From Microthrixaceae bacterium (GTDB taxonomy: Bacteria; Actinomycetota; Acidimicrobiia; Acidimicrobiales; Poriferisodalaceae), in the NCBI GenBank assembly GCA_011523825.1, contig WTFX01000017.1, positions 1 through 64,000 on the forward strand: DNA of 64,000 bases, written 5' to 3'. A model generated the notes under the pieces. That model searched no databases. It was not told the DNA's origin and was given only the letters and a program-made list of their open reading frames with translations. This document shows positions 1 through 64,000 of this stretch, piece after piece. The position numbers and the translations under genes are program-made. Position 1 is the first letter of the stretch, and every line of letters begins with the position of its first letter.

Positions 1-54
1 GAACTACACCATCACACCACCCCACCGCGCGACCTAACCCGCGACGGACCCTAA

Positions 55-72
55 GTAGAGGCCAGCCTCTAC
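55..72. promoter_or_regulatory. Perfect palindrome in the leader of the RidA-like gene
   Basis: Arms GTAGAGGC and GCCTCTAC are separated by CA and lie directly in front of the Shine-Dalgarno AAGGAG (73-78) of the gene starting at 85. The position suits an operator that blocks expression of that gene. The TetR-type regulator encoded at 925 is a natural candidate to bind it, but that is inference. Confidence 0.5.
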
Positions 73-84
73 AAGGAGACACGA

Positions 85-834
85 ATGCTCATCGACAATC
101 CCCGAGGCGGCTACCGCTTCCTCACCGGCATCTCGCCGTTCTCCAGCGGGGTCGTGGCATCAGACGGCCATGAGGTGGTTCACGCCACGCTCGGTGCCCA
201 CGTGCCATGGCGTCAGGGGTTCGAGCTGATCGACGCCCACCTGACCGCTGCCGGTCGGGAGCGCCCGGCCCTGTGCGCTATCGAGCTGCGCTGCCCCGAG
301 CCGTATTCGATGCCCGGTTTCATCGAGTTCAACGCGGGCTACGTCGAGCTCATCCGCTCTTGGGACCTCTACGTCGGCGATCACAACCCGCTGGCCCGCA
401 CCAACGTGGCCCCGGCGCATGGCCCGCCTGCCGAGCCGGTGCTGCACGCCTTCTCCTACACAGTCCAGGCCGCGGCCGATGCGCCGACCACGTTCGTGGT
501 GTCGGGTGCGGGCGAGATCCCTGAAGCGACGCTCGACGACAACGAGATCGTCCGCAAGGGCGAGACCGGCCCCGAGGCCATGCGGGAGAAGGCGGGCCAT
601 GTCGTGGCGACGATGGGGTCGCGGCTGGCGGCTATGGGTGCCGGCTGGAGCCAGGTCACCACCACCGACGTGTACACGGTGTTCATGCATGAAGGCCTGC
701 TGGAAGACGCGGTCATCGGGCAGATGGGAGCAGCCACCCGCCACGGTTTGCGCTGGTACCGGTCGCGCCCGCCCGTCATCGATCTCGACTTCGAAATGGA
801 CGTCCGCGGAATCCGACACGAGATCACTGTGTGA
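85..834 (+). CDS. RidA/YjgF-like protein (tentative family)
   Basis: This 249-residue soluble protein has no signal peptide or membrane segment. The second half (about 155-249) has the helix-then-strand layout of the RidA fold, with a segment rich in Ala and Met followed by a VTTTDVYTVF strand and a terminal strand ending in RHEITV. That is similar to RidA-type imine deaminases or their inactive relatives. The length is about twice a single RidA domain, so the first half may be a second, diverged copy. The start is secure: AAGGAG sits 7 bases upstream of ATG. A TetR regulator follows in the same direction. The reading frame is convincing; the specific function is not. Confidence 0.65.
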   Translation: MLIDNPRGGYRFLTGISPFSSGVVASDGHEVVHATLGAHVPWRQGFELIDAHLTAAGRERPALCAIELRCPEPYSMPGFIEFNAGYVELIRSWDLYVGDHNPLARTNVAPAHGPPAEPVLHAFSYTVQAAADAPTTFVVSGAGEIPEATLDDNEIVRKGETGPEAMREKAGHVVATMGSRLAAMGAGWSQVTTTDVYTVFMHEGLLEDAVIGQMGAATRHGLRWYRSRPPVIDLDFEMDVRGIRHEITV

Positions 835-861
835 AGGAATCCTCACGATCACCGGAGCGCT

Positions 862-878
862 GAGGAGGGAATCTCCTC
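862..878. terminator. Short hairpin between the RidA-like and TetR genes
   Basis: Arms GAGGAG and CTCCTC enclose GGAAT, 28 bases after the RidA-like stop and 47 bases before the TetR start. There is no T-tract. It could end the first transcript or be an operator for the TetR protein. Confidence 0.3.
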
Positions 879-924
879 GGGATCGCCGTGACCGGCCAAG
901 TGTGACGGCTACGCTCGGCGGTCA

Positions 925-1566
925 GTGACCGCTGCACAGGACCCCGGGTCTACCATTCATGAGGTGATCGCCGAGCCCAAGCGGAGGTCCGAACTGGTCA
1001 CCGAGCGACTCTTGGATGCCGCCATGGCGGTGTTCGGCGAGCGTGGCTACGAAGCCGCCACGGTGTCAGCGGTTGCCCGCAGATGCGGCATGACGTCGGG
1101 CGCCATCTATGCGCGCTGGCCCAACAAGCAGGAGCTGTTCGAGGCAGTCGTCGAGCACGCCTCCGCGCAACGCATGCTGCTGCTGATCAAGAGCGTCGAT
1201 GCGACGCCAGCGGAGAAGCTCGCCTTGCTCGGCGCCAACCTGCTCAACACCGGGCGCGATGACACTCGCAATCTCTGGATCGAAGCATGTGTGAGCGCCA
1301 GTCGAGAAGGAGCGAAGGATGCTGCGATTGTCCACGCACAGGAAGTCGAGGCGACAGAACTCGTAGAGATCGTGGATGCAGGCAAGGAAGCCGGGCTGAT
1401 CGACCCGTCATTGAGCACCGCCGCCATTGTCCTGCTCTGCCAGGCACTTGGCCTCGGTTCGTTCCTGGCCCTGCGTGTTCAATCCCCGGAGCGGCCACAA
1501 CCGCCTGATGACGAGTGGTCGGCGTTGGTGGCTCGGCTCATCAGCGCAATCGGGCCAACCACCTGA
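925..1566 (+). CDS. TetR/AcrR family transcriptional regulator
   Basis: This 213-residue one-component repressor has the N-terminal TetR helix-turn-helix at about residues 22-68: the helix around LLDAAMAVFGERGYEAATVS, then VARRCGMTSGAIYARWPNKQELF. That is the classic TetR signature. The rest is an all-helical ligand-binding and dimer domain whose ligand cannot be guessed. Translation starts at GTG; no nearer ATG gives a full HTH. The hydrolase gene downstream starts inside its last codons, so the two are probably co-expressed. The palindrome at 55-72 is a possible target. Confidence 0.9.
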   Translation: MTAAQDPGSTIHEVIAEPKRRSELVTERLLDAAMAVFGERGYEAATVSAVARRCGMTSGAIYARWPNKQELFEAVVEHASAQRMLLLIKSVDATPAEKLALLGANLLNTGRDDTRNLWIEACVSASREGAKDAAIVHAQEVEATELVEIVDAGKEAGLIDPSLSTAAIVLLCQALGLGSFLALRVQSPERPQPPDDEWSALVARLISAIGPTT

Positions 1567-3143
1567 GCCGCCCAGCCGGCCCGAGGCCGGCACGCTCGCT
1601 CCCAGCACTCACGGCGCTGCTGTTCGGCGTGATTGCGTTCGCCTGCAGCAGCTCGGGCGTCTCGCCGCCAGCGACTGCCGGCACGGACCCGACCACGGCC
1701 ATCACGGCAGCACACGAGCCTCCAGTAGCGACAGCTCCCGCAGCGACCACGGAGTTGCCGGCAGTTCCCACGACTTCAGTTCAGCCTGAGGCCACAGTCG
1801 CCCCAGCGGCCGATAGCGGCATCGCAACAGAACTGGTGGGTCGCTGGGAGGGCGTCACCCGCATCGTGGCGCTCGGCGAACTGCCCATTGCCGTCGCATT
1901 CGAGCTGTCCGGTGACGAGTTACTCGCAGCGATGGACATCCAAGGCGGGATCGGGCTCGAACTGGTCAACGTCGCGCTCGACGAGAATCGCATCCATTTC
2001 GAGTTGGAGTCTCCCTTCGGTCAGGCCATCTGGGACGGCGAGGTGCGCGACGGGGTGATTGACGGCGAGTTCACCCAGGCCGGAGCGGAAGGCATCTTTC
2101 GATTGGAGCGAGCCGGCGATCCCGAGCCGTCGAGGTTTCGCAGCGAAGAAGTGGCCTTCACCAACGGCGAGATCGTTCTTGGGGGTGAGTTGACCCTGCC
2201 CGATGGCAACGGGCCGTATCCAGCCGTCGTATTGATCAGCGGCAGCGGTGACCAGACCCGGGATGTCGACGTGGCCGGATTCAGGCTCTTTGCGGTGCTC
2301 GCAGACGAGCTGGCAGAAGCCGGCATTGCCTCACTGCGCTACGACGATCGGGGTGTCGGCGAATCATCGGGCGACGGCCTGCAGGCCACCATCGACGACC
2401 GAGCCGCGGACGTCGAGGCAGCCGTCGACCTGCTCAGAGCCAGAGACGACATCGACGCTGCGCGAATCGGCCTGATGGGCCACAGCGAGGGCGGCATGGT
2501 TGCTCCCTTGGCGGCCGGCCGGTCCGACGGCGTCGCCTTCGTCGTGCTGCTGGCGGCTCCCGTCGTTCCGGGAACCGAGCTGCTCGAGACTCAGCAGGAA
2601 CTGCTGGAGCTGTCCGGCACACCGCCGGATCAGATCGAGCAGTACCAGACGATCCAGCGACTGGTCTTCGAGGCGATCGCGTCGGGGCAGGGTTGGGACG
2701 ACGTAGAGCGCGCGATTCGTGCGCTCGCTCACCAGCAGGTGAACGCGTTGCCCGAGCAGACTCGTCAGGCTCTGGGAGATCTCGACGACTACGTGGATGT
2801 GATCGTCAGCCAGGACATGGAGGCTTGGCAGAGCCCGTGGTTCGCGTCGACCCTCCAGCACGATTCTGCGGCCGCCATCACCGCCTTGAGCGTGCCTGTG
2901 CTCGCGCTGTTCGGCGAGCTGGACACCCAAGTGCGCGCCGGTCCCAACGCGATCGCTGTGTCCGAGGCCATCGCGGCATCGGATGTGCCGAGCCATGCGG
3001 TCGGGACGGTGTTGGGGGCCAACCATCTGTTCCAGTCGGCCTCGACAGGCAATCCCGACGAGTACGACCTGCTGCGACCTGAGTTCACCCCTGAGTTCCT
3101 CGATTTGCTGCTGGAGTGGCTCGGCGAGAACGTGGCAAGGTGA
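1515..3143 (+). CDS. Secreted alpha/beta-hydrolase (probable lipoprotein)
   Basis: This 542-residue protein begins with an Arg-rich leader, a hydrophobic stretch (LTALLFGVIAFAC) and a lipobox-like Cys near residue 45. A Thr/Ala/Pro-rich linker follows to about residue 95. A beta-rich accessory region (about 100-215) precedes a serine hydrolase domain: oxyanion-hole segment VLISGSGDQTRD, nucleophile elbow GHSEGG, probable acid in LFGELDTQ and His in GANHLF. Likely substrates are esters or peptides outside the cell. The GTG start overlaps the TetR gene by 52 bases; no other plausible start precedes the signal sequence. The exact substrate is unknown. Confidence 0.85.
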   Translation: MVGVGGSAHQRNRANHLSRPAGPRPARSLPALTALLFGVIAFACSSSGVSPPATAGTDPTTAITAAHEPPVATAPAATTELPAVPTTSVQPEATVAPAADSGIATELVGRWEGVTRIVALGELPIAVAFELSGDELLAAMDIQGGIGLELVNVALDENRIHFELESPFGQAIWDGEVRDGVIDGEFTQAGAEGIFRLERAGDPEPSRFRSEEVAFTNGEIVLGGELTLPDGNGPYPAVVLISGSGDQTRDVDVAGFRLFAVLADELAEAGIASLRYDDRGVGESSGDGLQATIDDRAADVEAAVDLLRARDDIDAARIGLMGHSEGGMVAPLAAGRSDGVAFVVLLAAPVVPGTELLETQQELLELSGTPPDQIEQYQTIQRLVFEAIASGQGWDDVERAIRALAHQQVNALPEQTRQALGDLDDYVDVIVSQDMEAWQSPWFASTLQHDSAAAITALSVPVLALFGELDTQVRAGPNAIAVSEAIAASDVPSHAVGTVLGANHLFQSASTGNPDEYDLLRPEFTPEFLDLLLEWLGENVAR

Positions 3144-3208
3144 CCGGCGCATGATGCCTGCTGAGCGGGCGAGGTCTCGGGCGGGGCCACGACGCGTAGC
3201 GTGGATGC

Positions 3209-3613
3209 GTGGCCGCGTGGTTGGCGGCGGCCGCCGTGGCACTCGTGCATGGGCTGCTGGCCGTCTTCGTCGTTGTGGGAGCGCCGCTGACGGCGCGCCG
3301 CCGGAGATTGATGCCGTGGTACCTCGCGGTGGTGCTGCCGATTGCGGCGATCAACATCCCCCGGCTGCCGTGCCTGCTGACGGTGTGGGAGAAGGATCTG
3401 TGGCAGCTCGCAGGTCAGACGCCGTACCGGGGCGGCTTCATCTCGCACTACTTCGTGGAGCCGTTCTACGGCCCGGGACTGGATGCCGGCGGCGAGACGG
3501 TGCTGGTCGTCATCGTCACGGCGTGGTGCCTGGCGTGGCTGGCCTACGCCGCCGCCACCCGCCTGCGCCACCGTGCGCGATCGGCTGCTCGTTCGACCAT
3601 GGCGGCGACCTGA
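3209..3613 (+). CDS. DUF2784 family membrane protein
   Basis: This small integral membrane protein has 134 residues. Hydrophobic segments lie at about 3-25, 36-55 and 95-115. The conserved DUF2784 core is visible: an N-P motif after the second helix (INIPRLPCLLTVWEKDLW) and the later FxxHYxxxxFY region (FISHYFVEPFYGPG). The family has no known biochemical role. The GTG start gives the expected length. It is followed 13 bases later by the DUF2237 gene, so the two may be co-transcribed. Confidence 0.8.
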   Translation: MAAWLAAAAVALVHGLLAVFVVVGAPLTARRRRLMPWYLAVVLPIAAINIPRLPCLLTVWEKDLWQLAGQTPYRGGFISHYFVEPFYGPGLDAGGETVLVVIVTAWCLAWLAYAAATRLRHRARSAARSTMAAT

Positions 3614-3626
3614 GAGACTGGGCGGC

Positions 3627-3998
3627 GTGGCCCAGAACGTTCTCGGCAGCGAGCTGCAGCCGTGCTCGTATGACCCGCTGACCGGCTGGTTCCGCGACGG
3701 TTGCTGCAACACCGACTCGGGCGACTTCGGCGTGCACACCGTGTGCGCGGTCATGACGGCAGAGTTCCTGGAGTTCTCCAAGTCGGCCGGCAACGACCTG
3801 TCCACGCCGCAGCCGGTCACCGGATTCGACGGCCTGAAGCCCGGCGACCAGTGGTGCCTGTGCGCCTCACGCTGGACCGAAGCGTTCGAGGCGGGCGTCG
3901 CTCCCCCGGTGGTGCTGGAGTCGACCCATGCCCGCACCCTGGAGTGGGCCAGCCTGAGCGACCTCGAGGAGCACCGGTTCACCGGCAACACCGCCTGA
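3627..3998 (+). CDS. DUF2237 family protein
   Basis: This 123-residue soluble protein matches DUF2237. It has the opening NVLGSELQPCSYDPLTGWFRDGCC, the DxGxHTVCAVMT strand, and the late GDQWCLCASRWTEAF segment followed by APPVVLESTH. The conserved cysteines (in CCNT, HTVC and WCLC) are all present, which suggests metal binding or redox chemistry, though the family is uncharacterised. The start is the GTG at 3627; longer readings upstream run through the DUF2784 gene and lack similarity. Confidence 0.85.
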   Translation: MAQNVLGSELQPCSYDPLTGWFRDGCCNTDSGDFGVHTVCAVMTAEFLEFSKSAGNDLSTPQPVTGFDGLKPGDQWCLCASRWTEAFEAGVAPPVVLESTHARTLEWASLSDLEEHRFTGNTA

Positions 3999-4555
3999 GA
4001 CCCCGCCGCCAGCTCACCGGGCTGGCGCGATGCGCTTGTGCTGCATTGACTGCGGGACTCATTTCGGGCTGCACCGGCGGCAATCCGGTGAATTCTGCGA
4101 CCGACGTCGGGTTGCGGCACTTGGTCGTCGAGTGCCGAGACATCATCGACACGGTCGCCGAACTCGTTCCCGAATACACGGCACACGGTTCCGACGGCGG
4201 CTTTGTGGCGTTGCCCACGAGGACACTGCAGCTGGGGCGGTCGGGATCAGCGGACTCGGGCCATGAGGACTACCGATTCGCAAAATTCGGGCTGCTCGTG
4301 CGGCGCTCGCGGCAAGCCTTGCTGGAGATCGTGCGCGCCCCTGACGACGCTTTCTTCAACTACGGAAGCGGCGCATTCGGGCTCGCCGACACGCTCACGG
4401 CCGGACCCTGTGACTCCGATCGCGGCGACTGGGTCGTCTGGGCCGGCGGCATCTGGGTGAACGAACCCGGATGCGTCGAGGTGGTGGTCTCGTCGGAAGA
4501 CGAGGAGATTCCCGTGCGGCTGGCCGTCGGTGCGCCCTGCGACGGCCGCTCCTAG
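3944..4555 (+). CDS. Small secreted lipoprotein of unknown function
   Basis: A signal sequence ALTAGLISGC with a good lipobox ends at a Cys encoded near 4070. The mature part is about 160 residues, rich in acidic and aromatic residues, with several Cys (CRD, GPCDSD, GCVEV, APCDG) that could form disulfides. I do not recognise the family. The start is uncertain: GTG at 3944 overlaps the DUF2237 gene, and no ATG lies close to the signal. Its stop overlaps the stop of the convergent lipoprotein gene by four bases (CTAG). Confidence 0.6.
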   Translation: MGQPERPRGAPVHRQHRLRPRRQLTGLARCACAALTAGLISGCTGGNPVNSATDVGLRHLVVECRDIIDTVAELVPEYTAHGSDGGFVALPTRTLQLGRSGSADSGHEDYRFAKFGLLVRRSRQALLEIVRAPDDAFFNYGSGAFGLADTLTAGPCDSDRGDWVVWAGGIWVNEPGCVEVVVSSEDEEIPVRLAVGAPCDGRS

Positions 4556-5619
4556 CGGTCGGGGCGGAGCTGGATCGGCTCGGGCGGCACGAGGACGCCG
4601 TGGAGCAGAGCACGATCGCCCAGGGGCTGGGACAGTTCGACGATTGCGTGTACGTCCGGGTTGTCGGGGCAGTTGGCCATGCCGACGTAGGGCACTACTG
4701 CGAAGGCCACCAGCACGGCGGCGTCGGTCTCGATGACCTGCGGTCCGCGCAGTGCGTCGCCCATCTCACGGCCGCTGGTGCAGCCGGCCTCGGTCACCAG
4801 CAGCTGGATGCGGGTGTCGGCAGGGTCCGGAAGCGCCGCGGGATCGAGATGAACGGCGACATGGCCGAGCCCTGGCGGCAGAACCACGCGGTTCTCGCAT
4901 CGGGTGGGACTGAGGTCATAGCCGCCCCACCAGCAGTCGGTCGGCGGGTCGCCGGCAGCGTCGAGGTGGATGATGTCGAGCGGGCCGCTGGGTGGTTCGA
5001 CGCTGTAGATGACCTCGAGGCAGACCATGTCCGCGGGCACGGTCTCGGCAAGCAGTTCGAGCGTGGCGTCTGTCGGGTCGACGAAGTCGAGCGACACCCG
5101 GTTCCGCACGGTCCAGACGCCGATGCCTTGCATTCCCTGGAGGTGCCCGATGGATGCCTGGAGCTCCAGGAGTGCTGCGTGGGAGTGATCGACCTTGACC
5201 ACGTCGAAGGGAGTGCCCGGCGGCAGCAGCGCTTCCAGCGCTTGGCGGTGGTCCTCGACGTTGCCGGCGAACGCCGCAACGATGGCCCCGCCGGGTGCAG
5301 CGCCATTCCACATGAAGCCGAACTCGTCGCTGTGCTTGGCCCCGTACTCCCCGACGGTGTCGAATACCGATGAGGAAAGGCTGTCGTAGGCCGGCCCGGG
5401 CCCGAACATGCTCTCGACATCGGGGATGTCATCGCACGCCGCGAACGCATCGATGGTGGGTGCGACAGTTGCCGAGGACGGTTGAGCGCTCTCTTCGGCG
5501 AGCGGCCCGGCGGTTGAGACCTGTTCGGGCCGGCTGGTCGAGCCGCACGCTGCGGCAGCGAGGACGGCGACAGCTCCCAGGGCCCAAGCACAGGCCCGCA
5601 GCCGCAACCGTGCTGCCAT
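4552..5619 (-). CDS. Lipoprotein of unknown function
   Basis: This 355-residue protein starts at the ATG at 5619. It has an Arg-rich n-region, a hydrophobic core (WALGAVAVLAAAAC) and a lipobox Cys at residue 25, followed by a Ser/Ala/Pro-rich linker to about residue 50. The mature domain carries scattered Cys (CDDIPDVESM, CLEVIYS, CWWGGYD, ENRVV after TRC, EAGCTSG, MANCPDN), consistent with a disulfide-stabilised extracytoplasmic fold. No catalytic motif is evident. It converges on the preceding lipoprotein gene with a four-base stop overlap. Confidence 0.75.
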   Translation of the reverse strand: MAARLRLRACAWALGAVAVLAAAACGSTSRPEQVSTAGPLAEESAQPSSATVAPTIDAFAACDDIPDVESMFGPGPAYDSLSSSVFDTVGEYGAKHSDEFGFMWNGAAPGGAIVAAFAGNVEDHRQALEALLPPGTPFDVVKVDHSHAALLELQASIGHLQGMQGIGVWTVRNRVSLDFVDPTDATLELLAETVPADMVCLEVIYSVEPPSGPLDIIHLDAAGDPPTDCWWGGYDLSPTRCENRVVLPPGLGHVAVHLDPAALPDPADTRIQLLVTEAGCTSGREMGDALRGPQVIETDAAVLVAFAVVPYVGMANCPDNPDVHAIVELSQPLGDRALLHGVLVPPEPIQLRPDR

Positions 5620-5685
5620 GCCGGGCAGGGTAGGAGCGCTCCTGGCGTTGGGGGGTGAAGGTGGGGCGGCGGGCAGACTGCGACG

Positions 5686-6051
5686 GTGCGGATGCTGTGG
5701 CGCGGGGTGACGTTGGCGTGCCCGGTTTGTGGTGGTCGCGGGTTGTTCCGTCGGTGGAGGCTGTACGACATTCGGGAGCGCTGCCCGAGCTGCGGTCTGA
5801 GGTTCGCACGCATGGAGGGTCATTGGCTGGGGGCTGTGGCGGTGAACACGGTCGTCAGCGCGGCCGCGGTGCTGGGGACCGTCGTTGCGGCGATGCTGAT
5901 CTGGGGCACCGATGTGAGCGGCGGTCTGCTGGCGGCGCTGGCCTTGCCGGTCGGCGTGGCGACACCGGTGCTGTTCGACCCGGTGTCGCGCACCTTGTGG
6001 ACGGCGATCGACGTGCTGATGAGGCCGCCGCAGCCGAGCGACTTCGACTGA
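5686..6051 (+). CDS. DUF983 family membrane protein
   Basis: This 121-residue protein has an N-terminal zinc-ribbon-like pair, CPVCGG (about 12-17) and CPSCG (about 33-37), followed by two hydrophobic helices (about 46-70 and 77-98). This is the standard DUF983 layout: short, zinc knuckle then two membrane spans. GTG at 5686 or ATG at 5692 could start it. The family's function is unknown. It reads alone between a divergent lipoprotein gene and the sulfatase. Confidence 0.85.
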   Translation: MRMLWRGVTLACPVCGGRGLFRRWRLYDIRERCPSCGLRFARMEGHWLGAVAVNTVVSAAAVLGTVVAAMLIWGTDVSGGLLAALALPVGVATPVLFDPVSRTLWTAIDVLMRPPQPSDFD

Positions 6052-6132
6052 CCGGCGCTGAGCCCCGGAGCCCTGTCGAACCTCGGATGGCGCGGTCCCA
6101 GCGGCCCGGGGCGCGGGTGTAGGTTCCGCTCG

Positions 6133-7764
6133 GTGACGCGCTCGGGACGACGCCCGAACATCTTGATCGTGATGGCGGATCAGTTGGCGCCCCACTTCAC
6201 CGGCGCCTACGGCCATCCGGTCGTGCAGACCCCGGCGCTGGATGCGCTCGCTGGGCGGGGCGTGCGCTTCGATGCCGCGTACTGCAACTTCCCGCTGTGC
6301 GCGCCGTCACGGTTCTCGATGCTGTCGGGCCAGATGCCGGCGTCGATCGGAGCGTGGGACAACGGCGCCGAGTTCGCAGCCTCGGTGCCGACGCTCGTGC
6401 ACTACCTGCGGCTGCTGGGCTACCGCACGACGCTGTCGGGAAAGATGCACTTCATCGGGCCCGACCAGCTCCACGGATTCGAGGAGCGGCTGACCACCGA
6501 CATCTACCCCTCGGGCTTCGCCCTGACGCCCGACTGGGAAGCCGCCGCGGTGCCGCCGAGCGACTGGTACACCATGGCCAGCCTGTCCGAGGCGGGCCCG
6601 GTGGTGACCAACTACCAGCACGACTTCGACGAGGAGCCCGGGTTCGCTGCGGTGCGGCACCTGTACGACCTGGCCCGGGCAACCGACGACGAGCGGCCGT
6701 TCTTCCTGGTGGCGTCGTTCACCCATCCCCACGATCCCTACGAGGCCCGCCAGCGGTGGTGGGACCTGTACGACCACGACGACATCGACCTGCCTGACCC
6801 GATCGCTCCCGACGCGGTCGATCCGCACACCCGGCGACTGTGGCGCGGCATCGGGGCCGAGGGCGTCGGCGCCACCCCCGAGCAGTGCCGCAACGCCCGC
6901 CACGGCTACTACGCCAACACCAGCTACTTCGATTCGTGGGTCGGGCGCCTGGTGGAGGTGCTCGACGAGACCGGCCGCACCGACGACACGGTCGTGATCG
7001 TCATCAGCGACCACGGCGACATGCTGGGCGACCGCGGCACGTTCTTCAAGATGTGCTTCTTCGAGCGGGCGGCGCGGGTGCCGTTCGTGATGGCCGGCCC
7101 AGGGGTGGCCAACCGTGCTGTGCCCGACGTGTGCTCGCTGGTGGATCTGCTGCCGACGCTGCTGGACATCGCGACCGACGGGGGTGGCGGTGGCGACGGC
7201 TGGCCCGAGATGAGCACGCCTCCCGCAGGGCGCAGCCTGTGGGAACTGGCGTCGAGCGGCGGAGCCGGCGCAGGCGACAACAACGGGAGCGGCAACAGCG
7301 ACGGCGGGGGCAGCAGTGGCGGCGGCACGAACGGCAACCGCAGCGACAGCAGCGACGCCGCTGGCGAGGCGTTCGGTGAGTACACGTCAGTGCTCACCAC
7401 CCAGCCGATGTTCATGATCCGCCGGGGACGCCACAAATGGATCCACTGCGAGGGCGACCCGGACCTGCTGTACGACCTGGTCGACGACCCGCTGGAGCGC
7501 AACAACCTGGCCGCCGACCCAGCCCACGCCGAGCTCGCCGCAGCTTTCGCCGCGGAGACCGCCGAGCGATGGGACAGCGCCGAGATTCGGGAGCGGGTTC
7601 TGGCATCGCAACGCTCCCGGCGCGTCGTCAGCGCCGCGACGCACGCCGCCGGAACCCCGTGGTGGGACTACAACCCCCAGCGCAACGTCGCCGCCGAGTA
7701 CGTCCGCGACGGCATGAACTGGCTCCACACCAGCCGCGGCAGCCGCATTCCCGCCGCCCGCTGA
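6133..7764 (+). CDS. Sulfatase of the choline-sulfatase type
   Basis: This formylglycine-dependent sulfatase has 543 residues. The metal-binding start is NILIVMADQ and the active-site motif CAPSR has Cys56 (converted to formylglycine in the family). Further hallmarks are GKMHFIG, SFTHPHDPY and SDHGDMLGDRG. The C-terminal WWDYNPQRN region resembles choline-sulfatase, which releases choline and sulfate from choline-O-sulfate. No signal peptide is visible, so it should act in the cytoplasm. Residues about 374-413 are an odd Gly/Ser/Asn/Asp insert absent from typical relatives. The start is GTG at 6133. Substrate assignment is by family resemblance only. Confidence 0.85.
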   Translation: MTRSGRRPNILIVMADQLAPHFTGAYGHPVVQTPALDALAGRGVRFDAAYCNFPLCAPSRFSMLSGQMPASIGAWDNGAEFAASVPTLVHYLRLLGYRTTLSGKMHFIGPDQLHGFEERLTTDIYPSGFALTPDWEAAAVPPSDWYTMASLSEAGPVVTNYQHDFDEEPGFAAVRHLYDLARATDDERPFFLVASFTHPHDPYEARQRWWDLYDHDDIDLPDPIAPDAVDPHTRRLWRGIGAEGVGATPEQCRNARHGYYANTSYFDSWVGRLVEVLDETGRTDDTVVIVISDHGDMLGDRGTFFKMCFFERAARVPFVMAGPGVANRAVPDVCSLVDLLPTLLDIATDGGGGGDGWPEMSTPPAGRSLWELASSGGAGAGDNNGSGNSDGGGSSGGGTNGNRSDSSDAAGEAFGEYTSVLTTQPMFMIRRGRHKWIHCEGDPDLLYDLVDDPLERNNLAADPAHAELAAAFAAETAERWDSAEIRERVLASQRSRRVVSAATHAAGTPWWDYNPQRNVAAEYVRDGMNWLHTSRGSRIPAAR

Positions 7765-7822
7765 GGGCCAGGCTGAGCCGACCGCACGAGCCTCGCCCAC
7801 CGAGGCCGCGGACACCGCAGCT

Positions 7823-9133
7823 TCAGGCGCTCGGCGTCTCCCCTGTGCGGCGGAGGAACGCGTCGTAGGGATCGGCGTCGTCTTCCTGGTCGATGATGGC
7901 CTTCTCCTTGGGAAGCCCTTCGAGTACGTCGTCGACGAAGGTCACCAGGGCTTCCTCGTTCTCGATCTGCCGACCGGCGGCCCGCGAGAGCGCATTGCGG
8001 TGCTCGATGAACTCATAGATGAGCTGGGCGTCGTCGAGCCGGTCCCGGTACCGGGCCGGAATCGCGGCGATGACCGGTTCGTAGCGCTCTGACAGCCACC
8101 GGTATGCCTTCACTGCCTCGGGCAGCGCCCCGCCGGCTTGGTGCTCGAGCGACAGGCCGTAGGCGTCGAGTGCGTTGAGCAGGGTGCGGGCCTGGTTCTC
8201 CTGCACTTCGAGCCCGGTCAGCTTGCGCAGACGCAGGTGGGCATGCCCTTCCTCGACCACCACGGGCCGGATTCTCAGCCGGGAACCGTCGGAGGATCGC
8301 ACCACCGACAGCTCCTCCACATCGAAGCCCATAGCGTTCAGGCGCTGGATGCGCTCATTGATGCGCCAGCGTTCGTCCGCGGAGATCTCGTCCTCTCGTG
8401 TCAGTTCCGCCCAGACGCGGTGGTAGCGGTCGACGAGGTCGTCGGTGATCTCAGCCGGGTCGACGTCGTCCTCGAGCAGCCCGCCGGCGATGGCGTCGTA
8501 CAGGCCCCCCGTGATGTTCTCGACCCCGACGGCCAAGTCATGCGCCCGCAGCGAGTCGGTCAGCGCCGGTCGGCACTCTGCGGTCTCGGCGTCGACCAGG
8601 TATGCCATCAGGGCACCGGCGTCGCGCCGGAACAGGATGTTGGCCAGCGAGATGTCGCCCCAGTACACGCCTTCGAGGTGCAGCCGGGTGAACAGCACCA
8701 CGGCCGCGTCGAGCAGCCGGTCGCGCAGCAGCGACGGCGACGTCGTGCGGAACAGGTACTGGTAGGGAAGGGCGAAATCCAGGAAGCGGGTGATCAGGAC
8801 CGAGTCGAGTTCCGAGCCGTCGGCGGCGCGGCGCCCGCTCACCACGCCCACGGCGCGCACCGCCGGCAGCCGCTCGTCCTCGAGCTGGCGCAGGACGCGG
8901 TACTCGTGCTCGGCCAACGCCTGGGAGGTCTCCTTGAGGGCATAGACGCGGCCCTCGTACTGCACCATGCGCACGACGTGGCGGCTGAGCCCCCGCCGCA
9001 CCCGGATCAGCCGCTCGGTGACGTCGTGCCACTGCTCGAGCGGCCGGTCCCACGGCAGATCCAAGTAGTCGGGATGCCCCTGCCGGGTGAGGATCGAGAG
9101 CCCCGACTCAGCCCCGGATTGATGTGCGTTCAT
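7823..9133 (-). CDS. DUF4032 protein with kinase-like fold
   Basis: This 436-residue cytoplasmic protein shows kinase-like hallmarks: a lysine strand (YALKETSQALAEHEYRVL), a catalytic-loop-like GVYWGDISLANILF and a metal-binding-like YLVDAETAE. The second half carries the DUF4032 region with VEEGHAHLRLRKLTGLEVQENQARTLLNALDAY. The ATG at 9133 gives a sensible N-terminus (MNAHQSG) and overlaps the upstream gene by 26 bases, so the three minus-strand genes 10468-7823 look like one translationally coupled operon. The phosphorylation target, if any, is unknown. Confidence 0.85.
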   Translation of the reverse strand: MNAHQSGAESGLSILTRQGHPDYLDLPWDRPLEQWHDVTERLIRVRRGLSRHVVRMVQYEGRVYALKETSQALAEHEYRVLRQLEDERLPAVRAVGVVSGRRAADGSELDSVLITRFLDFALPYQYLFRTTSPSLLRDRLLDAAVVLFTRLHLEGVYWGDISLANILFRRDAGALMAYLVDAETAECRPALTDSLRAHDLAVGVENITGGLYDAIAGGLLEDDVDPAEITDDLVDRYHRVWAELTREDEISADERWRINERIQRLNAMGFDVEELSVVRSSDGSRLRIRPVVVEEGHAHLRLRKLTGLEVQENQARTLLNALDAYGLSLEHQAGGALPEAVKAYRWLSERYEPVIAAIPARYRDRLDDAQLIYEFIEHRNALSRAAGRQIENEEALVTFVDDVLEGLPKEKAIIDQEDDADPYDAFLRRTGETPSA

Positions 9134-9476
9134 CGATCTCGCGGACGAGGCTGGTGCCGGTGCCGGGCTGGCTCTCCCACTCCCATTCCTCGTGAAGCTC
9201 CAGCGGCCCGTCATCTGACACGACGATGCGACTGCGGCAGTGCCCGTTGGCTGTCGTCCCGCTCGTCGTCAGGTGCGAATAGCGGAAGTCCAGATTGTCG
9301 CCGTCGCGCCGCCCAACGAGATGACCGAGCCGCACCGTGCCGCCCTGGTAGCGCGCCCACACGACCCCATCGGCTTCCTCGTGGTATTCGAAGCGCGTCT
9401 CTGACCCCACGTCGCCCCCAGGATCGTTGGCAACACCGACAAAGTTTCGCCCGTCGAGACTGGGTGCCGAACTCAT
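9108..9476 (-). CDS. Small conserved beta-rich protein (n-acetylglutamate-synthase-like in name only)
   Basis: This 122-residue protein matches a small family with the pattern GRxFVGVANxxxGDVGSETxFxYHEEADGVVWARYQGG, then LVGRRDGDNLDFRYSH and LHEEWEWES. Databases often label such proteins N-acetylglutamate synthase; nothing here supports that enzyme, and the repeated strands look like a small barrel. The start at 9476 shares ATGA with the stop of the upstream regulator, which decides the start over the ATG four codons upstream (9488). Function unknown. Confidence 0.75.
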   Translation of the reverse strand: MSSAPSLDGRNFVGVANDPGGDVGSETRFEYHEEADGVVWARYQGGTVRLGHLVGRRDGDNLDFRYSHLTTSGTTANGHCRSRIVVSDDGPLELHEEWEWESQPGTGTSLVREIDERTSIRG

Positions 9477-10468
9477 GCGAGCAGCCATTCGCGAACCTTT
9501 TCAGCGGCTTCTTGTCGATCGGTCCCGCCGAGCCGTTGGAGGTCCAGCATCACCTGCGTCGGATGAGCGAGCGTCGCATCATCTTCCGAGCGGATGCGAA
9601 GAACCGACTTGTCTGCCGGAACGATCAGCTCGACATTCGCATCGTCGGGGCCTCGAGCGGGAGTCAAATCAAGATGGAGCGCAAGCCGGTGATCACCCGT
9701 GTACACCGTCGTGTGAGTGGGCACTCGCCACGGGGCGAGTCGATCAGCAGCGACATCGCCCGAGATGACGGTGTCGGCTCGCAGAGACTCGCCCGCAGCC
9801 ACGATCCGCTCAGATGTCTCCTGCGGAGAATCCAAGGCATAGAACCAGCTGGTGAACCCGCGTGTATCGGCGTAGCTATTCAGGAAGGCATCAAGCAGCG
9901 CCGGCTTGTCCGCAGTCCAGGACGAACGTCCTCGGCGCTCAACGAACTCAGCGGCCGACAACGCAGACAGCACCTGCGAAACCCGGGGCTGGCTGACGCC
10001 GGCACGTTCGGCAAGCTCGGCCTCCCCCTCCGCAACGCCGTCCGAGATCAGCACGCGAATGATCGACCAAGATCCGGACCCTCTGGGCATGCCACGCCGG
10101 CCCCTTCTCACAGAACGACTCGGCACGCGGCAGCTGATGCGAATGCCGCGTGCCCGGACATCAGCGTTGCCGTGGGTGTCGACCCACGACCACTGCGCCT
10201 CCGTGAGCGCCCGTCCCGTCGGCTCGGAAATCAGTGGAGCCACCAGCAACGGCACACCTACAGTCGCGAGGCGATCCCTCACGGGCTCCAGGCGCGGCAT
10301 CTCACCGGGATACGGCGCACGACTCTTCATCTGGACAGCAAATCGAACGCGCTTGTCGTCAACCTCGGCGTCGAGCAGCGCATCTGCGAGATCGGCGGCC
10401 GGCTCGTCTGAACTCACCATCGCCTCGATGGCAACGCGGTCAAACAACTGCGTCACATTCATAAGCAT
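9473..10468 (-). CDS. Winged-helix regulator resembling AbiEi-type antitoxins
   Basis: This 331-residue protein has a helix-turn-helix at about residues 150-185 (AELAERAGVSQPRVSQVLSAL then a wing). It ends HPTQVMLDLQRLGGTDRQEAAEKVREWLL, a tail shared with the AbiEi_2-like antitoxin/regulator family. The N-terminal 120 residues form an alpha/beta domain of unknown role. A perfect palindrome (10478-10494) lies just upstream, consistent with autoregulation. No nucleotidyltransferase toxin follows; the coupled gene is the small beta-rich protein. The start is ATG 10468 or the ATG two codons later. Family assignment is tentative; the CDS itself is firm. Confidence 0.7.
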   Translation of the reverse strand: MLMNVTQLFDRVAIEAMVSSDEPAADLADALLDAEVDDKRVRFAVQMKSRAPYPGEMPRLEPVRDRLATVGVPLLVAPLISEPTGRALTEAQWSWVDTHGNADVRARGIRISCRVPSRSVRRGRRGMPRGSGSWSIIRVLISDGVAEGEAELAERAGVSQPRVSQVLSALSAAEFVERRGRSSWTADKPALLDAFLNSYADTRGFTSWFYALDSPQETSERIVAAGESLRADTVISGDVAADRLAPWRVPTHTTVYTGDHRLALHLDLTPARGPDDANVELIVPADKSVLRIRSEDDATLAHPTQVMLDLQRLGGTDRQEAAEKVREWLLA

Positions 10469-10477
10469 GGAAGAATC

Positions 10478-10494
10478 ATAAGCGATGTGCTTAT
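10478..10494. promoter_or_regulatory. Palindromic operator between divergent genes
   Basis: Arms ATAAGC (10478-10483) and GCTTAT (10489-10494) flank GATGT. A further ATAAGC half-site lies at 10461-10466, next to the regulator's own start codon. The element lies in the 16-base space between the divergent starts at 10468 and 10485 and covers the start of the plus-strand gene. It probably binds the AbiEi-like regulator. Confidence 0.55.
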
Positions 10495-10802
10495 CTCGAC
10501 AAAATCCTTATTCGGATGAGAGGCCCTCTCGCCGCGCAGGCCGGCCGGAGCAGGCTGAGGCGGTTACGGCCGCCGACGCTGATTTCGACGAGCTGCTCGC
10601 CACGATGCTCGACGAGACTGGCGGGCCGCTCACGCCCGATGAGCGTGCTGCTGCCAGGCGCGTGCTCTCGGATGACGCTGCTGCTCTCGCCGCTGACCTC
10701 GCCGCGATCGCCGCGAGAAACCCAGATCTCTCTGAAGACGAGGCAGCCGACATCGCCGTCGAGGCAGTACGTCAGGTCCGCAGAGAACGCCGAGAACGCT
10801 GA
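10485..10802 (+). CDS. Orphan chimeric antitoxin-like protein
   Basis: This 105-residue protein seems to join two antitoxin tails. Residues about 33-62 (FDELLATMLDETGGPLTPDE and on) look like the C-terminus of a VapB-type antitoxin. Residues about 63-105 (DAAALAADLAAIAARNPDLS to the Arg-rich end) match the tail of the antitoxin at 12192-12515, including at DNA level. It has no DNA-binding domain of its own. The gene downstream that should encode the PIN toxin is reduced to a few codons (ATG at 10812). It may be a decayed module or a stand-alone antidote. Confidence 0.5.
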   Translation: MCLSRQNPYSDERPSRRAGRPEQAEAVTAADADFDELLATMLDETGGPLTPDERAAARRVLSDDAAALAADLAAIAARNPDLSEDEAADIAVEAVRQVRRERRER

Positions 10803-10822
10803 CCCAGTCCGATGCGAGTCGC
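10674..10822 (+). repeat. Duplicated antitoxin-tail segment, copy 1
   Basis: This stretch aligns without gaps to 12387-12535. It covers the last ~43 codons of the antitoxin, the intergenic bases and the first codons of the PIN toxin (CGATGCGAGT in both). Similarity ends abruptly a few codons into the toxin, so copy 1 has lost the toxin body. Confidence 0.7.
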
Positions 10823-10964
10823 AGCGGGCGCAGACATCAGGACGCGTTCGTGCCCCGCCGAAGCGGGGCACGTCCTGCGAGTCAGCAGAGGAGCAAGCTC
10901 ACGGCACCGAATGCTCGGGTCCTCTCCGCTGCCAACACGATACGAGCTCAAGTGCGCCGCATAG
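10812..10964 (+). pseudogene. Remnant of a PIN toxin start
   Basis: ATG at 10812 opens with MRVAAGAD, matching MRVVVDAN of the intact toxin at 12525, but the acidic residue at position 6 is lost. The rest of the 50 codons has no PIN similarity and runs through a GC hairpin at 10849-10872. I read it as the stump of a deleted toxin. Confidence 0.45.
10849..10872. terminator. GC-rich hairpin with CGAA tetraloop
   Basis: Arms CGTGCCCCGC and GCGGGGCACG pair perfectly over 10 bases around CGAA. No T-tract follows. It lies just after the orphan antitoxin gene and could terminate it; stem-loops without T-tracts are common in actinobacteria. Confidence 0.45.
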
Positions 10965-11064
10965 TCGGATTCCAGGCGAACACGGGTTGGCTTTCCACGG
11001 ATCCGAGGACGAACGGCCGCTACGAGGCGCACCCGTGCCCCACAACGCAGTACACAGAGGACAG

Positions 11065-11247
11065 ATGAACGCCGAGCACATGAACCCTGCCGAGGAATTC
11101 GAGTTCTACAGCCGGCCCGAGAACCTGCGTCCCCAAGGACCGGCGCAACGACGCAGCCCGAGGCTGCCCGACTCAATTGCCGAGCGCGACCCCGATCAAG
11201 CTTGGTACTGGACGCCGGAGTGGCGAGAAGGCGAAGCGCAGATCTAA
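11065..11247 (+). CDS. Small hypothetical protein, antitoxin-like ends
   Basis: This 60-residue reading frame has ATG 11065 behind a weak GAGGACAG. The N-terminal part (PAEEFEFYSRPENLRPQGPA) resembles segments of ribbon-helix-helix antitoxins. The C-terminal part (RDPDQAWYWTPEWREGEAQ) resembles the tail of AbrB-like antitoxins from actinobacteria. It has neither DNA-binding domain, so it may be a mosaic remnant like the orphan at 10485. It is followed within three bases by a hairpin. Confidence 0.4.
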   Translation: MNAEHMNPAEEFEFYSRPENLRPQGPAQRRSPRLPDSIAERDPDQAWYWTPEWREGEAQI

Positions 11248-11249
11248 CT

Positions 11250-11267
11250 CGGCCGAGAGGTCGGCCG
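11250..11267. terminator. Hairpin after the small antitoxin-like gene
   Basis: Arms CGGCCGA and TCGGCCG enclose GAGG, starting three bases after the stop at 11247. There is no T-tract. It is a plausible terminator. Confidence 0.4.
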
Positions 11268-11288
11268 GGGTCGAACGGCGTAGGAGTT

Positions 11289-11450
11289 CTAGCTGTGGCC
11301 TTCGTTGATGAGCTCTTCAGTTGTCTTGGGACGGAACAGGTCCTTCGGAATATCAGCTAGGCCGACGCCAGGCTTCGGCGAGTAGCCACCGACGTAGGTC
11401 GTTCGTCGATCCCGGAGCAGCTCACGCTTGGCGCGGCGCTTCTTTGCCAT
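11289..11450 (-). CDS. Small basic hypothetical protein
   Basis: This 53-residue frame starts at ATG 11450, with GGAAGAG about 12 bases upstream. The N-terminus is very basic (MAKKRRAKRELLRDRR), followed by YVGGYSPKPGVGLADIP and an acidic tail. No family is recognised. It lies downstream of another small minus-strand gene (11764-11573). Confidence 0.4.
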   Translation of the reverse strand: MAKKRRAKRELLRDRRTTYVGGYSPKPGVGLADIPKDLFRPKTTEELINEGHS

Positions 11451-11572
11451 CAGCGTTCTCTCTTCCCGGCGCACCTATTGGTCGAGACTCTAACGATTCG
11501 ATATCGGCCCACTTGAGCAGGATTCCGCCGCCAGTCCATACATAGTCGCCGCCGCGCCCTCGCACTTTGAGG

Positions 11573-11764
11573 TCACTCGGCACGAGGCGGTAAGCAGAAC
11601 CACGTCTGATGGGCCAGCGCGGATTCGAACCGGCCTGCGCGTGCCTGTGCCTCGAGTTCCTCGCGGGTGAAGCCGGTCTCGGCGATCGCAGCCTCAAGCG
11701 CCTCCCAGGCCTCGTCGGGAGTCGGGCGATGCACGACGATCTCGCTGGGTTCCGCATACGTCAT
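11573..11764 (-). CDS. Small acidic hypothetical protein
   Basis: This 63-residue frame starts at ATG 11764 behind a strong AAGGAGAG. It has a central amphipathic helix (PDEAWEALEAAIAETGFTRE) and a tail ALAHQTWFCLPPRAE. Size and acidity fit an antitoxin or a phage-type small protein, but no family is certain. The reading frame after its stop (YVWTGGGILLKWADIESLES, other frame) may be a decayed partner. Confidence 0.45.
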   Translation of the reverse strand: MTYAEPSEIVVHRPTPDEAWEALEAAIAETGFTREELEAQARAGRFESALAHQTWFCLPPRAE

Positions 11765-11903
11765 TGGTACGGGCTCTCTCCTTGCCGTGGGTTGGATCAT
11801 CGTGTCATCAAGGTGACGTCGAAACGTGCCCCGCTCCCGTCGACATCTCGTGAACCTTGGCTCTCGCGGACCCTCGACGCGTTGGCGACGCTAGAGTTCG
11901 TCT

Positions 11904-12012
11904 TGCCCGTTGGGCACCATTTTGGTCCGGGTTCCGTTGGAACCCGCTTTGCTACGGACCTCTGTCGAGGTCCAGCCGGGACCCCCTCTGGGGGTCCCAT
12001 TTATTCGTTTGG
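11904..12012 (+). ncRNA. Run of four perfect hairpins ending in an intrinsic terminator
   Basis: Four back-to-back stem-loops are visible. The first is TGCCC/GGGCA (11904-11916, loop GTT). The second is CGGGTTCC/GGAACCCG (11928-11946, loop GTT). The third is GGACCTC/GAGGTCC (11956-11973, loop TGTC). The fourth is GGGACCCCC/GGGGGTCCC (11978-11998, loop TCT), followed by ATTTATTCGTTT. All stems are perfect, the spacers are 4-11 bases and the last is a textbook terminator for the plus strand. No coding frame explains it. It lies 180 bases before the VapB start, so it may be a small RNA or a regulatory leader. Confidence 0.5.
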
Positions 12013-12166
12013 TGGAAAACGCCGCCAGACATAACGTCGCCCGGGTGACGGACAGCTACGCAGCACTTGTCGATCCGGGCTGCACGAGCGGTCTCGCCAA
12101 GGAACTGCAGCAACTGACGGAAGAGGTCTCTGCGCGACCGCGAGGGCTCCCACGGCGGCCAGAGCT

Positions 12167-12192
12167 TGTTTGTCAGGTTAAACTGACAAACA
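12167..12192 (+). promoter_or_regulatory. Palindromic operator over a leaderless promoter for vapBC
   Basis: Arms TGTTTGTCAG (12167-12176) and CTGACAAACA (12183-12192) are perfect over 10 bases around GTTAAA. The right arm ends on the first base of the antitoxin ATG. TAAACT (12179-12184) fits a -10 box placed so that transcription would begin at or beside the ATG, giving a leaderless mRNA. The HTH antitoxin is the likely repressor. Confidence 0.65.
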
Positions 12193-12515
12193 TGAGCCTC
12201 ATCGCTCACAACCGCCTGCCGGCGAAGCCCATCGACGCGCTACGCGAACTCGTGCGCGCCATCGATGAGTGCGACGAACTCAAGCGCGAGACGGTGGCTG
12301 CGGCTCGCGAGGCAGGGGCCACGTGGGAGGCCATCGGCGGAGCCCTGGGCATCACCCGACAGTCAGCTTGGGCGCTCTACTCGGCCGACGCTGCTGCTCT
12401 CAGCGCTGACCTCGCCGAAAGTGCCGCGAGGAACACCGACCTCTCCGAAGACGAGGCAGCCGACATCGCCGTCGAGGCAGTACGCCAGGTCCGCAGAGCT
12501 CGCCGAGCACGCTGA
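12192..12515 (+). CDS. HTH antitoxin of a VapBC-type module
   Basis: This 107-residue protein has a helix-turn-helix at about residues 35-62 (ETVAAAREAGATWEAIGGAL then GITRQSAWALYS). The tail beginning DAAALSADLAESAARNTDLS carries an acidic helix and an Arg-rich end. It should bind its own promoter palindrome and neutralise the PIN toxin 9 bases downstream. The ATG at 12192 is favoured over longer readings because it sits exactly at the edge of the operator. The tail is duplicated in the orphan gene at 10485. Confidence 0.75.
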   Translation: MSLIAHNRLPAKPIDALRELVRAIDECDELKRETVAAAREAGATWEAIGGALGITRQSAWALYSADAAALSADLAESAARNTDLSEDEAADIAVEAVRQVRRARRAR

Positions 12516-12535
12516 TCCAGCCCGATGCGAGTTGT
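12387..12535 (+). repeat. Duplicated antitoxin-tail segment, copy 2
   Basis: This is the gap-free partner of 10674-10822. Here it runs from the second half of the intact antitoxin into the first codons of the intact PIN toxin. Confidence 0.7.
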
Positions 12536-12950
12536 GGTGGACGCGAATGTGTACGTGTCGGCCGTGATGACGAAGGGCTCGCCGCACCGCATCTTTCAAC
12601 GATGGCTCGCAGGCTCAGGAATCGAGATCATCGCCTGCCAGCGACTGCTCGACGAAGTCCTCCAAGTGTTGACGACCCGGCCGCAGGTGATGAAGCGCGT
12701 CGACCACCAGCTCGCAAACAGGATGATCTCGCGCTTGGTCACGGGAATCGGCCTTATGCCGGACCCCACCGACGTTCAGCAATGGACCCGCGACGGCGAC
12801 GACGACTATCTCATAGCGCTCGCGAGAGAGCAGGGCGCTGACTGCATCGTGAGCAGAGACAAAGACCTCTTGGAGTGGGAGGAGCAGACTCCGCCCGTGA
12901 TCACTCCGTCAGAATTCGAGAAGACTCTGGGACCGCTACCGCGGCGCTAG
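12525..12950 (+). CDS. PIN-domain ribonuclease toxin
   Basis: This 141-residue putative toxin of the COG1569 type opens with VVVDANVYVSA. The acidic residues expected for Mg-dependent RNA cleavage are present: Asp6, Asp43/Glu44, the cluster DGDDD around 90-94, and Asp112/Asp114 in SRDKDLL. It starts 9 bases after the antitoxin stop, the usual toxin-second order. It would act on cytoplasmic RNA when the antitoxin is degraded. It is full length for the family. Confidence 0.88.
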   Translation: MRVVVDANVYVSAVMTKGSPHRIFQRWLAGSGIEIIACQRLLDEVLQVLTTRPQVMKRVDHQLANRMISRLVTGIGLMPDPTDVQQWTRDGDDDYLIALAREQGADCIVSRDKDLLEWEEQTPPVITPSEFEKTLGPLPRR

Positions 12951-13026
12951 ATCACCAAGCCGGCTCTGCCAGCGGCACTATGGGCGATGAGCGGGCGGAG
13001 CTGTTCGCCGATGCCGACCAGGGCGG

Positions 13027-13452
13027 TCAGGCGTCTTCGAGTGTGGCCCGCAGGAGTCTGAGCTGCTTGGCGTCGGACGCCCGGATGGCGATGCGCAGCA
13101 GGGGCCACATCACACGCCACAGCACGCCCGTGCTCTGGCAGTCGGCGGTCAGCGTGACTCGTGAGGTGCCCTCATCGTGGGGGTGGACCTCGTAGGCGTA
13201 GTCCGCCCTCACGCCGCCCTGAACCGAGCGCAGCACGATCGACTGCCCGGCGACGCATCGCACGATGGTGCTGGAGCGATCCTTGCCACGAGCGCGGAAC
13301 GTCAGCCGGGTGCCTTCGGCGGTCTGGCCGTCGGCGGCGATCGTGTCGATCCCGGGCATCCACCGGTGAGCGTTCGGCCAGTCGACCAGGGCGGCCCACA
13401 CGTGCGGAGCCGGGTGACCGATGATCTCTTCGACCGAGAATGCCTGCGCCAT
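13027..13452 (-). CDS. SRPBCC / polyketide-cyclase-like protein
   Basis: This 141-residue START-like fold protein has the opening FSVEEIIGHPAPHVWAALVD, the strand pair around LTFRARGKDRSS, and the terminal long helix RIAIRASDAKQLRLLRATLE. Such proteins bind hydrophobic ligands in a central cavity; the ligand is not predictable. It is one of two SRPBCC genes in the window (other at 41452). It is an ordinary gene inside the toxin-antitoxin-rich stretch. Confidence 0.85.
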   Translation of the reverse strand: MAQAFSVEEIIGHPAPHVWAALVDWPNAHRWMPGIDTIAADGQTAEGTRLTFRARGKDRSSTIVRCVAGQSIVLRSVQGGVRADYAYEVHPHDEGTSRVTLTADCQSTGVLWRVMWPLLRIAIRASDAKQLRLLRATLEDA

Positions 13453-13521
13453 GACGTGTCTCCTCGACGTCCCATTGTGCCCCTGCGCACCCGGGCGCCC
13501 CCATCCGCCCAGCGGCGTGGA

Positions 13522-13785
13522 TCACCGTTGACTGAAGAAGCGCTCACTCATCGCGGCCACGCCGTCCGGGTCGGGCGGTCCCGACTCGGCTGACCACTCT
13601 TCCATGAAGGCCTCCAAGGCACGGCGACGACGGTGCTCGTCGGCCAGCATTGCTATGGCCTGCTTGATCGCTGCTGATCGGCCGCCGAACTCGGGCGCGA
13701 TCTCGTCAAGCAGCGCCCGATCCTCGTCGTCGAGGCGCACTGTGGTCGTCTCGACCGTCGTACCGGCAGCGCCCTCGGCCTCCAT
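13522..13785 (-). CDS. Ribbon-helix-helix antitoxin without a toxin
   Basis: This 87-residue protein has a strand TTTVRLDDEDRALLDEIAPE followed by FGGRSAAIKQAIAMLADEHR, the CopG/ParD-like DNA-binding fold. An acidic Trp-containing tail (MEEWSAESGPPDPDG) is typical of toxin-binding regions. GTTGAGGAC lies directly before the ATG at 13785. No toxin gene follows; the next minus-strand gene is SRPBCC. It is an orphan antitoxin or the survivor of a decayed pair. Confidence 0.65.
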   Translation of the reverse strand: MEAEGAAGTTVETTTVRLDDEDRALLDEIAPEFGGRSAAIKQAIAMLADEHRRRRALEAFMEEWSAESGPPDPDGVAAMSERFFSQR

Positions 13786-14028
13786 GTCCTCAACGATGTT
13801 TGTCTCGTCCGATGACGAGGCTGCCGGTACTGCCGAGCGGGCGGCAGTAGCGTGACTGTGAACACCCCGGAACCGTCCCTGCTTCGGCAAACGGCCGGGG
13901 TTACGTCTTTCGGGAATCCGCCACGTCAAGCACCGGCGGCAACTCGGGTGACCGCAATCAGTCCTGGGCGTGTACGCAGTGCGATTCCGAGAGCGACTGC
14001 GATGCGCAGAAGCCGGCACGCCGCTGAC

Positions 14029-14264
14029 TCATGCCCTCAAGTCCGAAGCGATCACCTTGTCAGCCCAGGCCAGCTCCTCGGTGCTGAGCTCGCCATGCTC
14101 CTGCTCCCACTCGCGCACGGCCGCAAGCCCGTCCTCGATACGGATCGCCCGCTCTGCAGCCGCGTTGAGCCATGCAGACAGGCTGACCCGTGCGACGCAG
14201 CGGCGCTGGCTGCTCGTTCGGCAACTGACTCGTCCAGAGAGATCGACAGCTTCTTCACCGCCAC
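14029..14264 (-). pseudogene. Frameshifted antitoxin gene
   Basis: The N-terminal half (VAVKKLSISLDESVAERAAS, from 14264) and C-terminal half (VSLSAWLNAAAERAIRIEDG, then EWEQEHGELSTEELAWADK) together make a standard actinobacterial antitoxin. They lie in different frames: one base is missing near 14190, where CACGGGTCAGCC would need an extra base between His-Gly and Val-Ser. Either the gene is broken or the assembly has an indel. No PIN toxin follows. The stop is at 14029-14031. Confidence 0.6.
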
Positions 14265-14646
14265 GAACGTGACGGTAGCCCTGCACTCCGATCCAACTGA
14301 TTGCGGTGTGACGCCTGCCGGCCACCACCTCCACCGCCATGTCCGAGAGCTCATCGGCCCGTTCGGCGCCCAGCCGGCAGCCACCCACCAGCGCTGCGAT
14401 GCGCGCCGACCGGTCGGGCGGGCTCGGCCAGCCACCCAGCAACCGATCGGCATCGTCGGAGACAGGGGCGAACTGCCGCACGGCGAGGGCCTCGTGCTCA
14501 CAGCAGTCCCGATAGGGGAGCCGCCAATGCGAAATGCACAACTGCTTCAAGATGGGGCCTGCCGCGACTACACGCGAAGCCCATACTCGCTCCATGTGAC
14601 GTGCCGAACGCTAAGTGCATGAATCGGCATCGCTACCCTCACCAGC
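14265..14646. other. No supported gene; possible decayed minus-strand frame
   Basis: A minus-strand frame from about 14595 into the antitoxin start has GC-rich third positions (segment ARIAALVGGCRLGAERADEL) but no recognisable family and no start with a ribosome site. It may be a remnant of another toxin or antitoxin. I do not call it a gene. Confidence 0.4.
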
Positions 14647-14841
14647 ATGGCAAACCAGAACATCAACGCTCGCGTCCGCTCCTGGCCCATCTACGGCCAA
14701 CAGATCGCAGCGATCCTCGCCGTCGAAGTCGTCGGCCCCGCACGGCCCAAGTCCAACGTCAACCTCGACCGCGACACCAAGAAGTGGATCGAGGAATTCA
14801 ACGAGATCTACGAAGTTCTGGAGAACGCCTGCCGCGTCTGA
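14647..14841 (+). CDS. Small hypothetical protein
   Basis: This 64-residue frame (MANQNINARVRSW at the start, KKWIEEFNEIYEVLENACR at the end) has a less GC-rich codon choice than its surroundings. TACCCT about 10 bases before the ATG could be a -10 box for a leaderless transcript. The final helix is acidic. It is unrecognised and lies just beyond the end of the convergent qat operon. Confidence 0.4.
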   Translation: MANQNINARVRSWPIYGQQIAAILAVEVVGPARPKSNVNLDRDTKKWIEEFNEIYEVLENACRV

Positions 14842-14912
14842 ACTATCTGGTTGACATCCTCTAGGCGAATGGGCCAATGCGCCCGAGAATGATGAGTGCC
14901 GAGGATCACTAG

Positions 14913-15668
14913 TTACCCGAATTCGATCAGTCGCCTGACGGGGCTAGGTAGCAGCCTGTGGGTGTGTGTCGCGTTCACGATGTCGCCGAGGGTTCGCCAC
15001 GTGCACTTTCGGATCGTCTCAGTGCTGAGGTTGTGGACGCGTGCAAGCGCTGTTTCGACTCGTGCGATTTCGCCAGGTCGTCGAGGACCCCGGCCCTTGT
15101 CCCCAAAAGGATGATCTGTTTCCGGCAGTACGCGGTCAAGCGGGATCTGTGCCAGAAGATCCCTGCGACGAACCGACGACGCGTTCACCGAGAAGTAGCA
15201 GCCGAGGTCGAGGGCGCGATCCGTCTCGCTGTCTGTGCCTAGCCACCAGTGGAGGATGAGGCCAGGCTGCGGGCACTCTGCGATCACGTCTAGGAGTTGA
15301 TTCGTAGCCATGTAGCTGTGCAGAGAGGTGATGCGCGGGCTTTGCTGGAGCACGCTCAGCGCTCGGGCAAGGGTGAACTGTTGTATCTCCAGTGAAACTC
15401 GAGATGCTCCGTCGAGCCCCAGTTCGCCTGCGTAGGGCGTCCTGCCGACGAGCTCGCGAAAGCGGCCCGAGTCGAAGCTCTTCTGCGCCCTGACGAGGCC
15501 GGGGTGGCATCCGACTCCCCAAATCGTGGTTTCATCGGATCGTTCGAGCGCCTGCTCGGCTTCATCAAGCGATCGGGTAACGGCGAATACGACAGCTCCC
15601 AACGATCGCAATTCGCGAGCCTCGATTCCCGCGTCGATGTGTGCGTGAAGGTCCAGAGGAGGAAGCAC
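14913..15668 (-). CDS. qatD: QatD, TatD-family nuclease of the Qat defense system
   Basis: This 251-residue TatD-like metal-dependent hydrolase shows the metal-binding residues: DLHAH at residues 6-10, GCHPG, the Glu in AGELGLDG, SLHSYM and the terminal ETDHPFGD. TatD proteins are DNases; in the Qat anti-phage system QatD is the fourth component. The GTG start is two bases after the qatC stop (TAACCGTG), so it is translated from the same mRNA. It is the last gene of the operon. It is not the housekeeping TatD, given its position. Confidence 0.9.
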   Translation of the reverse strand: MLPPLDLHAHIDAGIEARELRSLGAVVFAVTRSLDEAEQALERSDETTIWGVGCHPGLVRAQKSFDSGRFRELVGRTPYAGELGLDGASRVSLEIQQFTLARALSVLQQSPRITSLHSYMATNQLLDVIAECPQPGLILHWWLGTDSETDRALDLGCYFSVNASSVRRRDLLAQIPLDRVLPETDHPFGDKGRGPRRPGEIARVETALARVHNLSTETIRKCTWRTLGDIVNATHTHRLLPSPVRRLIEFG

Positions 15669-15670
15669 GG

Positions 15671-16969
15671 TTAGAGAACGTATGCCCGCAACTCGCTCAC
15701 ACCACGCTCCAAGAGACCTTGCGCATCCTCGAGCGGGTAGTCATCCGGGAGGCTCATCGTCAAGAGATCTCGTCGGGCAATGCCTCTCTTGACAAATCTC
15801 CGCATGTCCGGGAGCACAGAGTTGACGTTGAGCCACGTGGCGAGTTCGTGGGAGTGGGCCGGGTCCGCGTATTCGGTCATATCGGTGAGACCTGCAGACG
15901 CAAACGAAGCACGTCGCACTACGCATCCGAAGCAGACCCCGCACTGCCTTGTGGTGGAAATGCCCTTGGAGCGCTGTCCCGTGAGCCCGCACGAATGTGT
16001 GCCACTCAAGAAGCCACTGATCTCGAGGTATCCGAACTGGTCCGCCGCGGCGCGGAACATCTCCCCCTTGGTCAGGCACGAGAACGGGTTGAAGATTGTC
16101 GAGTGAGCACCGAGTTCCCCGAGGATTCGCGAGAGCCCCTCAAGAAACGCCGGATGAGTAGTCCGCGTCGAGAGACTGCCACGTCGGTTCGGAGCTAGCG
16201 GCGGATTGAGTGATGCAAAGCCATTCTCGGCGATCCACAGCGGGACTGCATGCATCGACGCATACGCGAGGCCGAGCGCCAGGAAGAGAAGTGAGCGGGA
16301 TCGGGTCGAGGTCTCGCTCTTGAATCTTGACCCATCGACTTGATATCGCCGTCGGACCAAGTAAGTCTGCTCGTGAAGTTGTTGCGGCCCAGGGCAAATC
16401 GCCGTCGCGGCATCGGCAACCCTGCGCTGCAACGGAGCCAGCGCCTTCAAACCGAAGTGCGAGACGAGCACATGACACTCCGTCGGGTCAAGTTGACGCC
16501 GAGACTCAAGCGCACCCAGAGCGGAATCAGCACCACCGCTCATCAGCACCACTCGCGAGGGGTGTGAGATGTCCAGCCGTGAGTCCACCTGCTCCCGTGG
16601 TGGTCGTGTGTTCTTGAACTCCACCGACCACGCGTCGCCGGTGAGAAACGCGAGCAAGCCGCACAGCTCCGCGGCAACCGCATTCCACGACGTTGCATCA
16701 GAAACGGGGACGGTCAGAGATATGTCTCTGCTCGACCAATTCGTAGAGCCGACCTCTCGAATCGTCGATCGGTCGGCCGCATACACGAGCATGGCAAGTC
16801 GCACTAGGTCCACATTGAGTCGAGGCACGGCGCCGATGGCAGCGAGGCGGGGACCGAACGGAACGCTGAAGCTCGAGGGGCCGTTCACCGGCCAATAGAA
16901 CATCGCAAGCGGGTCATCGCGGCTGCTCGTAGATCGGGTGGTCAGCTTCAATTCATAGTGATGAGTCAT
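15671..16969 (-). CDS. qatC: QatC, QueC-like component of the Qat defense system
   Basis: This 432-residue protein has a PP-loop ATP pyrophosphatase motif SGGADS at residues 144-149. A four-Cys zinc site (Cys327, Cys343, Cys346, Cys349) matches QueC, the 7-cyano-7-deazaguanine synthase. An extra N-terminal domain of about 130 residues distinguishes Qat-type proteins from plain QueC. It presumably modifies or adenylates a target using a QueC-like reaction; the actual substrate in Qat is not settled. Its ATG overlaps the qatB stop as ATGA. Confidence 0.9.
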   Translation of the reverse strand: MTHHYELKLTTRSTSSRDDPLAMFYWPVNGPSSFSVPFGPRLAAIGAVPRLNVDLVRLAMLVYAADRSTIREVGSTNWSSRDISLTVPVSDATSWNAVAAELCGLLAFLTGDAWSVEFKNTRPPREQVDSRLDISHPSRVVLMSGGADSALGALESRRQLDPTECHVLVSHFGLKALAPLQRRVADAATAICPGPQQLHEQTYLVRRRYQVDGSRFKSETSTRSRSLLFLALGLAYASMHAVPLWIAENGFASLNPPLAPNRRGSLSTRTTHPAFLEGLSRILGELGAHSTIFNPFSCLTKGEMFRAAADQFGYLEISGFLSGTHSCGLTGQRSKGISTTRQCGVCFGCVVRRASFASAGLTDMTEYADPAHSHELATWLNVNSVLPDMRRFVKRGIARRDLLTMSLPDDYPLEDAQGLLERGVSELRAYVL

Positions 16970-17781
16970 GACGCCCCCACATAGATCGGGCGCAAGCTCT
17001 CTATCCCCTGCTCGATGGCCGCGGCCAGCTCCTCCGCCGACGGACCGGAGCTACTCAATTTGGCCTTGTTAGCGAGGACGGATGCCGCCGCCCGTAGCTC
17101 GTCTTCGGCCACGTCAGCAACTTCGTCTGGGCGACTACGAAGCGCTTCACCTAGCTCCGATGAGAGCACCTCAGTGACGATCGTGGCGATCACGTACCGG
17201 ACGATGTCATCAGCGTCGAGCGGCTCCCCGTCTGCACCTTGGGCCAGGACCCAATCGGCGACCGTAGCGGCGACGTACCGCTCTTCGGCTTCTTCCAGGC
17301 GGCCATTGGATTGCTTGCCGCAAACAGCATCGACGATTCGACGCGCCACCTCGAAGCCATCATCCAGTGCGCGGAGCTCGCCGTAGTCGAGGCCCAAGCC
17401 GGCCAGCTGTTCCGCGTCCCCGCGGATGTATGCGAGGGCACCTGCAGCAGCCCGTGCTCCGGCGGATGCGAGCCGCTGCGATGACCTGCCCGAACCCGCA
17501 CGAGTGCGGCCCGTTCCACGCGACCCGCCGCTACCGCCGGCAGGCCCGTCACTCGATCCGCCTCCTGCGGACCGAGGCCGGAGCAAACTCAGAAGTCCGC
17601 TTACTGCTTGGGGTGGCAGTTGTGTGACGGATTCATCCTCAGCTCCCGTCTCACCGTTACTCGGAGTGTCCCCATCGCTGCCAGAGCCGTCTGGCAGCGA
17701 GTCGAGCCAGTCGTTGAGGCCGTTGCTGATGTCCTTGCCAGCCTTGCCGCCAGCGCCTGTGTACGCACCGCTTGTGCCCAT
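16966..17781 (-). CDS. qatB: QatB component of the Qat defense system
   Basis: This 271-residue protein starts with MGTSGAYTGAGGKAG, a Ser/Gly-rich leader characteristic of QatB proteins. A Gly/Ser/Arg-rich linker (about 70-110) and then a helical domain (about 115-270) follow. No enzymatic motif is seen, in line with the family. The start codon shares its A with the qatA stop (TGATG), so it is strictly coupled to the ATPase gene. Identification rests on the N-terminal signature plus exact gene order A-B-C-D. Confidence 0.85.
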   Translation of the reverse strand: MGTSGAYTGAGGKAGKDISNGLNDWLDSLPDGSGSDGDTPSNGETGAEDESVTQLPPQAVSGLLSLLRPRSAGGGSSDGPAGGSGGSRGTGRTRAGSGRSSQRLASAGARAAAGALAYIRGDAEQLAGLGLDYGELRALDDGFEVARRIVDAVCGKQSNGRLEEAEERYVAATVADWVLAQGADGEPLDADDIVRYVIATIVTEVLSSELGEALRSRPDEVADVAEDELRAAASVLANKAKLSSSGPSAEELAAAIEQGIESLRPIYVGAS

Positions 17782-19670
17782 CAGTTCGCAACTCTCGACT
17801 CAAGTTGCTGCGCGATGGCCCTCTTGACGCTCGGCTCAGCGGCTCTCGCGTCCCAGTGCTCAAGAACGTCGCGATAGGTGACAGCGTCTCCCTCGTCGAA
17901 CAAGAGGATCACGGGAGCTCGAATCTCTTGTGCGGGAATTGTTCGAAAGGCGGCCATCGCTGCCTGGTTGGCATCAGTGAGCCTCGCAACACGCAAGATT
18001 GCACTGACGCTTGCGATGAGGTCACCGGGACGGTCCCGGGCCATTCGGCCAAGGTGTTCGATCAGTGCACTCACATCCGCAGTTGTGAGGCCCCGGATGT
18101 CGGCATCAGTGACGGATTTCTGGGCGGCGCGACTCGACGACAGCAGGTTCGCCGCGACATCTCTGAGCCGCTCGGGCAGTTCCGAATCGATGAGGGGGAG
18201 ACTGGCGAATGACGCCGCTAGGTGCAGATACGGACTCAGGTCGATGCTGTCGAGCGACGGCTGCAGTTTGGCCCAGCGAAGGAGGTTCTCGTTAAAGGGC
18301 TCGCTCTCAGCGCTCGATTCATCGTGGACGGGCACCGCGTCTCGGTGCCGAGAACCGCTCCCTGCAGCTGTCGCGTCCTGCTCTTTGGCATCCGCAGATT
18401 TCTTTGGAGACGCGGACCGCCCTGCGGCTTCTTCCAGCTGAGACAACTGCTGGCGCAGCTCGCCCCGGGCGAGCCAATCGAGGACCATGTCGAATTCGTC
18501 CGGCAGCAGCAATTCCAGCACCATGAGCTTGGCCACGACGGCGACATCGAGCTCGATGCCGCGACGCTCGGCAATAGATGAGCGGACGCTGAGGTCGTTC
18601 AGGAACCTCTTGACGCGTCGCGGGTTACCGCGAAGCTTCTCGTAGAGGATTGGCGTCAGCCGTGAAGCGAACTGCATCTCGCCTGAGAGGTCGAGGCCCT
18701 TCGGGATGCTGATCGAATCAATTGACCCCGCTGCTACACGCAGCTCAGTGCATCCCTTGAGAATCTGATCGAACTGCGCTTGGGTCAACTGACTCGCTGC
18801 CCGGCGCTGTAGGAGCAACAGCAGCAAGTACGCCTCCGTGTCGAACCGGCTCAGCGTAGGAAGGCGAAGTGTCGTCTGCACGATCTTGTGCAAGTAGAGG
18901 CGGGCCGGTTCCTCTGCGTCTCCATTAGGTCCATTGGCACGGTCATAGCGATCCCTCAAGGCGTCCGCTACGCGGTCCTCGTCGGCCGCAATGACAAAGG
19001 ACATCTTTGGGACTGACAGGAACAGCCGCATCGTCTCAAGCGTCTCGACGACTGTGTCAGGCAGACAGCGGTCGAGGTCATCGACAAGGACCACGACCCT
19101 TCGCAGATGGCCAAGATGGACGTCCGCGAGAAGCTTCGCAAACTCTGCCCGGAACTCGTCCAAGTTCCTCGGCTCGGGTCGGCCTTCCTCGTCTTCGCTG
19201 TTGATGAGGTCCGTCAGATCGTCGATTCGAGGAAGCTGAAGGGCGATGGAGGAACGAGCGGCGAGCTTGAGCGCCTTAGTCCAGTTCACCCGCGCCACCA
19301 ACCTCTTCAGGGCGTCTCGCGCCGCACCATCCTCGCGGCCCTGATCCTCAAGCTCGTTGGTCAAGGCGTTGAGAATCTCAAGTATCAACGTTGCCTTGGC
19401 ACCGACATCAGGGTCGTACCGCCAAGGTTCAGTCTCGACGACGAGGACTTGCTCGTCTGTATCAGAGTCCGGGAGGGCAACCAGCTTTGCCTTGATCAGG
19501 TTTAGGACCGTGCTCTTGCCGCTGCCCCACGACCCGGAGATGCCGATCGCCACCGGATCGAGTGCGTCATCCAAGACTGCTTCCACCGCCGTGTCTGCAA
19601 CTGCATCAAACGCGAGAAGATCCACCGGTGACGGCTCATCGGACCAAAGCTGCACTGGCATGCTGCTCAT
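17781..19670 (-). CDS. qatA: QatA, KAP-type P-loop ATPase of the Qat defense system
   Basis: This 629-residue NTPase has Walker A in ISGSWGSGKST (ending residue 54) and Walker B RVVVLVDDLDRC at about 191-202, the KAP family pattern. The middle holds long helices with KAP-like RVKRFLNDLSVRS near residue 360. The region around 420-450 is a Lys/Ala/Ser-rich linker. It is the first gene of the four-gene operon. It probably powers or senses during phage infection; the mechanism is unknown. Start ATG 19670. Confidence 0.9.
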   Translation of the reverse strand: MSSMPVQLWSDEPSPVDLLAFDAVADTAVEAVLDDALDPVAIGISGSWGSGKSTVLNLIKAKLVALPDSDTDEQVLVVETEPWRYDPDVGAKATLILEILNALTNELEDQGREDGAARDALKRLVARVNWTKALKLAARSSIALQLPRIDDLTDLINSEDEEGRPEPRNLDEFRAEFAKLLADVHLGHLRRVVVLVDDLDRCLPDTVVETLETMRLFLSVPKMSFVIAADEDRVADALRDRYDRANGPNGDAEEPARLYLHKIVQTTLRLPTLSRFDTEAYLLLLLLQRRAASQLTQAQFDQILKGCTELRVAAGSIDSISIPKGLDLSGEMQFASRLTPILYEKLRGNPRRVKRFLNDLSVRSSIAERRGIELDVAVVAKLMVLELLLPDEFDMVLDWLARGELRQQLSQLEEAAGRSASPKKSADAKEQDATAAGSGSRHRDAVPVHDESSAESEPFNENLLRWAKLQPSLDSIDLSPYLHLAASFASLPLIDSELPERLRDVAANLLSSSRAAQKSVTDADIRGLTTADVSALIEHLGRMARDRPGDLIASVSAILRVARLTDANQAAMAAFRTIPAQEIRAPVILLFDEGDAVTYRDVLEHWDARAAEPSVKRAIAQQLESRVAN

Positions 19671-20515
19671 TTGACAGATTCCACCCGTGTGTCGACACGC
19701 TGGTGACGGGACCAGGACGAGAGAATGGCCCCATCGCCAGGACCTGCTGCGGCCAACCGGCCACAGCGACTACGCGAGCGGTCCAAACTACAAATATGTT
19801 CTTCCGGTCGCTACAGAACTAGGTGCGGGCCCCCGGTTCGGAACGTTTGAGCGACGGCGCAGCACAGCACGCGAGTTCGACGGCTAATCCCGTACGGCAC
19901 CGATCTGGTCGCTAGCTCAGATGCCACGGCTGCAGCCCTGCTACGCATCCGAGGCGGGGCGCTTCCGCGATGCAACGGCGCCCTAGTGGCTAGCCACCGA
20001 ACTCGCAGGCGCGACTCGAACCGGCTTGGCTCTGGCTGCAATCCTCGTCAGCCGGATTCGTCAAGTGCCCACGGTGATCGAGACGCTGCTACAGATCGTG
20101 TGAAGCCTGCCCTCTCACTCCCTCGATGGCCCTTGCGGTAGGCAACCTCGTGTTGGTCACCAACCCTTCTCCATGCGGTGCGCTCAGCCCCCAACTGGTA
20201 AGTGCCGCCTGATGAAGCAGCGGCAATCGCTGATCACCGAGACCTCGACATCATGTGCAATGTGACGACATCGCGAAACTATTTGAATGCTCTACCCGGC
20301 GCTTCGGCAGCCACCGCCGCATTCGGGTTCGTCGGCTTGACTCGAATGGCCAACTTGCCTGTGTCGCGCGATGCCAGGCGATACGCGCGAGCCCTGGGCG
20401 GATGCGACCTGTCTCGAATGCTGCAGCGGACGTGCCGCTGCCCGCAAGCTTGTCCACCTACGCGTGGTCGTGCTCGAATCCGCTGCTGCCGGTACCGCTA
20501 CAGGCGGCCATCGGT
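19671..20515. other. 845-base stretch with no supported gene
   Basis: This separates qatA (reading away) from the next minus-strand gene. It must hold the qat promoter. Reading frames here are short, lack ribosome sites and match nothing I know. A T-arm-like GGTTCGAGTCGCG on the minus strand near 20010-20025 has no pairing stem. Confidence 0.5.
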
Positions 20516-21508
20516 TCAGAAGGCACTAGTTCGCTCCACATGGGCGGGTTCGTTCCAGTGATCTCGAGTGCACGCGTCAATCAACTCCATGCATTCGTTG
20601 GCGCTCTCAATCGGGTAGCTGCGCTTCCAGTAGTGCCCCATTCGCCAGAAGGTGTCCGACATCATCATCAGTGCGCACCCGAGGGGCATCAGTAGTTGCT
20701 CGACTCCGATGCTGCGCCGCCCGCGAGCATCTGCTGCACCGACATCCGCTCGATGCCACATCTTGTCCATGATTAGCGACTCGGAGTGCACTGAAGCGCT
20801 GAGCATTTCGTACATCGGAAGCGGTCCCAGATCGTTCTGGCCGAGGTGCTCACGAGCGATGCGCTCAATCTGCGAATCCACAGCTCGGGTCGCGTTGGGG
20901 ATCTTCCTGCATGCCTTGGCATTGGCCATCGAGTGTGTTTGGGCGACAACTTGTTCCGCTCGCGCGATCTCCGCCGATGATTCATCTACGCGTTGCTTGA
21001 GCCTCGTGTGCTCGGCCTCTGCCTGTGTCCGCTGTGAGACCGACCGTTCGCTGCGCGACAAATCCTGTTCAGATCGGCCACTCATCTTGACCCAAGTCGA
21101 GTGAGCGTCCCGAAGTGCTCTCAGGAGACGCTCCTCGGTGCTAAGGACCGGTTCGCAGTGCCAATCCAGCAGCGCAATCGATTCGGCCGCGATCCGAGCG
21201 AGCGCTTGTACACCAAATCTGGAGCTAGATGCCATTAGCGCCGGAAATGCGGTCATGTAGTCGACGGCGACGGTTGCTCGCTGGTAGACGACGCGAGTCA
21301 CCAGATCAGATAGCTGGTACTTGCGCGAGGCATCAAGCGTGACGCGTTCGACAGCCCGGTGCAAGACATCGATGCCTCCTACGCGCTCAAGCGGCTCTCG
21401 CACACTGAGCGAGACGCCCGCGAGCAACTCAGAGAGGCTGCGGGCGATGGGTTGCAGACAGGGGTGAAAATCCTCGTTGTCGCGGTCTTCCAACCAGGGA
21501 TTGCGCAC
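20516..21508 (-). CDS. Unknown protein with central coiled coil
   Basis: This 330-residue cytoplasmic protein has no recognised family. It has an N-terminal helical region, a stretch around residues 110-190 rich in Arg, Glu and Ser with heptad-like spacing (SRSERSVSQRTQAEAEHTRL) that suggests a coiled coil, and a C-terminal helical part with conserved-looking PLPMYEMLSASVHSESLIMD and YWKRSYPIESANECM. The His-Ser-Glu segment recalls uncharacterised DUF5677-like proteins, without certainty. It lies between two defense loci, so a defense role is possible by location only. Confidence 0.65.
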   Translation of the reverse strand: MRNPWLEDRDNEDFHPCLQPIARSLSELLAGVSLSVREPLERVGGIDVLHRAVERVTLDASRKYQLSDLVTRVVYQRATVAVDYMTAFPALMASSSRFGVQALARIAAESIALLDWHCEPVLSTEERLLRALRDAHSTWVKMSGRSEQDLSRSERSVSQRTQAEAEHTRLKQRVDESSAEIARAEQVVAQTHSMANAKACRKIPNATRAVDSQIERIAREHLGQNDLGPLPMYEMLSASVHSESLIMDKMWHRADVGAADARGRRSIGVEQLLMPLGCALMMMSDTFWRMGHYWKRSYPIESANECMELIDACTRDHWNEPAHVERTSAF

Positions 21509-22218
21509 GACGACTCGCCGATTAGTGGCTGTCCGATTCGAGACCGATGTCTACCTCGACCGTGAGTCCCGCCCGCGTGTTGCCGTTAGGCAGCTGTGTT
21601 GCCGGCGCCCGAACGCCGGAATCGACCCGCGTGGTCCGGCCGCCGAGATAGCTACAGCTCGGCGCGTGCCTAAGGAACAGCGCGGCGGTGCATTCACGCT
21701 TCTTGAGGGCAGCATCGCGGCTCGCGATCTCGGGCGGCCCAGAATCAGTCACCCGGCCAGTCTTGCGCGCTGAAGCTGCCTCCGATCGGAATTGGCGACG
21801 TGTGCTCAGTTGCTTAGGGGCCTTTCACAGGCGTACACGGTCAGAGACTTCGCTTGAGTGCAGATAGCCCAATAGCTTGAAGACGGCCCCATGGTCGGAT
21901 TCCAAAATCCAATCGCTTGTGCTTGAGCGACCTCAGCATCGAATTGCCATGCGACGTTTACACGTCGTTCGACGATCCGAGCTGCCACCCGACACTGCAA
22001 CCAGCCGCCTAGGACCACACCACCAGACGGCGTGGAGCCCAGTGCGGTTCAGTTCAAACCGATGTGGGCCCAGCGGGTGCCACCGCGCGAGACGAGAGCT
22101 TGCAACTGTCCAACTGGCCGCATGGGCACTGAGAATTCGCGTTCGGCGGTCGGATAGTCACACGCGTGGCATTTACTGCGGGAGGACACAGGGATTCTCG
22201 CTCTAGAAGGGAGCGCCA
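21509..22218. other. 710-base stretch with no supported gene
   Basis: No frame has a ribosome site, a family match or convincing codon use. The last bases contain the AGAAGGGAG ribosome site of the DUF2188 gene and presumably its promoter. Confidence 0.5.
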
Positions 22219-22443
22219 ATGAGCAAGCGACCCGTACATACCGTGCCCCACGGCGATGGCTGGGCGAACCGGCGAGCCGGTTCAGACCGGGTTGCCAAGA
22301 CATTTCCCACCAAGGCCGAAGCTCAAGCCGCTGGTCGCAACACCGCTCGGCATGAGCACACAGAGCACATCATCCATCGGAAGGACGGCACGATTGGCGA
22401 GCGCAACAGCTACGGCAACGATCCCTATCCGCCGAGGGGCTGA
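22219..22443 (+). CDS. DUF2188 family small protein
   Basis: This 74-residue protein has the family's layout: HTVPHGDGWANRRAGSDRVA, FPTKAEAQAAGRNTARHEHTEHIIHRKDGTI. It would be a small beta-beta-alpha domain that may bind nucleic acid; the function is unproven. A strong AGAAGGGAG precedes the ATG. It is followed 66 bases later by a membrane protein and then a TIR-like gene, all on the plus strand, and could be part of that cassette. Confidence 0.8.
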   Translation: MSKRPVHTVPHGDGWANRRAGSDRVAKTFPTKAEAQAAGRNTARHEHTEHIIHRKDGTIGERNSYGNDPYPPRG

Positions 22444-22509
22444 CGCCGGCGCACCAGCGGTCAACCGAGGACGGGTGAGTCGTCTCGACGCGCCTACCGG
22501 GGCGACGAA

Positions 22510-22923
22510 GTGACGAGCGCGAGCGATAGGCACATCCACCTGCAGATGATCCAGGGCACCATCTCGCGCTTGGCGAATCAGAGCGCAAGTGTCAAGCGCT
22601 GGTACATGGTCGCTTGGGCAGCTCTGATCGCGTTCGCCCTATCGGGCAACCAACCTGCACAGGGACAGCCAGCGTGGTTGCTCGCGGCCCTGCCCCTGGC
22701 CCTCGGCCTGACTGCAGGCACGATCGATGGGCTCTACCTGTGGCAAGAGAGGCGCTTTCGGACCTTGTACGACTATGCGCGCAGGCAGGACACCACGGGA
22801 TTCAGCATGAAGCTCCGTCCGATGAACGGCAGCGACACGCCGCTCCGCAGTCTGCTCTCTTGGTCCGTGCTGCCGTTCTACTTGCCATTGATGGGGCTGC
22901 ACGTCGTAGTTGTGGCTGCCTAG
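22510..22923 (+). CDS. Small membrane protein paired with a TIR-like gene
   Basis: This 137-residue protein has a cytoplasmic N-terminal helix (LQMIQGTISRLANQSASVKR), two close membrane spans (about 31-46 and 54-77), a cytoplasmic segment with WQERRFRTLYDYARRQ, and a third hydrophobic segment at the C-terminus (about 115-137). The pattern MIQ-x3-I-x-RLA-x-S-x3-K-x-W followed by two helices is what I recall for small membrane partners of TIR-like MTH538/ThsB proteins. The start is GTG 22510, or ATG 22546. It is separated from the TIR-like gene by 23 bases. Confidence 0.7.
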   Translation: MTSASDRHIHLQMIQGTISRLANQSASVKRWYMVAWAALIAFALSGNQPAQGQPAWLLAALPLALGLTAGTIDGLYLWQERRFRTLYDYARRQDTTGFSMKLRPMNGSDTPLRSLLSWSVLPFYLPLMGLHVVVVAA

Positions 22924-22946
22924 CGGAGCAGAAAGGGAATCCGGAT

Positions 22947-23423
22947 ATGGCGTACCGCAGCGTGTTTTTCAGCTTCGACTGGGATCAGGACGTGTGGCGA
23001 GCGATGGTGGTTCGCAATTGCGGCGTCACTCTCGGAGTCAACGCCGCTGGCTTCAGGGATGCCGCCGAAATCGAGGCGGTGAAGTATCGGAGCGACGAGG
23101 CCATCAAGCACTGGATCGACTCCCAACTCAATGGCACGACCGTGACGGTGGTGCTTCTGGGGGCCCTGACCCACCAGAGCAGATGGGTGAAGTACGAATG
23201 CGACGCGAGCATCGCCCGAGGCAACGGCATCATCTTCATCGACATCAGCGGCATCGCTGACCAGTACCGCCGTACGACCACCTACGGCGGCATGCCGACC
23301 GGATGGCCGGAGCCTTCTCCCTATTCGCCAGGCCCGTATCTGTTCCGTCAGTGGGACACACAGCTCAGCCCACAACAGTTCGGTACATGGATTGAGCAAG
23401 CCGCGCAGAACGTCGGCAAGTAG
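22947..23423 (+). CDS. TIR-like (MTH538/ThsB, DUF1863) protein
   Basis: This 158-residue protein has the fold signature of ThsB-like TIR relatives. The opening YRSVFFSFDWDQDVWRAMVV is followed by a helix with the IKHWIDSQLNGTTVTVVLLG strand, SRWVKYECDASIARGNGIIF and the late IDIS strand. Related ThsB proteins make NAD-derived signals during phage infection and others work as effectors; no ThsA-like effector is adjacent here. GAAAGGGA precedes the ATG. The upstream membrane protein is the natural partner. Confidence 0.85.
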   Translation: MAYRSVFFSFDWDQDVWRAMVVRNCGVTLGVNAAGFRDAAEIEAVKYRSDEAIKHWIDSQLNGTTVTVVLLGALTHQSRWVKYECDASIARGNGIIFIDISGIADQYRRTTTYGGMPTGWPEPSPYSPGPYLFRQWDTQLSPQQFGTWIEQAAQNVGK

Positions 23424-23630
23424 CGGTGGCCAAGGACGGTTGCGCTAGCCGCTTGAACAGCCACCAACACCGGGATTCGCATCGTTGCCGCGTCGCGGTC
23501 TCGCCTCCAGCGCCAAGACGGCTCAGGTCCAAATCGTCGGCTCAGTAGGCGTTCCGGCCTGCAAGAAATTCAGGGGCCAGATCACACGGGTGTCACTTAC
23601 AATCGCGCCCCCGAGTGAGTCAGGCGTGTG

Positions 23631-26600
23631 ATGGGCAGGAAGAGCCGGGCGAAGCGTGAGCGTCGAGAACAGGGAGCGGGACCGGTAGCACGCGTCGTAC
23701 GCGGCCACACTCGAGAGTCGTTGCTAGCGATTCTCGAAGCAGCCAGCGTCTCCCCTAACGCGAGCCAGTATCTCCCTTCGTTGGCTGTCGCTTATGAGGC
23801 TCTTGCTCGAAGCAGTAGCACCGGCGAGAACCCAGCAGACCCTCACGCCCTGCAAGCCCTCATCACGGCCGCACACGAGGAGTGCCCGTCGGTCGTCGGG
23901 CTGGAGGACTTCTTGCCTCACGATCCTCGGATCGACGTGCGGGTCGAGTGGGCCGGCGAGATGTTCAGAATGGTCGCTGGAACCGTAGAGAGGCCGACCT
24001 CGAACATTGAGTCGCTTCGACGGCTATCGACAGTCATCGACCCGGTGTTGCACGCGCACACCGAATACGGCTTGACCGATGTGGTCGAGCTGGTATTGCG
24101 ACGCATCGATGCCGTAGCAACAGCGCTAGCCCCTGCTTGGTCTCCTGAGATAGTGCAAGAAAACGGTTCGCCGCCTCAGCTCCTAGCGGCGGAGGTGGCC
24201 GCTGCATCCCTCCTGCCGCCCTTCGAGGACCAGATAGCTCAGTGCGGCAGCCCAGAGCGCGCAAGAGCGGCCCTAGAAGCCCACTCGACGCCGGCCAAGC
24301 AGTTACGCCGCGACGGAGAACGGATGACGGCCAGCTTCGGCGACGTGCTCGCGACTCGGCACGGCCAACAAGGACTTACTCCGTTACCTGCAGGCCTCAT
24401 CGCGGAGGCACTCAGTCCGATTGCGGCGGCTCTCGCCGACAGAGCTGTCGCATTCGACCCAGCCCTCGACGAGACATGGCGAAGGGCGGTATGGCAGTAC
24501 GTCGGCACGGCGCTCCTCGGAGCGGGCAACAACGTCATCGGTCCGATGCGTGACAACCGACATCCTCATCTGCATTCAGTCGTCCGCTACAGCGATTCTC
24601 AGTATCTGGCGGTCAGCGTCGCTACGGCGTTGGGTGGCGTGACACTGCAAGCCAACGTCGAGGCCGCTTCCCGCTGCTTGGCAGCGGTGACGCCTAGCAG
24701 CGCACTGCGGACAGTCCAAGGACCAGTGACGATTCCGGCCTCCGCGCAGCTCTGCCGCTTACTGCTTATTGCGCAGCCACTTGACGCCATGCTCCAAGCA
24801 AGGATCGAGGCGAGTTGCGCAACGATCACGCTGCAGGACTTCGACTGGATTCGAAGCACCGACGGGCGCGACTTGATCGACCTGTGGTACTTCGTCCGCG
24901 ACTGCATTGAGCCGCGAAATGTCGGTCACATCTTCTCGTCGGAGGTGATTGACAAGTGGGAGACCTGGAAGAGCCAGGGCAAGTCGTTCTACACCGGTGC
25001 CCACGAGCTCGGGGGCATGCTCATCGCGCCGGGTCACTCGCTGCTCGAATGGCAGCTGGCGTCGGAACACCGAGACATCGAATCGGCTCTCCGAACTCTG
25101 GGCATGGTCCGTGTCGCCGAGTGGCCTTGGCACAGCCTCGACGGTGACACGAAGCTCGTCGGAATCGCGCACGCAGGTGTGCTGTACCGATTGGTCATGT
25201 GCGAGACACCAGTCGCCGTGGCGCTCTATGCCACCTCGGGAGCCGAGCCACTATCCGAATTGGCCTACAGGCTGGGCAACGGCGTCGCATACAAGCTGGA
25301 GCAGGTGCAGGATCGTCTCGTTGCCCTGATGCAGGCCGGCGGTCTTAAGTCGCTTCGGATCGAGTTCGCACTCGAAGCCGAACAGGAATCGCCGCTGCAG
25401 GTGGTGATTGCTGGCGACAGTGTCCTCACGGTGAGCTGCGCGCCGAATCTGTGGCAGTTACTCCAGGAGGACTCGCGGTCCGTCGAAGAGCAGTTTGGCG
25501 CCCTGCTGGCTGATGCAATCGCAGGCGACGCCGCTTCCGAAGAATTCGCTAGGGCATGGAGTGACGCACCCCCGGGCATTCGAGTCGACGCCATCACCGT
25601 CGGCCCGCAGATCCAACAGACGCCCGAAGCGAAGCCCCTCCACGAATCCCACCGAAGCGCACGCCTGGCAGAACTTGGCGGGCATCTTGAAGCGAACGGC
25701 ATCGAACCGCGCACCTACGACGGCGACGAGGCCAAACGGCTTGAGACCGACACGATCTATCCATGGCTGATCGCACGGCTTCACGAGGAGCTGGCTCCAT
25801 TCGACCGCGGTGCTGTCCTCAGACTTGCCTTGACGCAGCTCGAGCACACCAATTCCCAGCGATGGTGGAATCTCGAGGCGACCGCTTACCAAGTCTGGTC
25901 ACCACGCGAGAACGACGAACGCTTCCATGAGACGAGCCAAGAATCGCTGAATCAATCGCGCATCATCGGCCTGATCGTCGAAGAGGTTCTGGCACGGCCT
26001 CCGGGCGGCAGCAGAACACCAACGGAATACGAATGGCAAGAGCTGCTCAGCTTCGCGACGCTCGCCGGAGAGTCCAGTGCCCGCAGCGAGGTGCTCCATC
26101 GAGATTTGGCGAGTCCCGCGCTCGTTGTCACTGACCTCTACCAGGTGACGGTCGACGAAGACGACATAACCACCTCTGTCGATCTTGGATCATTCGCTCG
26201 GGATCACCGGTTGGCGGGACTGCCCGAAGCCAAGCCAATCGGGGGCACGACTGAAGACCACGAGTCAGACCAGCAATGGGCTCCCTTTGGTGAGCGCCTG
26301 CCGGCGTATGCAGGCATCGAACAGGCGCTCCAAGAATCGCTCGGCTTCGGCTTCGACACCATCCTGGTCATCTTGGATGTCATCATCCGTTGGCCGGTTT
26401 CTACGCCGCAATGCACGGAGCTCGTACCTCCACTGCAACTCGCGGTAGCAGCTCACGATGCCCGACCAGAGATTCCCATTGCTGACTATGAGGCAGCCGT
26501 GGCATGGCTGGGCCTCACCGCCGAAGAACTGGCATCAGCAGGCTCAACGATCAAGCACTGGGAAGTCGAACGGAGGTGGGCGCGCGTCGCCGTGCGGCCA

Positions 26601-27212
26601 CTCATCCGAGACAAATCCAGCGTCTGGGTGCTTCCGTGGACCTCCGAAGTCGCGAGAAGAGCGTGGCTCACATACCTGTCACAGCTTCGCTTGCCGATAC
26701 CGGATGTTGATTTGCCGGCTCCCGTGGTCAGAGCTCTTGAGGCCGCGCGGCGTAAGCAGAATCGCGAATTCGAAGACGAGTGCCTCAACGAGCTAGCCGA
26801 TCTGTCCCTGCTGAACATCTCTCGGGTGCGAGAGCGTGACGCCTACCGACACGGGATAAGCCACCTCAGCGGCGAGATCGACATTCTCTGCATCGACGCT
26901 GAACGCTCGCTCATCTTCGTCATCGAAGCTAAGGACCGCTTCGTGCCGCTGAGCGCCCGGACCATGCATCAGCAGATCACCCAGTTTCACAAAGCAGGTG
27001 GTGATGTGGACAAGCTCGATCAGAAAGTGCAAGACATCCAAGGGTCAGCAACAACTCTCGCGGCCAACAAAGGAATCAAGCGACCAGATCGCGAATGGCA
27101 GGTCGAAGGCATCATGGTGACCCGCCACATGACGCCTGCGGCCTACATGAGGGAGTGCCCCACCACCTTCTGCACCGTCGACACACTCCGTGAAACCGTT
27201 GTCGGCCACTAG
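23631..27212 (+). CDS. Giant unknown protein ending in a PD-(D/E)XK nuclease motif
   Basis: This protein of about 1194 residues starts at ATG 23631 (or GTG 23628). It opens with a basic tail (MGRKSRAKRERR) and has roughly 1000 residues of helical, repeat-poor sequence that I cannot assign. A C-terminal nuclease-like domain follows. There, GEIDILCIDAERS then FVIEAKD gives Asp about 1085 and Glu-x-Lys about 1100-1102, the catalytic layout of restriction-endonuclease-like enzymes; a downstream Gln/Lys-rich helix (QQITQFHKAGGDVDKLDQK) fits the fold. TACAAT at 23598 is a possible -10 box. It is flanked by a TIR-like cassette and a restriction-modification pair, so it is a candidate defense nuclease. 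Confidence 0.75.
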   Translation: MGRKSRAKRERREQGAGPVARVVRGHTRESLLAILEAASVSPNASQYLPSLAVAYEALARSSSTGENPADPHALQALITAAHEECPSVVGLEDFLPHDPRIDVRVEWAGEMFRMVAGTVERPTSNIESLRRLSTVIDPVLHAHTEYGLTDVVELVLRRIDAVATALAPAWSPEIVQENGSPPQLLAAEVAAASLLPPFEDQIAQCGSPERARAALEAHSTPAKQLRRDGERMTASFGDVLATRHGQQGLTPLPAGLIAEALSPIAAALADRAVAFDPALDETWRRAVWQYVGTALLGAGNNVIGPMRDNRHPHLHSVVRYSDSQYLAVSVATALGGVTLQANVEAASRCLAAVTPSSALRTVQGPVTIPASAQLCRLLLIAQPLDAMLQARIEASCATITLQDFDWIRSTDGRDLIDLWYFVRDCIEPRNVGHIFSSEVIDKWETWKSQGKSFYTGAHELGGMLIAPGHSLLEWQLASEHRDIESALRTLGMVRVAEWPWHSLDGDTKLVGIAHAGVLYRLVMCETPVAVALYATSGAEPLSELAYRLGNGVAYKLEQVQDRLVALMQAGGLKSLRIEFALEAEQESPLQVVIAGDSVLTVSCAPNLWQLLQEDSRSVEEQFGALLADAIAGDAASEEFARAWSDAPPGIRVDAITVGPQIQQTPEAKPLHESHRSARLAELGGHLEANGIEPRTYDGDEAKRLETDTIYPWLIARLHEELAPFDRGAVLRLALTQLEHTNSQRWWNLEATAYQVWSPRENDERFHETSQESLNQSRIIGLIVEEVLARPPGGSRTPTEYEWQELLSFATLAGESSARSEVLHRDLASPALVVTDLYQVTVDEDDITTSVDLGSFARDHRLAGLPEAKPIGGTTEDHESDQQWAPFGERLPAYAGIEQALQESLGFGFDTILVILDVIIRWPVSTPQCTELVPPLQLAVAAHDARPEIPIADYEAAVAWLGLTAEELASAGSTIKHWEVERRWARVAVRPLIRDKSSVWVLPWTSEVARRAWLTYLSQLRLPIPDVDLPAPVVRALEAARRKQNREFEDECLNELADLSLLNISRVRERDAYRHGISHLSGEIDILCIDAERSLIFVIEAKDRFVPLSARTMHQQITQFHKAGGDVDKLDQKVQDIQGSATTLAANKGIKRPDREWQVEGIMVTRHMTPAAYMRECPTTFCTVDTLRETVVGH

Positions 27213-27462
27213 CTTCCGCCAACCGAGGCCTCAGCGGCTTCGGCGCTGCGGATCTGTCCACCCCACGGACCGAACTTGGGCGGCTCGTGCGATGCGACTG
27301 CCCCTGCGACACTTCAATCGACGGAAATCCCTGGATGCACCCGCCCAGTCCCTGTCTGACCGCGAGACGAACCGAAGCAGCCCGGCGACGCACCATCAAC
27401 TGGCGAGTCACACCCGTTTGCGATGATGAAGCGATGGTTCCGCAGAGGATGAGGGCATAGCG

Positions 27463-28698
27463 GTGGGCGGAGAGTTCTTGACGAGCGCTGACCTTTTCGC
27501 CGGAGCTGGCGGGCTCACGCTTGGCTTGCAGCGGGCCGGTTTCGACACCGTCGTGGCCCTCGACAACTGGCACCCGGCTGTGGGCACCTTGGAACGCAAT
27601 TTCGGAGGGTCTCGCGTCTGTTCTCGGGACATACGCGAGCTGTCGGCATCGGACGTGCTTGCACGGACCGGTGGTGCAGTGCCGCTTCTGGTCGCCGGGG
27701 GACCTCCGTGTCAAGGATTCACCTCCGCTGGCGCTCGGCGTGCATCGGACCATCGCAACACACTCGTCGGCGAATTCGCGCGAATGGTGTCCGAACTGCG
27801 TCCGCAGTGGTTCCTGTTCGAGAATGTCGAGGGTTTCCTGACGATGTCGGGTGGTGACTTCCTTGTCGATCTGCTCGATGGTGTACTCGACGGTGGCTAT
27901 CGGATCAGGCTGCGCAAGGTAAACGTCGCCAACTACGGGGTGCCTCAGCTTCGCAAGCGGGTGATCGCAATTGGGTCGCTAGGTGTCGATCCTGGCTTCC
28001 CGGGTCCCTCTCATCATGCATTCGGTGCGCCAGGGGCGGAGATGGATTGCACTGCTGCACTGCCACTTGCGCCCACGGTTGCTGAGGCGCTCGGCCAGTT
28101 AGGCGAACCGGCCCTCACTACCCAGGATCAGGCGATTCAAGGACACTTGGCCTCAAGCGTCTCCGAGGCGGATCTTCGTCGCTTCCAGCTGTTGCGGCAG
28201 GGCCAGACGATGCGCGACCTTCCGAAAGAGCTCCAGCATCGAAGCTACGACAGAAGAGCCAATCGGCGGGTGGCGGACGGTATGCCGACAGAGCGGCGTG
28301 GTGGCGCGCCTGCCGGGCTTCGACGTCTTTGCGCTGATGAACCGTCGAAAGCGATAACCAGCGCGGCGAACCGAGAGTTTGTGCATCCTGTGGAGGATCG
28401 CTGCCTGACCCTGCGAGAGTGCGCTCGGCTTCAGGGGTTTCCTGACGACTTTCAGTTCGTTGGCAACCGAGCAGAGCAGGCGACGCTCATCGGCAACGCG
28501 ATCCCGCCGGCCTTCGGAGAGGTGTTCGGCAGGTGGGTGGACATGAGGACGAGTGTTCTGTCGTCGGGGACCGACGACTCGCCGCGACTCCTCGAGTTTC
28601 ACGTCACGAACGGAGCCGGCATCAGCCCGATCCTGCGCCAAGTAGTCGAACGAATCAATGCTCGCTATCAGATCGGGGAGGTGCCGCTGTGGCGCTGA
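27463..28698 (+). CDS. DNA cytosine-5 methyltransferase
   Basis: This 411-residue C5 methyltransferase transfers a methyl group from S-adenosylmethionine to cytosine in DNA. Motif I is DLFAGAGGLTLG (about 10-21). Motif IV is GGPPCQGF with catalytic Cys83. Motif VI is ENVEGF, motif VIII QLRKRVIAIG, motif IX region RECARLQGFPDDF and motif X LIGNAIPP. A C-terminal extension (about 370-411) follows motif X. The start is GTG 27463. The restriction gene overlaps its last codons, so it protects host DNA against that enzyme. Recognition sequence unknown. Confidence 0.93.
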   Translation: MGGEFLTSADLFAGAGGLTLGLQRAGFDTVVALDNWHPAVGTLERNFGGSRVCSRDIRELSASDVLARTGGAVPLLVAGGPPCQGFTSAGARRASDHRNTLVGEFARMVSELRPQWFLFENVEGFLTMSGGDFLVDLLDGVLDGGYRIRLRKVNVANYGVPQLRKRVIAIGSLGVDPGFPGPSHHAFGAPGAEMDCTAALPLAPTVAEALGQLGEPALTTQDQAIQGHLASSVSEADLRRFQLLRQGQTMRDLPKELQHRSYDRRANRRVADGMPTERRGGAPAGLRRLCADEPSKAITSAANREFVHPVEDRCLTLRECARLQGFPDDFQFVGNRAEQATLIGNAIPPAFGEVFGRWVDMRTSVLSSGTDDSPRLLEFHVTNGAGISPILRQVVERINARYQIGEVPLWR

Positions 28699-29744
28699 GC
28701 AAGACGCAGGCCACGGCGTTCGAGAAGGTGCGAAGGCGTGGGGCCGGCAATCAGGGCGTCTCGCTGAGCGAGAGCGCTGTGCGGGCACTCGTGGCGATCG
28801 TCGCCCGCGACCTCGAAATAGCACCGATTGCAGGAATCGATCCGTCAGATACCGGGGAGTTCTACGAGACCGCAGCCGACAGGCTTGAACTTGACGGGAA
28901 CGCGTCGGCGCAGAGCACATACGAGGCTCTTCTCGCTGCCGGTCCGCCAGACACGGAAATGTACTTCCTCTCGCTCGCCACTCTTCACCGGGCGCGATTG
29001 AAGTTCGCGAACATTCTGAGGCTTCAGGGCACTCCCTCGCTCGAACAGGTCGGGCCTCGAGGACTCCTGCAGTATGGAGACATCGAGACCGACTCACTGG
29101 GCTCACTCTTGATATTGCGCAAGTGGATGTTCGACATTGACAACCGCGCTGGTCAGGAAACCGGCTACCTGTTCGAGCCGGTAATCGCTGGTGCCGTCGG
29201 CGGCGCCCCGGTGTCTGCGAAGAAGAGCCCTGTCAAGAGAGACGGAACAGGATCAGGACGACAGGTCGATTGCCTGCGAGGCAACGATGCCTACGAGATC
29301 AAGATCCGCGTCACGATCGCCGCTTCGGGACAGGGACGATGGCAGGAGGAACTTGCGTTTCCCGCGGATTGCAGAATGAGCGACTACACGCCAGTGCTAG
29401 TGGTATTCGACGGCACCCCGAACGAGAAGCTCTTAGAGCTGAAGTCAGCTTTCGAACAATGTGGCGGACGAGCTCATGTCGGCGAGGACGCGTGGGCCCA
29501 TCTTGAAGAGGAAGCCGGGGACACGATGGGGCGGTTCATCGAGAAGTACATCCGTGCTCCCTTAGACGACCTTCTGGACAAGACACCGAGTGACCTGCCT
29601 GAGTTGAGACTACGACTGCAATCAGACCGCGTCGATCTCTATGTCGGGGCAACGCACTGGAACGTACTGAGAAATGGATCGGACCAATCGTCAAGCGACG
29701 AAATACCTGATGACGTCGACACGACGCTTCCCGGGCTGGACTAG
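28689..29744 (+). CDS. Type II restriction endonuclease (partner of the methyltransferase)
   Basis: This 351-residue protein starts at GTG 28689, overlapping the methyltransferase gene by 10 bases. The nuclease core is probably around GRQVDCLRGNDAYEIKIRVT: an Asp, then Glu-x-Lys, the PD-(D/E)XK pattern. It is followed by ASGQGRWQEELAFPADC, which looks like a conserved loop. An N-terminal helical part (about 1-160) could handle DNA recognition. I cannot name the specificity family with confidence. A hairpin terminator follows at 29809. Confidence 0.8.
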   Translation: MALSKTQATAFEKVRRRGAGNQGVSLSESAVRALVAIVARDLEIAPIAGIDPSDTGEFYETAADRLELDGNASAQSTYEALLAAGPPDTEMYFLSLATLHRARLKFANILRLQGTPSLEQVGPRGLLQYGDIETDSLGSLLILRKWMFDIDNRAGQETGYLFEPVIAGAVGGAPVSAKKSPVKRDGTGSGRQVDCLRGNDAYEIKIRVTIAASGQGRWQEELAFPADCRMSDYTPVLVVFDGTPNEKLLELKSAFEQCGGRAHVGEDAWAHLEEEAGDTMGRFIEKYIRAPLDDLLDKTPSDLPELRLRLQSDRVDLYVGATHWNVLRNGSDQSSSDEIPDDVDTTLPGLD

Positions 29745-29808
29745 CGATCTCGAACTGACCGCGTGAGGTTGTGCGCGCGTGGTGCCTCTGCGATGGCACC
29801 GGCGTCGC

Positions 29809-29836
29809 GACCGCCAAGTCGTTGACGCTTGGCGGT
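29809..29836 (+). terminator. Terminator after the restriction gene
   Basis: Arms GACCGCCAAG and CTTGGCGGTC pair over 10 bases around a 9-base loop, followed by TGTTCGT. It lies 64 bases after the restriction endonuclease stop. Confidence 0.55.
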
Positions 29837-29933
29837 CTGTTCGTCCGAGCGATCACGGAAATATTCCTAATCCGCGCGGCTGTTGTGGACGTCGACGCGC
29901 CCACGGTCCGTCAAATCGCCACGTCACCGACAG

Positions 29934-30161
29934 CTAGCGGCCCAACTGATGTGCGACGCGACAGGAGCCGGTGAACCTCACCGGCACAGAGTCGCCGCCG
30001 CAGATCAGGCCATCGATGTAGACGGTGAGCGTCTCGCGCATGTTGGCGAGCATCTCATCGCGGGTATCGGCAGTGCTAATGCATCCCGGGACGTCTGGCG
30101 CGCAGGTGCCGCAGTCGTGTGGCGGTATTCTGAGGGCATAACGCCCTGTGCGCTTCGTCGT
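29934..30161 (-). pseudogene. HicB-like antitoxin fragment without a start codon
   Basis: The minus-strand frame reads GRYALRIPPHDCGTCAPDVP then GCISTADTRDEMLANMRETL and TVYIDGLICGGDSVP, the core of HicB antitoxins (partial RNase H-like fold). The frame is closed upstream by TGA at 30164-30162, and no ATG, GTG or TTG lies before the conserved part; the stop is TAG at 29936-29934. It is a 5'-truncated relic next to an intact HicB-like gene. Confidence 0.6.
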
Positions 30162-30170
30162 TCAGGACCC

Positions 30171-30195
30171 GAGGTCCCTCCCTGTGAGGGACCTC
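30171..30195. terminator. Hairpin between two HicB-like loci
   Basis: Arms GAGGTCCCTC and GAGGGACCTC are perfect over 10 bases with loop CCTGT, then TGTCATTT on the plus strand. It sits 52 bases beyond the stop of the minus-strand HicB-like gene and may end its transcript. Confidence 0.5.
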
Positions 30196-30247
30196 TGTCA
30201 TTTCCGAACAGCTGGGCGGCTGACGGACCGTCTTGACGGCGATGGCC

Positions 30248-30487
30248 CTACTCGGCCAGCAGCCCAGCCTCACCCTGCTGCGGCTGCACATACACGTCGA
30301 TCGGGCCCACTTCAGCCGGATCGACGTCGAGCATCAGAGCAATCGCATCGCGAGCGACCTCCGGCACCTCATCGAGGTTCCTCGCTTGCGAGAAGACGCC
30401 CCGGAGCGAGGGAACCGTTATCGCCCACCAGTCGCCAGATCGCACGACTTCGACGCCATGTCCCAAGGTGCTCACATCAGATTTCAT
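30248..30487 (-). CDS. HicB-family antitoxin
   Basis: This 79-residue protein has the HicB pattern VEVVRSGDWWAITVPSLRGV, FSQARNLDEVPEVARDAIAL and MLDVDPAEVG. HicB binds and blocks the HicA mRNA-cleaving toxin. The start ATG overlaps the end of a decayed upstream frame as ATGA, the usual HicA-HicB coupling, but the HicA frame is broken. The intact antitoxin thus appears toxin-less. Confidence 0.7.
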   Translation of the reverse strand: MKSDVSTLGHGVEVVRSGDWWAITVPSLRGVFSQARNLDEVPEVARDAIALMLDVDPAEVGPIDVYVQPQQGEAGLLAE

Positions 30488-30600
30488 AGTTCAACCATCT
30501 TGCCAGCCTCCGCGAGGATGCCCCGGGGCGATCATCTAGCTCGCCAGGACGGTCGACTCGATGTGGGGTCGGTGCTTGGCCCACCAGGACCGGCGCACCC
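30484..30600 (-). pseudogene. Probable HicA toxin remnant
   Basis: Directly before the HicB-like gene, one minus-strand frame ends RGILAEAGKMVEL, the typical C-terminus of HicA, and its TGA overlaps the next ATG. Upstream the frame is closed by stops and shifts, and the HicA double-stranded-RNA-binding core with its catalytic His is not readable. Limits are approximate. Confidence 0.45.
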
Positions 30601-30664
30601 TCGAAGCCGGATCCCGAAATGGTCTTGCTCGACGCCCGCCGGCCTGGCCGAAGTTCGCGGGCCC

Positions 30665-31696
30665 TCAATTGACAGCGGCTTCGGCTTCTTGCAATCTCTC
30701 GTCGATCCATCCGAACTCGGGAGCTTCCCCGAGGACCATGCCTTGCATCGCCGCATAGTCCTGTTCGATCGCTTCCCGTAGCCCGGATTGCGGTACGAGT
30801 CTCAGCGAGCCGGGCGTGGCTTGTTCGAATCGCTTCCATGCCTGCCTGAATGCGACGAGGTTGTGGCTTCGAACCGCGTCGAGTAGCTCGAGGTCATTCA
30901 GGGCCGACGCTCCGATGTCTGTGGCCGTGATCATTGCGGCGTCGTAGTAGTGGCGCGAGATCCGGTTCCTGTCTTCGGGAAGACGTTGTTCGTCTCGATA
31001 GCCGCAATGCGCTCCGTGCAGAATCAGGAGCTTTTCCCAATAGGTCCGCCTCGGCGAAAGCACGTTGACGTTGCTGACATGGAGCGAGGAATCATGCAGG
31101 TCGTCGTCGATGAACGCGGTGACGCCGCCGGTTTGATTGGGGTCGAGGGCTGACTTAGCTCCCGCCTCGATCTTCACGCTCGGAGCCACATAGGCGGTGT
31201 CGCTGCTGGGGTAGAGCGTGGGGTATTCGACCAGGAGCGTCTGCGAATAGTCGCCGTCAGGAACGACGAGGCATCCTTCGGCAACCTTGCTGACTGCTCT
31301 CGTCAGCGCGGCACGAAAGTCACCGATGATGTAGCTGCCGCAGCGCTCAGTGAGCTGCTTGAAAAGCGCAGTTCGCTGATTCTTCGACAGGGATTCCGCC
31401 GCGATCGGGTCGCTGTCGCCCTCGATGCCAAGGTCGTCCCGGTACACGACGAGATCGATGTCTTCGGAGAACCGGTTGATCAAGCCGAAGACCTTCGACA
31501 GCGACGTTCCGCCCTTGAACAGCAGCCGAGGGTGCCCGTCAGGTAATCCGTTGAAGATTACGTCGAGGACGATGCAGACCCAGAGGTCCTTCTCCACGTA
31601 GCTGGGGAGCGTGTCGAGGCGAGCTGCGGCTGCTTCAAAGACGTCGCGCCGGTCTTGCTCACTGAACGTGAGGAATTCAGCGAATGCCTTGTTCAC
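30665..31696 (-). CDS. abiEii: AbiEii nucleotidyltransferase toxin
   Basis: This 343-residue AbiEii/AbiGii-type nucleotidyltransferase has LLFKGGTSLSKVFGLINRFS and EDIDLVV, the active-site Gly-Ser and Asp-x-Asp motifs. A later KxEAGAKS region and HYYDAAMI segment are typical of the family. Such toxins add nucleotides to tRNA or otherwise stop growth, giving phage abortive infection. Its GTG start overlaps the antitoxin stop (GTGA). It appears full length, so this AbiE pair may be functional. Confidence 0.9.
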   Translation of the reverse strand: MNKAFAEFLTFSEQDRRDVFEAAAARLDTLPSYVEKDLWVCIVLDVIFNGLPDGHPRLLFKGGTSLSKVFGLINRFSEDIDLVVYRDDLGIEGDSDPIAAESLSKNQRTALFKQLTERCGSYIIGDFRAALTRAVSKVAEGCLVVPDGDYSQTLLVEYPTLYPSSDTAYVAPSVKIEAGAKSALDPNQTGGVTAFIDDDLHDSSLHVSNVNVLSPRRTYWEKLLILHGAHCGYRDEQRLPEDRNRISRHYYDAAMITATDIGASALNDLELLDAVRSHNLVAFRQAWKRFEQATPGSLRLVPQSGLREAIEQDYAAMQGMVLGEAPEFGWIDERLQEAEAAVN

Positions 31697-32316
31697 GCAA
31701 CGACCGCTTGGTCGCTCACGATGCTGCGTGCGAGCGGTACCGCCCAGCCGGGAACGTCGTTGATGTTCTGGCTGAGATCGTGCTTGACCTCATCAGGGAG
31801 GCGGCGCCGGAGCGTCGTGACAACGTGAGGATCGTCGGCGGCGTCCGGGCCGAGCCACTCCAGTGCCTGAATCACCGGGGCCGCTGGTCTGCCGGCCCAC
31901 TGCATGATCCGAGGCCGGCCATGTCGGAACCGAACCGTTCTGTCATCGATCTTCAGAGTCCTGGAGGCGCCGTCGGTGAGGTAGCTCGTCTTTGCCGGCA
32001 CTGCATTGGTGAGACCGAGGCCATTCGCGGCGGCCAGTCCATCAGGCATGATCCGCACGCCGTCTCGTCGCGCCAGCGCAGCTACGGCGGCGGCCATGTC
32101 GGCTGGCGCAGGCCGGTTCAGCCGGGGGCTGAACCGCGGCATGTCGTAGAGACCCTGCCCAATCCGGCGCAACGTACCGGCCTTGACGAGGCGCGAGAGC
32201 GCCTGGTCGACCGCATCGCGGCTGCCGAGACCCAAGAAGTCTCGAGGAGTGCACACCCATGTCCCCAGGGGGCGTCCAGCCATCTGCTGAGTGATCTCAT
32301 CTGCCACGGATGCCAT
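31693..32316 (-). CDS. abiEi: AbiEi antitoxin (DUF6088 type)
   Basis: This 207-residue antitoxin and transcription factor has a winged helix in the first 80 residues (PRDFLGLGSRDAVDQALSRL then VKAGTLRRIGQGLYDMPR), the AbiEi signature. A C-terminal domain follows (LKIDDRTVRFRHGRPRIMQW and on). ATG 32316 is chosen because GAAGGGAGG lies 6 bases upstream. It should repress its own promoter by binding the inverted repeat at 32359-32387 and counter AbiEii. Confidence 0.88.
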   Translation of the reverse strand: MASVADEITQQMAGRPLGTWVCTPRDFLGLGSRDAVDQALSRLVKAGTLRRIGQGLYDMPRFSPRLNRPAPADMAAAVAALARRDGVRIMPDGLAAANGLGLTNAVPAKTSYLTDGASRTLKIDDRTVRFRHGRPRIMQWAGRPAAPVIQALEWLGPDAADDPHVVTTLRRRLPDEVKHDLSQNINDVPGWAVPLARSIVSDQAVVA

Positions 32317-32644
32317 GAGCGACCTCCCTTCGTGTTGTTTGGCTTGTTGTTGTGTTGTTGTCAGAAATATATATAAAACTTCTGACATACTCAACTGGTT
32401 CGCTGCTGCGTCTTCTTGAAACATCGTTCCCACGAGCGTCGGCCGGGCCGCTACCCGAAGCCGACACCGTAGGTGCCCGATACCGCAATCCACCGTCGAT
32501 TTCTGTCCGTGACGCGCAGAGCGGGAGGCCGGTCCGCCTGAAGTCGGCTCAAGGCCGAGTGCTCAGGTTCCCCTGCGCAAGCGGTGAGCTCCGCGCCTCC
32601 CGTTGGCCGTCAACATAGAGCACGAGGGCGTGGCGCAAGCGCCA
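32317..32644. other. abiE promoter region, otherwise no gene
   Basis: It holds an AT-rich promoter (TATATAT core) for the minus-strand abiE operon and the operator palindrome, and otherwise no supported gene. The local AT content is the highest I see in the window. Confidence 0.55.
32359..32387 (-). promoter_or_regulatory. Inverted-repeat operator of the abiE operon
   Basis: Arms TGTCAGAA and TTCTGACA are perfect over 8 bases with a 13-base AT-only-but-one spacer that includes a likely -10 box. It ends 43 bases upstream of the AbiEi start. AbiEi proteins repress by binding such inverted repeats. Confidence 0.65.
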
Positions 32645-32845
32645 CTACGTGGTTTCGAATTGAAGCGCGTTGAGGTTGAGCTGAGGCGATCTGGACGACA
32701 CGTTCAGCATCTCGATACCGACGACCTGCTCGGCGGCGTTGAAATCCAACACCACGCCGGGCGCGACCTCGAGCGAATCGACGATCGCAGCGTCGTCGAG
32801 ATGGAAGGACAGCGCGTCGTCCTCCTTGTCGATTCGCAGTTTCAT
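32645..32845 (-). CDS. DUF2283 family protein
   Basis: This 66-residue protein has the DUF2283 pattern: KLRIDKEDDALSFHLDDAA, then EVAPGVVLDFNAAEQVVGIE and MLNVSSR. These are small proteins often next to DUF4258 toxins. No DUF4258 gene is adjacent here, so it may be another orphan antitoxin-like protein. Start ATG 32845. Confidence 0.8.
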   Translation of the reverse strand: MKLRIDKEDDALSFHLDDAAIVDSLEVAPGVVLDFNAAEQVVGIEMLNVSSRSPQLNLNALQFETT

Positions 32846-32988
32846 GACTCACCTCGCATCGCGCGGTCAATTCTGACAGTCCCATTGCTCGGTGGTCCGA
32901 GGGGTTTTGGCGCTCGCTATATCTGAGATTCGCCAAGACGTCGCAGGCCGGGCAAGCTGGGCTGGGTCAGCGGGAGACGGGAGCATCC

Positions 32989-33429
32989 ATGACGGCATCA
33001 GCGGCATCAGAACCGGCAGCCTTGAGCGCCGAGGCTCAGGAACTGCTGCGCAAACCGAACTTCGCACACCTCGCCACCATCCGCACCGACGGCACGTCGA
33101 GCATCGCCCCGGTGTGGATCGACCCCGTCGACGCCTCCACGGTGATCGTCTCCACCGGAGACGGCTCGCACAAGGTGGCCAACCTGCGCCGGGATCCTCG
33201 GGTGGTCATCTCGGTGGTCGACTTCGATAACCCCTATGAGGAACTGCAGCTGCGCGGCGTGGCCGAGATCGAGCCGGACCCCGACATGGTCGTGCTCGAC
33301 GCTCTCAGCCACAAGTACACGAACCAGCCGTTCCGGGTGCGCTTCGAGGGCTGTGTCAACCTGCGGATCACCATCACGTCGTTCCGCCACACGGTGCATG
33401 CCGAGGAGCACACCCCCGCCGACCGCTGA
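32989..33429 (+). CDS. PPOX-class F420-dependent protein
   Basis: This 146-residue split-barrel flavin/deazaflavin-binding protein has LLRKPNFAHLATIRTDGTSS, APVWID, STGDGSHKVANLRRDPRVVI and the conserved VAEIEPDPD region. The family comprises F420H2-dependent reductases and biliverdin-type reductases. It points to F420 use by this organism, together with the LLM enzyme at 42047. Start ATG 32989 behind GGAG. Confidence 0.88.
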   Translation: MTASAASEPAALSAEAQELLRKPNFAHLATIRTDGTSSIAPVWIDPVDASTVIVSTGDGSHKVANLRRDPRVVISVVDFDNPYEELQLRGVAEIEPDPDMVVLDALSHKYTNQPFRVRFEGCVNLRITITSFRHTVHAEEHTPADR

Positions 33430-33547
33430 GGCTGCGGGCGGCCGACGCCCGCCGGCCTGCGCAGTGCTCGTCAGTGGCCGGAAATCGGCCCGTGCGTGGG
33501 CGGTGCTCGTGGCATCCTGAAGGCGAGCAAGCGCAGCGGAGGTTCTC

Positions 33548-34225
33548 ATGGGTCAAGTCACGTCCTTGCTTGATCGCGAGGTGTACGTGATGAGCCAGGT
33601 GGACCGGCTGCTCGACCTGGGCACCGGCACAGCGCGGCGTTGGATCGACGGATACGAGCGGCGCGGTCGCCGGTACGAGCCGCTGGTGCGCGCCGAGACC
33701 ACGGGATCCGATGTGGTCACTTGGGGAGAGTTCGTCGAGACGCGGCTGATCGCCGAGTACCGCAGCCGTGGCGTCGCAGTCGTGCGGATGCGGCCGGCGA
33801 TCATGGCGCTGCGCCGGGAGTTCGAGACCGACTATCCGCTCGCTACCGCTCGCCCGTTCCTCAACGAAGACGGCCGGGATCTGGTGTTGCGTGTCCAGGA
33901 CGAGACGGTGCTGAGCCCGTCGCTGCGGTTCGTGGTGCGCACCAACCAGGGCGTCATGCTCTCGATGGAGGTGCAGCGCTTCCAGCAGGACGCCGAGTAC
34001 GAGGAAACCGACGAGGTGCGCCGCATTCGCCTGTTCGGCGCTCCGAACGTCGTGCTGGACCCCGAGTACGGCTTCGGCGAGCCCACGGTTCGGGGCCGAC
34101 GACTGCGGGTCTCGGCCATCGCCGAGGCGATCGCTGCGGGCGAGGCACGCGACGACATCAAGGCGACGTGGGACATCAGCGACGAAGTCGTCGACGACGC
34201 CCTGCGATGCTCACGGGTTGCATGA
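33548..34225 (+). CDS. DUF433 antitoxin (VapB45-like)
   Basis: This 225-residue protein has an N-terminal MerR-like helix-turn-helix (VDRLLDLGTGTARRWIDGYE), a central beta-rich region and a C-terminal DUF433 domain (VRGRRLRVSAIAEAIAAGEA then WDISDEVVDDALR). That is the architecture of antitoxins paired with VapC45/PIN-like toxins. The last residues (CSRVA) look foreign, and the next gene is a 5'-truncated toxin, so a deletion probably joined the two ends. Start ATG 33548. Confidence 0.78.
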   Translation: MGQVTSLLDREVYVMSQVDRLLDLGTGTARRWIDGYERRGRRYEPLVRAETTGSDVVTWGEFVETRLIAEYRSRGVAVVRMRPAIMALRREFETDYPLATARPFLNEDGRDLVLRVQDETVLSPSLRFVVRTNQGVMLSMEVQRFQQDAEYEETDEVRRIRLFGAPNVVLDPEYGFGEPTVRGRRLRVSAIAEAIAAGEARDDIKATWDISDEVVDDALRCSRVA

Positions 34226-34237
34226 GCGTGCAACGCG

Positions 34238-34498
34238 ATGGCGCAAGGTGCGAGCGGCCGTGACCTGATCTTCATCACGCGGGACAAGAGGATCCGCCGC
34301 GACAAGAACGAGCGTGATCACCTGATGCGATCAGCCGTCAGGGCGGTGTTTCTCACAAGCACCAAGAACATGGACAAGTCGCAGATGGCAGCGCTCATCG
34401 AGCGTCACTGGGACGACATCGTTCTTGAGGTCGGAACCCAAAGCGGGCCGTCACTCTGGTCGCTGACCCGGCGGGATGGTCTCAAGCCGATCAGGTAG
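34238..34498 (+). pseudogene. 5'-truncated VapC45/PIN-like toxin
   Basis: The 86 residues contain only the second half of a PIN-like toxin: IFITRDKRIRRDKNERDHL, VRAVFLTSTKNMDKSQMAAL and a C-terminal PSLWSLTRRDG. The N-terminal strand with the first catalytic Asp and the DxxW segment are missing, about 45 residues by comparison with the family. It is most likely inactive; the antitoxin upstream remains. Confidence 0.6.
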
Positions 34499-34534
34499 GC
34501 ACGCCAGTCCCGCGGGGTCGTGCTCGGCTGGGTG

Positions 34535-34882
34535 TCAGGGCCAGTGGGTGCCGGGTGGGGGTGTTGGGTTGGCGGCGGCCCATGCGTCGAGGCGGCGTGC
34601 GAGCGCTGGGCCCAGGGCGGTGCCTGAGGGCAGGTCGCTCTTTCTGACGAACGCGACGACGCCCCGGGGAGCGCTGCGCTCCAGGCTGCGGGTCACCAGG
34701 AGTACGTAGTCGGCGAAATTCTCCGTGACGAGGACGCGACCCTCGCTGGCCGCCAGCTCATAGAGATGCTCGTCATCGGCGCCCGCCAGCGCCGAGCCTG
34801 CGACACTGAGGGCGTCGTGTCCGAGCCGCCCGAGTTCGGCAGCGGCCGAGGGCGGGTACATCTCGTCGAGCAGCCACCTCAC
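34535..34882 (-). CDS. DUF5615 PIN-like toxin
   Basis: This 115-residue protein opens MRWLLDEMYPPSAAAEL, with the acidic pair Asp6/Glu7 of the PIN-like active site. It continues with GHDALSV, ADDEHLYELAASEGRVLVTE and FADYVLL, all DUF5615 features. Its GTG start overlaps the antitoxin stop (GTGA). Probably a ribonuclease toxin. Confidence 0.85.
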   Translation of the reverse strand: MRWLLDEMYPPSAAAELGRLGHDALSVAGSALAGADDEHLYELAASEGRVLVTENFADYVLLVTRSLERSAPRGVVAFVRKSDLPSGTALGPALARRLDAWAAANPTPPPGTHWP

Positions 34883-35304
34883 GCCGACAGCATGCGCTCT
34901 CGGCGATCCGCGAGCGCACGCATTTCTTCGGCGGCTCTGGCGTCAGCTGCTATGCGGTCGTCGATCTCATCGGGGAACGTGGCGTAGTAGTCGGCTGCGA
35001 GACCGATCAGCTCGGGCGCAAGGCCAGTTTCCTCCGCGACAACGCTGACCGGGTCGCCGTCGGCGCCGGCGCCGTGGCGCTTGAGGTCGCGCACGATCTC
35101 CCACACGTCGGGTCCGGAGGCCAACCCGGCGCGGCGCCCTGCCGGGCCGTCACGGAACACGATGCCGGGAAAGCGCCGCATCTTGAGCCCTTCGTCGATC
35201 AAGACGACGGCGAGCGAGGACGGGGCGCTCGCGATCCGCCGGCTCTCGTCGTCGAGGCGTGTCCGCAGCGCTTCTGGCAGCCGCAGCGAGGTCGGTCGGC
35301 TCAT
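34879..35304 (-). CDS. Antitoxin of the DUF5615 pair
   Basis: This 141-residue protein has a ribbon-helix-helix start (TSLRLPEALRTRLDDESRRI, SSLAVVLIDEGLKMRRFPGI). A DUF433-like region follows (DVWEIVRDLKRHGAG then VAEETGLAPELIGLAADYYA). It should bind DNA and neutralise the coupled DUF5615 toxin. It is the last module of the island before the VOC/ArsR genes. Start ATG 35304. Confidence 0.82.
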   Translation of the reverse strand: MSRPTSLRLPEALRTRLDDESRRIASAPSSLAVVLIDEGLKMRRFPGIVFRDGPAGRRAGLASGPDVWEIVRDLKRHGAGADGDPVSVVAEETGLAPELIGLAADYYATFPDEIDDRIAADARAAEEMRALADRRERMLSA

Positions 35305-35476
35305 CGCAGCCTCCTGGGTTTGCCGAGTACGCTGCGCTACATCGTAGTGCGCTGAGTTACGCCACGGCTATGCCGTGACTTTGGCTCCGCCCTGCTGCGG
35401 CTGGGCATGGGCGTCGGTGGGGCCCGCATCGGCGGCGTTGCCGCCGTGCTGCGACGCCGTCGGCCGGGGGTTGTGC

Positions 35477-35866
35477 TCAGGGCTTGACGGAGATGATCTG
35501 GATGAGGTTGCCGCAGGTGTCGTCGAACACGGCGATCCAGGCCTCGCCGACATCGGTCGGGGGCACGGTGAAGGTGACGCCGGCCTCGGTCAGCCGCTGG
35601 TGCTCGGCGTCGACGTCGTCGACGGCGAACTGGGCCAGCGGGATGCCGTCGGCCATCAGGGCGTCGCGGTAGGGCTTGACCGCCGGGTGATGCGACGGCT
35701 CGAGCAGCAATTCGGGCCCGTCGGGGTCGTCGGGCGAGACGACCGTCAGCCAGCGGTCTTGGCCGAGCGGGATGTCGTGGCGCGTCTGGAAGCCGAGCAC
35801 GTCGGTATAGAACGCCAGGGCTTGCGCCTGGTCGTGAACGAAGACGCCGGTGAGTTCGATCCTCAT
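35477..35866 (-). CDS. VOC family protein (glyoxalase-like)
   Basis: This 129-residue vicinal-oxygen-chelate protein has two beta-alpha-beta repeats (ELTGVFVHDQAQALAFYTDV and FAVDDVDAEHQRLTEAGVTF). It ends FDDTCGNLIQIISV with the metal-binding Glu replaced by Gln, so metal binding may be altered. Members include resistance and dioxygenase-type proteins. It starts three bases after the ArsR stop, an arrangement common for ArsR-regulated VOC genes. Confidence 0.88.
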   Translation of the reverse strand: MRIELTGVFVHDQAQALAFYTDVLGFQTRHDIPLGQDRWLTVVSPDDPDGPELLLEPSHHPAVKPYRDALMADGIPLAQFAVDDVDAEHQRLTEAGVTFTVPPTDVGEAWIAVFDDTCGNLIQIISVKP

Positions 35867-35869
35867 GGT

Positions 35870-36142
35870 TCAGTCCTTTCTTGGCCACCGCCGGTCGATC
35901 TGCGACAGCGGTGCTGGGTTGAAGAAGTGGTACTTGTAGCGGCCTTCACGCCTAGTTGAGACGAGGCCGGCGTCCTCCAGGACACCGAGATGTTGGGAAA
36001 CCGCCTGGCGGGTCGAACTCAGCTGATGCTTGGAGGCGAGCCGTGCTCCGATCTCGAACAGTGTCTGGCCATCACGCTCGGCCAACTCGTCGAGGATGAT
36101 CCGACGTGTCCGATCCGCGAGGGCCTTGTAGATGTCGGCCAC
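35870..36142 (-). CDS. ArsR family transcriptional regulator
   Basis: This 90-residue winged-helix repressor opens with DIYKALADRTRRIILDELAE. The recognition helix lies in LSSTRQAVSQHLGVLEDAGL and the wing in VSTRREGRYKYHFFNP. No metal-binding Cys is seen, so the inducer is not a thiol-bound metal. It starts at GTG 36142, 17 bases from a palindrome (36160-36179) and just before the VOC gene it probably controls. Confidence 0.88.
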   Translation of the reverse strand: MADIYKALADRTRRIILDELAERDGQTLFEIGARLASKHQLSSTRQAVSQHLGVLEDAGLVSTRREGRYKYHFFNPAPLSQIDRRWPRKD

Positions 36143-36159
36143 TGGCCTGGCACTGTAAC

Positions 36160-36179
36160 AGGCAAGTGGTGACTTGCCT
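36160..36179. promoter_or_regulatory. ArsR operator palindrome
   Basis: Arms AGGCAAGT and ACTTGCCT are perfect over 8 bases with spacer GGTG, 17 bases upstream of the arsR start. A further ACTTGCCT half-site lies at 36199-36206. It is likely autoregulated by the adjacent ArsR protein. Confidence 0.65.
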
Positions 36180-36287
36180 ATCGGGATTCGTCGGCGCAAC
36201 TTGCCTGTCGGTGTGAATCGGCGCTGTCCGCGGCTGATGGCGAGCTGTGCGGTATTCGTGTGACACCCCTTTCGTACGGTTGTTCCC

Positions 36288-37625
36288 ATGTTGAGGGACG
36301 GTTCTGGCGGGGCCCGGCGTGGCGGCGAGACGGTTGCCGGGGGCGCTGAGGTGTTGTCGTTGTGCCGGTTGAGTACTGGGGCGTTGGCGGGGTTGGGGCG
36401 TGAGGGGCTGTTGGGGGTGCTGGGCGACATCGAGCGGGTCGCCAACCGGCTGGCGGGGTATCGGGCCGAGGTGCTGGGCGCGCTGGATGCATTGAGCCGC
36501 TCTGGTGTTGCACCTGATGTTGCGCCGCATCTGTCGTTGCGCGATGCGGCGGGGGTGTCCGAGCGTGACGCCCGCCGGATGGTCCGCGCCGCGGGGAAGG
36601 CCCGCGAGCACCCCGGCGTGCTCGAGGCGCTGTCAGGCGGCGGCATCAACGCCGCCCAGGCCGAGGCGCTGTGCGACGCGCGTGTGCCTGATGGGGTGCG
36701 TGCCGAGCTGGTGGCCTCTGCGGCGGGCGAGGACACCGACGCGACGCGTCGGCAGGTGCGCCGGGCCGAGGCCGACCACTCGGTCGAGACGCCGATGGAG
36801 CGCTTCGAGCGGCAGCGCCAAGCTCGCGGCGCGGGCTGGCAGCGCGACCACGAGGGGATGCTGCGCCTGTGGGCCAAGCTCGACCCCGAGGTCGGCGCCG
36901 CGGTCGAGGCCGGCCTGGAGGCGCTGCGCCGTCAGTACTGGCTCGACGACAAGCAGGTGCGCAACGGCCGACGCACCCCCGCCCAGCGCGACGCCGACGT
37001 GCTCGCGTACGCCCTGGCGGGCGTCACCCTCACCGACACCGACACCGCCGCAGTCGACCGGCTCCACGCCCGCAACCGACAAGACCGCCACTTCCCCGAT
37101 CAGCCGGTTGGCGACGACGCAGCGATCGGGCGGATGCTGCCGCCGGCGCAGATCAGCGTGCTGATCGGGCTCGACGGCCTGCGCGGTTCAACCGACGAGA
37201 TGGGCTTGACCGACGCCGGAGTCGAGCTGCCGCCCCACATCGTGCGACGTCTGGCCTGCGACGCCGAGATCATCCCCATGATCCTGGGCGGCCCCGGCGG
37301 GCCCGCCGACGCCGGACGAGCCCGCCGCACCGTGCCGCTGCGGCTGCGGCGCCTGCTCATCGCCCGGGACAGACACTGCCAATGGCCCGGCTGCAACCAG
37401 CCCCCCTCACGCTGCGACGCCCACCACATCCACCACTGGACCGACGGCGGGCCCACCGATCTCGACAACCTGGTGCTGCTGTGCCACCGGCACCACCATC
37501 ACCTTCACCAGCACGGCCACACGATCATCCCCCATCCCGACGGCACCTGGACCACCACCCAAGCGACAGAACCCGAACCTGCAAACGCAGAACGAGTCGG
37601 CAGCGCCCGACCCCGAGGCCCCTAA
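36288..37625 (+). CDS. DUF222/HNH endonuclease (13E12 family)
   Basis: This 445-residue protein has an N-terminal DUF222 helical region (about 25-300) and a C-terminal HNH nuclease (about 355-420): RDRHCQWPGCNQPPSRCDAH, HIHHWTDGGPTDLDNLVLLC and HRHHHHLHQHG, with Cys pairs for zinc. The family is highly repeated in actinobacterial genomes; its role is unclear. Start ATG 36288. Its position 245 bases before a tRNA gene is worth noting. Confidence 0.9.
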   Translation: MLRDGSGGARRGGETVAGGAEVLSLCRLSTGALAGLGREGLLGVLGDIERVANRLAGYRAEVLGALDALSRSGVAPDVAPHLSLRDAAGVSERDARRMVRAAGKAREHPGVLEALSGGGINAAQAEALCDARVPDGVRAELVASAAGEDTDATRRQVRRAEADHSVETPMERFERQRQARGAGWQRDHEGMLRLWAKLDPEVGAAVEAGLEALRRQYWLDDKQVRNGRRTPAQRDADVLAYALAGVTLTDTDTAAVDRLHARNRQDRHFPDQPVGDDAAIGRMLPPAQISVLIGLDGLRGSTDEMGLTDAGVELPPHIVRRLACDAEIIPMILGGPGGPADAGRARRTVPLRLRRLLIARDRHCQWPGCNQPPSRCDAHHIHHWTDGGPTDLDNLVLLCHRHHHHLHQHGHTIIPHPDGTWTTTQATEPEPANAERVGSARPRGP

Positions 37626-37869
37626 ACCGGCACCGTGGCTCCGCGGTTCGTGAAGCCGCGACGGGCTGCGAGGCCCGCTTGCCTTCGGCACCGGACAGAT
37701 AGCTCAAGCAAAGTGCACTTCGGCAACGAGGAGTTGCCAAGTGGCGAATCCATCGGTGCGTGACGAGTGGGGCGCAAGCCTGTATCACGTCAGAAGTGAT
37801 GGGATTCGTGGCGAGACCACCTATCAGGCAGACTTCGTAGGCAGCCCTTTCGAGGTGTGTGCCGATTTT

Positions 37870-37945
37870 GCCCTCGTAGCTCAGGGGATAGAGCGTCGGT
37901 TTCCTAAACCGTGCGTCGCAGGTTCGAATCCTGCCGAGGGCGCCA
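37870..37945 (+). tRNA. tRNA-Arg (anticodon CCT)
   Basis: Acceptor GCCCTCG pairs with CGAGGGC. The D-stem is GCTC/GAGC. The anticodon loop TTCCTAA has anticodon CCT and is held by CGGT/ACCG. The T-arm is GCAGG, TTCGAAT, CCTGC. The discriminator is G and the 3' CCA is encoded. It reads AGG codons. Confidence 0.95.
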
Positions 37946-37990
37946 GGCGTGTTCGACGAGGCCCACGGCGCCGCCGTTGCTGCGAGTGCC

Positions 37991-38629
37991 TCAGGCCAAG
38001 AGCCGTTTCAAGGTCGAGGTCAGCACGGTCTCGGTCTCGGTGGCGGACAGCGCACGATGGCGGCGGAGGTAGTCGATCGAGTCGAGTTGAGCCAGCAAGT
38101 CGCCGGCCGCGAGCACGGCGTCACGCTCGGCTGGCGTGCGGGAGGCGAGCTCGGGGGCAAACTGCAGCCCGAACTGTTCTCGCAGCTCGTCGCGGACCGT
38201 GGCGAGCTGGTCGCTGATGCGGGGCAGCCGGTGGGCATGAGCCAGCGTCGCCCGGTACACCGGGCCGAACGTGTCGTAGAGGCGCAAGCGCATGGCCACG
38301 AAGGCGTCGATGCGGGCAGCCAGCAGGCCCTCGCCGATGGCGTGCAGGTGTGCGACGGGGGCGGCAAGTTCCCGGTTTCGCCTGATGGTGGCCTCGAGCA
38401 GCTCGCCCGGATCGGCGAAGTAGCGGTAGAGCGAGCGCAGCGACAGACCAGAACGGCTCGCCGCCTGCTCCATCGTCGGGAACAGCCACTCCTCGGCGAA
38501 CATCTCGAGTACGACATCGAGGACGGCGTCGATGTTGCGCTCGCGCCGGGCGACCCGGCCGTCGACGGGCTCCGCGTCTAGATGAGCATCAGGCGACGGC
38601 ACCGTGCCAGTCGACGCCCGATCAGCCAT
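37991..38629 (-). CDS. TetR family transcriptional regulator
   Basis: This 212-residue TetR-like repressor has its HTH at about residues 30-75 (ERNIDAVLDVVLEMFAEEWL, then MEQAASRSGLSLRSLYRYFA). A C-terminal helical ligand domain follows. Its ATG overlaps the 3' end of the sulfatase-DJ-1 fusion gene by 8 bases, so it is translated from the same mRNA and may regulate that operon. Confidence 0.9.
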   Translation of the reverse strand: MADRASTGTVPSPDAHLDAEPVDGRVARRERNIDAVLDVVLEMFAEEWLFPTMEQAASRSGLSLRSLYRYFADPGELLEATIRRNRELAAPVAHLHAIGEGLLAARIDAFVAMRLRLYDTFGPVYRATLAHAHRLPRISDQLATVRDELREQFGLQFAPELASRTPAERDAVLAAGDLLAQLDSIDYLRRHRALSATETETVLTSTLKRLLA

Positions 38630-41327
38630 GACTCAGCAGTCGGAGCATCTCTCGGGCGACCATCGGCGCTGCGTTCTGGTTCTGGCCGGTCACGAGATTG
38701 CCGTCGACCACCCAGTGGTTGGCGAGCGGGTCGCGGAACCGGGTGGCGCTCTCGAACAACGCGCCGGCCCTGCGCAGCTCGGTCTCGGGATGCTGGGGCG
38801 TGGAGGTGATCCGCAGCTCCCGGACCTGCTTGTCGGTCACCGCCGTCACCCGGCGGCCCTCGACCAGCGGGCTGCCGTCGGCGGCCTTGGCCTGCAGCAG
38901 TCCCAGCGGGCCGTGGCACACGCCGCCAATCACGCTGCCGTGCTCGTTGGCCTCGGTGATCGTGCGGCCGAGCTCCTCGGAGAACCCCAGGTCGAATGCA
39001 GCGCCCCAGCCGCCTGCCAAGAAGATGACGTCGTAAGCGGCAATGTCGACCTCCCCAACGGCAAGCGACTCCTGCACTTTGCCCCTGAACACCTCGTCCG
39101 CGAGGAAGCGGTCGCAAGCCTCGGTGCGTAGCGGGGCGCGCAGCGACTGCGGGTCCACGGGGATGACGCCGCCCTTGGGGCTGGCGACATCCACCGACAT
39201 GCCGGCATCGGCGAAGGCGTAGTACGGCACCGTCATCTCGCTGGCGAACACCCCGGTCGGCTTGCCGATGTCCAGCACGCCATGATTCGTGGCGACGACC
39301 AGCGCCCGCCGGCCGCTGACGTCAACATCAATCGACTCAACGTCGTCGGGATGCATGCCGAGCCGCTGCAGCACCTTGCGAAGCGCACGAGCCGGCGGGC
39401 GAACCTTGCCTGATCCGCTCATCGCCGAGCTGCCAATGCCTCCGCCGGACTGCCGCATCGCGTACGGCCACGGCTGATTGCGCTCGGGGACGGCCCGGGC
39501 CCGCTCGTCGGTCAGGCGTTTCGTCATCTCTGCGAACACGTCAGCGGCCTCCGGGTCTTGCCAGCGGTTGTGGGCCTCGATCGGGTCGGCGTCGAGGTCG
39601 TACAGCTCCCACTGGTCGGGCAGCGGCTCGGTGCGGTACACCTCTCCGGCGGGGCCGTCGGCTGCAAGGTGCCGCACGCCCGGCTGCGTCCACGTGGCGG
39701 GATCGTCGAACGTGCGCACGATCTTCCACAGGGACATGCGCCGATCGTCGAATCTGGTTCGTGTCGAGCCGGTTGCTTCCGACTCCTGCTCCGGGTCGCG
39801 AGCCGATGCGGACTGAGCTGCCGAATCGTGCCCGCCAGCCGCTCGGGCAGCGGCGCCGCCGACCAGCTCAGCCTCTGGGTGACCATCGTCGACCCGGCAG
39901 ATGAGACTCTCAAAGTTGGCGCCGACGTGGGCGGGCACCTGGATGCGCAGCGGCGGAGGCGTTCTTCCCATCCGCCGAGCCATGGCGCTGGCACCCGAAT
40001 CGCCCTCGGGCATGTTGTCCCGCGTCATCAGGTACACATGACGATTCCGGTCGGGCTCCGCAACGCCGTCGACCACGTCCATCAGGTCACGCCCGGGCAG
40101 CGGATGCACCTCACTATGGGTGCTCCGCAGCTCATCGGCCGCCGATACTGCATCGATGCCCGCCGCCCCGAGCAGCGTCGGCACCAGATCCACATGAGAC
40201 GTCGGCGCATCGTCAACGACCCGGCCCGTCGTCGCCTGCGAGCCGACCCGGGCGATCACGAACGGCACCCGCGTCGCCTCGTCGTAGAGGTTGAACCACT
40301 TCTGGTGCAGCCCGCCGTGCGCCCCCAGCAGCTCGCCATGATCCGACGTGCGCACCAGCACCGCTTCCTCGGAGCCGCCCTCGGTCACCGCCCGGCGCAC
40401 CCGGTCGAGCGGACCGTCGACCTCGGCATGGAGCCGGTAGTACAGGCTGCGGTACTCGGCCGCCTTGTTGCGGTACACCCGGTCGACCGCCGGCGCCAGG
40501 CCGTAGGTGGTCGGGTACGAGGCCCGGAAGGCGATCTGTGCCGCCGGCTTGGTGGACAGATCCTCCTCGTCGGTCGGCGACGGCGGGATCGGCGGCGGGT
40601 CGGCAGCGCTGGCTGCCAGAGGATTGTCGGGCCCGCGGCGGCCGAGCCAGGCCGGGGCGAACACGATGTCATGGGGATTCACGAAGCTGGCCACCAGCAG
40701 GAACGGCCGCAGTGCTGCCTCGTCGCCAGCCCGGCGGCGGGCATAGCGATCCTCCAGCCAGGCGACCACCCGGTCGGCGAAGAGCGGGTCGCGCACGAGC
40801 CCGCTGTCGGCCGGCCGGCCGCCGTGGGGCTCGGGGCCGATCCAGCCCGAGAAGCCGAACGGCCCGAGCGGGTCGGCGTCGAGGTACGCCTGCTCGGCGG
40901 CGGCGTCGACCACGCCCTCGTCGTCGTTGGTGTCGAGCCGCGCCCCCGCATGGATCAGGTCGGCATGACTGCAGTGCCACTTGCCCTGGTAGTGCGTGTC
41001 GTAGCCGCCGGCCCGGAACCAGTGGCCCAGCGTGGGTACCTCGCCCGGCCGCAGCCAGCGCATCCGGCTGTCGTCGGCCATCTTGCCGAGGCCGTTGGTC
41101 TGGGTGACGCCGTGCACGTCGGGGTACTGACCGGTGAACAGCGTCGGCCGGCTCGGCACGCAGGCGATCGACCCCGTGTAGTGGCGCTCGAACGATACGC
41201 CGTGGTCCTCGAACCATGCAGCGGCGGTGAGACGCCGGCGCCACGCCCGCACCTCGGCCGGCTCGTACGGCGGCGCGGCACGCTCCTGGTCGGTCATCAG
41301 GATGATCACGTCGGGCCGAGCGTTCAT
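38622..41327 (-). CDS. Sulfatase fused to a DJ-1/PfpI domain
   Basis: This 901-residue protein has an N-terminal sulfatase (about 1-640) with VIILMTDQE, active-site CVPSR (Cys56, formylglycine site), GKWHCSH, SFVNPHD and TSDHGELLGAHG. A linker of about 30 residues follows, then a DJ-1/PfpI domain (about 670-901): FASEMTVPYYAFADAGMSVD, FLAGGWGAAFDLG and nucleophile elbow GGVCHGPLG with Cys804. Sulfatases cleave sulfate esters; DJ-1/PfpI proteins are amidases, glyoxalases or chaperones. No stop or ribosome site separates the parts, so this is a true fusion. Substrate unknown; no signal peptide. Confidence 0.85.
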   Translation of the reverse strand: MNARPDVIILMTDQERAAPPYEPAEVRAWRRRLTAAAWFEDHGVSFERHYTGSIACVPSRPTLFTGQYPDVHGVTQTNGLGKMADDSRMRWLRPGEVPTLGHWFRAGGYDTHYQGKWHCSHADLIHAGARLDTNDDEGVVDAAAEQAYLDADPLGPFGFSGWIGPEPHGGRPADSGLVRDPLFADRVVAWLEDRYARRRAGDEAALRPFLLVASFVNPHDIVFAPAWLGRRGPDNPLAASAADPPPIPPSPTDEEDLSTKPAAQIAFRASYPTTYGLAPAVDRVYRNKAAEYRSLYYRLHAEVDGPLDRVRRAVTEGGSEEAVLVRTSDHGELLGAHGGLHQKWFNLYDEATRVPFVIARVGSQATTGRVVDDAPTSHVDLVPTLLGAAGIDAVSAADELRSTHSEVHPLPGRDLMDVVDGVAEPDRNRHVYLMTRDNMPEGDSGASAMARRMGRTPPPLRIQVPAHVGANFESLICRVDDGHPEAELVGGAAARAAGGHDSAAQSASARDPEQESEATGSTRTRFDDRRMSLWKIVRTFDDPATWTQPGVRHLAADGPAGEVYRTEPLPDQWELYDLDADPIEAHNRWQDPEAADVFAEMTKRLTDERARAVPERNQPWPYAMRQSGGGIGSSAMSGSGKVRPPARALRKVLQRLGMHPDDVESIDVDVSGRRALVVATNHGVLDIGKPTGVFASEMTVPYYAFADAGMSVDVASPKGGVIPVDPQSLRAPLRTEACDRFLADEVFRGKVQESLAVGEVDIAAYDVIFLAGGWGAAFDLGFSEELGRTITEANEHGSVIGGVCHGPLGLLQAKAADGSPLVEGRRVTAVTDKQVRELRITSTPQHPETELRRAGALFESATRFRDPLANHWVVDGNLVTGQNQNAAPMVAREMLRLLSHG

Positions 41328-41451
41328 GACGCAGACACCCGCGCTCCACGTCGCAGTACGGCCCCAACATTCGGACGACCAACCTGATCCATCACGAGGA
41401 CAGCCCTTCGTACAGGCTCAGGCCCGGCGCCCGAACGCCAACTTCGCAGCA

Positions 41452-41895
41452 TCACGGTGTGGACCCTCGTACATGAAGATCAAGGCCGTCCAGCATCTGA
41501 TACGACACCTTGGAGAGCTGACGGATCAGCGCCTTTGCGATCAGCTTCTGCGGCGGGCGTGATCCAGCGTCGATGGCGGTGGTGAGTGACACCACCGTGC
41601 GAGGGCCTCGCTCGTCGAGATGCCAGGTGCTCTGCAGCGATCGAACCATGGCCGGCAATCCCTCGATGTCGTAGCCGAGCCGTTCGCCGGGCTGCCACTC
41701 GACCACCCGCTCCACCAGCGTTCGGCGCCCGGCCTGGATGCGCCGCACCGTGCCCACGCCCTCGGTCTGGGGGCTCAACAGGCACGAGTGATCGACGTTC
41801 GGGGCCCAGCGCGCGATCTCCCCAAAGTCCGCCAGCGCATCCCACACTTCGGCGGCGGCGACCGGTATCGCCAGCGTGGTGGTCGTCTCGGTCAC
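41452..41895 (-). CDS. SRPBCC family protein
   Basis: This 147-residue START-like protein opens TTTTLAIPVAAAEVWDALADF. It has the middle strands EGVGTVRRIQAGRRTLVERV and WQPGERLGYDI and ends with a long helix (KLIAKALIRQLSKVSYQMLD). The GTG at 41895 gives the family's usual start; longer readings add unrelated sequence. It is divergent from the LLM oxidoreductase gene, 151 bases away. Ligand unknown. Confidence 0.82.
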   Translation of the reverse strand: MTETTTTLAIPVAAAEVWDALADFGEIARWAPNVDHSCLLSPQTEGVGTVRRIQAGRRTLVERVVEWQPGERLGYDIEGLPAMVRSLQSTWHLDERGPRTVVSLTTAIDAGSRPPQKLIAKALIRQLSKVSYQMLDGLDLHVRGSTP

Positions 41896-42046
41896 AACCG
41901 CAACCCTAGCGGCGCGCCCATCTATTGTCGCTCGGACTGGCACTTGTTTCGCCAGAGCATCCGGGCCAGGGCCTCGCCCCAGCACTGCCACGAGCGTCAG
42001 GCGGGGTCCCACGGCAACATGGAGCCCCAGCGAACCGGAGGACCCC

Positions 42047-43081
42047 ATGCACGTCAGCGCGACACTGCCCCAGCACAACCTGCCAGCCGTGCCCGACGAG
42101 GTGCAGCGGATCGAGGCCGACGGCTACGACAGCGTCGTCACCATGGAGAACCGGCACGAGCCGTTCATCCCGCTGGCAATCGCGGCGGTCAACAGCGAGC
42201 GGGTGAAGCTGGCTACCAGCGTGGCCATCAGCTTCCCCCGCAGCCCGATGGTGACAGCCTCGACAGCGTGGGACCTGCAGGCGGCCTCGGACGGGCGATT
42301 CGTGCTGGGCATCGGCAGCCAGGTCAAAGGCCACAACGAGCGGCGGTTCAGCGTGCCGTGGTCGGCACCAGCACCCCGCATGGCCGAGTACGTGCAGGCG
42401 ATCCGGGCCATCTGGCACACATGGTCCACCGGCGAGCGGCTGAGCTACGACGGCGAGCACTACCAGTTCTCGCTGATGACGCCGAACTTCACGCCTGAAC
42501 CGCTCGACGGTCCGACTCCGCCGATCATGATCGCTGCGGTCGGCCCCGCCATGCTGCGGGTCGCCGGGCAGCACTGCGACGGGGTGCGCCTGCACGGCTT
42601 CTGCACGCCGGACTACCTGCGGGAACATGTCATGCCCGAGCTCCAGACCGGGCTCGACGGGGCCGGTCGCAGGCGCAGCGACTTCTGGGTGACCGGCGGT
42701 GGGTTCATCTGCACGGGCCCCGACGACGAGACCGTCGACCGCATGGTCGAGTGGGTGCGCTACCGGATCGGCTTCTACGGCAGCACCCGGGCGTACTGGC
42801 CGGTGCTTGAGCAGCACGACTTGGGCGACCTGGGCGAGAAGCTGAATCATCTGTCCCGCAACGACGGCTGGGGCCAGATGGCGGGCTGCGTCGACGACGA
42901 CGTGGTGCGCTTGTTTGCCGCCGTGGGTCGCCATGACCAGATCGCCGGCGCCATTGCCGAGCATTTCGACGGGCTGGTCGATGAGATCAACGCGTCGGTT
43001 GCCATGGACATCGGAGCCGACCTGCCGCCCGACGTGATTCAGGACATCCAGGCGATCCCCACCGACGGCAGCCCGGCCTGA
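42047..43081 (+). CDS. LLM-class F420-dependent oxidoreductase
   Basis: This 344-residue TIM-barrel flavin-type oxidoreductase resembles the TIGR03617 group of F420 enzymes. It has DGYDSVVTMENRHEPFIPLA, KLATSVAISFPRSPMVTAST, DGRFVLGIGSQVKGHNERRF and PPIMIAAVGPAMLRVAGQHC. These bind deazaflavin F420 and oxidise or reduce small organics. GGAGG precedes the ATG by 5 bases. It is followed on the same strand by a NIPSNAP-like gene, and the catabolic operon at 43.8 kb faces it. Confidence 0.88.
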   Translation: MHVSATLPQHNLPAVPDEVQRIEADGYDSVVTMENRHEPFIPLAIAAVNSERVKLATSVAISFPRSPMVTASTAWDLQAASDGRFVLGIGSQVKGHNERRFSVPWSAPAPRMAEYVQAIRAIWHTWSTGERLSYDGEHYQFSLMTPNFTPEPLDGPTPPIMIAAVGPAMLRVAGQHCDGVRLHGFCTPDYLREHVMPELQTGLDGAGRRRSDFWVTGGGFICTGPDDETVDRMVEWVRYRIGFYGSTRAYWPVLEQHDLGDLGEKLNHLSRNDGWGQMAGCVDDDVVRLFAAVGRHDQIAGAIAEHFDGLVDEINASVAMDIGADLPPDVIQDIQAIPTDGSPA

Positions 43082-43262
43082 GGCGACCTGGACAGCAGGT
43101 CGCCACCTTCAGGTCTCCAGTGCGACCGACCTGAGCCGGCATGCGCCTACCGTCTGCCACTCCAAGCTGCGGTGCACACGACGAGACCTTCAGCGAGCCT
43201 CGGTCAGGTTCGTGTCACAGGCCCCTGCGAGACTGCGTGTCACCTCAACGGAAGGAGCGACA

Positions 43263-43622
43263 ATGCCAGACACATCAGAAGCCATCGTGGAAGTCCGCGA
43301 CTACACCATCGATCCGGAGTGGTTCGAGGCTTACAAGGAGTGGGCCGCCGAGCATGCGGCGCCGTGGCTGCGGGAGAACCTCGATGTCATCGACTTCTGG
43401 GTCGATGACGGGCACGAGCCCGAGGTGGCCGGATCCGACCCGCAGGTGTCCCCCCACGGCCAGCCCAACGTGTGCTGGATCATCCGCTGGGCCAGCCGGG
43501 CCGCCCGCGAGGAGGGGTTCCGGTCGACGCTCGGCAGCCGGGAGTGGCAGGACGTCTGGGCCAAGCACCCCAACCCGAACGCCTACCTGCACCTCAACGT
43601 GCGCTTCATGAAAGCGGCCTGA
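43263..43622 (+). CDS. NIPSNAP / dimeric-barrel-like small protein
   Basis: This 119-residue protein has the ferredoxin-like alpha/beta pattern of dimeric barrels: VEVRDYTIDPEWFEAYKEWA, then a strand IDFWVDDGHEP, and CWIIRWASRAAREEGFRSTL with SREWQDVWAKHPNPN. The last part is typical of NIPSNAP-type proteins, which often sit in catabolic clusters. Strong GAAGGAG before ATG 43263. Convergent with the enamidase gene. Confidence 0.75.
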   Translation: MPDTSEAIVEVRDYTIDPEWFEAYKEWAAEHAAPWLRENLDVIDFWVDDGHEPEVAGSDPQVSPHGQPNVCWIIRWASRAAREEGFRSTLGSREWQDVWAKHPNPNAYLHLNVRFMKAA

Positions 43623-43770
43623 GCCAGCGGCCAGCGGCCAGCGAAGCCGCTGCCTTGAGCCGCCGTGGTGGGATGACGGGATGGCCGCGGGGCGGCGGTC
43701 GTCGCGTCGCATGACCGAGGCGGTGCGCCGCGCGTGTTGGAAGCGATGCGGGAGCGCGGGCGGGCCGAGG

Positions 43771-44955
43771 TCAGAACTGCTGGAGGACTGACGAGCGGCT
43801 CACGGTGATCGGGCGGGTCGTGGGCGGCGTGTTGCGGCTGCGGCCGACGAAGCGGGGCACGCCGTCGGTGACCACGGCACCCACTGCGATCATGTCGCCA
43901 TTCTTCATGGCGTCCAGGGCGGTGTCCTTGGTGCCGCCGAGCGGGGCGTCGATCACGATCAGGTCGGCGTCGCGGCCGACGGCGACAAGGCCGTTGTTGA
44001 GGCCGAAGGTTTGGGCCACGTTGCCGGTGGCGGCGCCGATGAGATGAACGACATCTAGGTCGCTGACGGCGGCCATGTGCACGATCGTGTAGAGCATCCC
44101 CAGCGGCATGATGCCGCTGCCGGTGGGGGTGTCGGTGCCGATGAGCAGGCGGTCGAAGGCGTCGTGACGATGCGCGGCTTCGGCGGCGAGGATGCCGGTG
44201 CGCAGGTTGCCCGCGGCGCACACCTGCATGCCGATCTGAGTCTGGCCGGCGATCATGTCGTAGTAGCGGTCCTCGATGGCGACCGGGCCGCCGTTGATGT
44301 GGAACGAGATGTCGGGATCGATGTCGAGCACGTCCTCGCCCGTCACCGGGAACGTGCCGGGGATCGAGCAACCGCCGGTGTGCAGCGTGGTGACCAGGCC
44401 GGCTTCCTTGGCCATGGCGACCAGCTCGACGTAATCCTTGGCGCCCTCGACGTCGCCGAAGCCGGCTTTGCAGAGCCACACCCCGTCGGCCCTGACGGCT
44501 GCGAAGTCGTCGGGCTCCAGTCCCGGCTCGAGCAGCAGCGACCCGGCATGAACCCTCATGCCGCCAGGACGGAAGTTCTCGTAGCACTTGTGAGCAGCAA
44601 CCGCGAGGGCCTTCACCCCGGCCAGGTCGTGCGGCCGCCCTGGGATGTGCACCTCGCCCGCCGACAGCGCCGTCGTGGTGCCGCCATGCAGGTAGCTCTC
44701 GAGGTAGCCCACCGTGTTCTGGCGTGGCGTGAAGTCGCCGAACGCCACATGCACATGCGAGTCGATCAAGCCGGGCGCTACGGTGGCCCCGGCCGCGTCG
44801 ATCACCACGTCGCATGACTCAAGCTCGTCCGCATCGGCCGCGGCACCGATCCAAGAGATCAACCCTCCGTCAGTGACCACCGTGTCAGCATCGATCAGAG
44901 GCATGCGCCAGTCACCCGATAGCAGCGTGCCGATGTTGATGATCGCCGTATGCAT
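43771..44955 (-). CDS. Enamidase-like amidohydrolase
   Basis: This 394-residue amidohydrolase closely follows the plan of enamidase (6-oxo-1,4,5,6-tetrahydronicotinate amidohydrolase), which opens a nitrogen ring during nicotinate fermentation. It shows GTLLSGDWRMPLIDADTVV, APGLIDSHVHVAFGDFTPRQ, LHGGTTTALSAGEVHIPGRP, TTLHTGGCSIPGTFPVTGED, SFHINGGPVAIED and DADLIVIDAPLGG. Metal ligands are the HVH pair and the His in TLHTGG and SFHING. The ATG overlaps the stop of a relic AA_synth frame (TGATG). The substrate is likely a cyclic enamide; which one is unknown. Confidence 0.85.
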   Translation of the reverse strand: MHTAIINIGTLLSGDWRMPLIDADTVVTDGGLISWIGAAADADELESCDVVIDAAGATVAPGLIDSHVHVAFGDFTPRQNTVGYLESYLHGGTTTALSAGEVHIPGRPHDLAGVKALAVAAHKCYENFRPGGMRVHAGSLLLEPGLEPDDFAAVRADGVWLCKAGFGDVEGAKDYVELVAMAKEAGLVTTLHTGGCSIPGTFPVTGEDVLDIDPDISFHINGGPVAIEDRYYDMIAGQTQIGMQVCAAGNLRTGILAAEAAHRHDAFDRLLIGTDTPTGSGIMPLGMLYTIVHMAAVSDLDVVHLIGAATGNVAQTFGLNNGLVAVGRDADLIVIDAPLGGTKDTALDAMKNGDMIAVGAVVTDGVPRFVGRSRNTPPTTRPITVSRSSVLQQF

Positions 44956-45035
44956 CAGCCCCGCCTCGTCTTCTCGACCCGCACTAGATCAACTCCGATC
45001 ATGTTCTCGATGCTCAGACCGCCGACCCGACGATG
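44955..45035 (-). pseudogene. Relic 3' end of a second AA_synth gene
   Basis: The frame reads RGEPHRRVGGLSIENMIGVD and ends at a TGA that overlaps the enamidase ATG. It matches the C-terminus of the intact AA_synth gene (RGRPHHRVGGLSIDDAVGED). Upstream the frame is closed by TAG and the rest of the gene is gone. A duplicated or ancestral copy was deleted. Confidence 0.55.
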
Positions 45036-45170
45036 CGGCTCACCCCGGCAGTGACAGCGCTAGCCACGCGACAGTTCGCCGTCAGCTCGGCCGACAGCGC
45101 GGCGCCGACATTGACCGTCTCATGCATCAGGTCAGCCCCCTCAACTCGGCCGATGTCCGACCAGCACGCA

Positions 45171-45743
45171 TCAGGTCAGCCCGTCCTCGCCGACTGCGTC
45201 GTCGATGCTCAGGCCGCCGACGCGGTGGTGCGGGCGGCCACGGTTGGCGAAGCAGCAGATCACGGCGATCTCGTCGGCCAGCGGCGCGTCGTGGAGCGTG
45301 ATGCTCATGGCGTCGTAGTGCGAGCGCACATACAACGCATCCTTGTATGCCAGCGGGACGTCGATGGACGCCCCGGGCTGGGCACGCTTGGTGGCCGAGG
45401 AGATCCAGGCCGAACCGCCGCCGGCTGCATCGCGCAGCACGTTGCCGTACGGCGTGGTGAGCAGCGCCACACCGTGCTCCTGCTCGCCGTCGAGCCCCAC
45501 GATGGCCGCCTTGCCGTAGCTCATGACCGAGTACGGCTGCATCTGCTCCACCGCCAGCGCCGCGATCTCCTCGCCGAGCTCGACGCTCGCCTCGTAGTAC
45601 GGCGACAGATCCTGAACATGTCGTCCCGCATAGTCGTTCTTCACGACCGCTACGACTGCCACCTTGCGCAGCACCGGATCGACGTCGACCCCCGCCTCGC
45701 TGCGGGTGTCCTCGACGAACGTCATCATCTTGCGGATCTCCAT
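45171..45743 (-). CDS. AA_synth family protein (DUF1185)
   Basis: This 190-residue protein matches the amino-acid-synthesis family PF06684. It has MEIRKMMTFVEDTRSEAGVD, KVAVVAVVKNDYAGRHVQDL, MSYGKAAIVGLDGEQEHGVA, DVPLAYKDALYVRSHYDAMS and the end RPHHRVGGLS. The family's biochemistry is poorly known, and members occur in catabolic clusters with amidohydrolases. Its ATG shares one base with the HpaB stop (TGATG), so the two are coupled. Confidence 0.85.
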   Translation of the reverse strand: MEIRKMMTFVEDTRSEAGVDVDPVLRKVAVVAVVKNDYAGRHVQDLSPYYEASVELGEEIAALAVEQMQPYSVMSYGKAAIVGLDGEQEHGVALLTTPYGNVLRDAAGGGSAWISSATKRAQPGASIDVPLAYKDALYVRSHYDAMSITLHDAPLADEIAVICCFANRGRPHHRVGGLSIDDAVGEDGLT

Positions 45744-47197
45744 CAGCGGATCTCCCATTCGGCATCGTTGCCCTCGAGCATCTTGTCCAGCAGCCGGTCG
45801 GCGCCCTCCCAGTCGTAGGTGCGGAAGCTGTGGCCCTGGGTCACGAACTGCGCGCCGGCGTAGAACATCTCGTACTGGGTGTGGCGGCTGGCGAACTCCG
45901 AGCCGATGGCGTCCCACGCCAGCTTCAGGAACTTCATCCGCTCGTACGCGCCCTCGCTGTCGCGGGCCGAAACCAGCGTGTCGTCGAGCACCGCTGCCAC
46001 CTCAGGACTCGACAGGTCGGCCGACGACGACGGCAGCATGATCAACCCGCCGCCGGCGAGCTCGCGGATCTCGGTGATCAGCTGCGGGTACAGGGCCTGC
46101 GTCGTGACCTGAGCGGAGTACAGCAGGTGCCGGTTGGGCATGAAGTACTCGCCGAACTGCTGCCCGCTGGCCTCCATTCCGAACATCAGGCCCTCGACCG
46201 CAGCCACACGGGCGGCCAGCTCGCCGAGCTTGGCCTGCACGATGTTCACCGTGCCGATCGTCTCGGTGAGCCGCCGGGCCACGGCCAGCAGGAACCGCAG
46301 CTTCACCACCAGGCGCACCTGCGCTTGGTAGTTCTGGTACACGTGCCCCGGCGTCTCGTGGAACTGGCGCCGGCACATCTCGGTGTCGCGGTACACGAAG
46401 ACCCGCTCCCACGGCACCGTCACGTCGTCGAAGTAGATGATGGCGTCGTTCTCGTCGAACCGGTGCGACAGCGGATTGTCGAACGGGCTGACCGCATGCT
46501 GCTCGAAGCTCTTGCGTGACACGATCTTCACGCCGGGCGTGTCAAGCGGCAGCGCGAATGAGATCGCCAGATCCTCCTCGCCGGGTTGAAGCGGCTGGAT
46601 GTTCGCGACCAAGACCTCCTCGGCCATGATCGAGCTGGTCCCCAGCATCTTCGCTCCTCGCACCACTGGCCCGTCGGGCCCCTCGTCCACGATGTGGGTG
46701 GTGATCTGCTTCGGTTGATCGCCCCACGCCTTGGACCGGTCGCCCTGGGGGTTGATGATCACGTAGGTCAGGAAGATGTCGTTGGCCCGGGACCACTCGT
46801 AGTAGTCCCAGTAGGCCTTGGCGCATCGGGGGTTGTGCTCTTCGAACAGATCCAGCGCCATGAGCTGGCCCGACACGGCACACGCCAGATGATCAGGCGA
46901 GCGGCCCATGTAGCCGGCATGCAGCTCGGCCCACGCCGTCATGGCGAGGCGCTTGGCCACCAAGTCCTCATACGACCGAGGCATATGCCACGCGCGGTTG
47001 GTCCGCCGGCCGTCGCCGATGTCGAACGTCATCAGCTCCTGATTCTCAGCCTGGAAGTCGTACAGCCCGGCGATGGCCCGGCAGCTCTGCGCGAACGCGG
47101 GATGCTCCGCAACCCGCGTGATCAGCTCCCCTTCCAGGTACACCTGCCGGTCGGTGTCAAGCGCGGCCAGATGCGCCCGCCCGTCCTTTACCGCCAT
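45743..47197 (-). CDS. HpaB-type flavin-dependent monooxygenase
   Basis: This 484-residue protein is the oxygenase component of the 4-hydroxyphenylacetate 3-hydroxylase family. It has the acyl-CoA-dehydrogenase-like fold with RAWHMPRSYEDLVAKRLAMT, NDIFLTYVIINPQGDRSKAW, GPVVRGAKMLGTSSIMAEEV, FDDVTVPWERVFVYRDTEMC and GGGLIMLPSS. It uses reduced FAD from a separate reductase, which is not found in this window. It heads the operon HpaB, AA_synth, enamidase, so the substrate may be an N-heteroaromatic rather than hydroxyphenylacetate. Confidence 0.9.
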   Translation of the reverse strand: MAVKDGRAHLAALDTDRQVYLEGELITRVAEHPAFAQSCRAIAGLYDFQAENQELMTFDIGDGRRTNRAWHMPRSYEDLVAKRLAMTAWAELHAGYMGRSPDHLACAVSGQLMALDLFEEHNPRCAKAYWDYYEWSRANDIFLTYVIINPQGDRSKAWGDQPKQITTHIVDEGPDGPVVRGAKMLGTSSIMAEEVLVANIQPLQPGEEDLAISFALPLDTPGVKIVSRKSFEQHAVSPFDNPLSHRFDENDAIIYFDDVTVPWERVFVYRDTEMCRRQFHETPGHVYQNYQAQVRLVVKLRFLLAVARRLTETIGTVNIVQAKLGELAARVAAVEGLMFGMEASGQQFGEYFMPNRHLLYSAQVTTQALYPQLITEIRELAGGGLIMLPSSSADLSSPEVAAVLDDTLVSARDSEGAYERMKFLKLAWDAIGSEFASRHTQYEMFYAGAQFVTQGHSFRTYDWEGADRLLDKMLEGNDAEWEIR

Positions 47198-47239
47198 GTC
47201 ATGACACTAAGAGGTGCGCCCGCTGCTGGGGGCGGAGAG

Positions 47240-48073
47240 TCAACTCATCGGCACCAGCTCGGCGGTGCCGAACACCACGCGGAAGCGGACGCACCAGACC
47301 GACACGGTGTTGTAGCGATCCAGATCGATGCCCTCGGGCACCACGTAGTTCTGCGCCCCGATATTGCCCTTCAGGTCGCCCAAGTCGATGAAGTCGGCCA
47401 CGAGGTCGCCGACCGATGCGTCGGGAGCTGCAGTGTGCAGGTACACGTTCAGATCAGGACCGTTGTCGGTCGCGAAGTCGTCGTCGAATCGCAGGAACGT
47501 CTGCGTGCCGTCGGTGAGCACCACCGCCGTGCCCTCGGCAGGATGCGACCGCGGCCCGAAGCTGCCCACATAGGCCACACGCACGCTCGGCTCGGCGGCG
47601 GCGGTGGTGGGCGGCACCGTGTCGGAAGCCTCGTCGGCGGTCTCACCGGCTGCCTGGTCTGCGTCCGCAGCCGATTCGCCGTCGCTCGTGGCTCCGGGCT
47701 TGGCAATCTTCTCGCCTGCGGGGTCAGCCTCGCCTCCCTCAGTCATCCCCGCCGACTCGTCAGCATGCTCGCCGACCGACATCGACTGATCGGTGACCGG
47801 CTGCTCGGAGTCGGCGGCCTCTGTGGTGTCGCCGGTTGCGACGGCTGCCGTGGTGGCCGTGTCCAGCGCCTCGCTGATCAGCGCATCGATGTCGGCCTCG
47901 ACAGCGAACTCAGGGCCCTCCTCGTCGACCACCTCGTCCACGAAGATCAGGTGGAACGCAAACACGAAGAAGACCAGGTAGATGCCGACCCCCACCACAG
48001 CGGCGAGTCCGGTGCCGAGCGCCCAGCGCCCGCCGGTGGATCGGGGTATCAACTTGCCCAGCAACCGTCTCAT
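47240..48073 (-). CDS. Membrane-anchored DM13 domain protein
   Basis: This 277-residue protein has one membrane span (about 17-45: ALGTGLAAVVGVGIYLVFFV), then an acidic Ala/Thr/Glu-rich linker (about 50-165) and a C-terminal DM13 domain (about 165-277): YVGSFGPRSHPAEGTAVVLT, FLRFDDDFATDNGPDLNVYL and the conserved Cys in NTVSVWCVRFRVVFGTAELV. DM13 domains are thought to take part in extracytoplasmic redox reactions through that Cys. Start ATG 48073. Confidence 0.85.
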   Translation of the reverse strand: MRRLLGKLIPRSTGGRWALGTGLAAVVGVGIYLVFFVFAFHLIFVDEVVDEEGPEFAVEADIDALISEALDTATTAAVATGDTTEAADSEQPVTDQSMSVGEHADESAGMTEGGEADPAGEKIAKPGATSDGESAADADQAAGETADEASDTVPPTTAAAEPSVRVAYVGSFGPRSHPAEGTAVVLTDGTQTFLRFDDDFATDNGPDLNVYLHTAAPDASVGDLVADFIDLGDLKGNIGAQNYVVPEGIDLDRYNTVSVWCVRFRVVFGTAELVPMS

Positions 48074-48120
48074 CGCTCAACCCGTCCCTCGTACTCCATG
48101 CCTCCACCGTAGGAGCCCCG

Positions 48121-48225
48121 CTGGCCCGCCCATGTTCAGGAGCGAGTAGCCGCAATGGGGAAGGATGGCTGGCCCACCCATGTTCGGGAGCAAGTAGCCG
48201 CAATGGGGAAGGATGGCTGGCCCGC
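48121..48225. repeat. 48-base tandem repeat, 2.2 copies
   Basis: Unit 1 is 48121-48168, unit 2 is 48169-48216 and a partial third runs to 48225. The units differ at only three positions. The repeat lies between the DM13 and DsbB-like genes. Confidence 0.75.
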
Positions 48226-48243
48226 TACGAGCGAGAAACGGCG

Positions 48244-48271
48244 GTGCAATGCGAATGGTGCAATGCGAATG
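48244..48271. repeat. 14-base tandem repeat, 2 copies
   Basis: The unit GTGCAATGCGAATG occurs twice in a row, 18 bases after the larger tandem repeat and just before the 3' end of the DsbB-like gene. Confidence 0.7.
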
Positions 48272-48276
48272 ACGTG

Positions 48277-48795
48277 TCAAGAACGGCGCCGCGCCAAGAT
48301 CAGCAGTGCACCCACCAGCACGAAGACGCTTCCGGCCATGTACGGGATCGACACGAACCCGAACTCCCACGCGTAGCGCACTGCGCACGGGCTGGTGATG
48401 CTGCACGAGGTGGCGCCCTCCAGATCCGGGAAGTGCTGCAGCAGGTAGTGCCACGTGGACATCGCGGCACCCGCCACGCACATCGGCAGCCCGTAGCGGT
48501 ACACGGTCCGATCCCGGAACAGCAGCCCGATGATCAGCACCAGCGCCAGCGGGTACATGGCGATGCGCTGGAACCAGCACCAGCGACACGGTTCGAGATG
48601 CGCGATCTCCGACAGGTACAGCGAGCCGAGCGTGGCACCAGTTGCCAGCAGTGCGGCGACTCCCACCACCGCCCGTGCGTTGACAGCGCCGCGCCCCATC
48701 GAGACACGCCCTCGCGCACGCCGCACGGCTGCCACCACCAGACCCAGCGTTGCGACATTGCACACGATCGCCGCAATGGCGAACAGCCGGAGCAT
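48277..48795 (-). CDS. DsbB/BdbC-like disulfide oxidase
   Basis: This protein of about 172 residues has four membrane helices and two Cys pairs: LEPCRWCWFQR, the CxxC of DsbB, and ATSCSITSPC in the second loop. It would reoxidise an extracytoplasmic thiol oxidase using quinone. ATG 48795 leaves the first helix intact; TTG 48846 would add 17 residues. The many Cys-containing lipoproteins in this window would need such a system. Confidence 0.85.
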   Translation of the reverse strand: MLRLFAIAAIVCNVATLGLVVAAVRRARGRVSMGRGAVNARAVVGVAALLATGATLGSLYLSEIAHLEPCRWCWFQRIAMYPLALVLIIGLLFRDRTVYRYGLPMCVAGAAMSTWHYLLQHFPDLEGATSCSITSPCAVRYAWEFGFVSIPYMAGSVFVLVGALLILARRRS

Positions 48796-48890
48796 CTGGT
48801 CGAGAGTCAAGTGCTCAGCGTGCCAGATTTTCCCACCGCGATTCAATGCCTAGTAATAGCGAGTATTTGAAATGCGCTCGGCGTTCGAAT

Positions 48891-50408
48891 TCAGCGGCGC
48901 GACCGGTCCGGCCGCCCGATCGGAATCCACAGCGACACGAACGCGACGATCGCAGACACCAAGAAGAACGCCAGCCCGCGCTGGTAGTAGGTGATCGAGC
49001 CGGCTTCTTCCTTCAGCAAGGCGAACAGACCCGCGATGCCGATCGCCGACGCCGCGTAGCGCAACGTGTTGAACAACCCGCTGATCTCGCCGAAGTACGA
49101 GTCGTCGACCCACGCCAGCGCCACGCTGTTCAGCAGCGGCACGCACATCCCCCAGCCCAACCCGAACAGCGCGATCGTGGGCGCCATCTCACGGAAATAG
49201 TCGGCCTCGGTGCCCAGCCGTACCACCTGCCACCCGATGGCAATGACCTGGATGGCTGCACCGGTGCGGCACAGCGCAATCGCGTTCCAGCGCTCCCCCA
49301 GCCGGCTGAAGAACACCGTGGACGCACCGGCGACGATGGGGCCGACGGTGACGCCGAATCCCACCTGAAACTCCGAATACCCCCAGAAGTTGAACATGAA
49401 CAGCGGCCAGATCAGCCAGATCGACTGCGACGAGATGCCCACCAAGAAGTTGGCGAGCTGCGTCACCCACACACCGCGCCCTCGCAACAGGTGCAGGTTG
49501 AGCAGCGGTTCGGGATGACGCAGCGAATTGGCGACGAACCAGGCGAATGCACCCGCTCCCACCGCCACCACGACGAGCGTGACCGGCGACGTCCATCCCC
49601 AGACGCGCCCGCCCTGCATGATCGCCGTGACCAGCGCCGCGAGCCCGATCGTTCCCGCCGTGGCGCCGGTCACATCGAGCCGGTGCTTGACCTCCGGGGG
49701 CGGCAGTTCGGTGAGCAGGCGCCACGCCACTACGAACATCAGCACGGCGAGCGGCGCGCTCACGAAATACAGGAATCGCCAGCCGACGGTGCCCAAGAGC
49801 AGCGCAGACAGACCCGGGGCGATGCCCGCGGCGAGAGGACCGGCAGCGGACCACATTCCCACGGCGCTCGTGCGGCGCGACTCGGGGAACAGCGGCAGCA
49901 CAAGACTCAATGAGGCAGGCAGGATCGCAGCCCCGCCGATCGCCTGCAACACCCTGGCCAGGTTCAGCGTCCACACGGTCGGCGCCACCGCCGACAGCAC
50001 GGCGGACACCGCAAACAGCAGCAGCCCCGACTGGAAGATCAGCTTGCGCCCGATGCGGTCGGCCAGCCGACCGGCCAGCGGCAGGAAGGCTGCCGTGCCG
50101 ATCATGTACCCGGCGATGCCCCATCCCACGTCCGCGGCAGTGGCCCCGACGAAGCTCTGCCGGATCGAGTCCAGGGCGATGTTGGTGGCGGTGCTGTTGA
50201 AGCCGACCAGCACGGTGCCCAGCGACGCCACCGAGAGCGCCCGCCAGGCCCGCCCCGATACCGCCTCCCGAGTGCGTGAACCCGCCGGAGGAACCTGACG
50301 ATCTGCACGAGGTACCGGCGCGGGCAGTTCGGCGACGCCTGGTTCAACCCGTGCGACCTGCGGGACGCGGGCCAGATCAACCTGACCTGGCTCGATCTCG
50401 TTCCGCAT
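48891..50408 (-). CDS. MFS multidrug-type transporter (DHA2-like)
   Basis: This 505-residue transporter has a cytoplasmic N-terminus of about 55 residues, then many membrane helices. MFS signatures include GRLADRIGRKLIFQSGLLLF between helices 2 and 3, LARVLQAIGGAAILPASLSL and RTSAVGMWSAAGPLAAGIAP, as in EmrB/QacA-type proton-driven exporters. The cargo is unknown. It starts at ATG 50408 and runs alone. Confidence 0.9.
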   Translation of the reverse strand: MRNEIEPGQVDLARVPQVARVEPGVAELPAPVPRADRQVPPAGSRTREAVSGRAWRALSVASLGTVLVGFNSTATNIALDSIRQSFVGATAADVGWGIAGYMIGTAAFLPLAGRLADRIGRKLIFQSGLLLFAVSAVLSAVAPTVWTLNLARVLQAIGGAAILPASLSLVLPLFPESRRTSAVGMWSAAGPLAAGIAPGLSALLLGTVGWRFLYFVSAPLAVLMFVVAWRLLTELPPPEVKHRLDVTGATAGTIGLAALVTAIMQGGRVWGWTSPVTLVVVAVGAGAFAWFVANSLRHPEPLLNLHLLRGRGVWVTQLANFLVGISSQSIWLIWPLFMFNFWGYSEFQVGFGVTVGPIVAGASTVFFSRLGERWNAIALCRTGAAIQVIAIGWQVVRLGTEADYFREMAPTIALFGLGWGMCVPLLNSVALAWVDDSYFGEISGLFNTLRYAASAIGIAGLFALLKEEAGSITYYQRGLAFFLVSAIVAFVSLWIPIGRPDRSRR

Positions 50409-50533
50409 CCGTACCAGCGTACGGCTCGACTCACCCCGCCAATCGCGGAAATCGAAAGCTGATTAGAGAACCGGCAAGGGCGTTGCTGTCAGGCAAACGG
50501 CGCCCAGCGGGCGAGGACCTGCCGGCGGCCTGA

Positions 50534-51364
50534 TCAACGACCGTGGAAGACAGGCTCGCGCTTGTCCACGAACGCCTGCGCGGCTTCCTTGTGGTCGTCG
50601 GTCTGGCCGGTGTGGATGTGGTGAGCGGCCTCCATGTCGAGGCATTCGCCCATGTCGCCGTGAACCGCCCGGTTCAGGTTCTCCTTCATGTACCGGTAGG
50701 CCACCGTGGGTCCATTGGCCAGCCGCCGGGCGATGGCGCCCACCTCGTCCATGAGGCTCTCGGCGGGGAACACCCCGTTCACCAAGCCCAGCGACACCGC
50801 TTGATCCATATCGACCCGGTCGGACAGGAAGTACAGTTCACGCGCCTTGGCCGAGCCGATCAGCCGCGACATGAACCACGTGCCGCCGTAGTCGCCGCTG
50901 AAGCCCACCCGGGCGAACGCCGTGGTCATGATGGCGTTCGGCGAGGCATACCGCAGGTCGCACGCCAGCGCCAGCGACAGGCCCGCCCCCGCTGCCGCAC
51001 CCGGCAGCGCCGCGATGGTCGGCTTGGGCATCTCGTAGAGCTTCCCGGACGTGTCGCGCTGGCTGCGCCGCTGGTTGTGCACCCGAGCGTCGTACTGCAG
51101 CGGGCTGCCGCCGCCCTCGCCGCCGGCCGCCGCCATGCCTTTCACGTCGCCGCCGGCACAGAACGCGCCGCCCGCACCCGTCAGCACCAACGCCCCCACG
51201 TCGGTGGCCGTCTCGGCATCGGCCAGCGCCGCAACCAGGCCCTCCATCATCGGGGTGGACATCGCATTGCGACGGTCGGGGCGGTTCAGCGTGATGGTCA
51301 TCACGCCGTCGGTCACGTCGACAGAAATATCGTCGGTTCCAGTGTCGAAGACACGGTCAGCCAT
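50534..51364 (-). CDS. Enoyl-CoA hydratase/isomerase family protein
   Basis: This 276-residue crotonase-fold enzyme has ITLNRPDRRNAMSTPMMEGL, LTGAGGAFCAGGDVKGM (oxyanion hole), PKPTIAALPGAAAGAGLSLA and FARVGFSGDYGGTWFMSRLI, with an Asp in place of one usual catalytic Glu. It acts on acyl-CoA thioesters, probably in fatty-acid or ring degradation. AAGGAG at the right distance picks ATG 51364 over the ATG one codon upstream. Confidence 0.9.
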   Translation of the reverse strand: MADRVFDTGTDDISVDVTDGVMTITLNRPDRRNAMSTPMMEGLVAALADAETATDVGALVLTGAGGAFCAGGDVKGMAAAGGEGGGSPLQYDARVHNQRRSQRDTSGKLYEMPKPTIAALPGAAAGAGLSLALACDLRYASPNAIMTTAFARVGFSGDYGGTWFMSRLIGSAKARELYFLSDRVDMDQAVSLGLVNGVFPAESLMDEVGAIARRLANGPTVAYRYMKENLNRAVHGDMGECLDMEAAHHIHTGQTDDHKEAAQAFVDKREPVFHGR

Positions 51365-51427
51365 CATGTTCTCCTTGCTCTGCATCTGGCCCCCGCAGTA
51401 TCGCGAACCCCTGTGACACGTGCCCGA

Positions 51428-52909
51428 TCAACGCCCGTCGTTGGTCGGGAACGAGCCAAGCGTTACCTCGATGACTCGCCTGGACCCGTCGGGCCCGACC
51501 AGCGTCACCTCTGCTGAGTCGCCTGGCACCAGCGCCAGTATCTCCGTCACCAGGTCGAGGCTGGTCTCGATCCGCACACCGTTCAACGCCACGATCACGT
51601 CGCCGACCACGATGCCCGCCGCATCGGCCGCCTCGCCCTCCACCACCACGACGACCACCGCGCCCGAGGTCACACCCGGCGGCAACCGGATATCGGGCGG
51701 CTCGTCTCCCGTGTCTTGGCCGGGCTCGACGGTCTCGGGCCCCGCATCGCCCAAGTCCTCGAGATCGGGGGGACCTTGGGTTGCCTGCCACTCGACCAGC
51801 GTGTCCACTGACACGAGGCTCACGCCGAAGAATGCCCGCGCCTGCACGATGCCCTCGAGCAGCTGGTCGATCACCGGACGGGCATGATCGATCGAGACTG
51901 CGTAGCCGATGCCCTCCACGAAGCCGCCGGCGATAGCGGTGTTGATGCCGATGACTTCACCGGCCGCATTCACCAGCGGCCCCCCGGAATTGCCGGGGTT
52001 GATGGCCGCGTCGGTCTGGATCAGCCGCACCAAGCGCTTGCCGTCGTCCAGCTCGATCGAGCGGTTCAGGCCCGACACGATCCCTGCCGTGACGGTCGGC
52101 TCGCCGACGATGCCGATGGCGTTGCCGATGGCGATCACCTCGTCGCCGACTTCCACACCCGCACTCGAGCCCAACGGGACTGTCGGCAGATTGGCGACCT
52201 CCACTTGCAGCACAGCCAGATCGCGGGTCGTGTCGACCCCGATGGCCTCAGCCCGCGTGCGCTCGCCGCCGAAGAACCGCACCTCGATGCTCTCGGCGTT
52301 CTCGACCACATGCGCATTGGTGACGATCAAGCCGTCAGAGGTGACGATGAAGCCCGATCCTCCCCCGTCGCCGCCGTCGGGCGTCATGACATCGACAATC
52401 ACCACGGCCTCTTGCACGGCCTCCAGCACGGCCTTCACGTTGATGTGCGCGAGACGATCGCCCAGCGGCGCGCCCGCGCCGGCAATCCCGCCTTCGAGCA
52501 ACTGCGACAGGTAGGAATCCCCGTTCCCGATGCTGTTCAGCAGGGCCTCGTCCCTGCTTGCGGCAGATGCGACACCGCCGATGGCGGAAGACGCACCGCC
52601 GCCATCGGCTTCCGAGACAGACACGGCAACCGCAGCCGTTGCTTCATCAGCGTCCTGCGAAGCTGCCGCAGACGTTGCCGGCGTCTGGGAGGCACTGCCG
52701 TCGCCGGCGACGACAGATGACCCGTCGTCGCCGGCCAGCACGATGACCAGGAGCAACCCGGCCGTCAGCGCCCCGATGAGCGCCCCCACCGCACCCGCAA
52801 TGCCGACCAGCAGGCAGCCTGGCCGCCTCGCCGATCCGCTGGGTTCGGCCAGCGTCTCGGTCGCGAACTCCGGCTCTGCTGGTTCGACGGGGGAATCCTG
52901 GTCGACCAT
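51428..52909 (-). CDS. HtrA/DegP-like membrane serine protease with PDZ
   Basis: This 493-residue protein has a cytoplasmic tail, one membrane span (about 32-60), a low-complexity linker and a trypsin-like protease with His200 (TNAHVV), Asp230 (TTRDLAVLQV) and Ser308 (GNSGGP). A PDZ domain (about 385-475) follows. It is a surface quality-control protease acting outside the membrane. Its ATG shares a base with the phosphotransferase stop (TGATG), an unusual operon partner. Confidence 0.92.
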   Translation of the reverse strand: MVDQDSPVEPAEPEFATETLAEPSGSARRPGCLLVGIAGAVGALIGALTAGLLLVIVLAGDDGSSVVAGDGSASQTPATSAAASQDADEATAAVAVSVSEADGGGASSAIGGVASAASRDEALLNSIGNGDSYLSQLLEGGIAGAGAPLGDRLAHINVKAVLEAVQEAVVIVDVMTPDGGDGGGSGFIVTSDGLIVTNAHVVENAESIEVRFFGGERTRAEAIGVDTTRDLAVLQVEVANLPTVPLGSSAGVEVGDEVIAIGNAIGIVGEPTVTAGIVSGLNRSIELDDGKRLVRLIQTDAAINPGNSGGPLVNAAGEVIGINTAIAGGFVEGIGYAVSIDHARPVIDQLLEGIVQARAFFGVSLVSVDTLVEWQATQGPPDLEDLGDAGPETVEPGQDTGDEPPDIRLPPGVTSGAVVVVVVEGEAADAAGIVVGDVIVALNGVRIETSLDLVTEILALVPGDSAEVTLVGPDGSRRVIEVTLGSFPTNDGR

Positions 52910-53946
52910 CAGCGAACGGCGAGGCGTTCGGCTGCGCTGGTCGACAAGAAATCGACGTTCTCACGGAACTGATCGGTGTCGGTTTCCTCGGCGTCTGCCA
53001 TCGCCCCGCGCAGGTACCGGTTGAGCACGCCCTCCGATATAGCAGCCAGACGCCAGTACGAGAACGCGCGGTAGTAGTCGACCTGCGACAGGTCGCGCCC
53101 CGATGCATCCGCGTACCAGTCGAGCATCTCGCTGCGAGACGCGAACCCGCCCGCCTGCGTGGGTGCCGAGGTGCCCGCCGACAGCTCATCGGGCGACACC
53201 CAGTTGTTCATCAGGTAGCCCACGTCGGCCATCGGATCGCCGAGCGTGCAGAGCTCCCAGTCGAGCACCGCCACGATGTCGCCGTGCCCATCAGAATTGG
53301 TCCCGGAGATCATGTTCCCCAGCCGGTAGTCGCCATGAACAATTGCCGAGCCGACCTGTTCGGGCTTGCGGGCCTCCAGCTCGGCGGCGACGTCGTCCAT
53401 GATCGGCAGCTCACGGGTCTTGGACTGTTCCCATTGGCGCTTCCAGCGACGCAGCTGCCGGCCCAGGTAGTCCTCCCGTCGGCCCAAGTCGCCCAGCCCC
53501 ACATCGTCGGGCTCGATCGCGTGCAGCTCAGCCAGCACATCGGCCGCCCGGCGGCTCAGCGGCACGCGCTCGGCATCAGGCACCAGCGTCGATTCGTCGG
53601 CGGAATGCAGCACCGCCCCGTCCTCGTAGCTCATGACGTAGAACGGCGCCTCGTTCACCGTCTCGTCGGTGCACAGCGCGATCGCCCGGGGCACCGGCAC
53701 ATCGGTCTGCCCCACGCCCGAGATGATCTTGTGCTCACGGCCCATGTCGTGCGCCGTGGCCAGCACATGACCTAGGGGCGGCCGCCGCAGCACCACCGAC
53801 GAGCCGTCGGCGCAGTGCACCCGGTAGGTCAGGTTCGAACGCCCGCCCGCGATCAGCTCAAAACGCAGCGGCTGGACGGCCTGGGGCACATGGGCGGCGA
53901 ACCACTCGCTGACCGCAGCGGCATCGATGCCCGCCGGCATGTTCAT
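52909..53946 (-). CDS. Phosphotransferase family protein (ACAD10/11 kinase-like)
   Basis: This 345-residue APH-fold kinase has FELIAGGRSNLTYRVH, VVLRRPPLG, catalytic loop VHGDYRLGNM and metal loop VLDWELCTLGDPMADVG. Members phosphorylate small molecules and are often found with acyl-CoA enzymes, where some act on 4-hydroxyacids. ATG 53946 overlaps the dehydrogenase stop (ATGA), fitting a shared fatty or hydroxy-acid pathway. Confidence 0.88.
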   Translation of the reverse strand: MNMPAGIDAAAVSEWFAAHVPQAVQPLRFELIAGGRSNLTYRVHCADGSSVVLRRPPLGHVLATAHDMGREHKIISGVGQTDVPVPRAIALCTDETVNEAPFYVMSYEDGAVLHSADESTLVPDAERVPLSRRAADVLAELHAIEPDDVGLGDLGRREDYLGRQLRRWKRQWEQSKTRELPIMDDVAAELEARKPEQVGSAIVHGDYRLGNMISGTNSDGHGDIVAVLDWELCTLGDPMADVGYLMNNWVSPDELSAGTSAPTQAGGFASRSEMLDWYADASGRDLSQVDYYRAFSYWRLAAISEGVLNRYLRGAMADAEETDTDQFRENVDFLSTSAAERLAVR

Positions 53947-54794
53947 CCGTAGGTGTAGAAGCCCCGGCCGGTCTTGCGCCCCAGCAGCCCGGCGTCGCAC
54001 ATGCGGCTGAGCATCGGCGGCGGGGCGTAGAGCTGCTCGCGGAACTCCTCGTACAGCGACTCTGCCACCGCCAGCGTCGTATCCAAGCCGATCAGGTCGC
54101 ACAGGGCCAGCGGCCCCATCGGGTGGTTGCAGCCCAGCACCATGCCGGCATCGATGTCCTCGGTGGAGGCGAAACCCGATTCGAGCATCCGGATCGCCGA
54201 CAGGATGTAGGGGATCAGCAGGGCGTTCACCACGAACCCGGCCCGGTCCTGGCTATCCACCACGCGCTTGCCGAGCCGTTCTGATGCGAATGACCGGCAG
54301 CGCTCTGCCGTCTCCTCACCGGTCAGCAGCGACGAGATGACCTCCACCAGCCCCATCACCGGCACAGGATTGAAGAAGTGCATGCCGATGACCTGAGCCG
54401 GTCGGTCGGTGGCCATGGCCAGCTTCATGATCGGGATGGCCGACGTGTTGGAGGCCATCACGGCGTTGGGATCGTCGAGCACTTTGGACAGCCGGCCGAA
54501 CACCTCCAGCTTGGCTGGCTCAGACTCGACCACTGCTTCGATCACGAACTCACGATCGGCCAGCTCGTCGAGATCGAGGCCGAACGACATGGCGCCCAGC
54601 GCCGATTCCCGTCCGGCATCGTCGAGCTTGCCGGCATTGACCGCTCGGTTCAGGCTCTTCTCGATGCGGGCCATGCCGGCGGTCAGCGCATCCTCGTTGA
54701 CCTCCACGACCTTGACATCGCACCCGCTGCGGGCCGCAACCTCGGCGATGCCCGACCCCATCAGGCCGCAACCCACCACACCGATCTTGTCCAT
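53943..54794 (-). CDS. 3-hydroxybutyryl-CoA dehydrogenase family protein
   Basis: This 283-residue NAD-dependent enzyme has an N-terminal Rossmann motif GVVGCGLMGSGIAEVAARSG. Other features are SNTSAIPIMKLA, IGMHFFNPVPVMGLVEVISS (catalytic His) and DRAGFVVNALLIPYI. It oxidises 3-hydroxyacyl-CoA. It is the first of three coupled genes (dehydrogenase, phosphotransferase, HtrA). Confidence 0.92.
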   Translation of the reverse strand: MDKIGVVGCGLMGSGIAEVAARSGCDVKVVEVNEDALTAGMARIEKSLNRAVNAGKLDDAGRESALGAMSFGLDLDELADREFVIEAVVESEPAKLEVFGRLSKVLDDPNAVMASNTSAIPIMKLAMATDRPAQVIGMHFFNPVPVMGLVEVISSLLTGEETAERCRSFASERLGKRVVDSQDRAGFVVNALLIPYILSAIRMLESGFASTEDIDAGMVLGCNHPMGPLALCDLIGLDTTLAVAESLYEEFREQLYAPPPMLSRMCDAGLLGRKTGRGFYTYG

Positions 54795-54865
54795 GAGCCC
54801 CTGTCCTCACTCGACGCCGTGGGCAATCTACCCGTCTGCGTCCGCCGGGTCCCCGGCGAGTTGAC

Positions 54866-55267
54866 CTAGCCGGCCTGCTGGGAGCGCTCGATGGCGCCGC
54901 TCACGGCGGCCACCACCTCGTCGGCCGTCGCGCCCGGAGTCAGCACCGCCGCCATACCCGCCTCGCGCATCGCCTCAAGGTCACCGTCGGGCACGATGCC
55001 TCCCAGGATCACCGGGATGTTCTCGGCGCCGGCCTCGCGCAGTCGCTGGGTCACGAGCGGCATCAGTGCCTCGTGCGCCCCTGACAGCATCGAGATGCCG
55101 ATGGCGTCAACGTCCTCGTCGACCGCGGCGGCCACCACGCTCTCGGGCGTCTGGAACAGGCCGGTGTAGATGACTTCAAACCCGGCGTCGCGCAGCATGC
55201 GGGCCACCACCTTGACGCCGCGGTCATGCCCGTCAAGACCGAGCTTCGCGATCAGCACCCGAGACAC
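54866..55267 (-). CDS. Cobalamin-binding protein (methylmalonyl-CoA mutase C-terminal type)
   Basis: This 133-residue B12-binding domain has the axial-ligand motif LGLDGHDRG (DxHxxG), then [13 protein letters not shown] [33 protein letters not shown] and [11 protein letters not shown]. It would be the small, separate B12-binding subunit of an acyl-CoA mutase; the large subunit is not in this window. The GTG start is 14 bases after the stop of the upstream cyclase gene, so it may be co-expressed with it. Confidence 0.9.
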
Positions 55268-55281
55268 GGCGGCGACCCTAG

Positions 55282-58200
55282 CTATTGATCCATCAGTCCG
55301 GGGAACGGGATGGCCTCGGGCAGCGGACCGGTGATGACCGGCGCCGCGGCCTCCAAGCCGGCGGCAAGCCGGAACGCCGTCTCCCAGCCGCTCGGGCGCG
55401 CCCCGAGCTGCGCGATTGCCACCTCCGCCTCCGACCGCAGCGCAGCCGTGTCGGGCGCATCGAAGCACTCGTGCCCGATGGCGCGGGCCAGCCGCACCAC
55501 GGTCTGGCTGAGCCGGCTGTCGGTGGCATCGGTGAGGATCATCACCTGCTCGAACGCCGCCTCCATCGCCGGCAGGTCCGCATCGCGGGCATGCGCCAGC
55601 GCCCGTGCCACCAGGGCGTTGCGCACGTCGACGTACGTGCCGGTGCCGCTGGCCATGGCAAAGCGGGACTGCTCCAGCGCGTCGACCGTGCGCCCGGCGG
55701 CGGCATAGGCGATCGCGAGACACGAATGCAGGTAGGTCGACGGCAAGTCGGCAGTGGGCACGGCCTCGAGCGCAGTGATGGCGTCCTCCGCCTGGCCGAG
55801 CTGCGCCAGCGCAAGCCCCAGCGAGACGTCAAGATCGCGCTGGCCGATCACCGCGGTCTGGTCAGGACCCCGTCCCGGCTCGCGCGGCCGGTGATCGGCG
55901 GACTGCTCCCAGCCCGCTCGCGCCAGATCCTCGCTGACCATCTCGGGCTGGCCCATCTGCACCGCGGCGCCGGCCCGGACGGCCCGGGCGAACCCCTCCA
56001 GCGGCTGGCCCGGCATGTCGCTGGCCCGCTGCAGGCATTCAGCCAGCATCGCCCGGCTGCGCTGCAGCTCGCCGACGGCCGCGTAGGCCCGGCCCAGCAG
56101 CCCCATCGCCTGCACCTCGCCGAAGTCGCTGTGCACGTCGCGGAAGACCTGTTCGGCAGCCTTGGCCCGCTCCACAGCGTCTGCAGCCCGGCCCGACCAC
56201 AGGCCGAGCGACCCCAGCAGCAGGTCCATCATGGCCTCGGTGAATCGCTCGCCCCGCTCGTGGGCAATCGCATGCACCGACGTCGCCAGCTCCTCAGCCT
56301 CGTCACGATCGCCGGCATGGAAGCGAAGGAACGCGAGCAGCCCCTCAGCCGTCGCCAGGCCGACCGTGTCGCCCAGATCCCCGAACCGTTCGATGGCGGT
56401 GGTGATGCGATTGCCGGCCTCGTCGATCAAGCCCTGCTCGAACGACAGCCACGCCAGGTTCTGCAGGCACCAGGCCACGCCGCTCTCGTCGCCCAGGTGC
56501 GCAAAGGTGCCGTTGGCCTCGTTGATGTAACGGTCGGCACGCGCGTACTCGCCGGCTCGAAGCGCAGCGAGCCCCCGCAGCCGCAGCGACTCGGCCGCCT
56601 CACGCACCTCGCCCAGGGTGCGGAACTGGTCGAGCGCATCGGCCAGCAGCTTGTCGGCGGCAGCGTGCTCGTCACCGGCCAGCGCTACCTCGCCCAGCAC
56701 CCGCAGCCCGTGCGCGGCCGCGAGCCGGTTGCCGTTCAGCGTTGCGAGGGCACGCGCCAGCTCGGCGTCGGCGTGGGCGCCGTGCAGCTCCCCCAGCCGC
56801 AGGCGTGCAGCCGCCCGGCCCAGCGACATGTCGATGAGACGCGGGTCGGCGTCGCCGAGCATCTCGATGGCGCGCCGGTAGAACTGCGCTGCGGCGTAGT
56901 GGCTGTCGCGGGCCGCGGCCCACGTGCCGGCACGGCCCAGCCATTCGATGGCCACCTCGGTCATGCCGCCCTCGAAGACGTCGCCGTTGGGAGCGCCTCC
57001 TGTGGCCGACTTGCCTGCAGCGGACTGGCCGGCATCGGCCCCCAGCTCCACCGCCGAGGCGAAATGATCGGCAATCACGCCGACAGAGTCACTGGCCGGA
57101 TCGTCGCGGTTCTGCGCCAGCCACAAGGCCACATCGAGATGCCGTTCGGCCCGGTCGGTCTTGGTCAGCATGCTGTAGGCCACGTCGCGCACCACATCGC
57201 TGCGGAACGTCCACACATCTGCCTCGCTGGTGAAGATGTCCTTGTCGACCAACCGCTGGAAGGTGGCAGCGTCGCTCTCGGCACTCGTGTCGGGATTCGT
57301 GGCCGCCGTCATCTCCAGCAGCTCGCTGGTCGAGCCGCCGCCGCCCAGCACCGACGCGGCGTCCACCAGCCGACGCTCGGGCGAGCTCAGCGTGTCGAGA
57401 CGGGCGGCAACCAGTCCCCGCAGGGTGTCGGGCATCTCCGCCAGCGAGCGCTCCTCATGATCGGGACGGGCGCCGGGCCCCACCACGCCCGACTCCCGCA
57501 GCAGCACGCACATCTCCTCCAGGAAGAACGGGTTGCCGCCGCTGCGCTCGTAGAGCTGATCGGCCAGGTAGGCGGGAATGCCCCCGCCCAGCAGCTCGGC
57601 GGCCAGCTCGGCGGTGGCCTCACGGCTGAGCGGGTCCAGGTTCAGCACCACCGTGCTGTGGCGGCCCGGCGGCACCGTCCAGCGCTGCTCGTCCACATTC
57701 CACCGGGCCGTGGTGATCACCACGAACGGCTGGTTGGCCAGTGCCGCCAGCAGCTGCTCGAGCACGCTGAGCAGCCGCTCTTCGGCCCAGTGCACGTCGC
57801 TCAGCAGCAGCACGACAGGCTGGCGGCGCGTCATCGCTCCCAGGAAGCGGCGCAGGGAGCGGAAGGTGGCCTCGGCGCGCCACTCGATCTCGGCGGGGTC
57901 GCCGCTGCCCACCCGCCCCAGCACGGCGAGCACCACGTCGGTGATCTCGTCGATCTCCTCGTAGTTGACCAACTGACTCTCGCCGTTGCCGTTGGTCGGT
58001 CGCAACACGTCAGCCACCAGCGACGAGACACGCCGGGTGGCCTGCACGGTCGAGTCGCCGGCGTTCACCCCTGCCGCCGTGGCGATGGCGTCGCCTAGGC
58101 AGCGCAGCGGGTTGGTCTCGTCGTAGGGCAGCGCCATGCTCTCGAGCACCATCGCGTCATGGCGGTCGGTGGCGCCGTGCGCGGCCTCACGGGCAAGGCG

Positions 58201-58977
58201 CGTCTTGCCCATGCCGGCCTCGCCCACGATCTGGCACAGCCCCGCACGCCGGCGGGCCACTGCGGTGTCGATCGCGGTCTCCAGCAGGGCATGTTCCAGG
58301 TCGCGCCCCACCAGCGGCGAGATCGTGGCGCTGCGGTGGCGGCCGGGCGGTGCCAGCCCGCCGCTGGCCAGAAAGACCGGCACCGGCTCGTCACGCCCGC
58401 GCAGGCCGATCTCGCCGCGGGGCGTGTAGTCGACGATGCCGACCGTGGCTGCTTGAGTGGTGGGACCCACCAGTACCTCGCCGGCCTCGGCCAGCGTCTC
58501 GAGGCGGCTCGCGATATTGACCGTGTCGCCCATGGCGGTGTAGTCGCCCCCGGCTCGCAGCGCCCCCACTAGCACCTCGCCGGTGTTGATGCCGATGCGG
58601 ATCCGCAGGTCGAGATTGCGTTCGGCGTTGAAGGCCTCCAGCGAGCGCTGCATGCGGAACGCGGCCCGCAGCGCCCGCTCAGGATCGTCTTCGTGTGCCG
58701 TCGGCGCGCCGAACAGCGCCAGGATCGCGTCGCCGATGATCTTGTCGACGGTGCCACCGAACGCGGTCACGTCGGCCACGAGCCGCTGGAAGCACTGGTC
58801 GATGAGATGCTTGATCTCCTCGGGGTCGGCTGCCTCGCTCATCGACGTGAACCCGACCAGGTCGGCGAACAGCACGGTGACGACGCGCCGTTCCTCGGTG
58901 GAGACGAGCAGGTTGCCGCAAGTCGGGCAGAAGCGTGCGCCCTGCGGGACCTCGGTAGCGCAGGCAGGGCACGTCAT
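55282..58977 (-). CDS. Adenylate/guanylate cyclase-AAA-TPR regulator
   Basis: This 1231-residue protein has a zinc ribbon (Cys3, Cys6, Cys17, Cys20) followed by a class III nucleotide cyclase domain (about 30-200: [16 protein letters not shown] with metal Asp39, [23 protein letters not shown]). Next come an AAA/ATPase region with Walker [12 protein letters not shown] near residue 250, and a long helical TPR-like C-terminal half. The plan is common in actinobacteria and proteobacteria and is thought to link cyclic nucleotide or nucleotide sensing to regulation. Start ATG 58977. Confidence 0.9.
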
Positions 58978-59015
58978 CGCGGCATTCTAGAAACAGCGCC
59001 GGAAACGGGCCCGCG

Positions 59016-61562
59016 TCACTCGTGCGCGATCGCATCCAGGATGTTCATGCGGCCGGCGCGGCGAGCCGGCAGCACAGCCGCCAGCAGGCCTGCCAATGCG
59101 GCAGCGGCAACGTAGACGGCGAGCGTTCCGAACGGCACGTCGACGGTGGTGATGAACGAGTCCGGCGTGGCCAGCGAGCCGGCCACGCCGAGGATCATGC
59201 CGACCGCCACACCCATCAGGCCGCCGAACGTGGCCACGATCGCTGCCTCCCACCGCACGGCCCGCCGCAGCTGGCGACGGGTCATGCCCACCGCTCGCAG
59301 CAGGCCGATCTCTCTGGTGCGCTCGAACACCGACAGCGCCAGCGTGTTGGTGATGCCGACCAGGGCGATCACGAACGACAGCCCCAGCAGCACGGTGATC
59401 ACCGCGAAGATCGAGTTGACCAGGCTCTCATTGGCCTCCCGGAACTCGGCCCGGTTCTCGCCGATGACGCCGGGGTAGCGGGCGGTCACCTCAGCGATGG
59501 CGGCTTAGCTGCGCTCCAGCATGTCGGCCTGAGCTACGGCGGTGCCGAAGCGGTAGTCGCGACGGCTGAGGTGCTGCTCCCACAGGGCGTTGTCGATCAG
59601 CCAGTTGCCGTAGATGATCGCATCGGTGTAGATCGCGGCCACCGTCAGCGTCACCGTCTCGTTGTCGGGGAACGTCGCTTCGAGCGTGTCGCCGACAGCC
59701 ACGCCGAGATCTTCGGCGGGGTCGACATGCAGCGCCACGCCGGTGAGCGGGTCGCCGCCGGCGATCGACCCCGAGATCACACCGCCGTCGAGGTGATCCT
59801 CCACGGCTTCGAAGTCGGCGGTGACGAGGTCACGGCTCTGGCCACCCACAACCATGCCGCTGAACGCCACCCGGTAGCCGACGACGCTCTCGATCTCGTC
59901 GAGGTCGCCGAGATCGTCCAGGACCTGCGTTGGGAATCCTGTCGCCGGGTCGAACTGCGAGCCCTCGCTCCGGACGAAGTAGTCGGCGCTCACGGCGTCG
60001 GTGAGCGCATCGGAAACGGAGTTGCTCACGGACGCGCCGACGACTGCGGTCGTCGCCATCAGCGTGATGCCAATCATGAGCGCCCCCGCGGTGGACGCCG
60101 TGCGCCGGGGGTTGCGGGCCGCGTTCTCGCGTGCGAGCTTGCCCGCCATACCGAACAGCGCCTGGATGGGCCGCCCCAGCATGCGCACTACCGGTTGCGC
60201 GATTGCCGGACTGGCGACGTTGATGCCCACGAAGGTGACGAGCGCGCCGATGCCCGTCAGTGCGAGCACCGCGGTGGTGCTGCCGACGCCGGCCATGCCC
60301 AGCGCCAGGCACACCACGCCGACGGCGGTGACTGCCCCGCCCACAGCGACCCGCCGGCGCCATCCGCTGCGCTCGATGCGGTAGTCATGCGCCAGCGCGG
60401 CGACCGGCGTGATGCGACGCGCCCGTATGGCCGGCACGATCGAGGCCACCATCGTGACGCCCAGACCGATCACGGTCGCCAGGATCACGGTGCGGGGTCG
60501 CAGCACCAGTGGGCCTGAGGGCAAGCCAAAACCGCTGGCACGGATGATCGCCCGCATGAGCACGCTCACCGCCATGCCGACGGCGATGCCGATCGCCGTG
60601 CTGAGCAGTCCCACCACGGCCGACTCGACGACGATCGAGCGCGACACCTGCTTCGGCGTGACACCGATCGCTCGCCACAGCCCGATCTCGCGCACGCGTT
60701 GAGTCACCACAATCTGGAACGTGTTGTTGATGATGAACGCCGACACGAACACGGCGATGAAGGCGAACACCAGCAGGATCGAGGTGAAGACGTTGAGCAC
60801 GCTCTGGAACTGCTCAGACTGCTCCTGCGCGGCGGTCTCCTGAGTGATCACCTCGTACTCGTCACCCAGGGACCCGATGGCCGACTGGACCACGGCCACA
60901 TCGGCACCGCTGTCGACCAGCACCCGAATCTCCATGAGCCGATTCCCGAAACCCAGGAACTGCTGTGCGGTGCCGGTGTCGAACACCGACATCGTCTGCC
61001 CGAGGCTGGTGTTGGTGTCCGGCGACCCGAAGTTGAAGATGCCGACCAGTTCGAAGGGCTGCGAGCGGACCGGCCCGTTGATCGTGTAGGTCTCGCCCAC
61101 CGTGAGGTTGTTGCCGGCCGCGGTGGTTGCATCGACGATGAATTGATCGGGTCCTTGCGGTGCGTCACCCTCAATGACGAAGAACACCCGTGACGAGAAG
61201 TTCATCCCCAGAGCGGGAGGGCCCTGAGGCCGGATCGCGTTGCCGTCGCCGTCCACGATGACGACGTTGCGCGCCTGCACCGTGCCGGCGACCTCGACCA
61301 CCCCGTCGATGGCTGCGACGTCGTCGAGCAGCGAGTCGGGGATCGTCGGGCGATCGGCTTCGTTGCCGACCTGCTGCGCGGCTCGGACCGTCAGGTCGGT
61401 CTCGCCGGCGATGTCCTCTGCCAGGTCGCCGAATGTCGAGCGCAGGCTGTCGGTGAGCGAGAACGTCCCCACCACGAACGTCACGCCGATCACCACCGAC
61501 AGCGTGGTGAGCGCGAAGCGGATCTTCTTGTCGAGAAGGTTCCGCAGGGCGAGCTTCAGCAC
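59016..61562 (-). pseudogene. FtsX-type ABC permease interrupted by an in-frame stop
   Basis: Without one TAA (59507-59505) this would be an 848-residue MacB/FtsX-like permease. The first part (685 residues, ATG 61562) has the N-terminal span LALRNLLDKKIRFALTTLSV, a large extracytoplasmic domain, the FtsX core QIVVTQRVREIGLWRAIGVT and many helices. After the stop the same frame continues AAIAEVTARYPGVIGENRAE and the last FtsX repeat (VFERTREIGLLRAVGMTRRQ). The paralogue at 61584 has no such stop. Translation could restart at GTG 59489. Either a nonsense mutation or a sequencing error. Confidence 0.75.
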
Positions 61563-61583
61563 TGCTTCACCCCGAGATCCCCG

Positions 61584-64000
61584 CTACTCGTCGGCGATCG
61601 CGTCGAGCACGTTCATGCGGCTGGCCCGGAAGGCGGGGAACAGCGCGGCGATCAACCCGAACACCACCGAGATCACCAGGAAGAACACGATCTGGCCGAT
61701 CAGCACTGACACGCCGTCGATGATGTCGGCGGGAATCGCGGTGGCAGTGGCGACACCGAACGCCGCGCCCAGCACCACGCCCACCACGGCGCCGTACAGC
61801 GAGACGGCGGCGGCTTCCCAGCGGATCATGCGCCGCATCTGCCGGCGGGTCATGCCGACCGCACGCAGCAGCCCGATCTCACGGATGCGCTCGAACACCG
61901 ACAGCGTGAGCGTGTTCACGATGCCGACCAGCGCGATCAGCAGGGCGAAGCCCAGGAATACGTTCACCAGCACAAGCACGGTGTTGAGGTTGGATTCGAT
62001 GCTCTCCTGGAACTCCTGGCGGTCTTCCAACACGGCTTGCGGGTAGCCGTCCAGCACCTCGTCGATGGAGGCGCGGGCAGCCTCAGGGTCGTCGATGGCC
62101 GACTGCACCATCACGACGTCGTCGAACGCACTCGTCGCCACTCGTGCGTGCAGCGCGCTGTCGATGAACCAATTGCTCCAGAACCCGCTGCCCTCGAAGA
62201 TGGCGGCGACCGTGGTCGTGACGCGGTCTCCACTGACGAAGGTCAGATCGACCTGGTCACCGAGCCAGAGGCCGTCGTTCTCGGCGACGTCGGTGTGGAT
62301 CATCAGTCCCGTCAGGGGATCGAAGCCGTCGAGGCTGCCCTCGGTCACGCCGACGTTGATCACCTCGTCGAGGTCTTCGATGCGCGCCGCCGTCAGGGTG
62401 GTCTCGATCACGGTCGAAACCGGTGCCGCATCCGCTTCGATCTGGACGAGGTCAAAGTCGAATCCCACCGGGGTGCCGATGCCAGCAGCGCGGATGTCGG
62501 AGCTGAGCGTTTTAGGCAATCCGGCCTGCGTGTCTGCCGTCACGATGAAGTCGGCGGTGAATGCGCTGGCCAAGCGCTCGCCGAAGGACACCTTGAGGGA
62601 CTGGCCCACGATCGACACCATCGTGACCAGTGCCAAACCGATCGTGAGCGCAACCGCGGTGGCCGACGTGCGCCGCGGGTTGCGGGCAGCGTTGGCACGG
62701 GCCAACCGGCCCGAGATCGGCATGATCCACACCAGCGGCCGCGCCAGCAGCGACACCACCGACCGGGCCACAAGCGGACTCAGCACCGACACCGCCACGA
62801 ACGTGATCGCGGCACCGGCGCCGAGCGTCGTGAGCTGCGGTGTCGCACCGTCGAAGTCGAAGAACAGCCCCATGCCCGTCAGCACCAGACCGATCGCCAG
62901 CAGCAGCCCGCCGCTTGCCAGCCGCTTCCAGCCGAGGCTGGCACGCTCGTCGCTGGTGGAGCCCTCCGCCAGTCCCGCCACCGGCGAGATGCGCGAAGCC
63001 TTGATCGCCGGCACCAGCGACGCCGCCACGGTGAAGCCGACACCCACCACGAGGGCCCACAGCACGGTGCGCAGCGTCAGCGGCAGCGCGCCTCCAGGCA
63101 GCGAAGCCCCCAGCGCGTTGAAGAGGCCCTTCAGCCCGAGCGCGCCCAGCATGCCCAGACCCAGTCCGGCCACCGAGGCGACGACGCCGATGATCGCCGA
63201 CTCGGTCAGCACCGACCTCCGCACCTGCTGGGGCGTGGCGCCGACAGCACGCAGCAGCGAAAGCTCTCGCACGCGCTGGCCCAGCACGATGTTGAACGTG
63301 TTGGAGATGATGAACATGCTCACGAACAGCACGATGAACGCGAACACCAGCAGGATCGTCTGGAACGGCCCGATGAACGTCTCGGTGGCGTCGCTGAACT
63401 CCTCGACGGAATCCTCCGCGGTGAGGACTTCGATGCCGTCGGGCAGCACGGCTTCGATGCGGCTGCGCACCTCGTCGATGTCCGCTCCCGCCTCAGCCCG
63501 GGCGTTGATCTGAGTGAACTCGCCGGGATAGCCCAGCACCTCTTGGGCGGTCGGGGTCTCGAACAGCGAGAAGATGGCGCCGATGCCGGCGTTCTCGGGG
63601 AAGCCGAACTGTGCCGTTCCCGTCAGGGTGAACTCACGCGGGCCGGTGGGCGTGACCACCTGGTAGGTGCCGCCGATCTCGAAGTCGTAGCTGTCGTCTC
63701 CGTAGGTGGTGACATCGATGGCGAACTCGTCGCCGCCGACCGGCCAGCGGCCGTCGATCAGGAAGAACTGCGACAGCGATTCGTCCTCAAGCCAGTTGCC
63801 ACCCGCCACCGGCGGCCCGAAGGTGGTGACGGCCTCACCGTTGCCGTCCACCGGGATCACGCCGTCCACGAACAGCCCGCCCTTGGCGATCGCCACGCCG
63901 TCGACCGCTGCGATGTCGTCTACGAGATCGGCGGGCACCGCGGGTGATACGGCGTCGGTGATGTCGCCGAATGAGAGCTCGCCCCGGATGGTGTAGTCGG
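61584..64000 (-). CDS. FtsX-type ABC transporter permease (runs off the window)
   Basis: This gene has no start inside the window: the frame stays open to 64000 (TIRGELSFGDITDAVSPAVP precedes the first internal candidate start). It has the two FtsX modules: NIVLGQRVRELSLLRAVGAT in the first half and LTLSVFERIREIGLLRAVGM near the end, with about eight membrane helices and two large extracytoplasmic domains. It works with an ABC ATPase, likely encoded beyond the window, to export or act on surface molecules. The stop at 61584 lies 21 bases before the next permease gene, so the two are an operon. Confidence 0.9.
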   Translation of the reverse strand, partial: DYTIRGELSFGDITDAVSPAVPADLVDDIAAVDGVAIAKGGLFVDGVIPVDGNGEAVTTFGPPVAGGNWLEDESLSQFFLIDGRWPVGGDEFAIDVTTYGDDSYDFEIGGTYQVVTPTGPREFTLTGTAQFGFPENAGIGAIFSLFETPTAQEVLGYPGEFTQINARAEAGADIDEVRSRIEAVLPDGIEVLTAEDSVEEFSDATETFIGPFQTILLVFAFIVLFVSMFIISNTFNIVLGQRVRELSLLRAVGATPQQVRRSVLTESAIIGVVASVAGLGLGMLGALGLKGLFNALGASLPGGALPLTLRTVLWALVVGVGFTVAASLVPAIKASRISPVAGLAEGSTSDERASLGWKRLASGGLLLAIGLVLTGMGLFFDFDGATPQLTTLGAGAAITFVAVSVLSPLVARSVVSLLARPLVWIMPISGRLARANAARNPRRTSATAVALTIGLALVTMVSIVGQSLKVSFGERLASAFTADFIVTADTQAGLPKTLSSDIRAAGIGTPVGFDFDLVQIEADAAPVSTVIETTLTAARIEDLDEVINVGVTEGSLDGFDPLTGLMIHTDVAENDGLWLGDQVDLTFVSGDRVTTTVAAIFEGSGFWSNWFIDSALHARVATSAFDDVVMVQSAIDDPEAARASIDEVLDGYPQAVLEDRQEFQESIESNLNTVLVLVNVFLGFALLIALVGIVNTLTLSVFERIREIGLLRAVGMTRRQMRRMIRWEAAAVSLYGAVVGVVLGAAFGVATATAIPADIIDGVSVLIGQIVFFLVISVVFGLIAALFPAFRASRMNVLDAIADE

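Follow-up and report, generated by a model that had tools for sequence, protein, structure and literature searches.

A conserved pair of a small membrane protein and a ThsB-type TIR protein, probably a Thoeris-like variant

The locus and its gene products

The window (the whole 64,000-nucleotide stretch analysed, from contig WTFX01000017.1 of a Microthrixaceae bacterium) carries three intact forward-strand genes: a DUF2188 gene, followed after 66 nt by a gene for a small membrane protein, which is in turn followed after 23 nt by a gene for a TIR protein. The positions and gaps given in an earlier note on this DNA were all reproduced. The last two genes form a module of ~0.9 kb.

22219–22443, + strand: DUF2188 protein, 74 aa, ATG start; PF09954, E 3.7e-21; PADLOC PDC-S16, E 2.4e-30
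22510–22923, + strand: membrane protein of the PDC-M50A family, predicted effector, 137 aa, GTG start; PADLOC PDLC04686, E 2.2e-21
22591–22641, + strand: span 1, residues 28–44 (hydropathy segment 28–47); helix 4–44 in the model
22666–22734, + strand: span 2, residues 53–75 by hydropathy; helix 55–92 in the model
22849–22920, + strand: span 3, residues 114–137 by hydropathy; helices 111–115 and 121–136 in the model
22947–23423, + strand: ThsB-type TIR protein (PDC-M50B), predicted NAD-using signal maker, 158 aa, ATG start; PF08937
23196–23198, + strand: codon of E84, predicted catalytic glutamate (motif WVKYE), placed by alignment column

The GTG start of the membrane gene falls on the same start residue in two close relatives, and the TIR reading frame is nested within a longer in-frame, TTG-started one listed from 22614. 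The identities that the earlier note had assigned also hold: Pfam places the first protein in DUF2188, the second has three hydrophobic segments that agree with its predicted model, and the third matches PF08937 (ThsB_TIR) above the cut-off (E 9.2e-19).

Compared with PADLOC-DB 2.0.0, the TIR protein matches the ThsB model PDLC00431 (E 1.5e-43) and the PDC-M50B model PDLC04688 (E 1e-35), and it aligns to the solved ThsB structures 9b7d and 6lhy (E 6e-19). A glutamate occupies the column of window residue E84 in all 86 entries of an alignment composed of the window protein, one duplicate and 84 partner TIRs lying within 150 nt of a membrane gene, the partial L078 and L088 sequences included. 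We take this column to hold the catalytic glutamate of TIR NADases, and its conservation in the alignment is compatible with ADPR-derived signalling.

For the membrane protein, no Pfam family reaches E ≤ 1, and no ligand-binding domain is recognizable. Its predicted model (mean pLDDT 89.5, pTM 0.80) consists of a long helical hairpin (residues 4–44 and 55–92) and a C-terminal helix, with the helix of span 2 extending to residue 92 and carrying the conserved D73, E80, R84 and Y87. In 112 membrane-protein sequences, W31, D73 and E80 are invariant and H10, R20, K29, L77, R84, Y87, F98 and M100 are, among others, nearly so; the window protein deviates at four near-invariant positions, having A26, R30, A69 and G70 where the family has F, G, F and W. 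Most of the conserved polar residues sit on the N-terminal side of the membrane, at its edge or beyond it (spans 28–47, 53–75 and 114–137). This side may be cytosolic and form a signal-sensing stalk, a placement supported by the HIT domain that some relatives carry fused at that end. A Foldseek search with the predicted model returned no significant fold match, and thus no structural indication of a 'pore'.

The earlier note had allowed that the membrane protein might be a lineage-specific orphan. This was ruled out by a profile search, which scored the 7994 candidates with the most shared words and yielded 877 related membrane proteins. Among the six nearest proteins, two are named Candidatus Poriferisodalis (identities 57 and 61%). 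The 8xMP family (PF24838) is matched by two of 15 family members (best E 0.0026), the window protein itself having no match to it at E ≤ 1.

As judged from its annotated genes, the window is a defence island. A Qat system, already named as a neighbour in the earlier note, lies on the reverse strand at 14913–19670; its QatD, QatC and QatA match PADLOC models, and the gene in the QatB position (16966–17781) matches none. Right behind the pair, on the forward strand, 23628–27212 encodes a 1194-aa protein that neither Pfam nor PADLOC matches at E ≤ 1. A C5 cytosine methyltransferase gene and a gene with a weak, below-cut-off match to an ApaLI-type endonuclease (E 0.003) follow at 27463–29744 (+), a probable type II restriction-modification pair, and an AbiEii toxin with an AbiEi/DUF6088 antitoxin is encoded at 30665–32493 (−).

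Conservation and mobility of the pair

One genome per species was scanned with a tight alignment of the membrane protein, which gave at least 496 relatives; of these, the 80 best loci, spanning many phyla, were selected solely by membrane-protein similarity. Profiles built from seven TIR seed sequences and iterated over the open reading frames of these loci located a TIR-like gene no more than 150 nt from the membrane gene in 66 of the 80. The two genes share a strand in 61 of these (the nearest TIR gene being downstream in 48 and upstream in 13) and converge in five. Of the 762 other genes that these loci contain, only 53 have a TIR gene within 150 nt, so the pairing exceeds chance. Membrane gene and TIR gene thus make up a conserved two-gene cassette; the earlier note had proposed a neighbourhood search for exactly this pairing, and its concern that homologues might rarely be adjacent is not borne out. 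Distances between membrane proteins and between their TIR partners correlate (r 0.21 over 53 pairs, a value reached in 3 of 2000 permutations), which agrees, weakly and with species descent as a confounder, with joint inheritance. PDC-M50A was found in nine of 396 genomes of the host phylum and in three of 11 of the host genus, the window's own genome included.

Two of the remaining loci have a TIR gene within 1.5 kb and 12 have no profile-detected TIR. In two loci (L021, L036) the contig ends just past the membrane gene. The TIR profile missed an adjoining CAP12-PCTIR_TIR gene in L040 and L090 (E 5e-29 and 5e-24) and an adjoining gene with a weak, below-cut-off TIR_2 match in L044 (E 9e-4); a TIR_2 protein is encoded two genes upstream in L076 (E 4e-8), and in L024 the second gene away, on the opposite strand, matches TIR_2 weakly. 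In L086 (5469–6414), a nucleoside 2-deoxyribosyltransferase-like gene (PF15891/Nuc_deoxyri_tr2, E 1.1e-19) replaces the TIR gene beside the membrane gene. No TIR family was found among the scanned neighbours of four loci whose contigs leave room on either side (L037, L045, L069 and L080); L037 is a type I restriction-modification locus.

Several loci depart from the simple tandem order. In five Poribacteria loci (L060, L064, L072, L075 and L078), a short ThsB-type TIR gene faces the membrane gene in convergent orientation. In eight others (L058, L059, L061, L070, L081, L082, L091 and L098) the membrane gene lies between two TIR genes, an arrangement resembling Thoeris loci with two ThsB genes. 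The membrane and TIR genes are interleaved with HMUDK_hel and Nmad2 in a locus of the host genus (L047; L100 looks like the same contig, both measuring 16,467 bases) and with DUF1599 (Nmad1) and Nmad2 in Apibacter (L066); such loci with nucleotide-modification genes are possibly a variant tied to modified phage bases.

The DUF2188 gene, which the earlier note had counted as a third member, behaves differently from the pair. Its shared strand and 66-nt gap, its separate standing as PADLOC candidate PDC-S16 and the failure to find a second DUF2188 in the genome would suit a three-gene unit with DUF2188 as regulator or ligand-binding partner. However, a profile seeded with the window gene alone matched, among 106 sequences (some with only ~1.5 kb of flank), only that gene and re-fetched copies of the window (L001, L006 and L019). 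With no DUF2188 beside the pair in any other examined locus, its role as a conserved third gene was rejected; we consider the three-gene unit very improbable and do not judge DUF2188, a neighbour, to be part of the system.

The pair is carried by mobile elements. All six plasmid records matching the window membrane protein have a TIR gene either next to the membrane gene or with just a HIT gene in between. A total of 123 plasmid records, the archaeon Halorhabdus among them, match a Vibrio homologue. Among 5,426 E. coli genomes, 23 carry one E. coli form, 17 on plasmids and six on chromosomes. Three Vibrio matches were found among 50,697 phage records; in one of the three, a tailless Vibrio phage element (L107, PQ189363.1), integrase, TIR gene and membrane gene stand consecutively at one end (178–2635), and the depositor had annotated the TIR protein as Thoeris ThsB. 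The flanks yielded 235 proteins of ≤1300 aa, of which 168 measured 120–480 aa; 148 were drawn at random and 132 scanned, the other 16 comprising eight that belonged to TIR families or were examined singly (one at L076:882–1904) and eight for which no reason is stated. N6_N4_Mtase was found in five of the 132, MvaI_BcnI, Methylase_S and SLOG cluster 3 in two each, and most other families once or twice. By these family matches the flanks carry a modest restriction-modification signal.

Such frequent plasmid carriage, together with a small membrane protein of a potentially toxic kind, could also fit a function unrelated to phage defence: envelope stress or a toxin–antitoxin-like plasmid maintenance, in which the TIR protein would restrain or report on the membrane protein. 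This is countered by the restriction-modification genes among the neighbours (the N6_N4_Mtase, MvaI_BcnI and Methylase_S matches), by one homologue that adjoins the DISARM gene drmD, by the defence island in the window itself, by the predicted catalytic residue that the TIR protein retains and by the patchy occurrence within the genus, and we regard it as improbable.

HIT fusions and the proposed signalling order

In Actinomycetota the membrane module is often fused to a HIT domain. The first searches revealed such fusions in Streptomyces (L008/L103, recognized through identity with P0125) and Rhodococcus (L012). A search that scored the L103 fusion by its membrane part alone retrieved 228 proteins; among the 120 of these that were listed, 109 have PF01230 with the HxHxH motif, and the other 11 (173–186 aa) have neither. 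One of the 11, P0126, begins at the end of the HIT domain, so that the choice of start codon may explain the HIT-less proteins. A TIR gene lies immediately upstream in all six plasmid records covering at least 80% of the Rhodococcus fusion query; five encode the fusion and one (Dietzia) has three separate genes in the order TIR–HIT–membrane, and two of the six plasmids come from one Mycolicibacterium strain with an identical TIR protein. The HIT parts of these relatives match the PADLOC ThsC model. A HIT profile found nothing in window positions 14001–34000 and nothing in the 80 genome loci, and the latter result marks HIT as a feature of an actinobacterial subset.

We consider it on balance likely that the conserved cassette is anti-phage, with the TIR protein making an NAD-derived signal upon which the membrane protein damages the cell's own membrane. 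Phage infection would activate the TIR protein, which would convert NAD to a small signal; the signal would cause the membrane protein to assemble or open, and in that state it would damage the membrane of its own cell. In fused forms, the HIT domain would be a receptor for the nucleotide signal or else, as an eraser, would break the signal down and so reset the system. The window form lacks HIT, and there the hairpin's conserved polar stalk would act as the receptor. All elements of this scheme are predicted: NAD chemistry, trigger and ligand as well as oligomerization, pore and membrane damage.

Two observations and one precedent argue for a TIR-made signal acting on the membrane protein. 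The partner enzymes are mostly ThsB_TIR, with CAP12-PCTIR_TIR in two loci and Nuc_deoxyri_tr2 in one. Since one membrane module thus pairs with several enzyme families of TIR or deoxyribosyltransferase type, the combination of varied enzymes and a constant membrane protein fits a shared output. A nucleotide signal is suggested by the HIT domain with intact histidines that is fused to the membrane module in Actinomycetota. The precedent is type II Thoeris, in which, according to the literature passages retrieved, a His-ADPR signal made by the TIR protein acts on a TM-macro effector.

The order of events could also be reversed, with the membrane protein sensing infection and the TIR protein acting as an effector NADase that empties the cell of NAD. 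Depletion of NAD by bacterial TIRs is possible, as passages of the SpbK paper indicate (PMC12847820); moreover, the long helices of the modelled membrane protein could scaffold TIR assembly, and the window form has no ligand domain by Pfam. However, a HIT domain with intact histidines fits a nucleotide ligand and not a membrane sensor, and one membrane protein combined with several enzyme families is better explained by a common output than by a common sensor. The evidence therefore favours a nucleotide signal passing from the TIR protein to the membrane protein more than a sensor in the membrane that activates a TIR NADase, and we consider the reversed order rather unlikely. Against the favoured scheme itself stand the window protein's lack of a recognizable ligand domain, its four deviant residues, the failure to find HIT in the 80 genome loci, the five convergent loci, the four loci in which no TIR neighbour was recognized, the weakness of the distance correlation and the absence of a significant fold match.

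TIR enzymes make different NAD-derived signals that serve different effectors. A tiny, widespread membrane partner that is fused to HIT in one phylum would offer a handle both on the identity of the signal and on how it is switched off, in a module that plasmids and a phage element carry.

Comparison with known systems

The earlier note had presented the cassette as new, which is only partly right: PADLOC-DB 2.0.0 already holds both proteins as candidate PDC-M50 (A and B), and passages of PMC8565338 and PMC9503650 contain related ideas. Judging by the model names, PDC-M50 consists of just these two components, and the window encodes both, matching PDLC04686 at E 2.2e-21 and PDLC04688 at E 1e-35 with genes separated by 23 nt. 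Both models are likewise matched in L103, the fusion locus of Streptomyces type, whereas the membrane proteins of the Vibrio phage and of E. coli match A while their TIRs match ThsB and not M50B. PDC-M50 is a catalogue entry without a mechanism, and in the features compared it does not differ from the window pair. A full-text literature search for 'PDC-M50', which most subscription papers lie outside, found no paper and hence no functional test. What is added here is the breadth of the pairing and the HIT–membrane fusion as a clue to the ligand.

The combination of a TIR with a small membrane effector was previously proposed for SLATT proteins: in Firmicute phages, according to passages of PMC9503650, a small 2TM neighbour of the TIR was predicted to be a membrane effector regulated by an ADPR derivative. 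The window pair resembles these TIR-SLATT neighbourhoods in that a TIR stands beside a small membrane protein. The sequence comparisons made could not link the two families: no SLATT model turned up when 15 family members were compared with Pfam at E ≤ 10, a search whose filters drop most weak matches, and hhalign against a single SLATT_1 sequence, a weak one-sequence profile, gave a probability of 0.1 (E 0.57).

ThsC, a HIT protein, is described in passages of PMC8565338 as an additional gene of Thoeris, for which the authors proposed an off-switch. PADLOC 'Thoeris type II' with ThsC resembles the actinobacterial relatives, in which a HIT protein also accompanies ThsB. In these relatives, however, HIT is fused to or stands beside the PDC-M50A membrane protein, and the window has no HIT; the HIT–membrane fusion is not described in the retrieved literature passages. 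The SpbK paper (PMC12847820) refers, in the passages retrieved, to 'type IV Thoeris' and to work in E. coli on 12 TIR systems, and one of these sources may already cover this pair. No paper on 'type III Thoeris' came up in the literature search.

In line with the earlier note, neither a SIR2-SLOG nor a TM-macro ThsA was found beside ThsB among the PADLOC-DB matches listed for 17 distinct window proteins, the DUF2188, membrane and TIR proteins included. A genome search with PF18185 (STALD) gave no match, the control genomes being silent too.

The pair is probably a real Thoeris-like variant, its function being predicted. In type II Thoeris, as described in the passages retrieved, the TIR protein makes His-ADPR, which causes the TM-macro effector to oligomerize; the window likewise pairs a ThsB-type TIR with a membrane effector, for which the same logic is proposed. 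Unlike the type II effector, the window membrane protein has only 137 aa and, with no Pfam match, no macro domain. More tentatively, the family may represent a further Thoeris class of bacteria and some archaea, in which a protein of 130–140 residues would be both receptor and pore for the TIR product and to which Actinomycetota would have fused HIT as a receptor or reset switch. If so, few signal-gated killing devices of bacterial immunity would be smaller.
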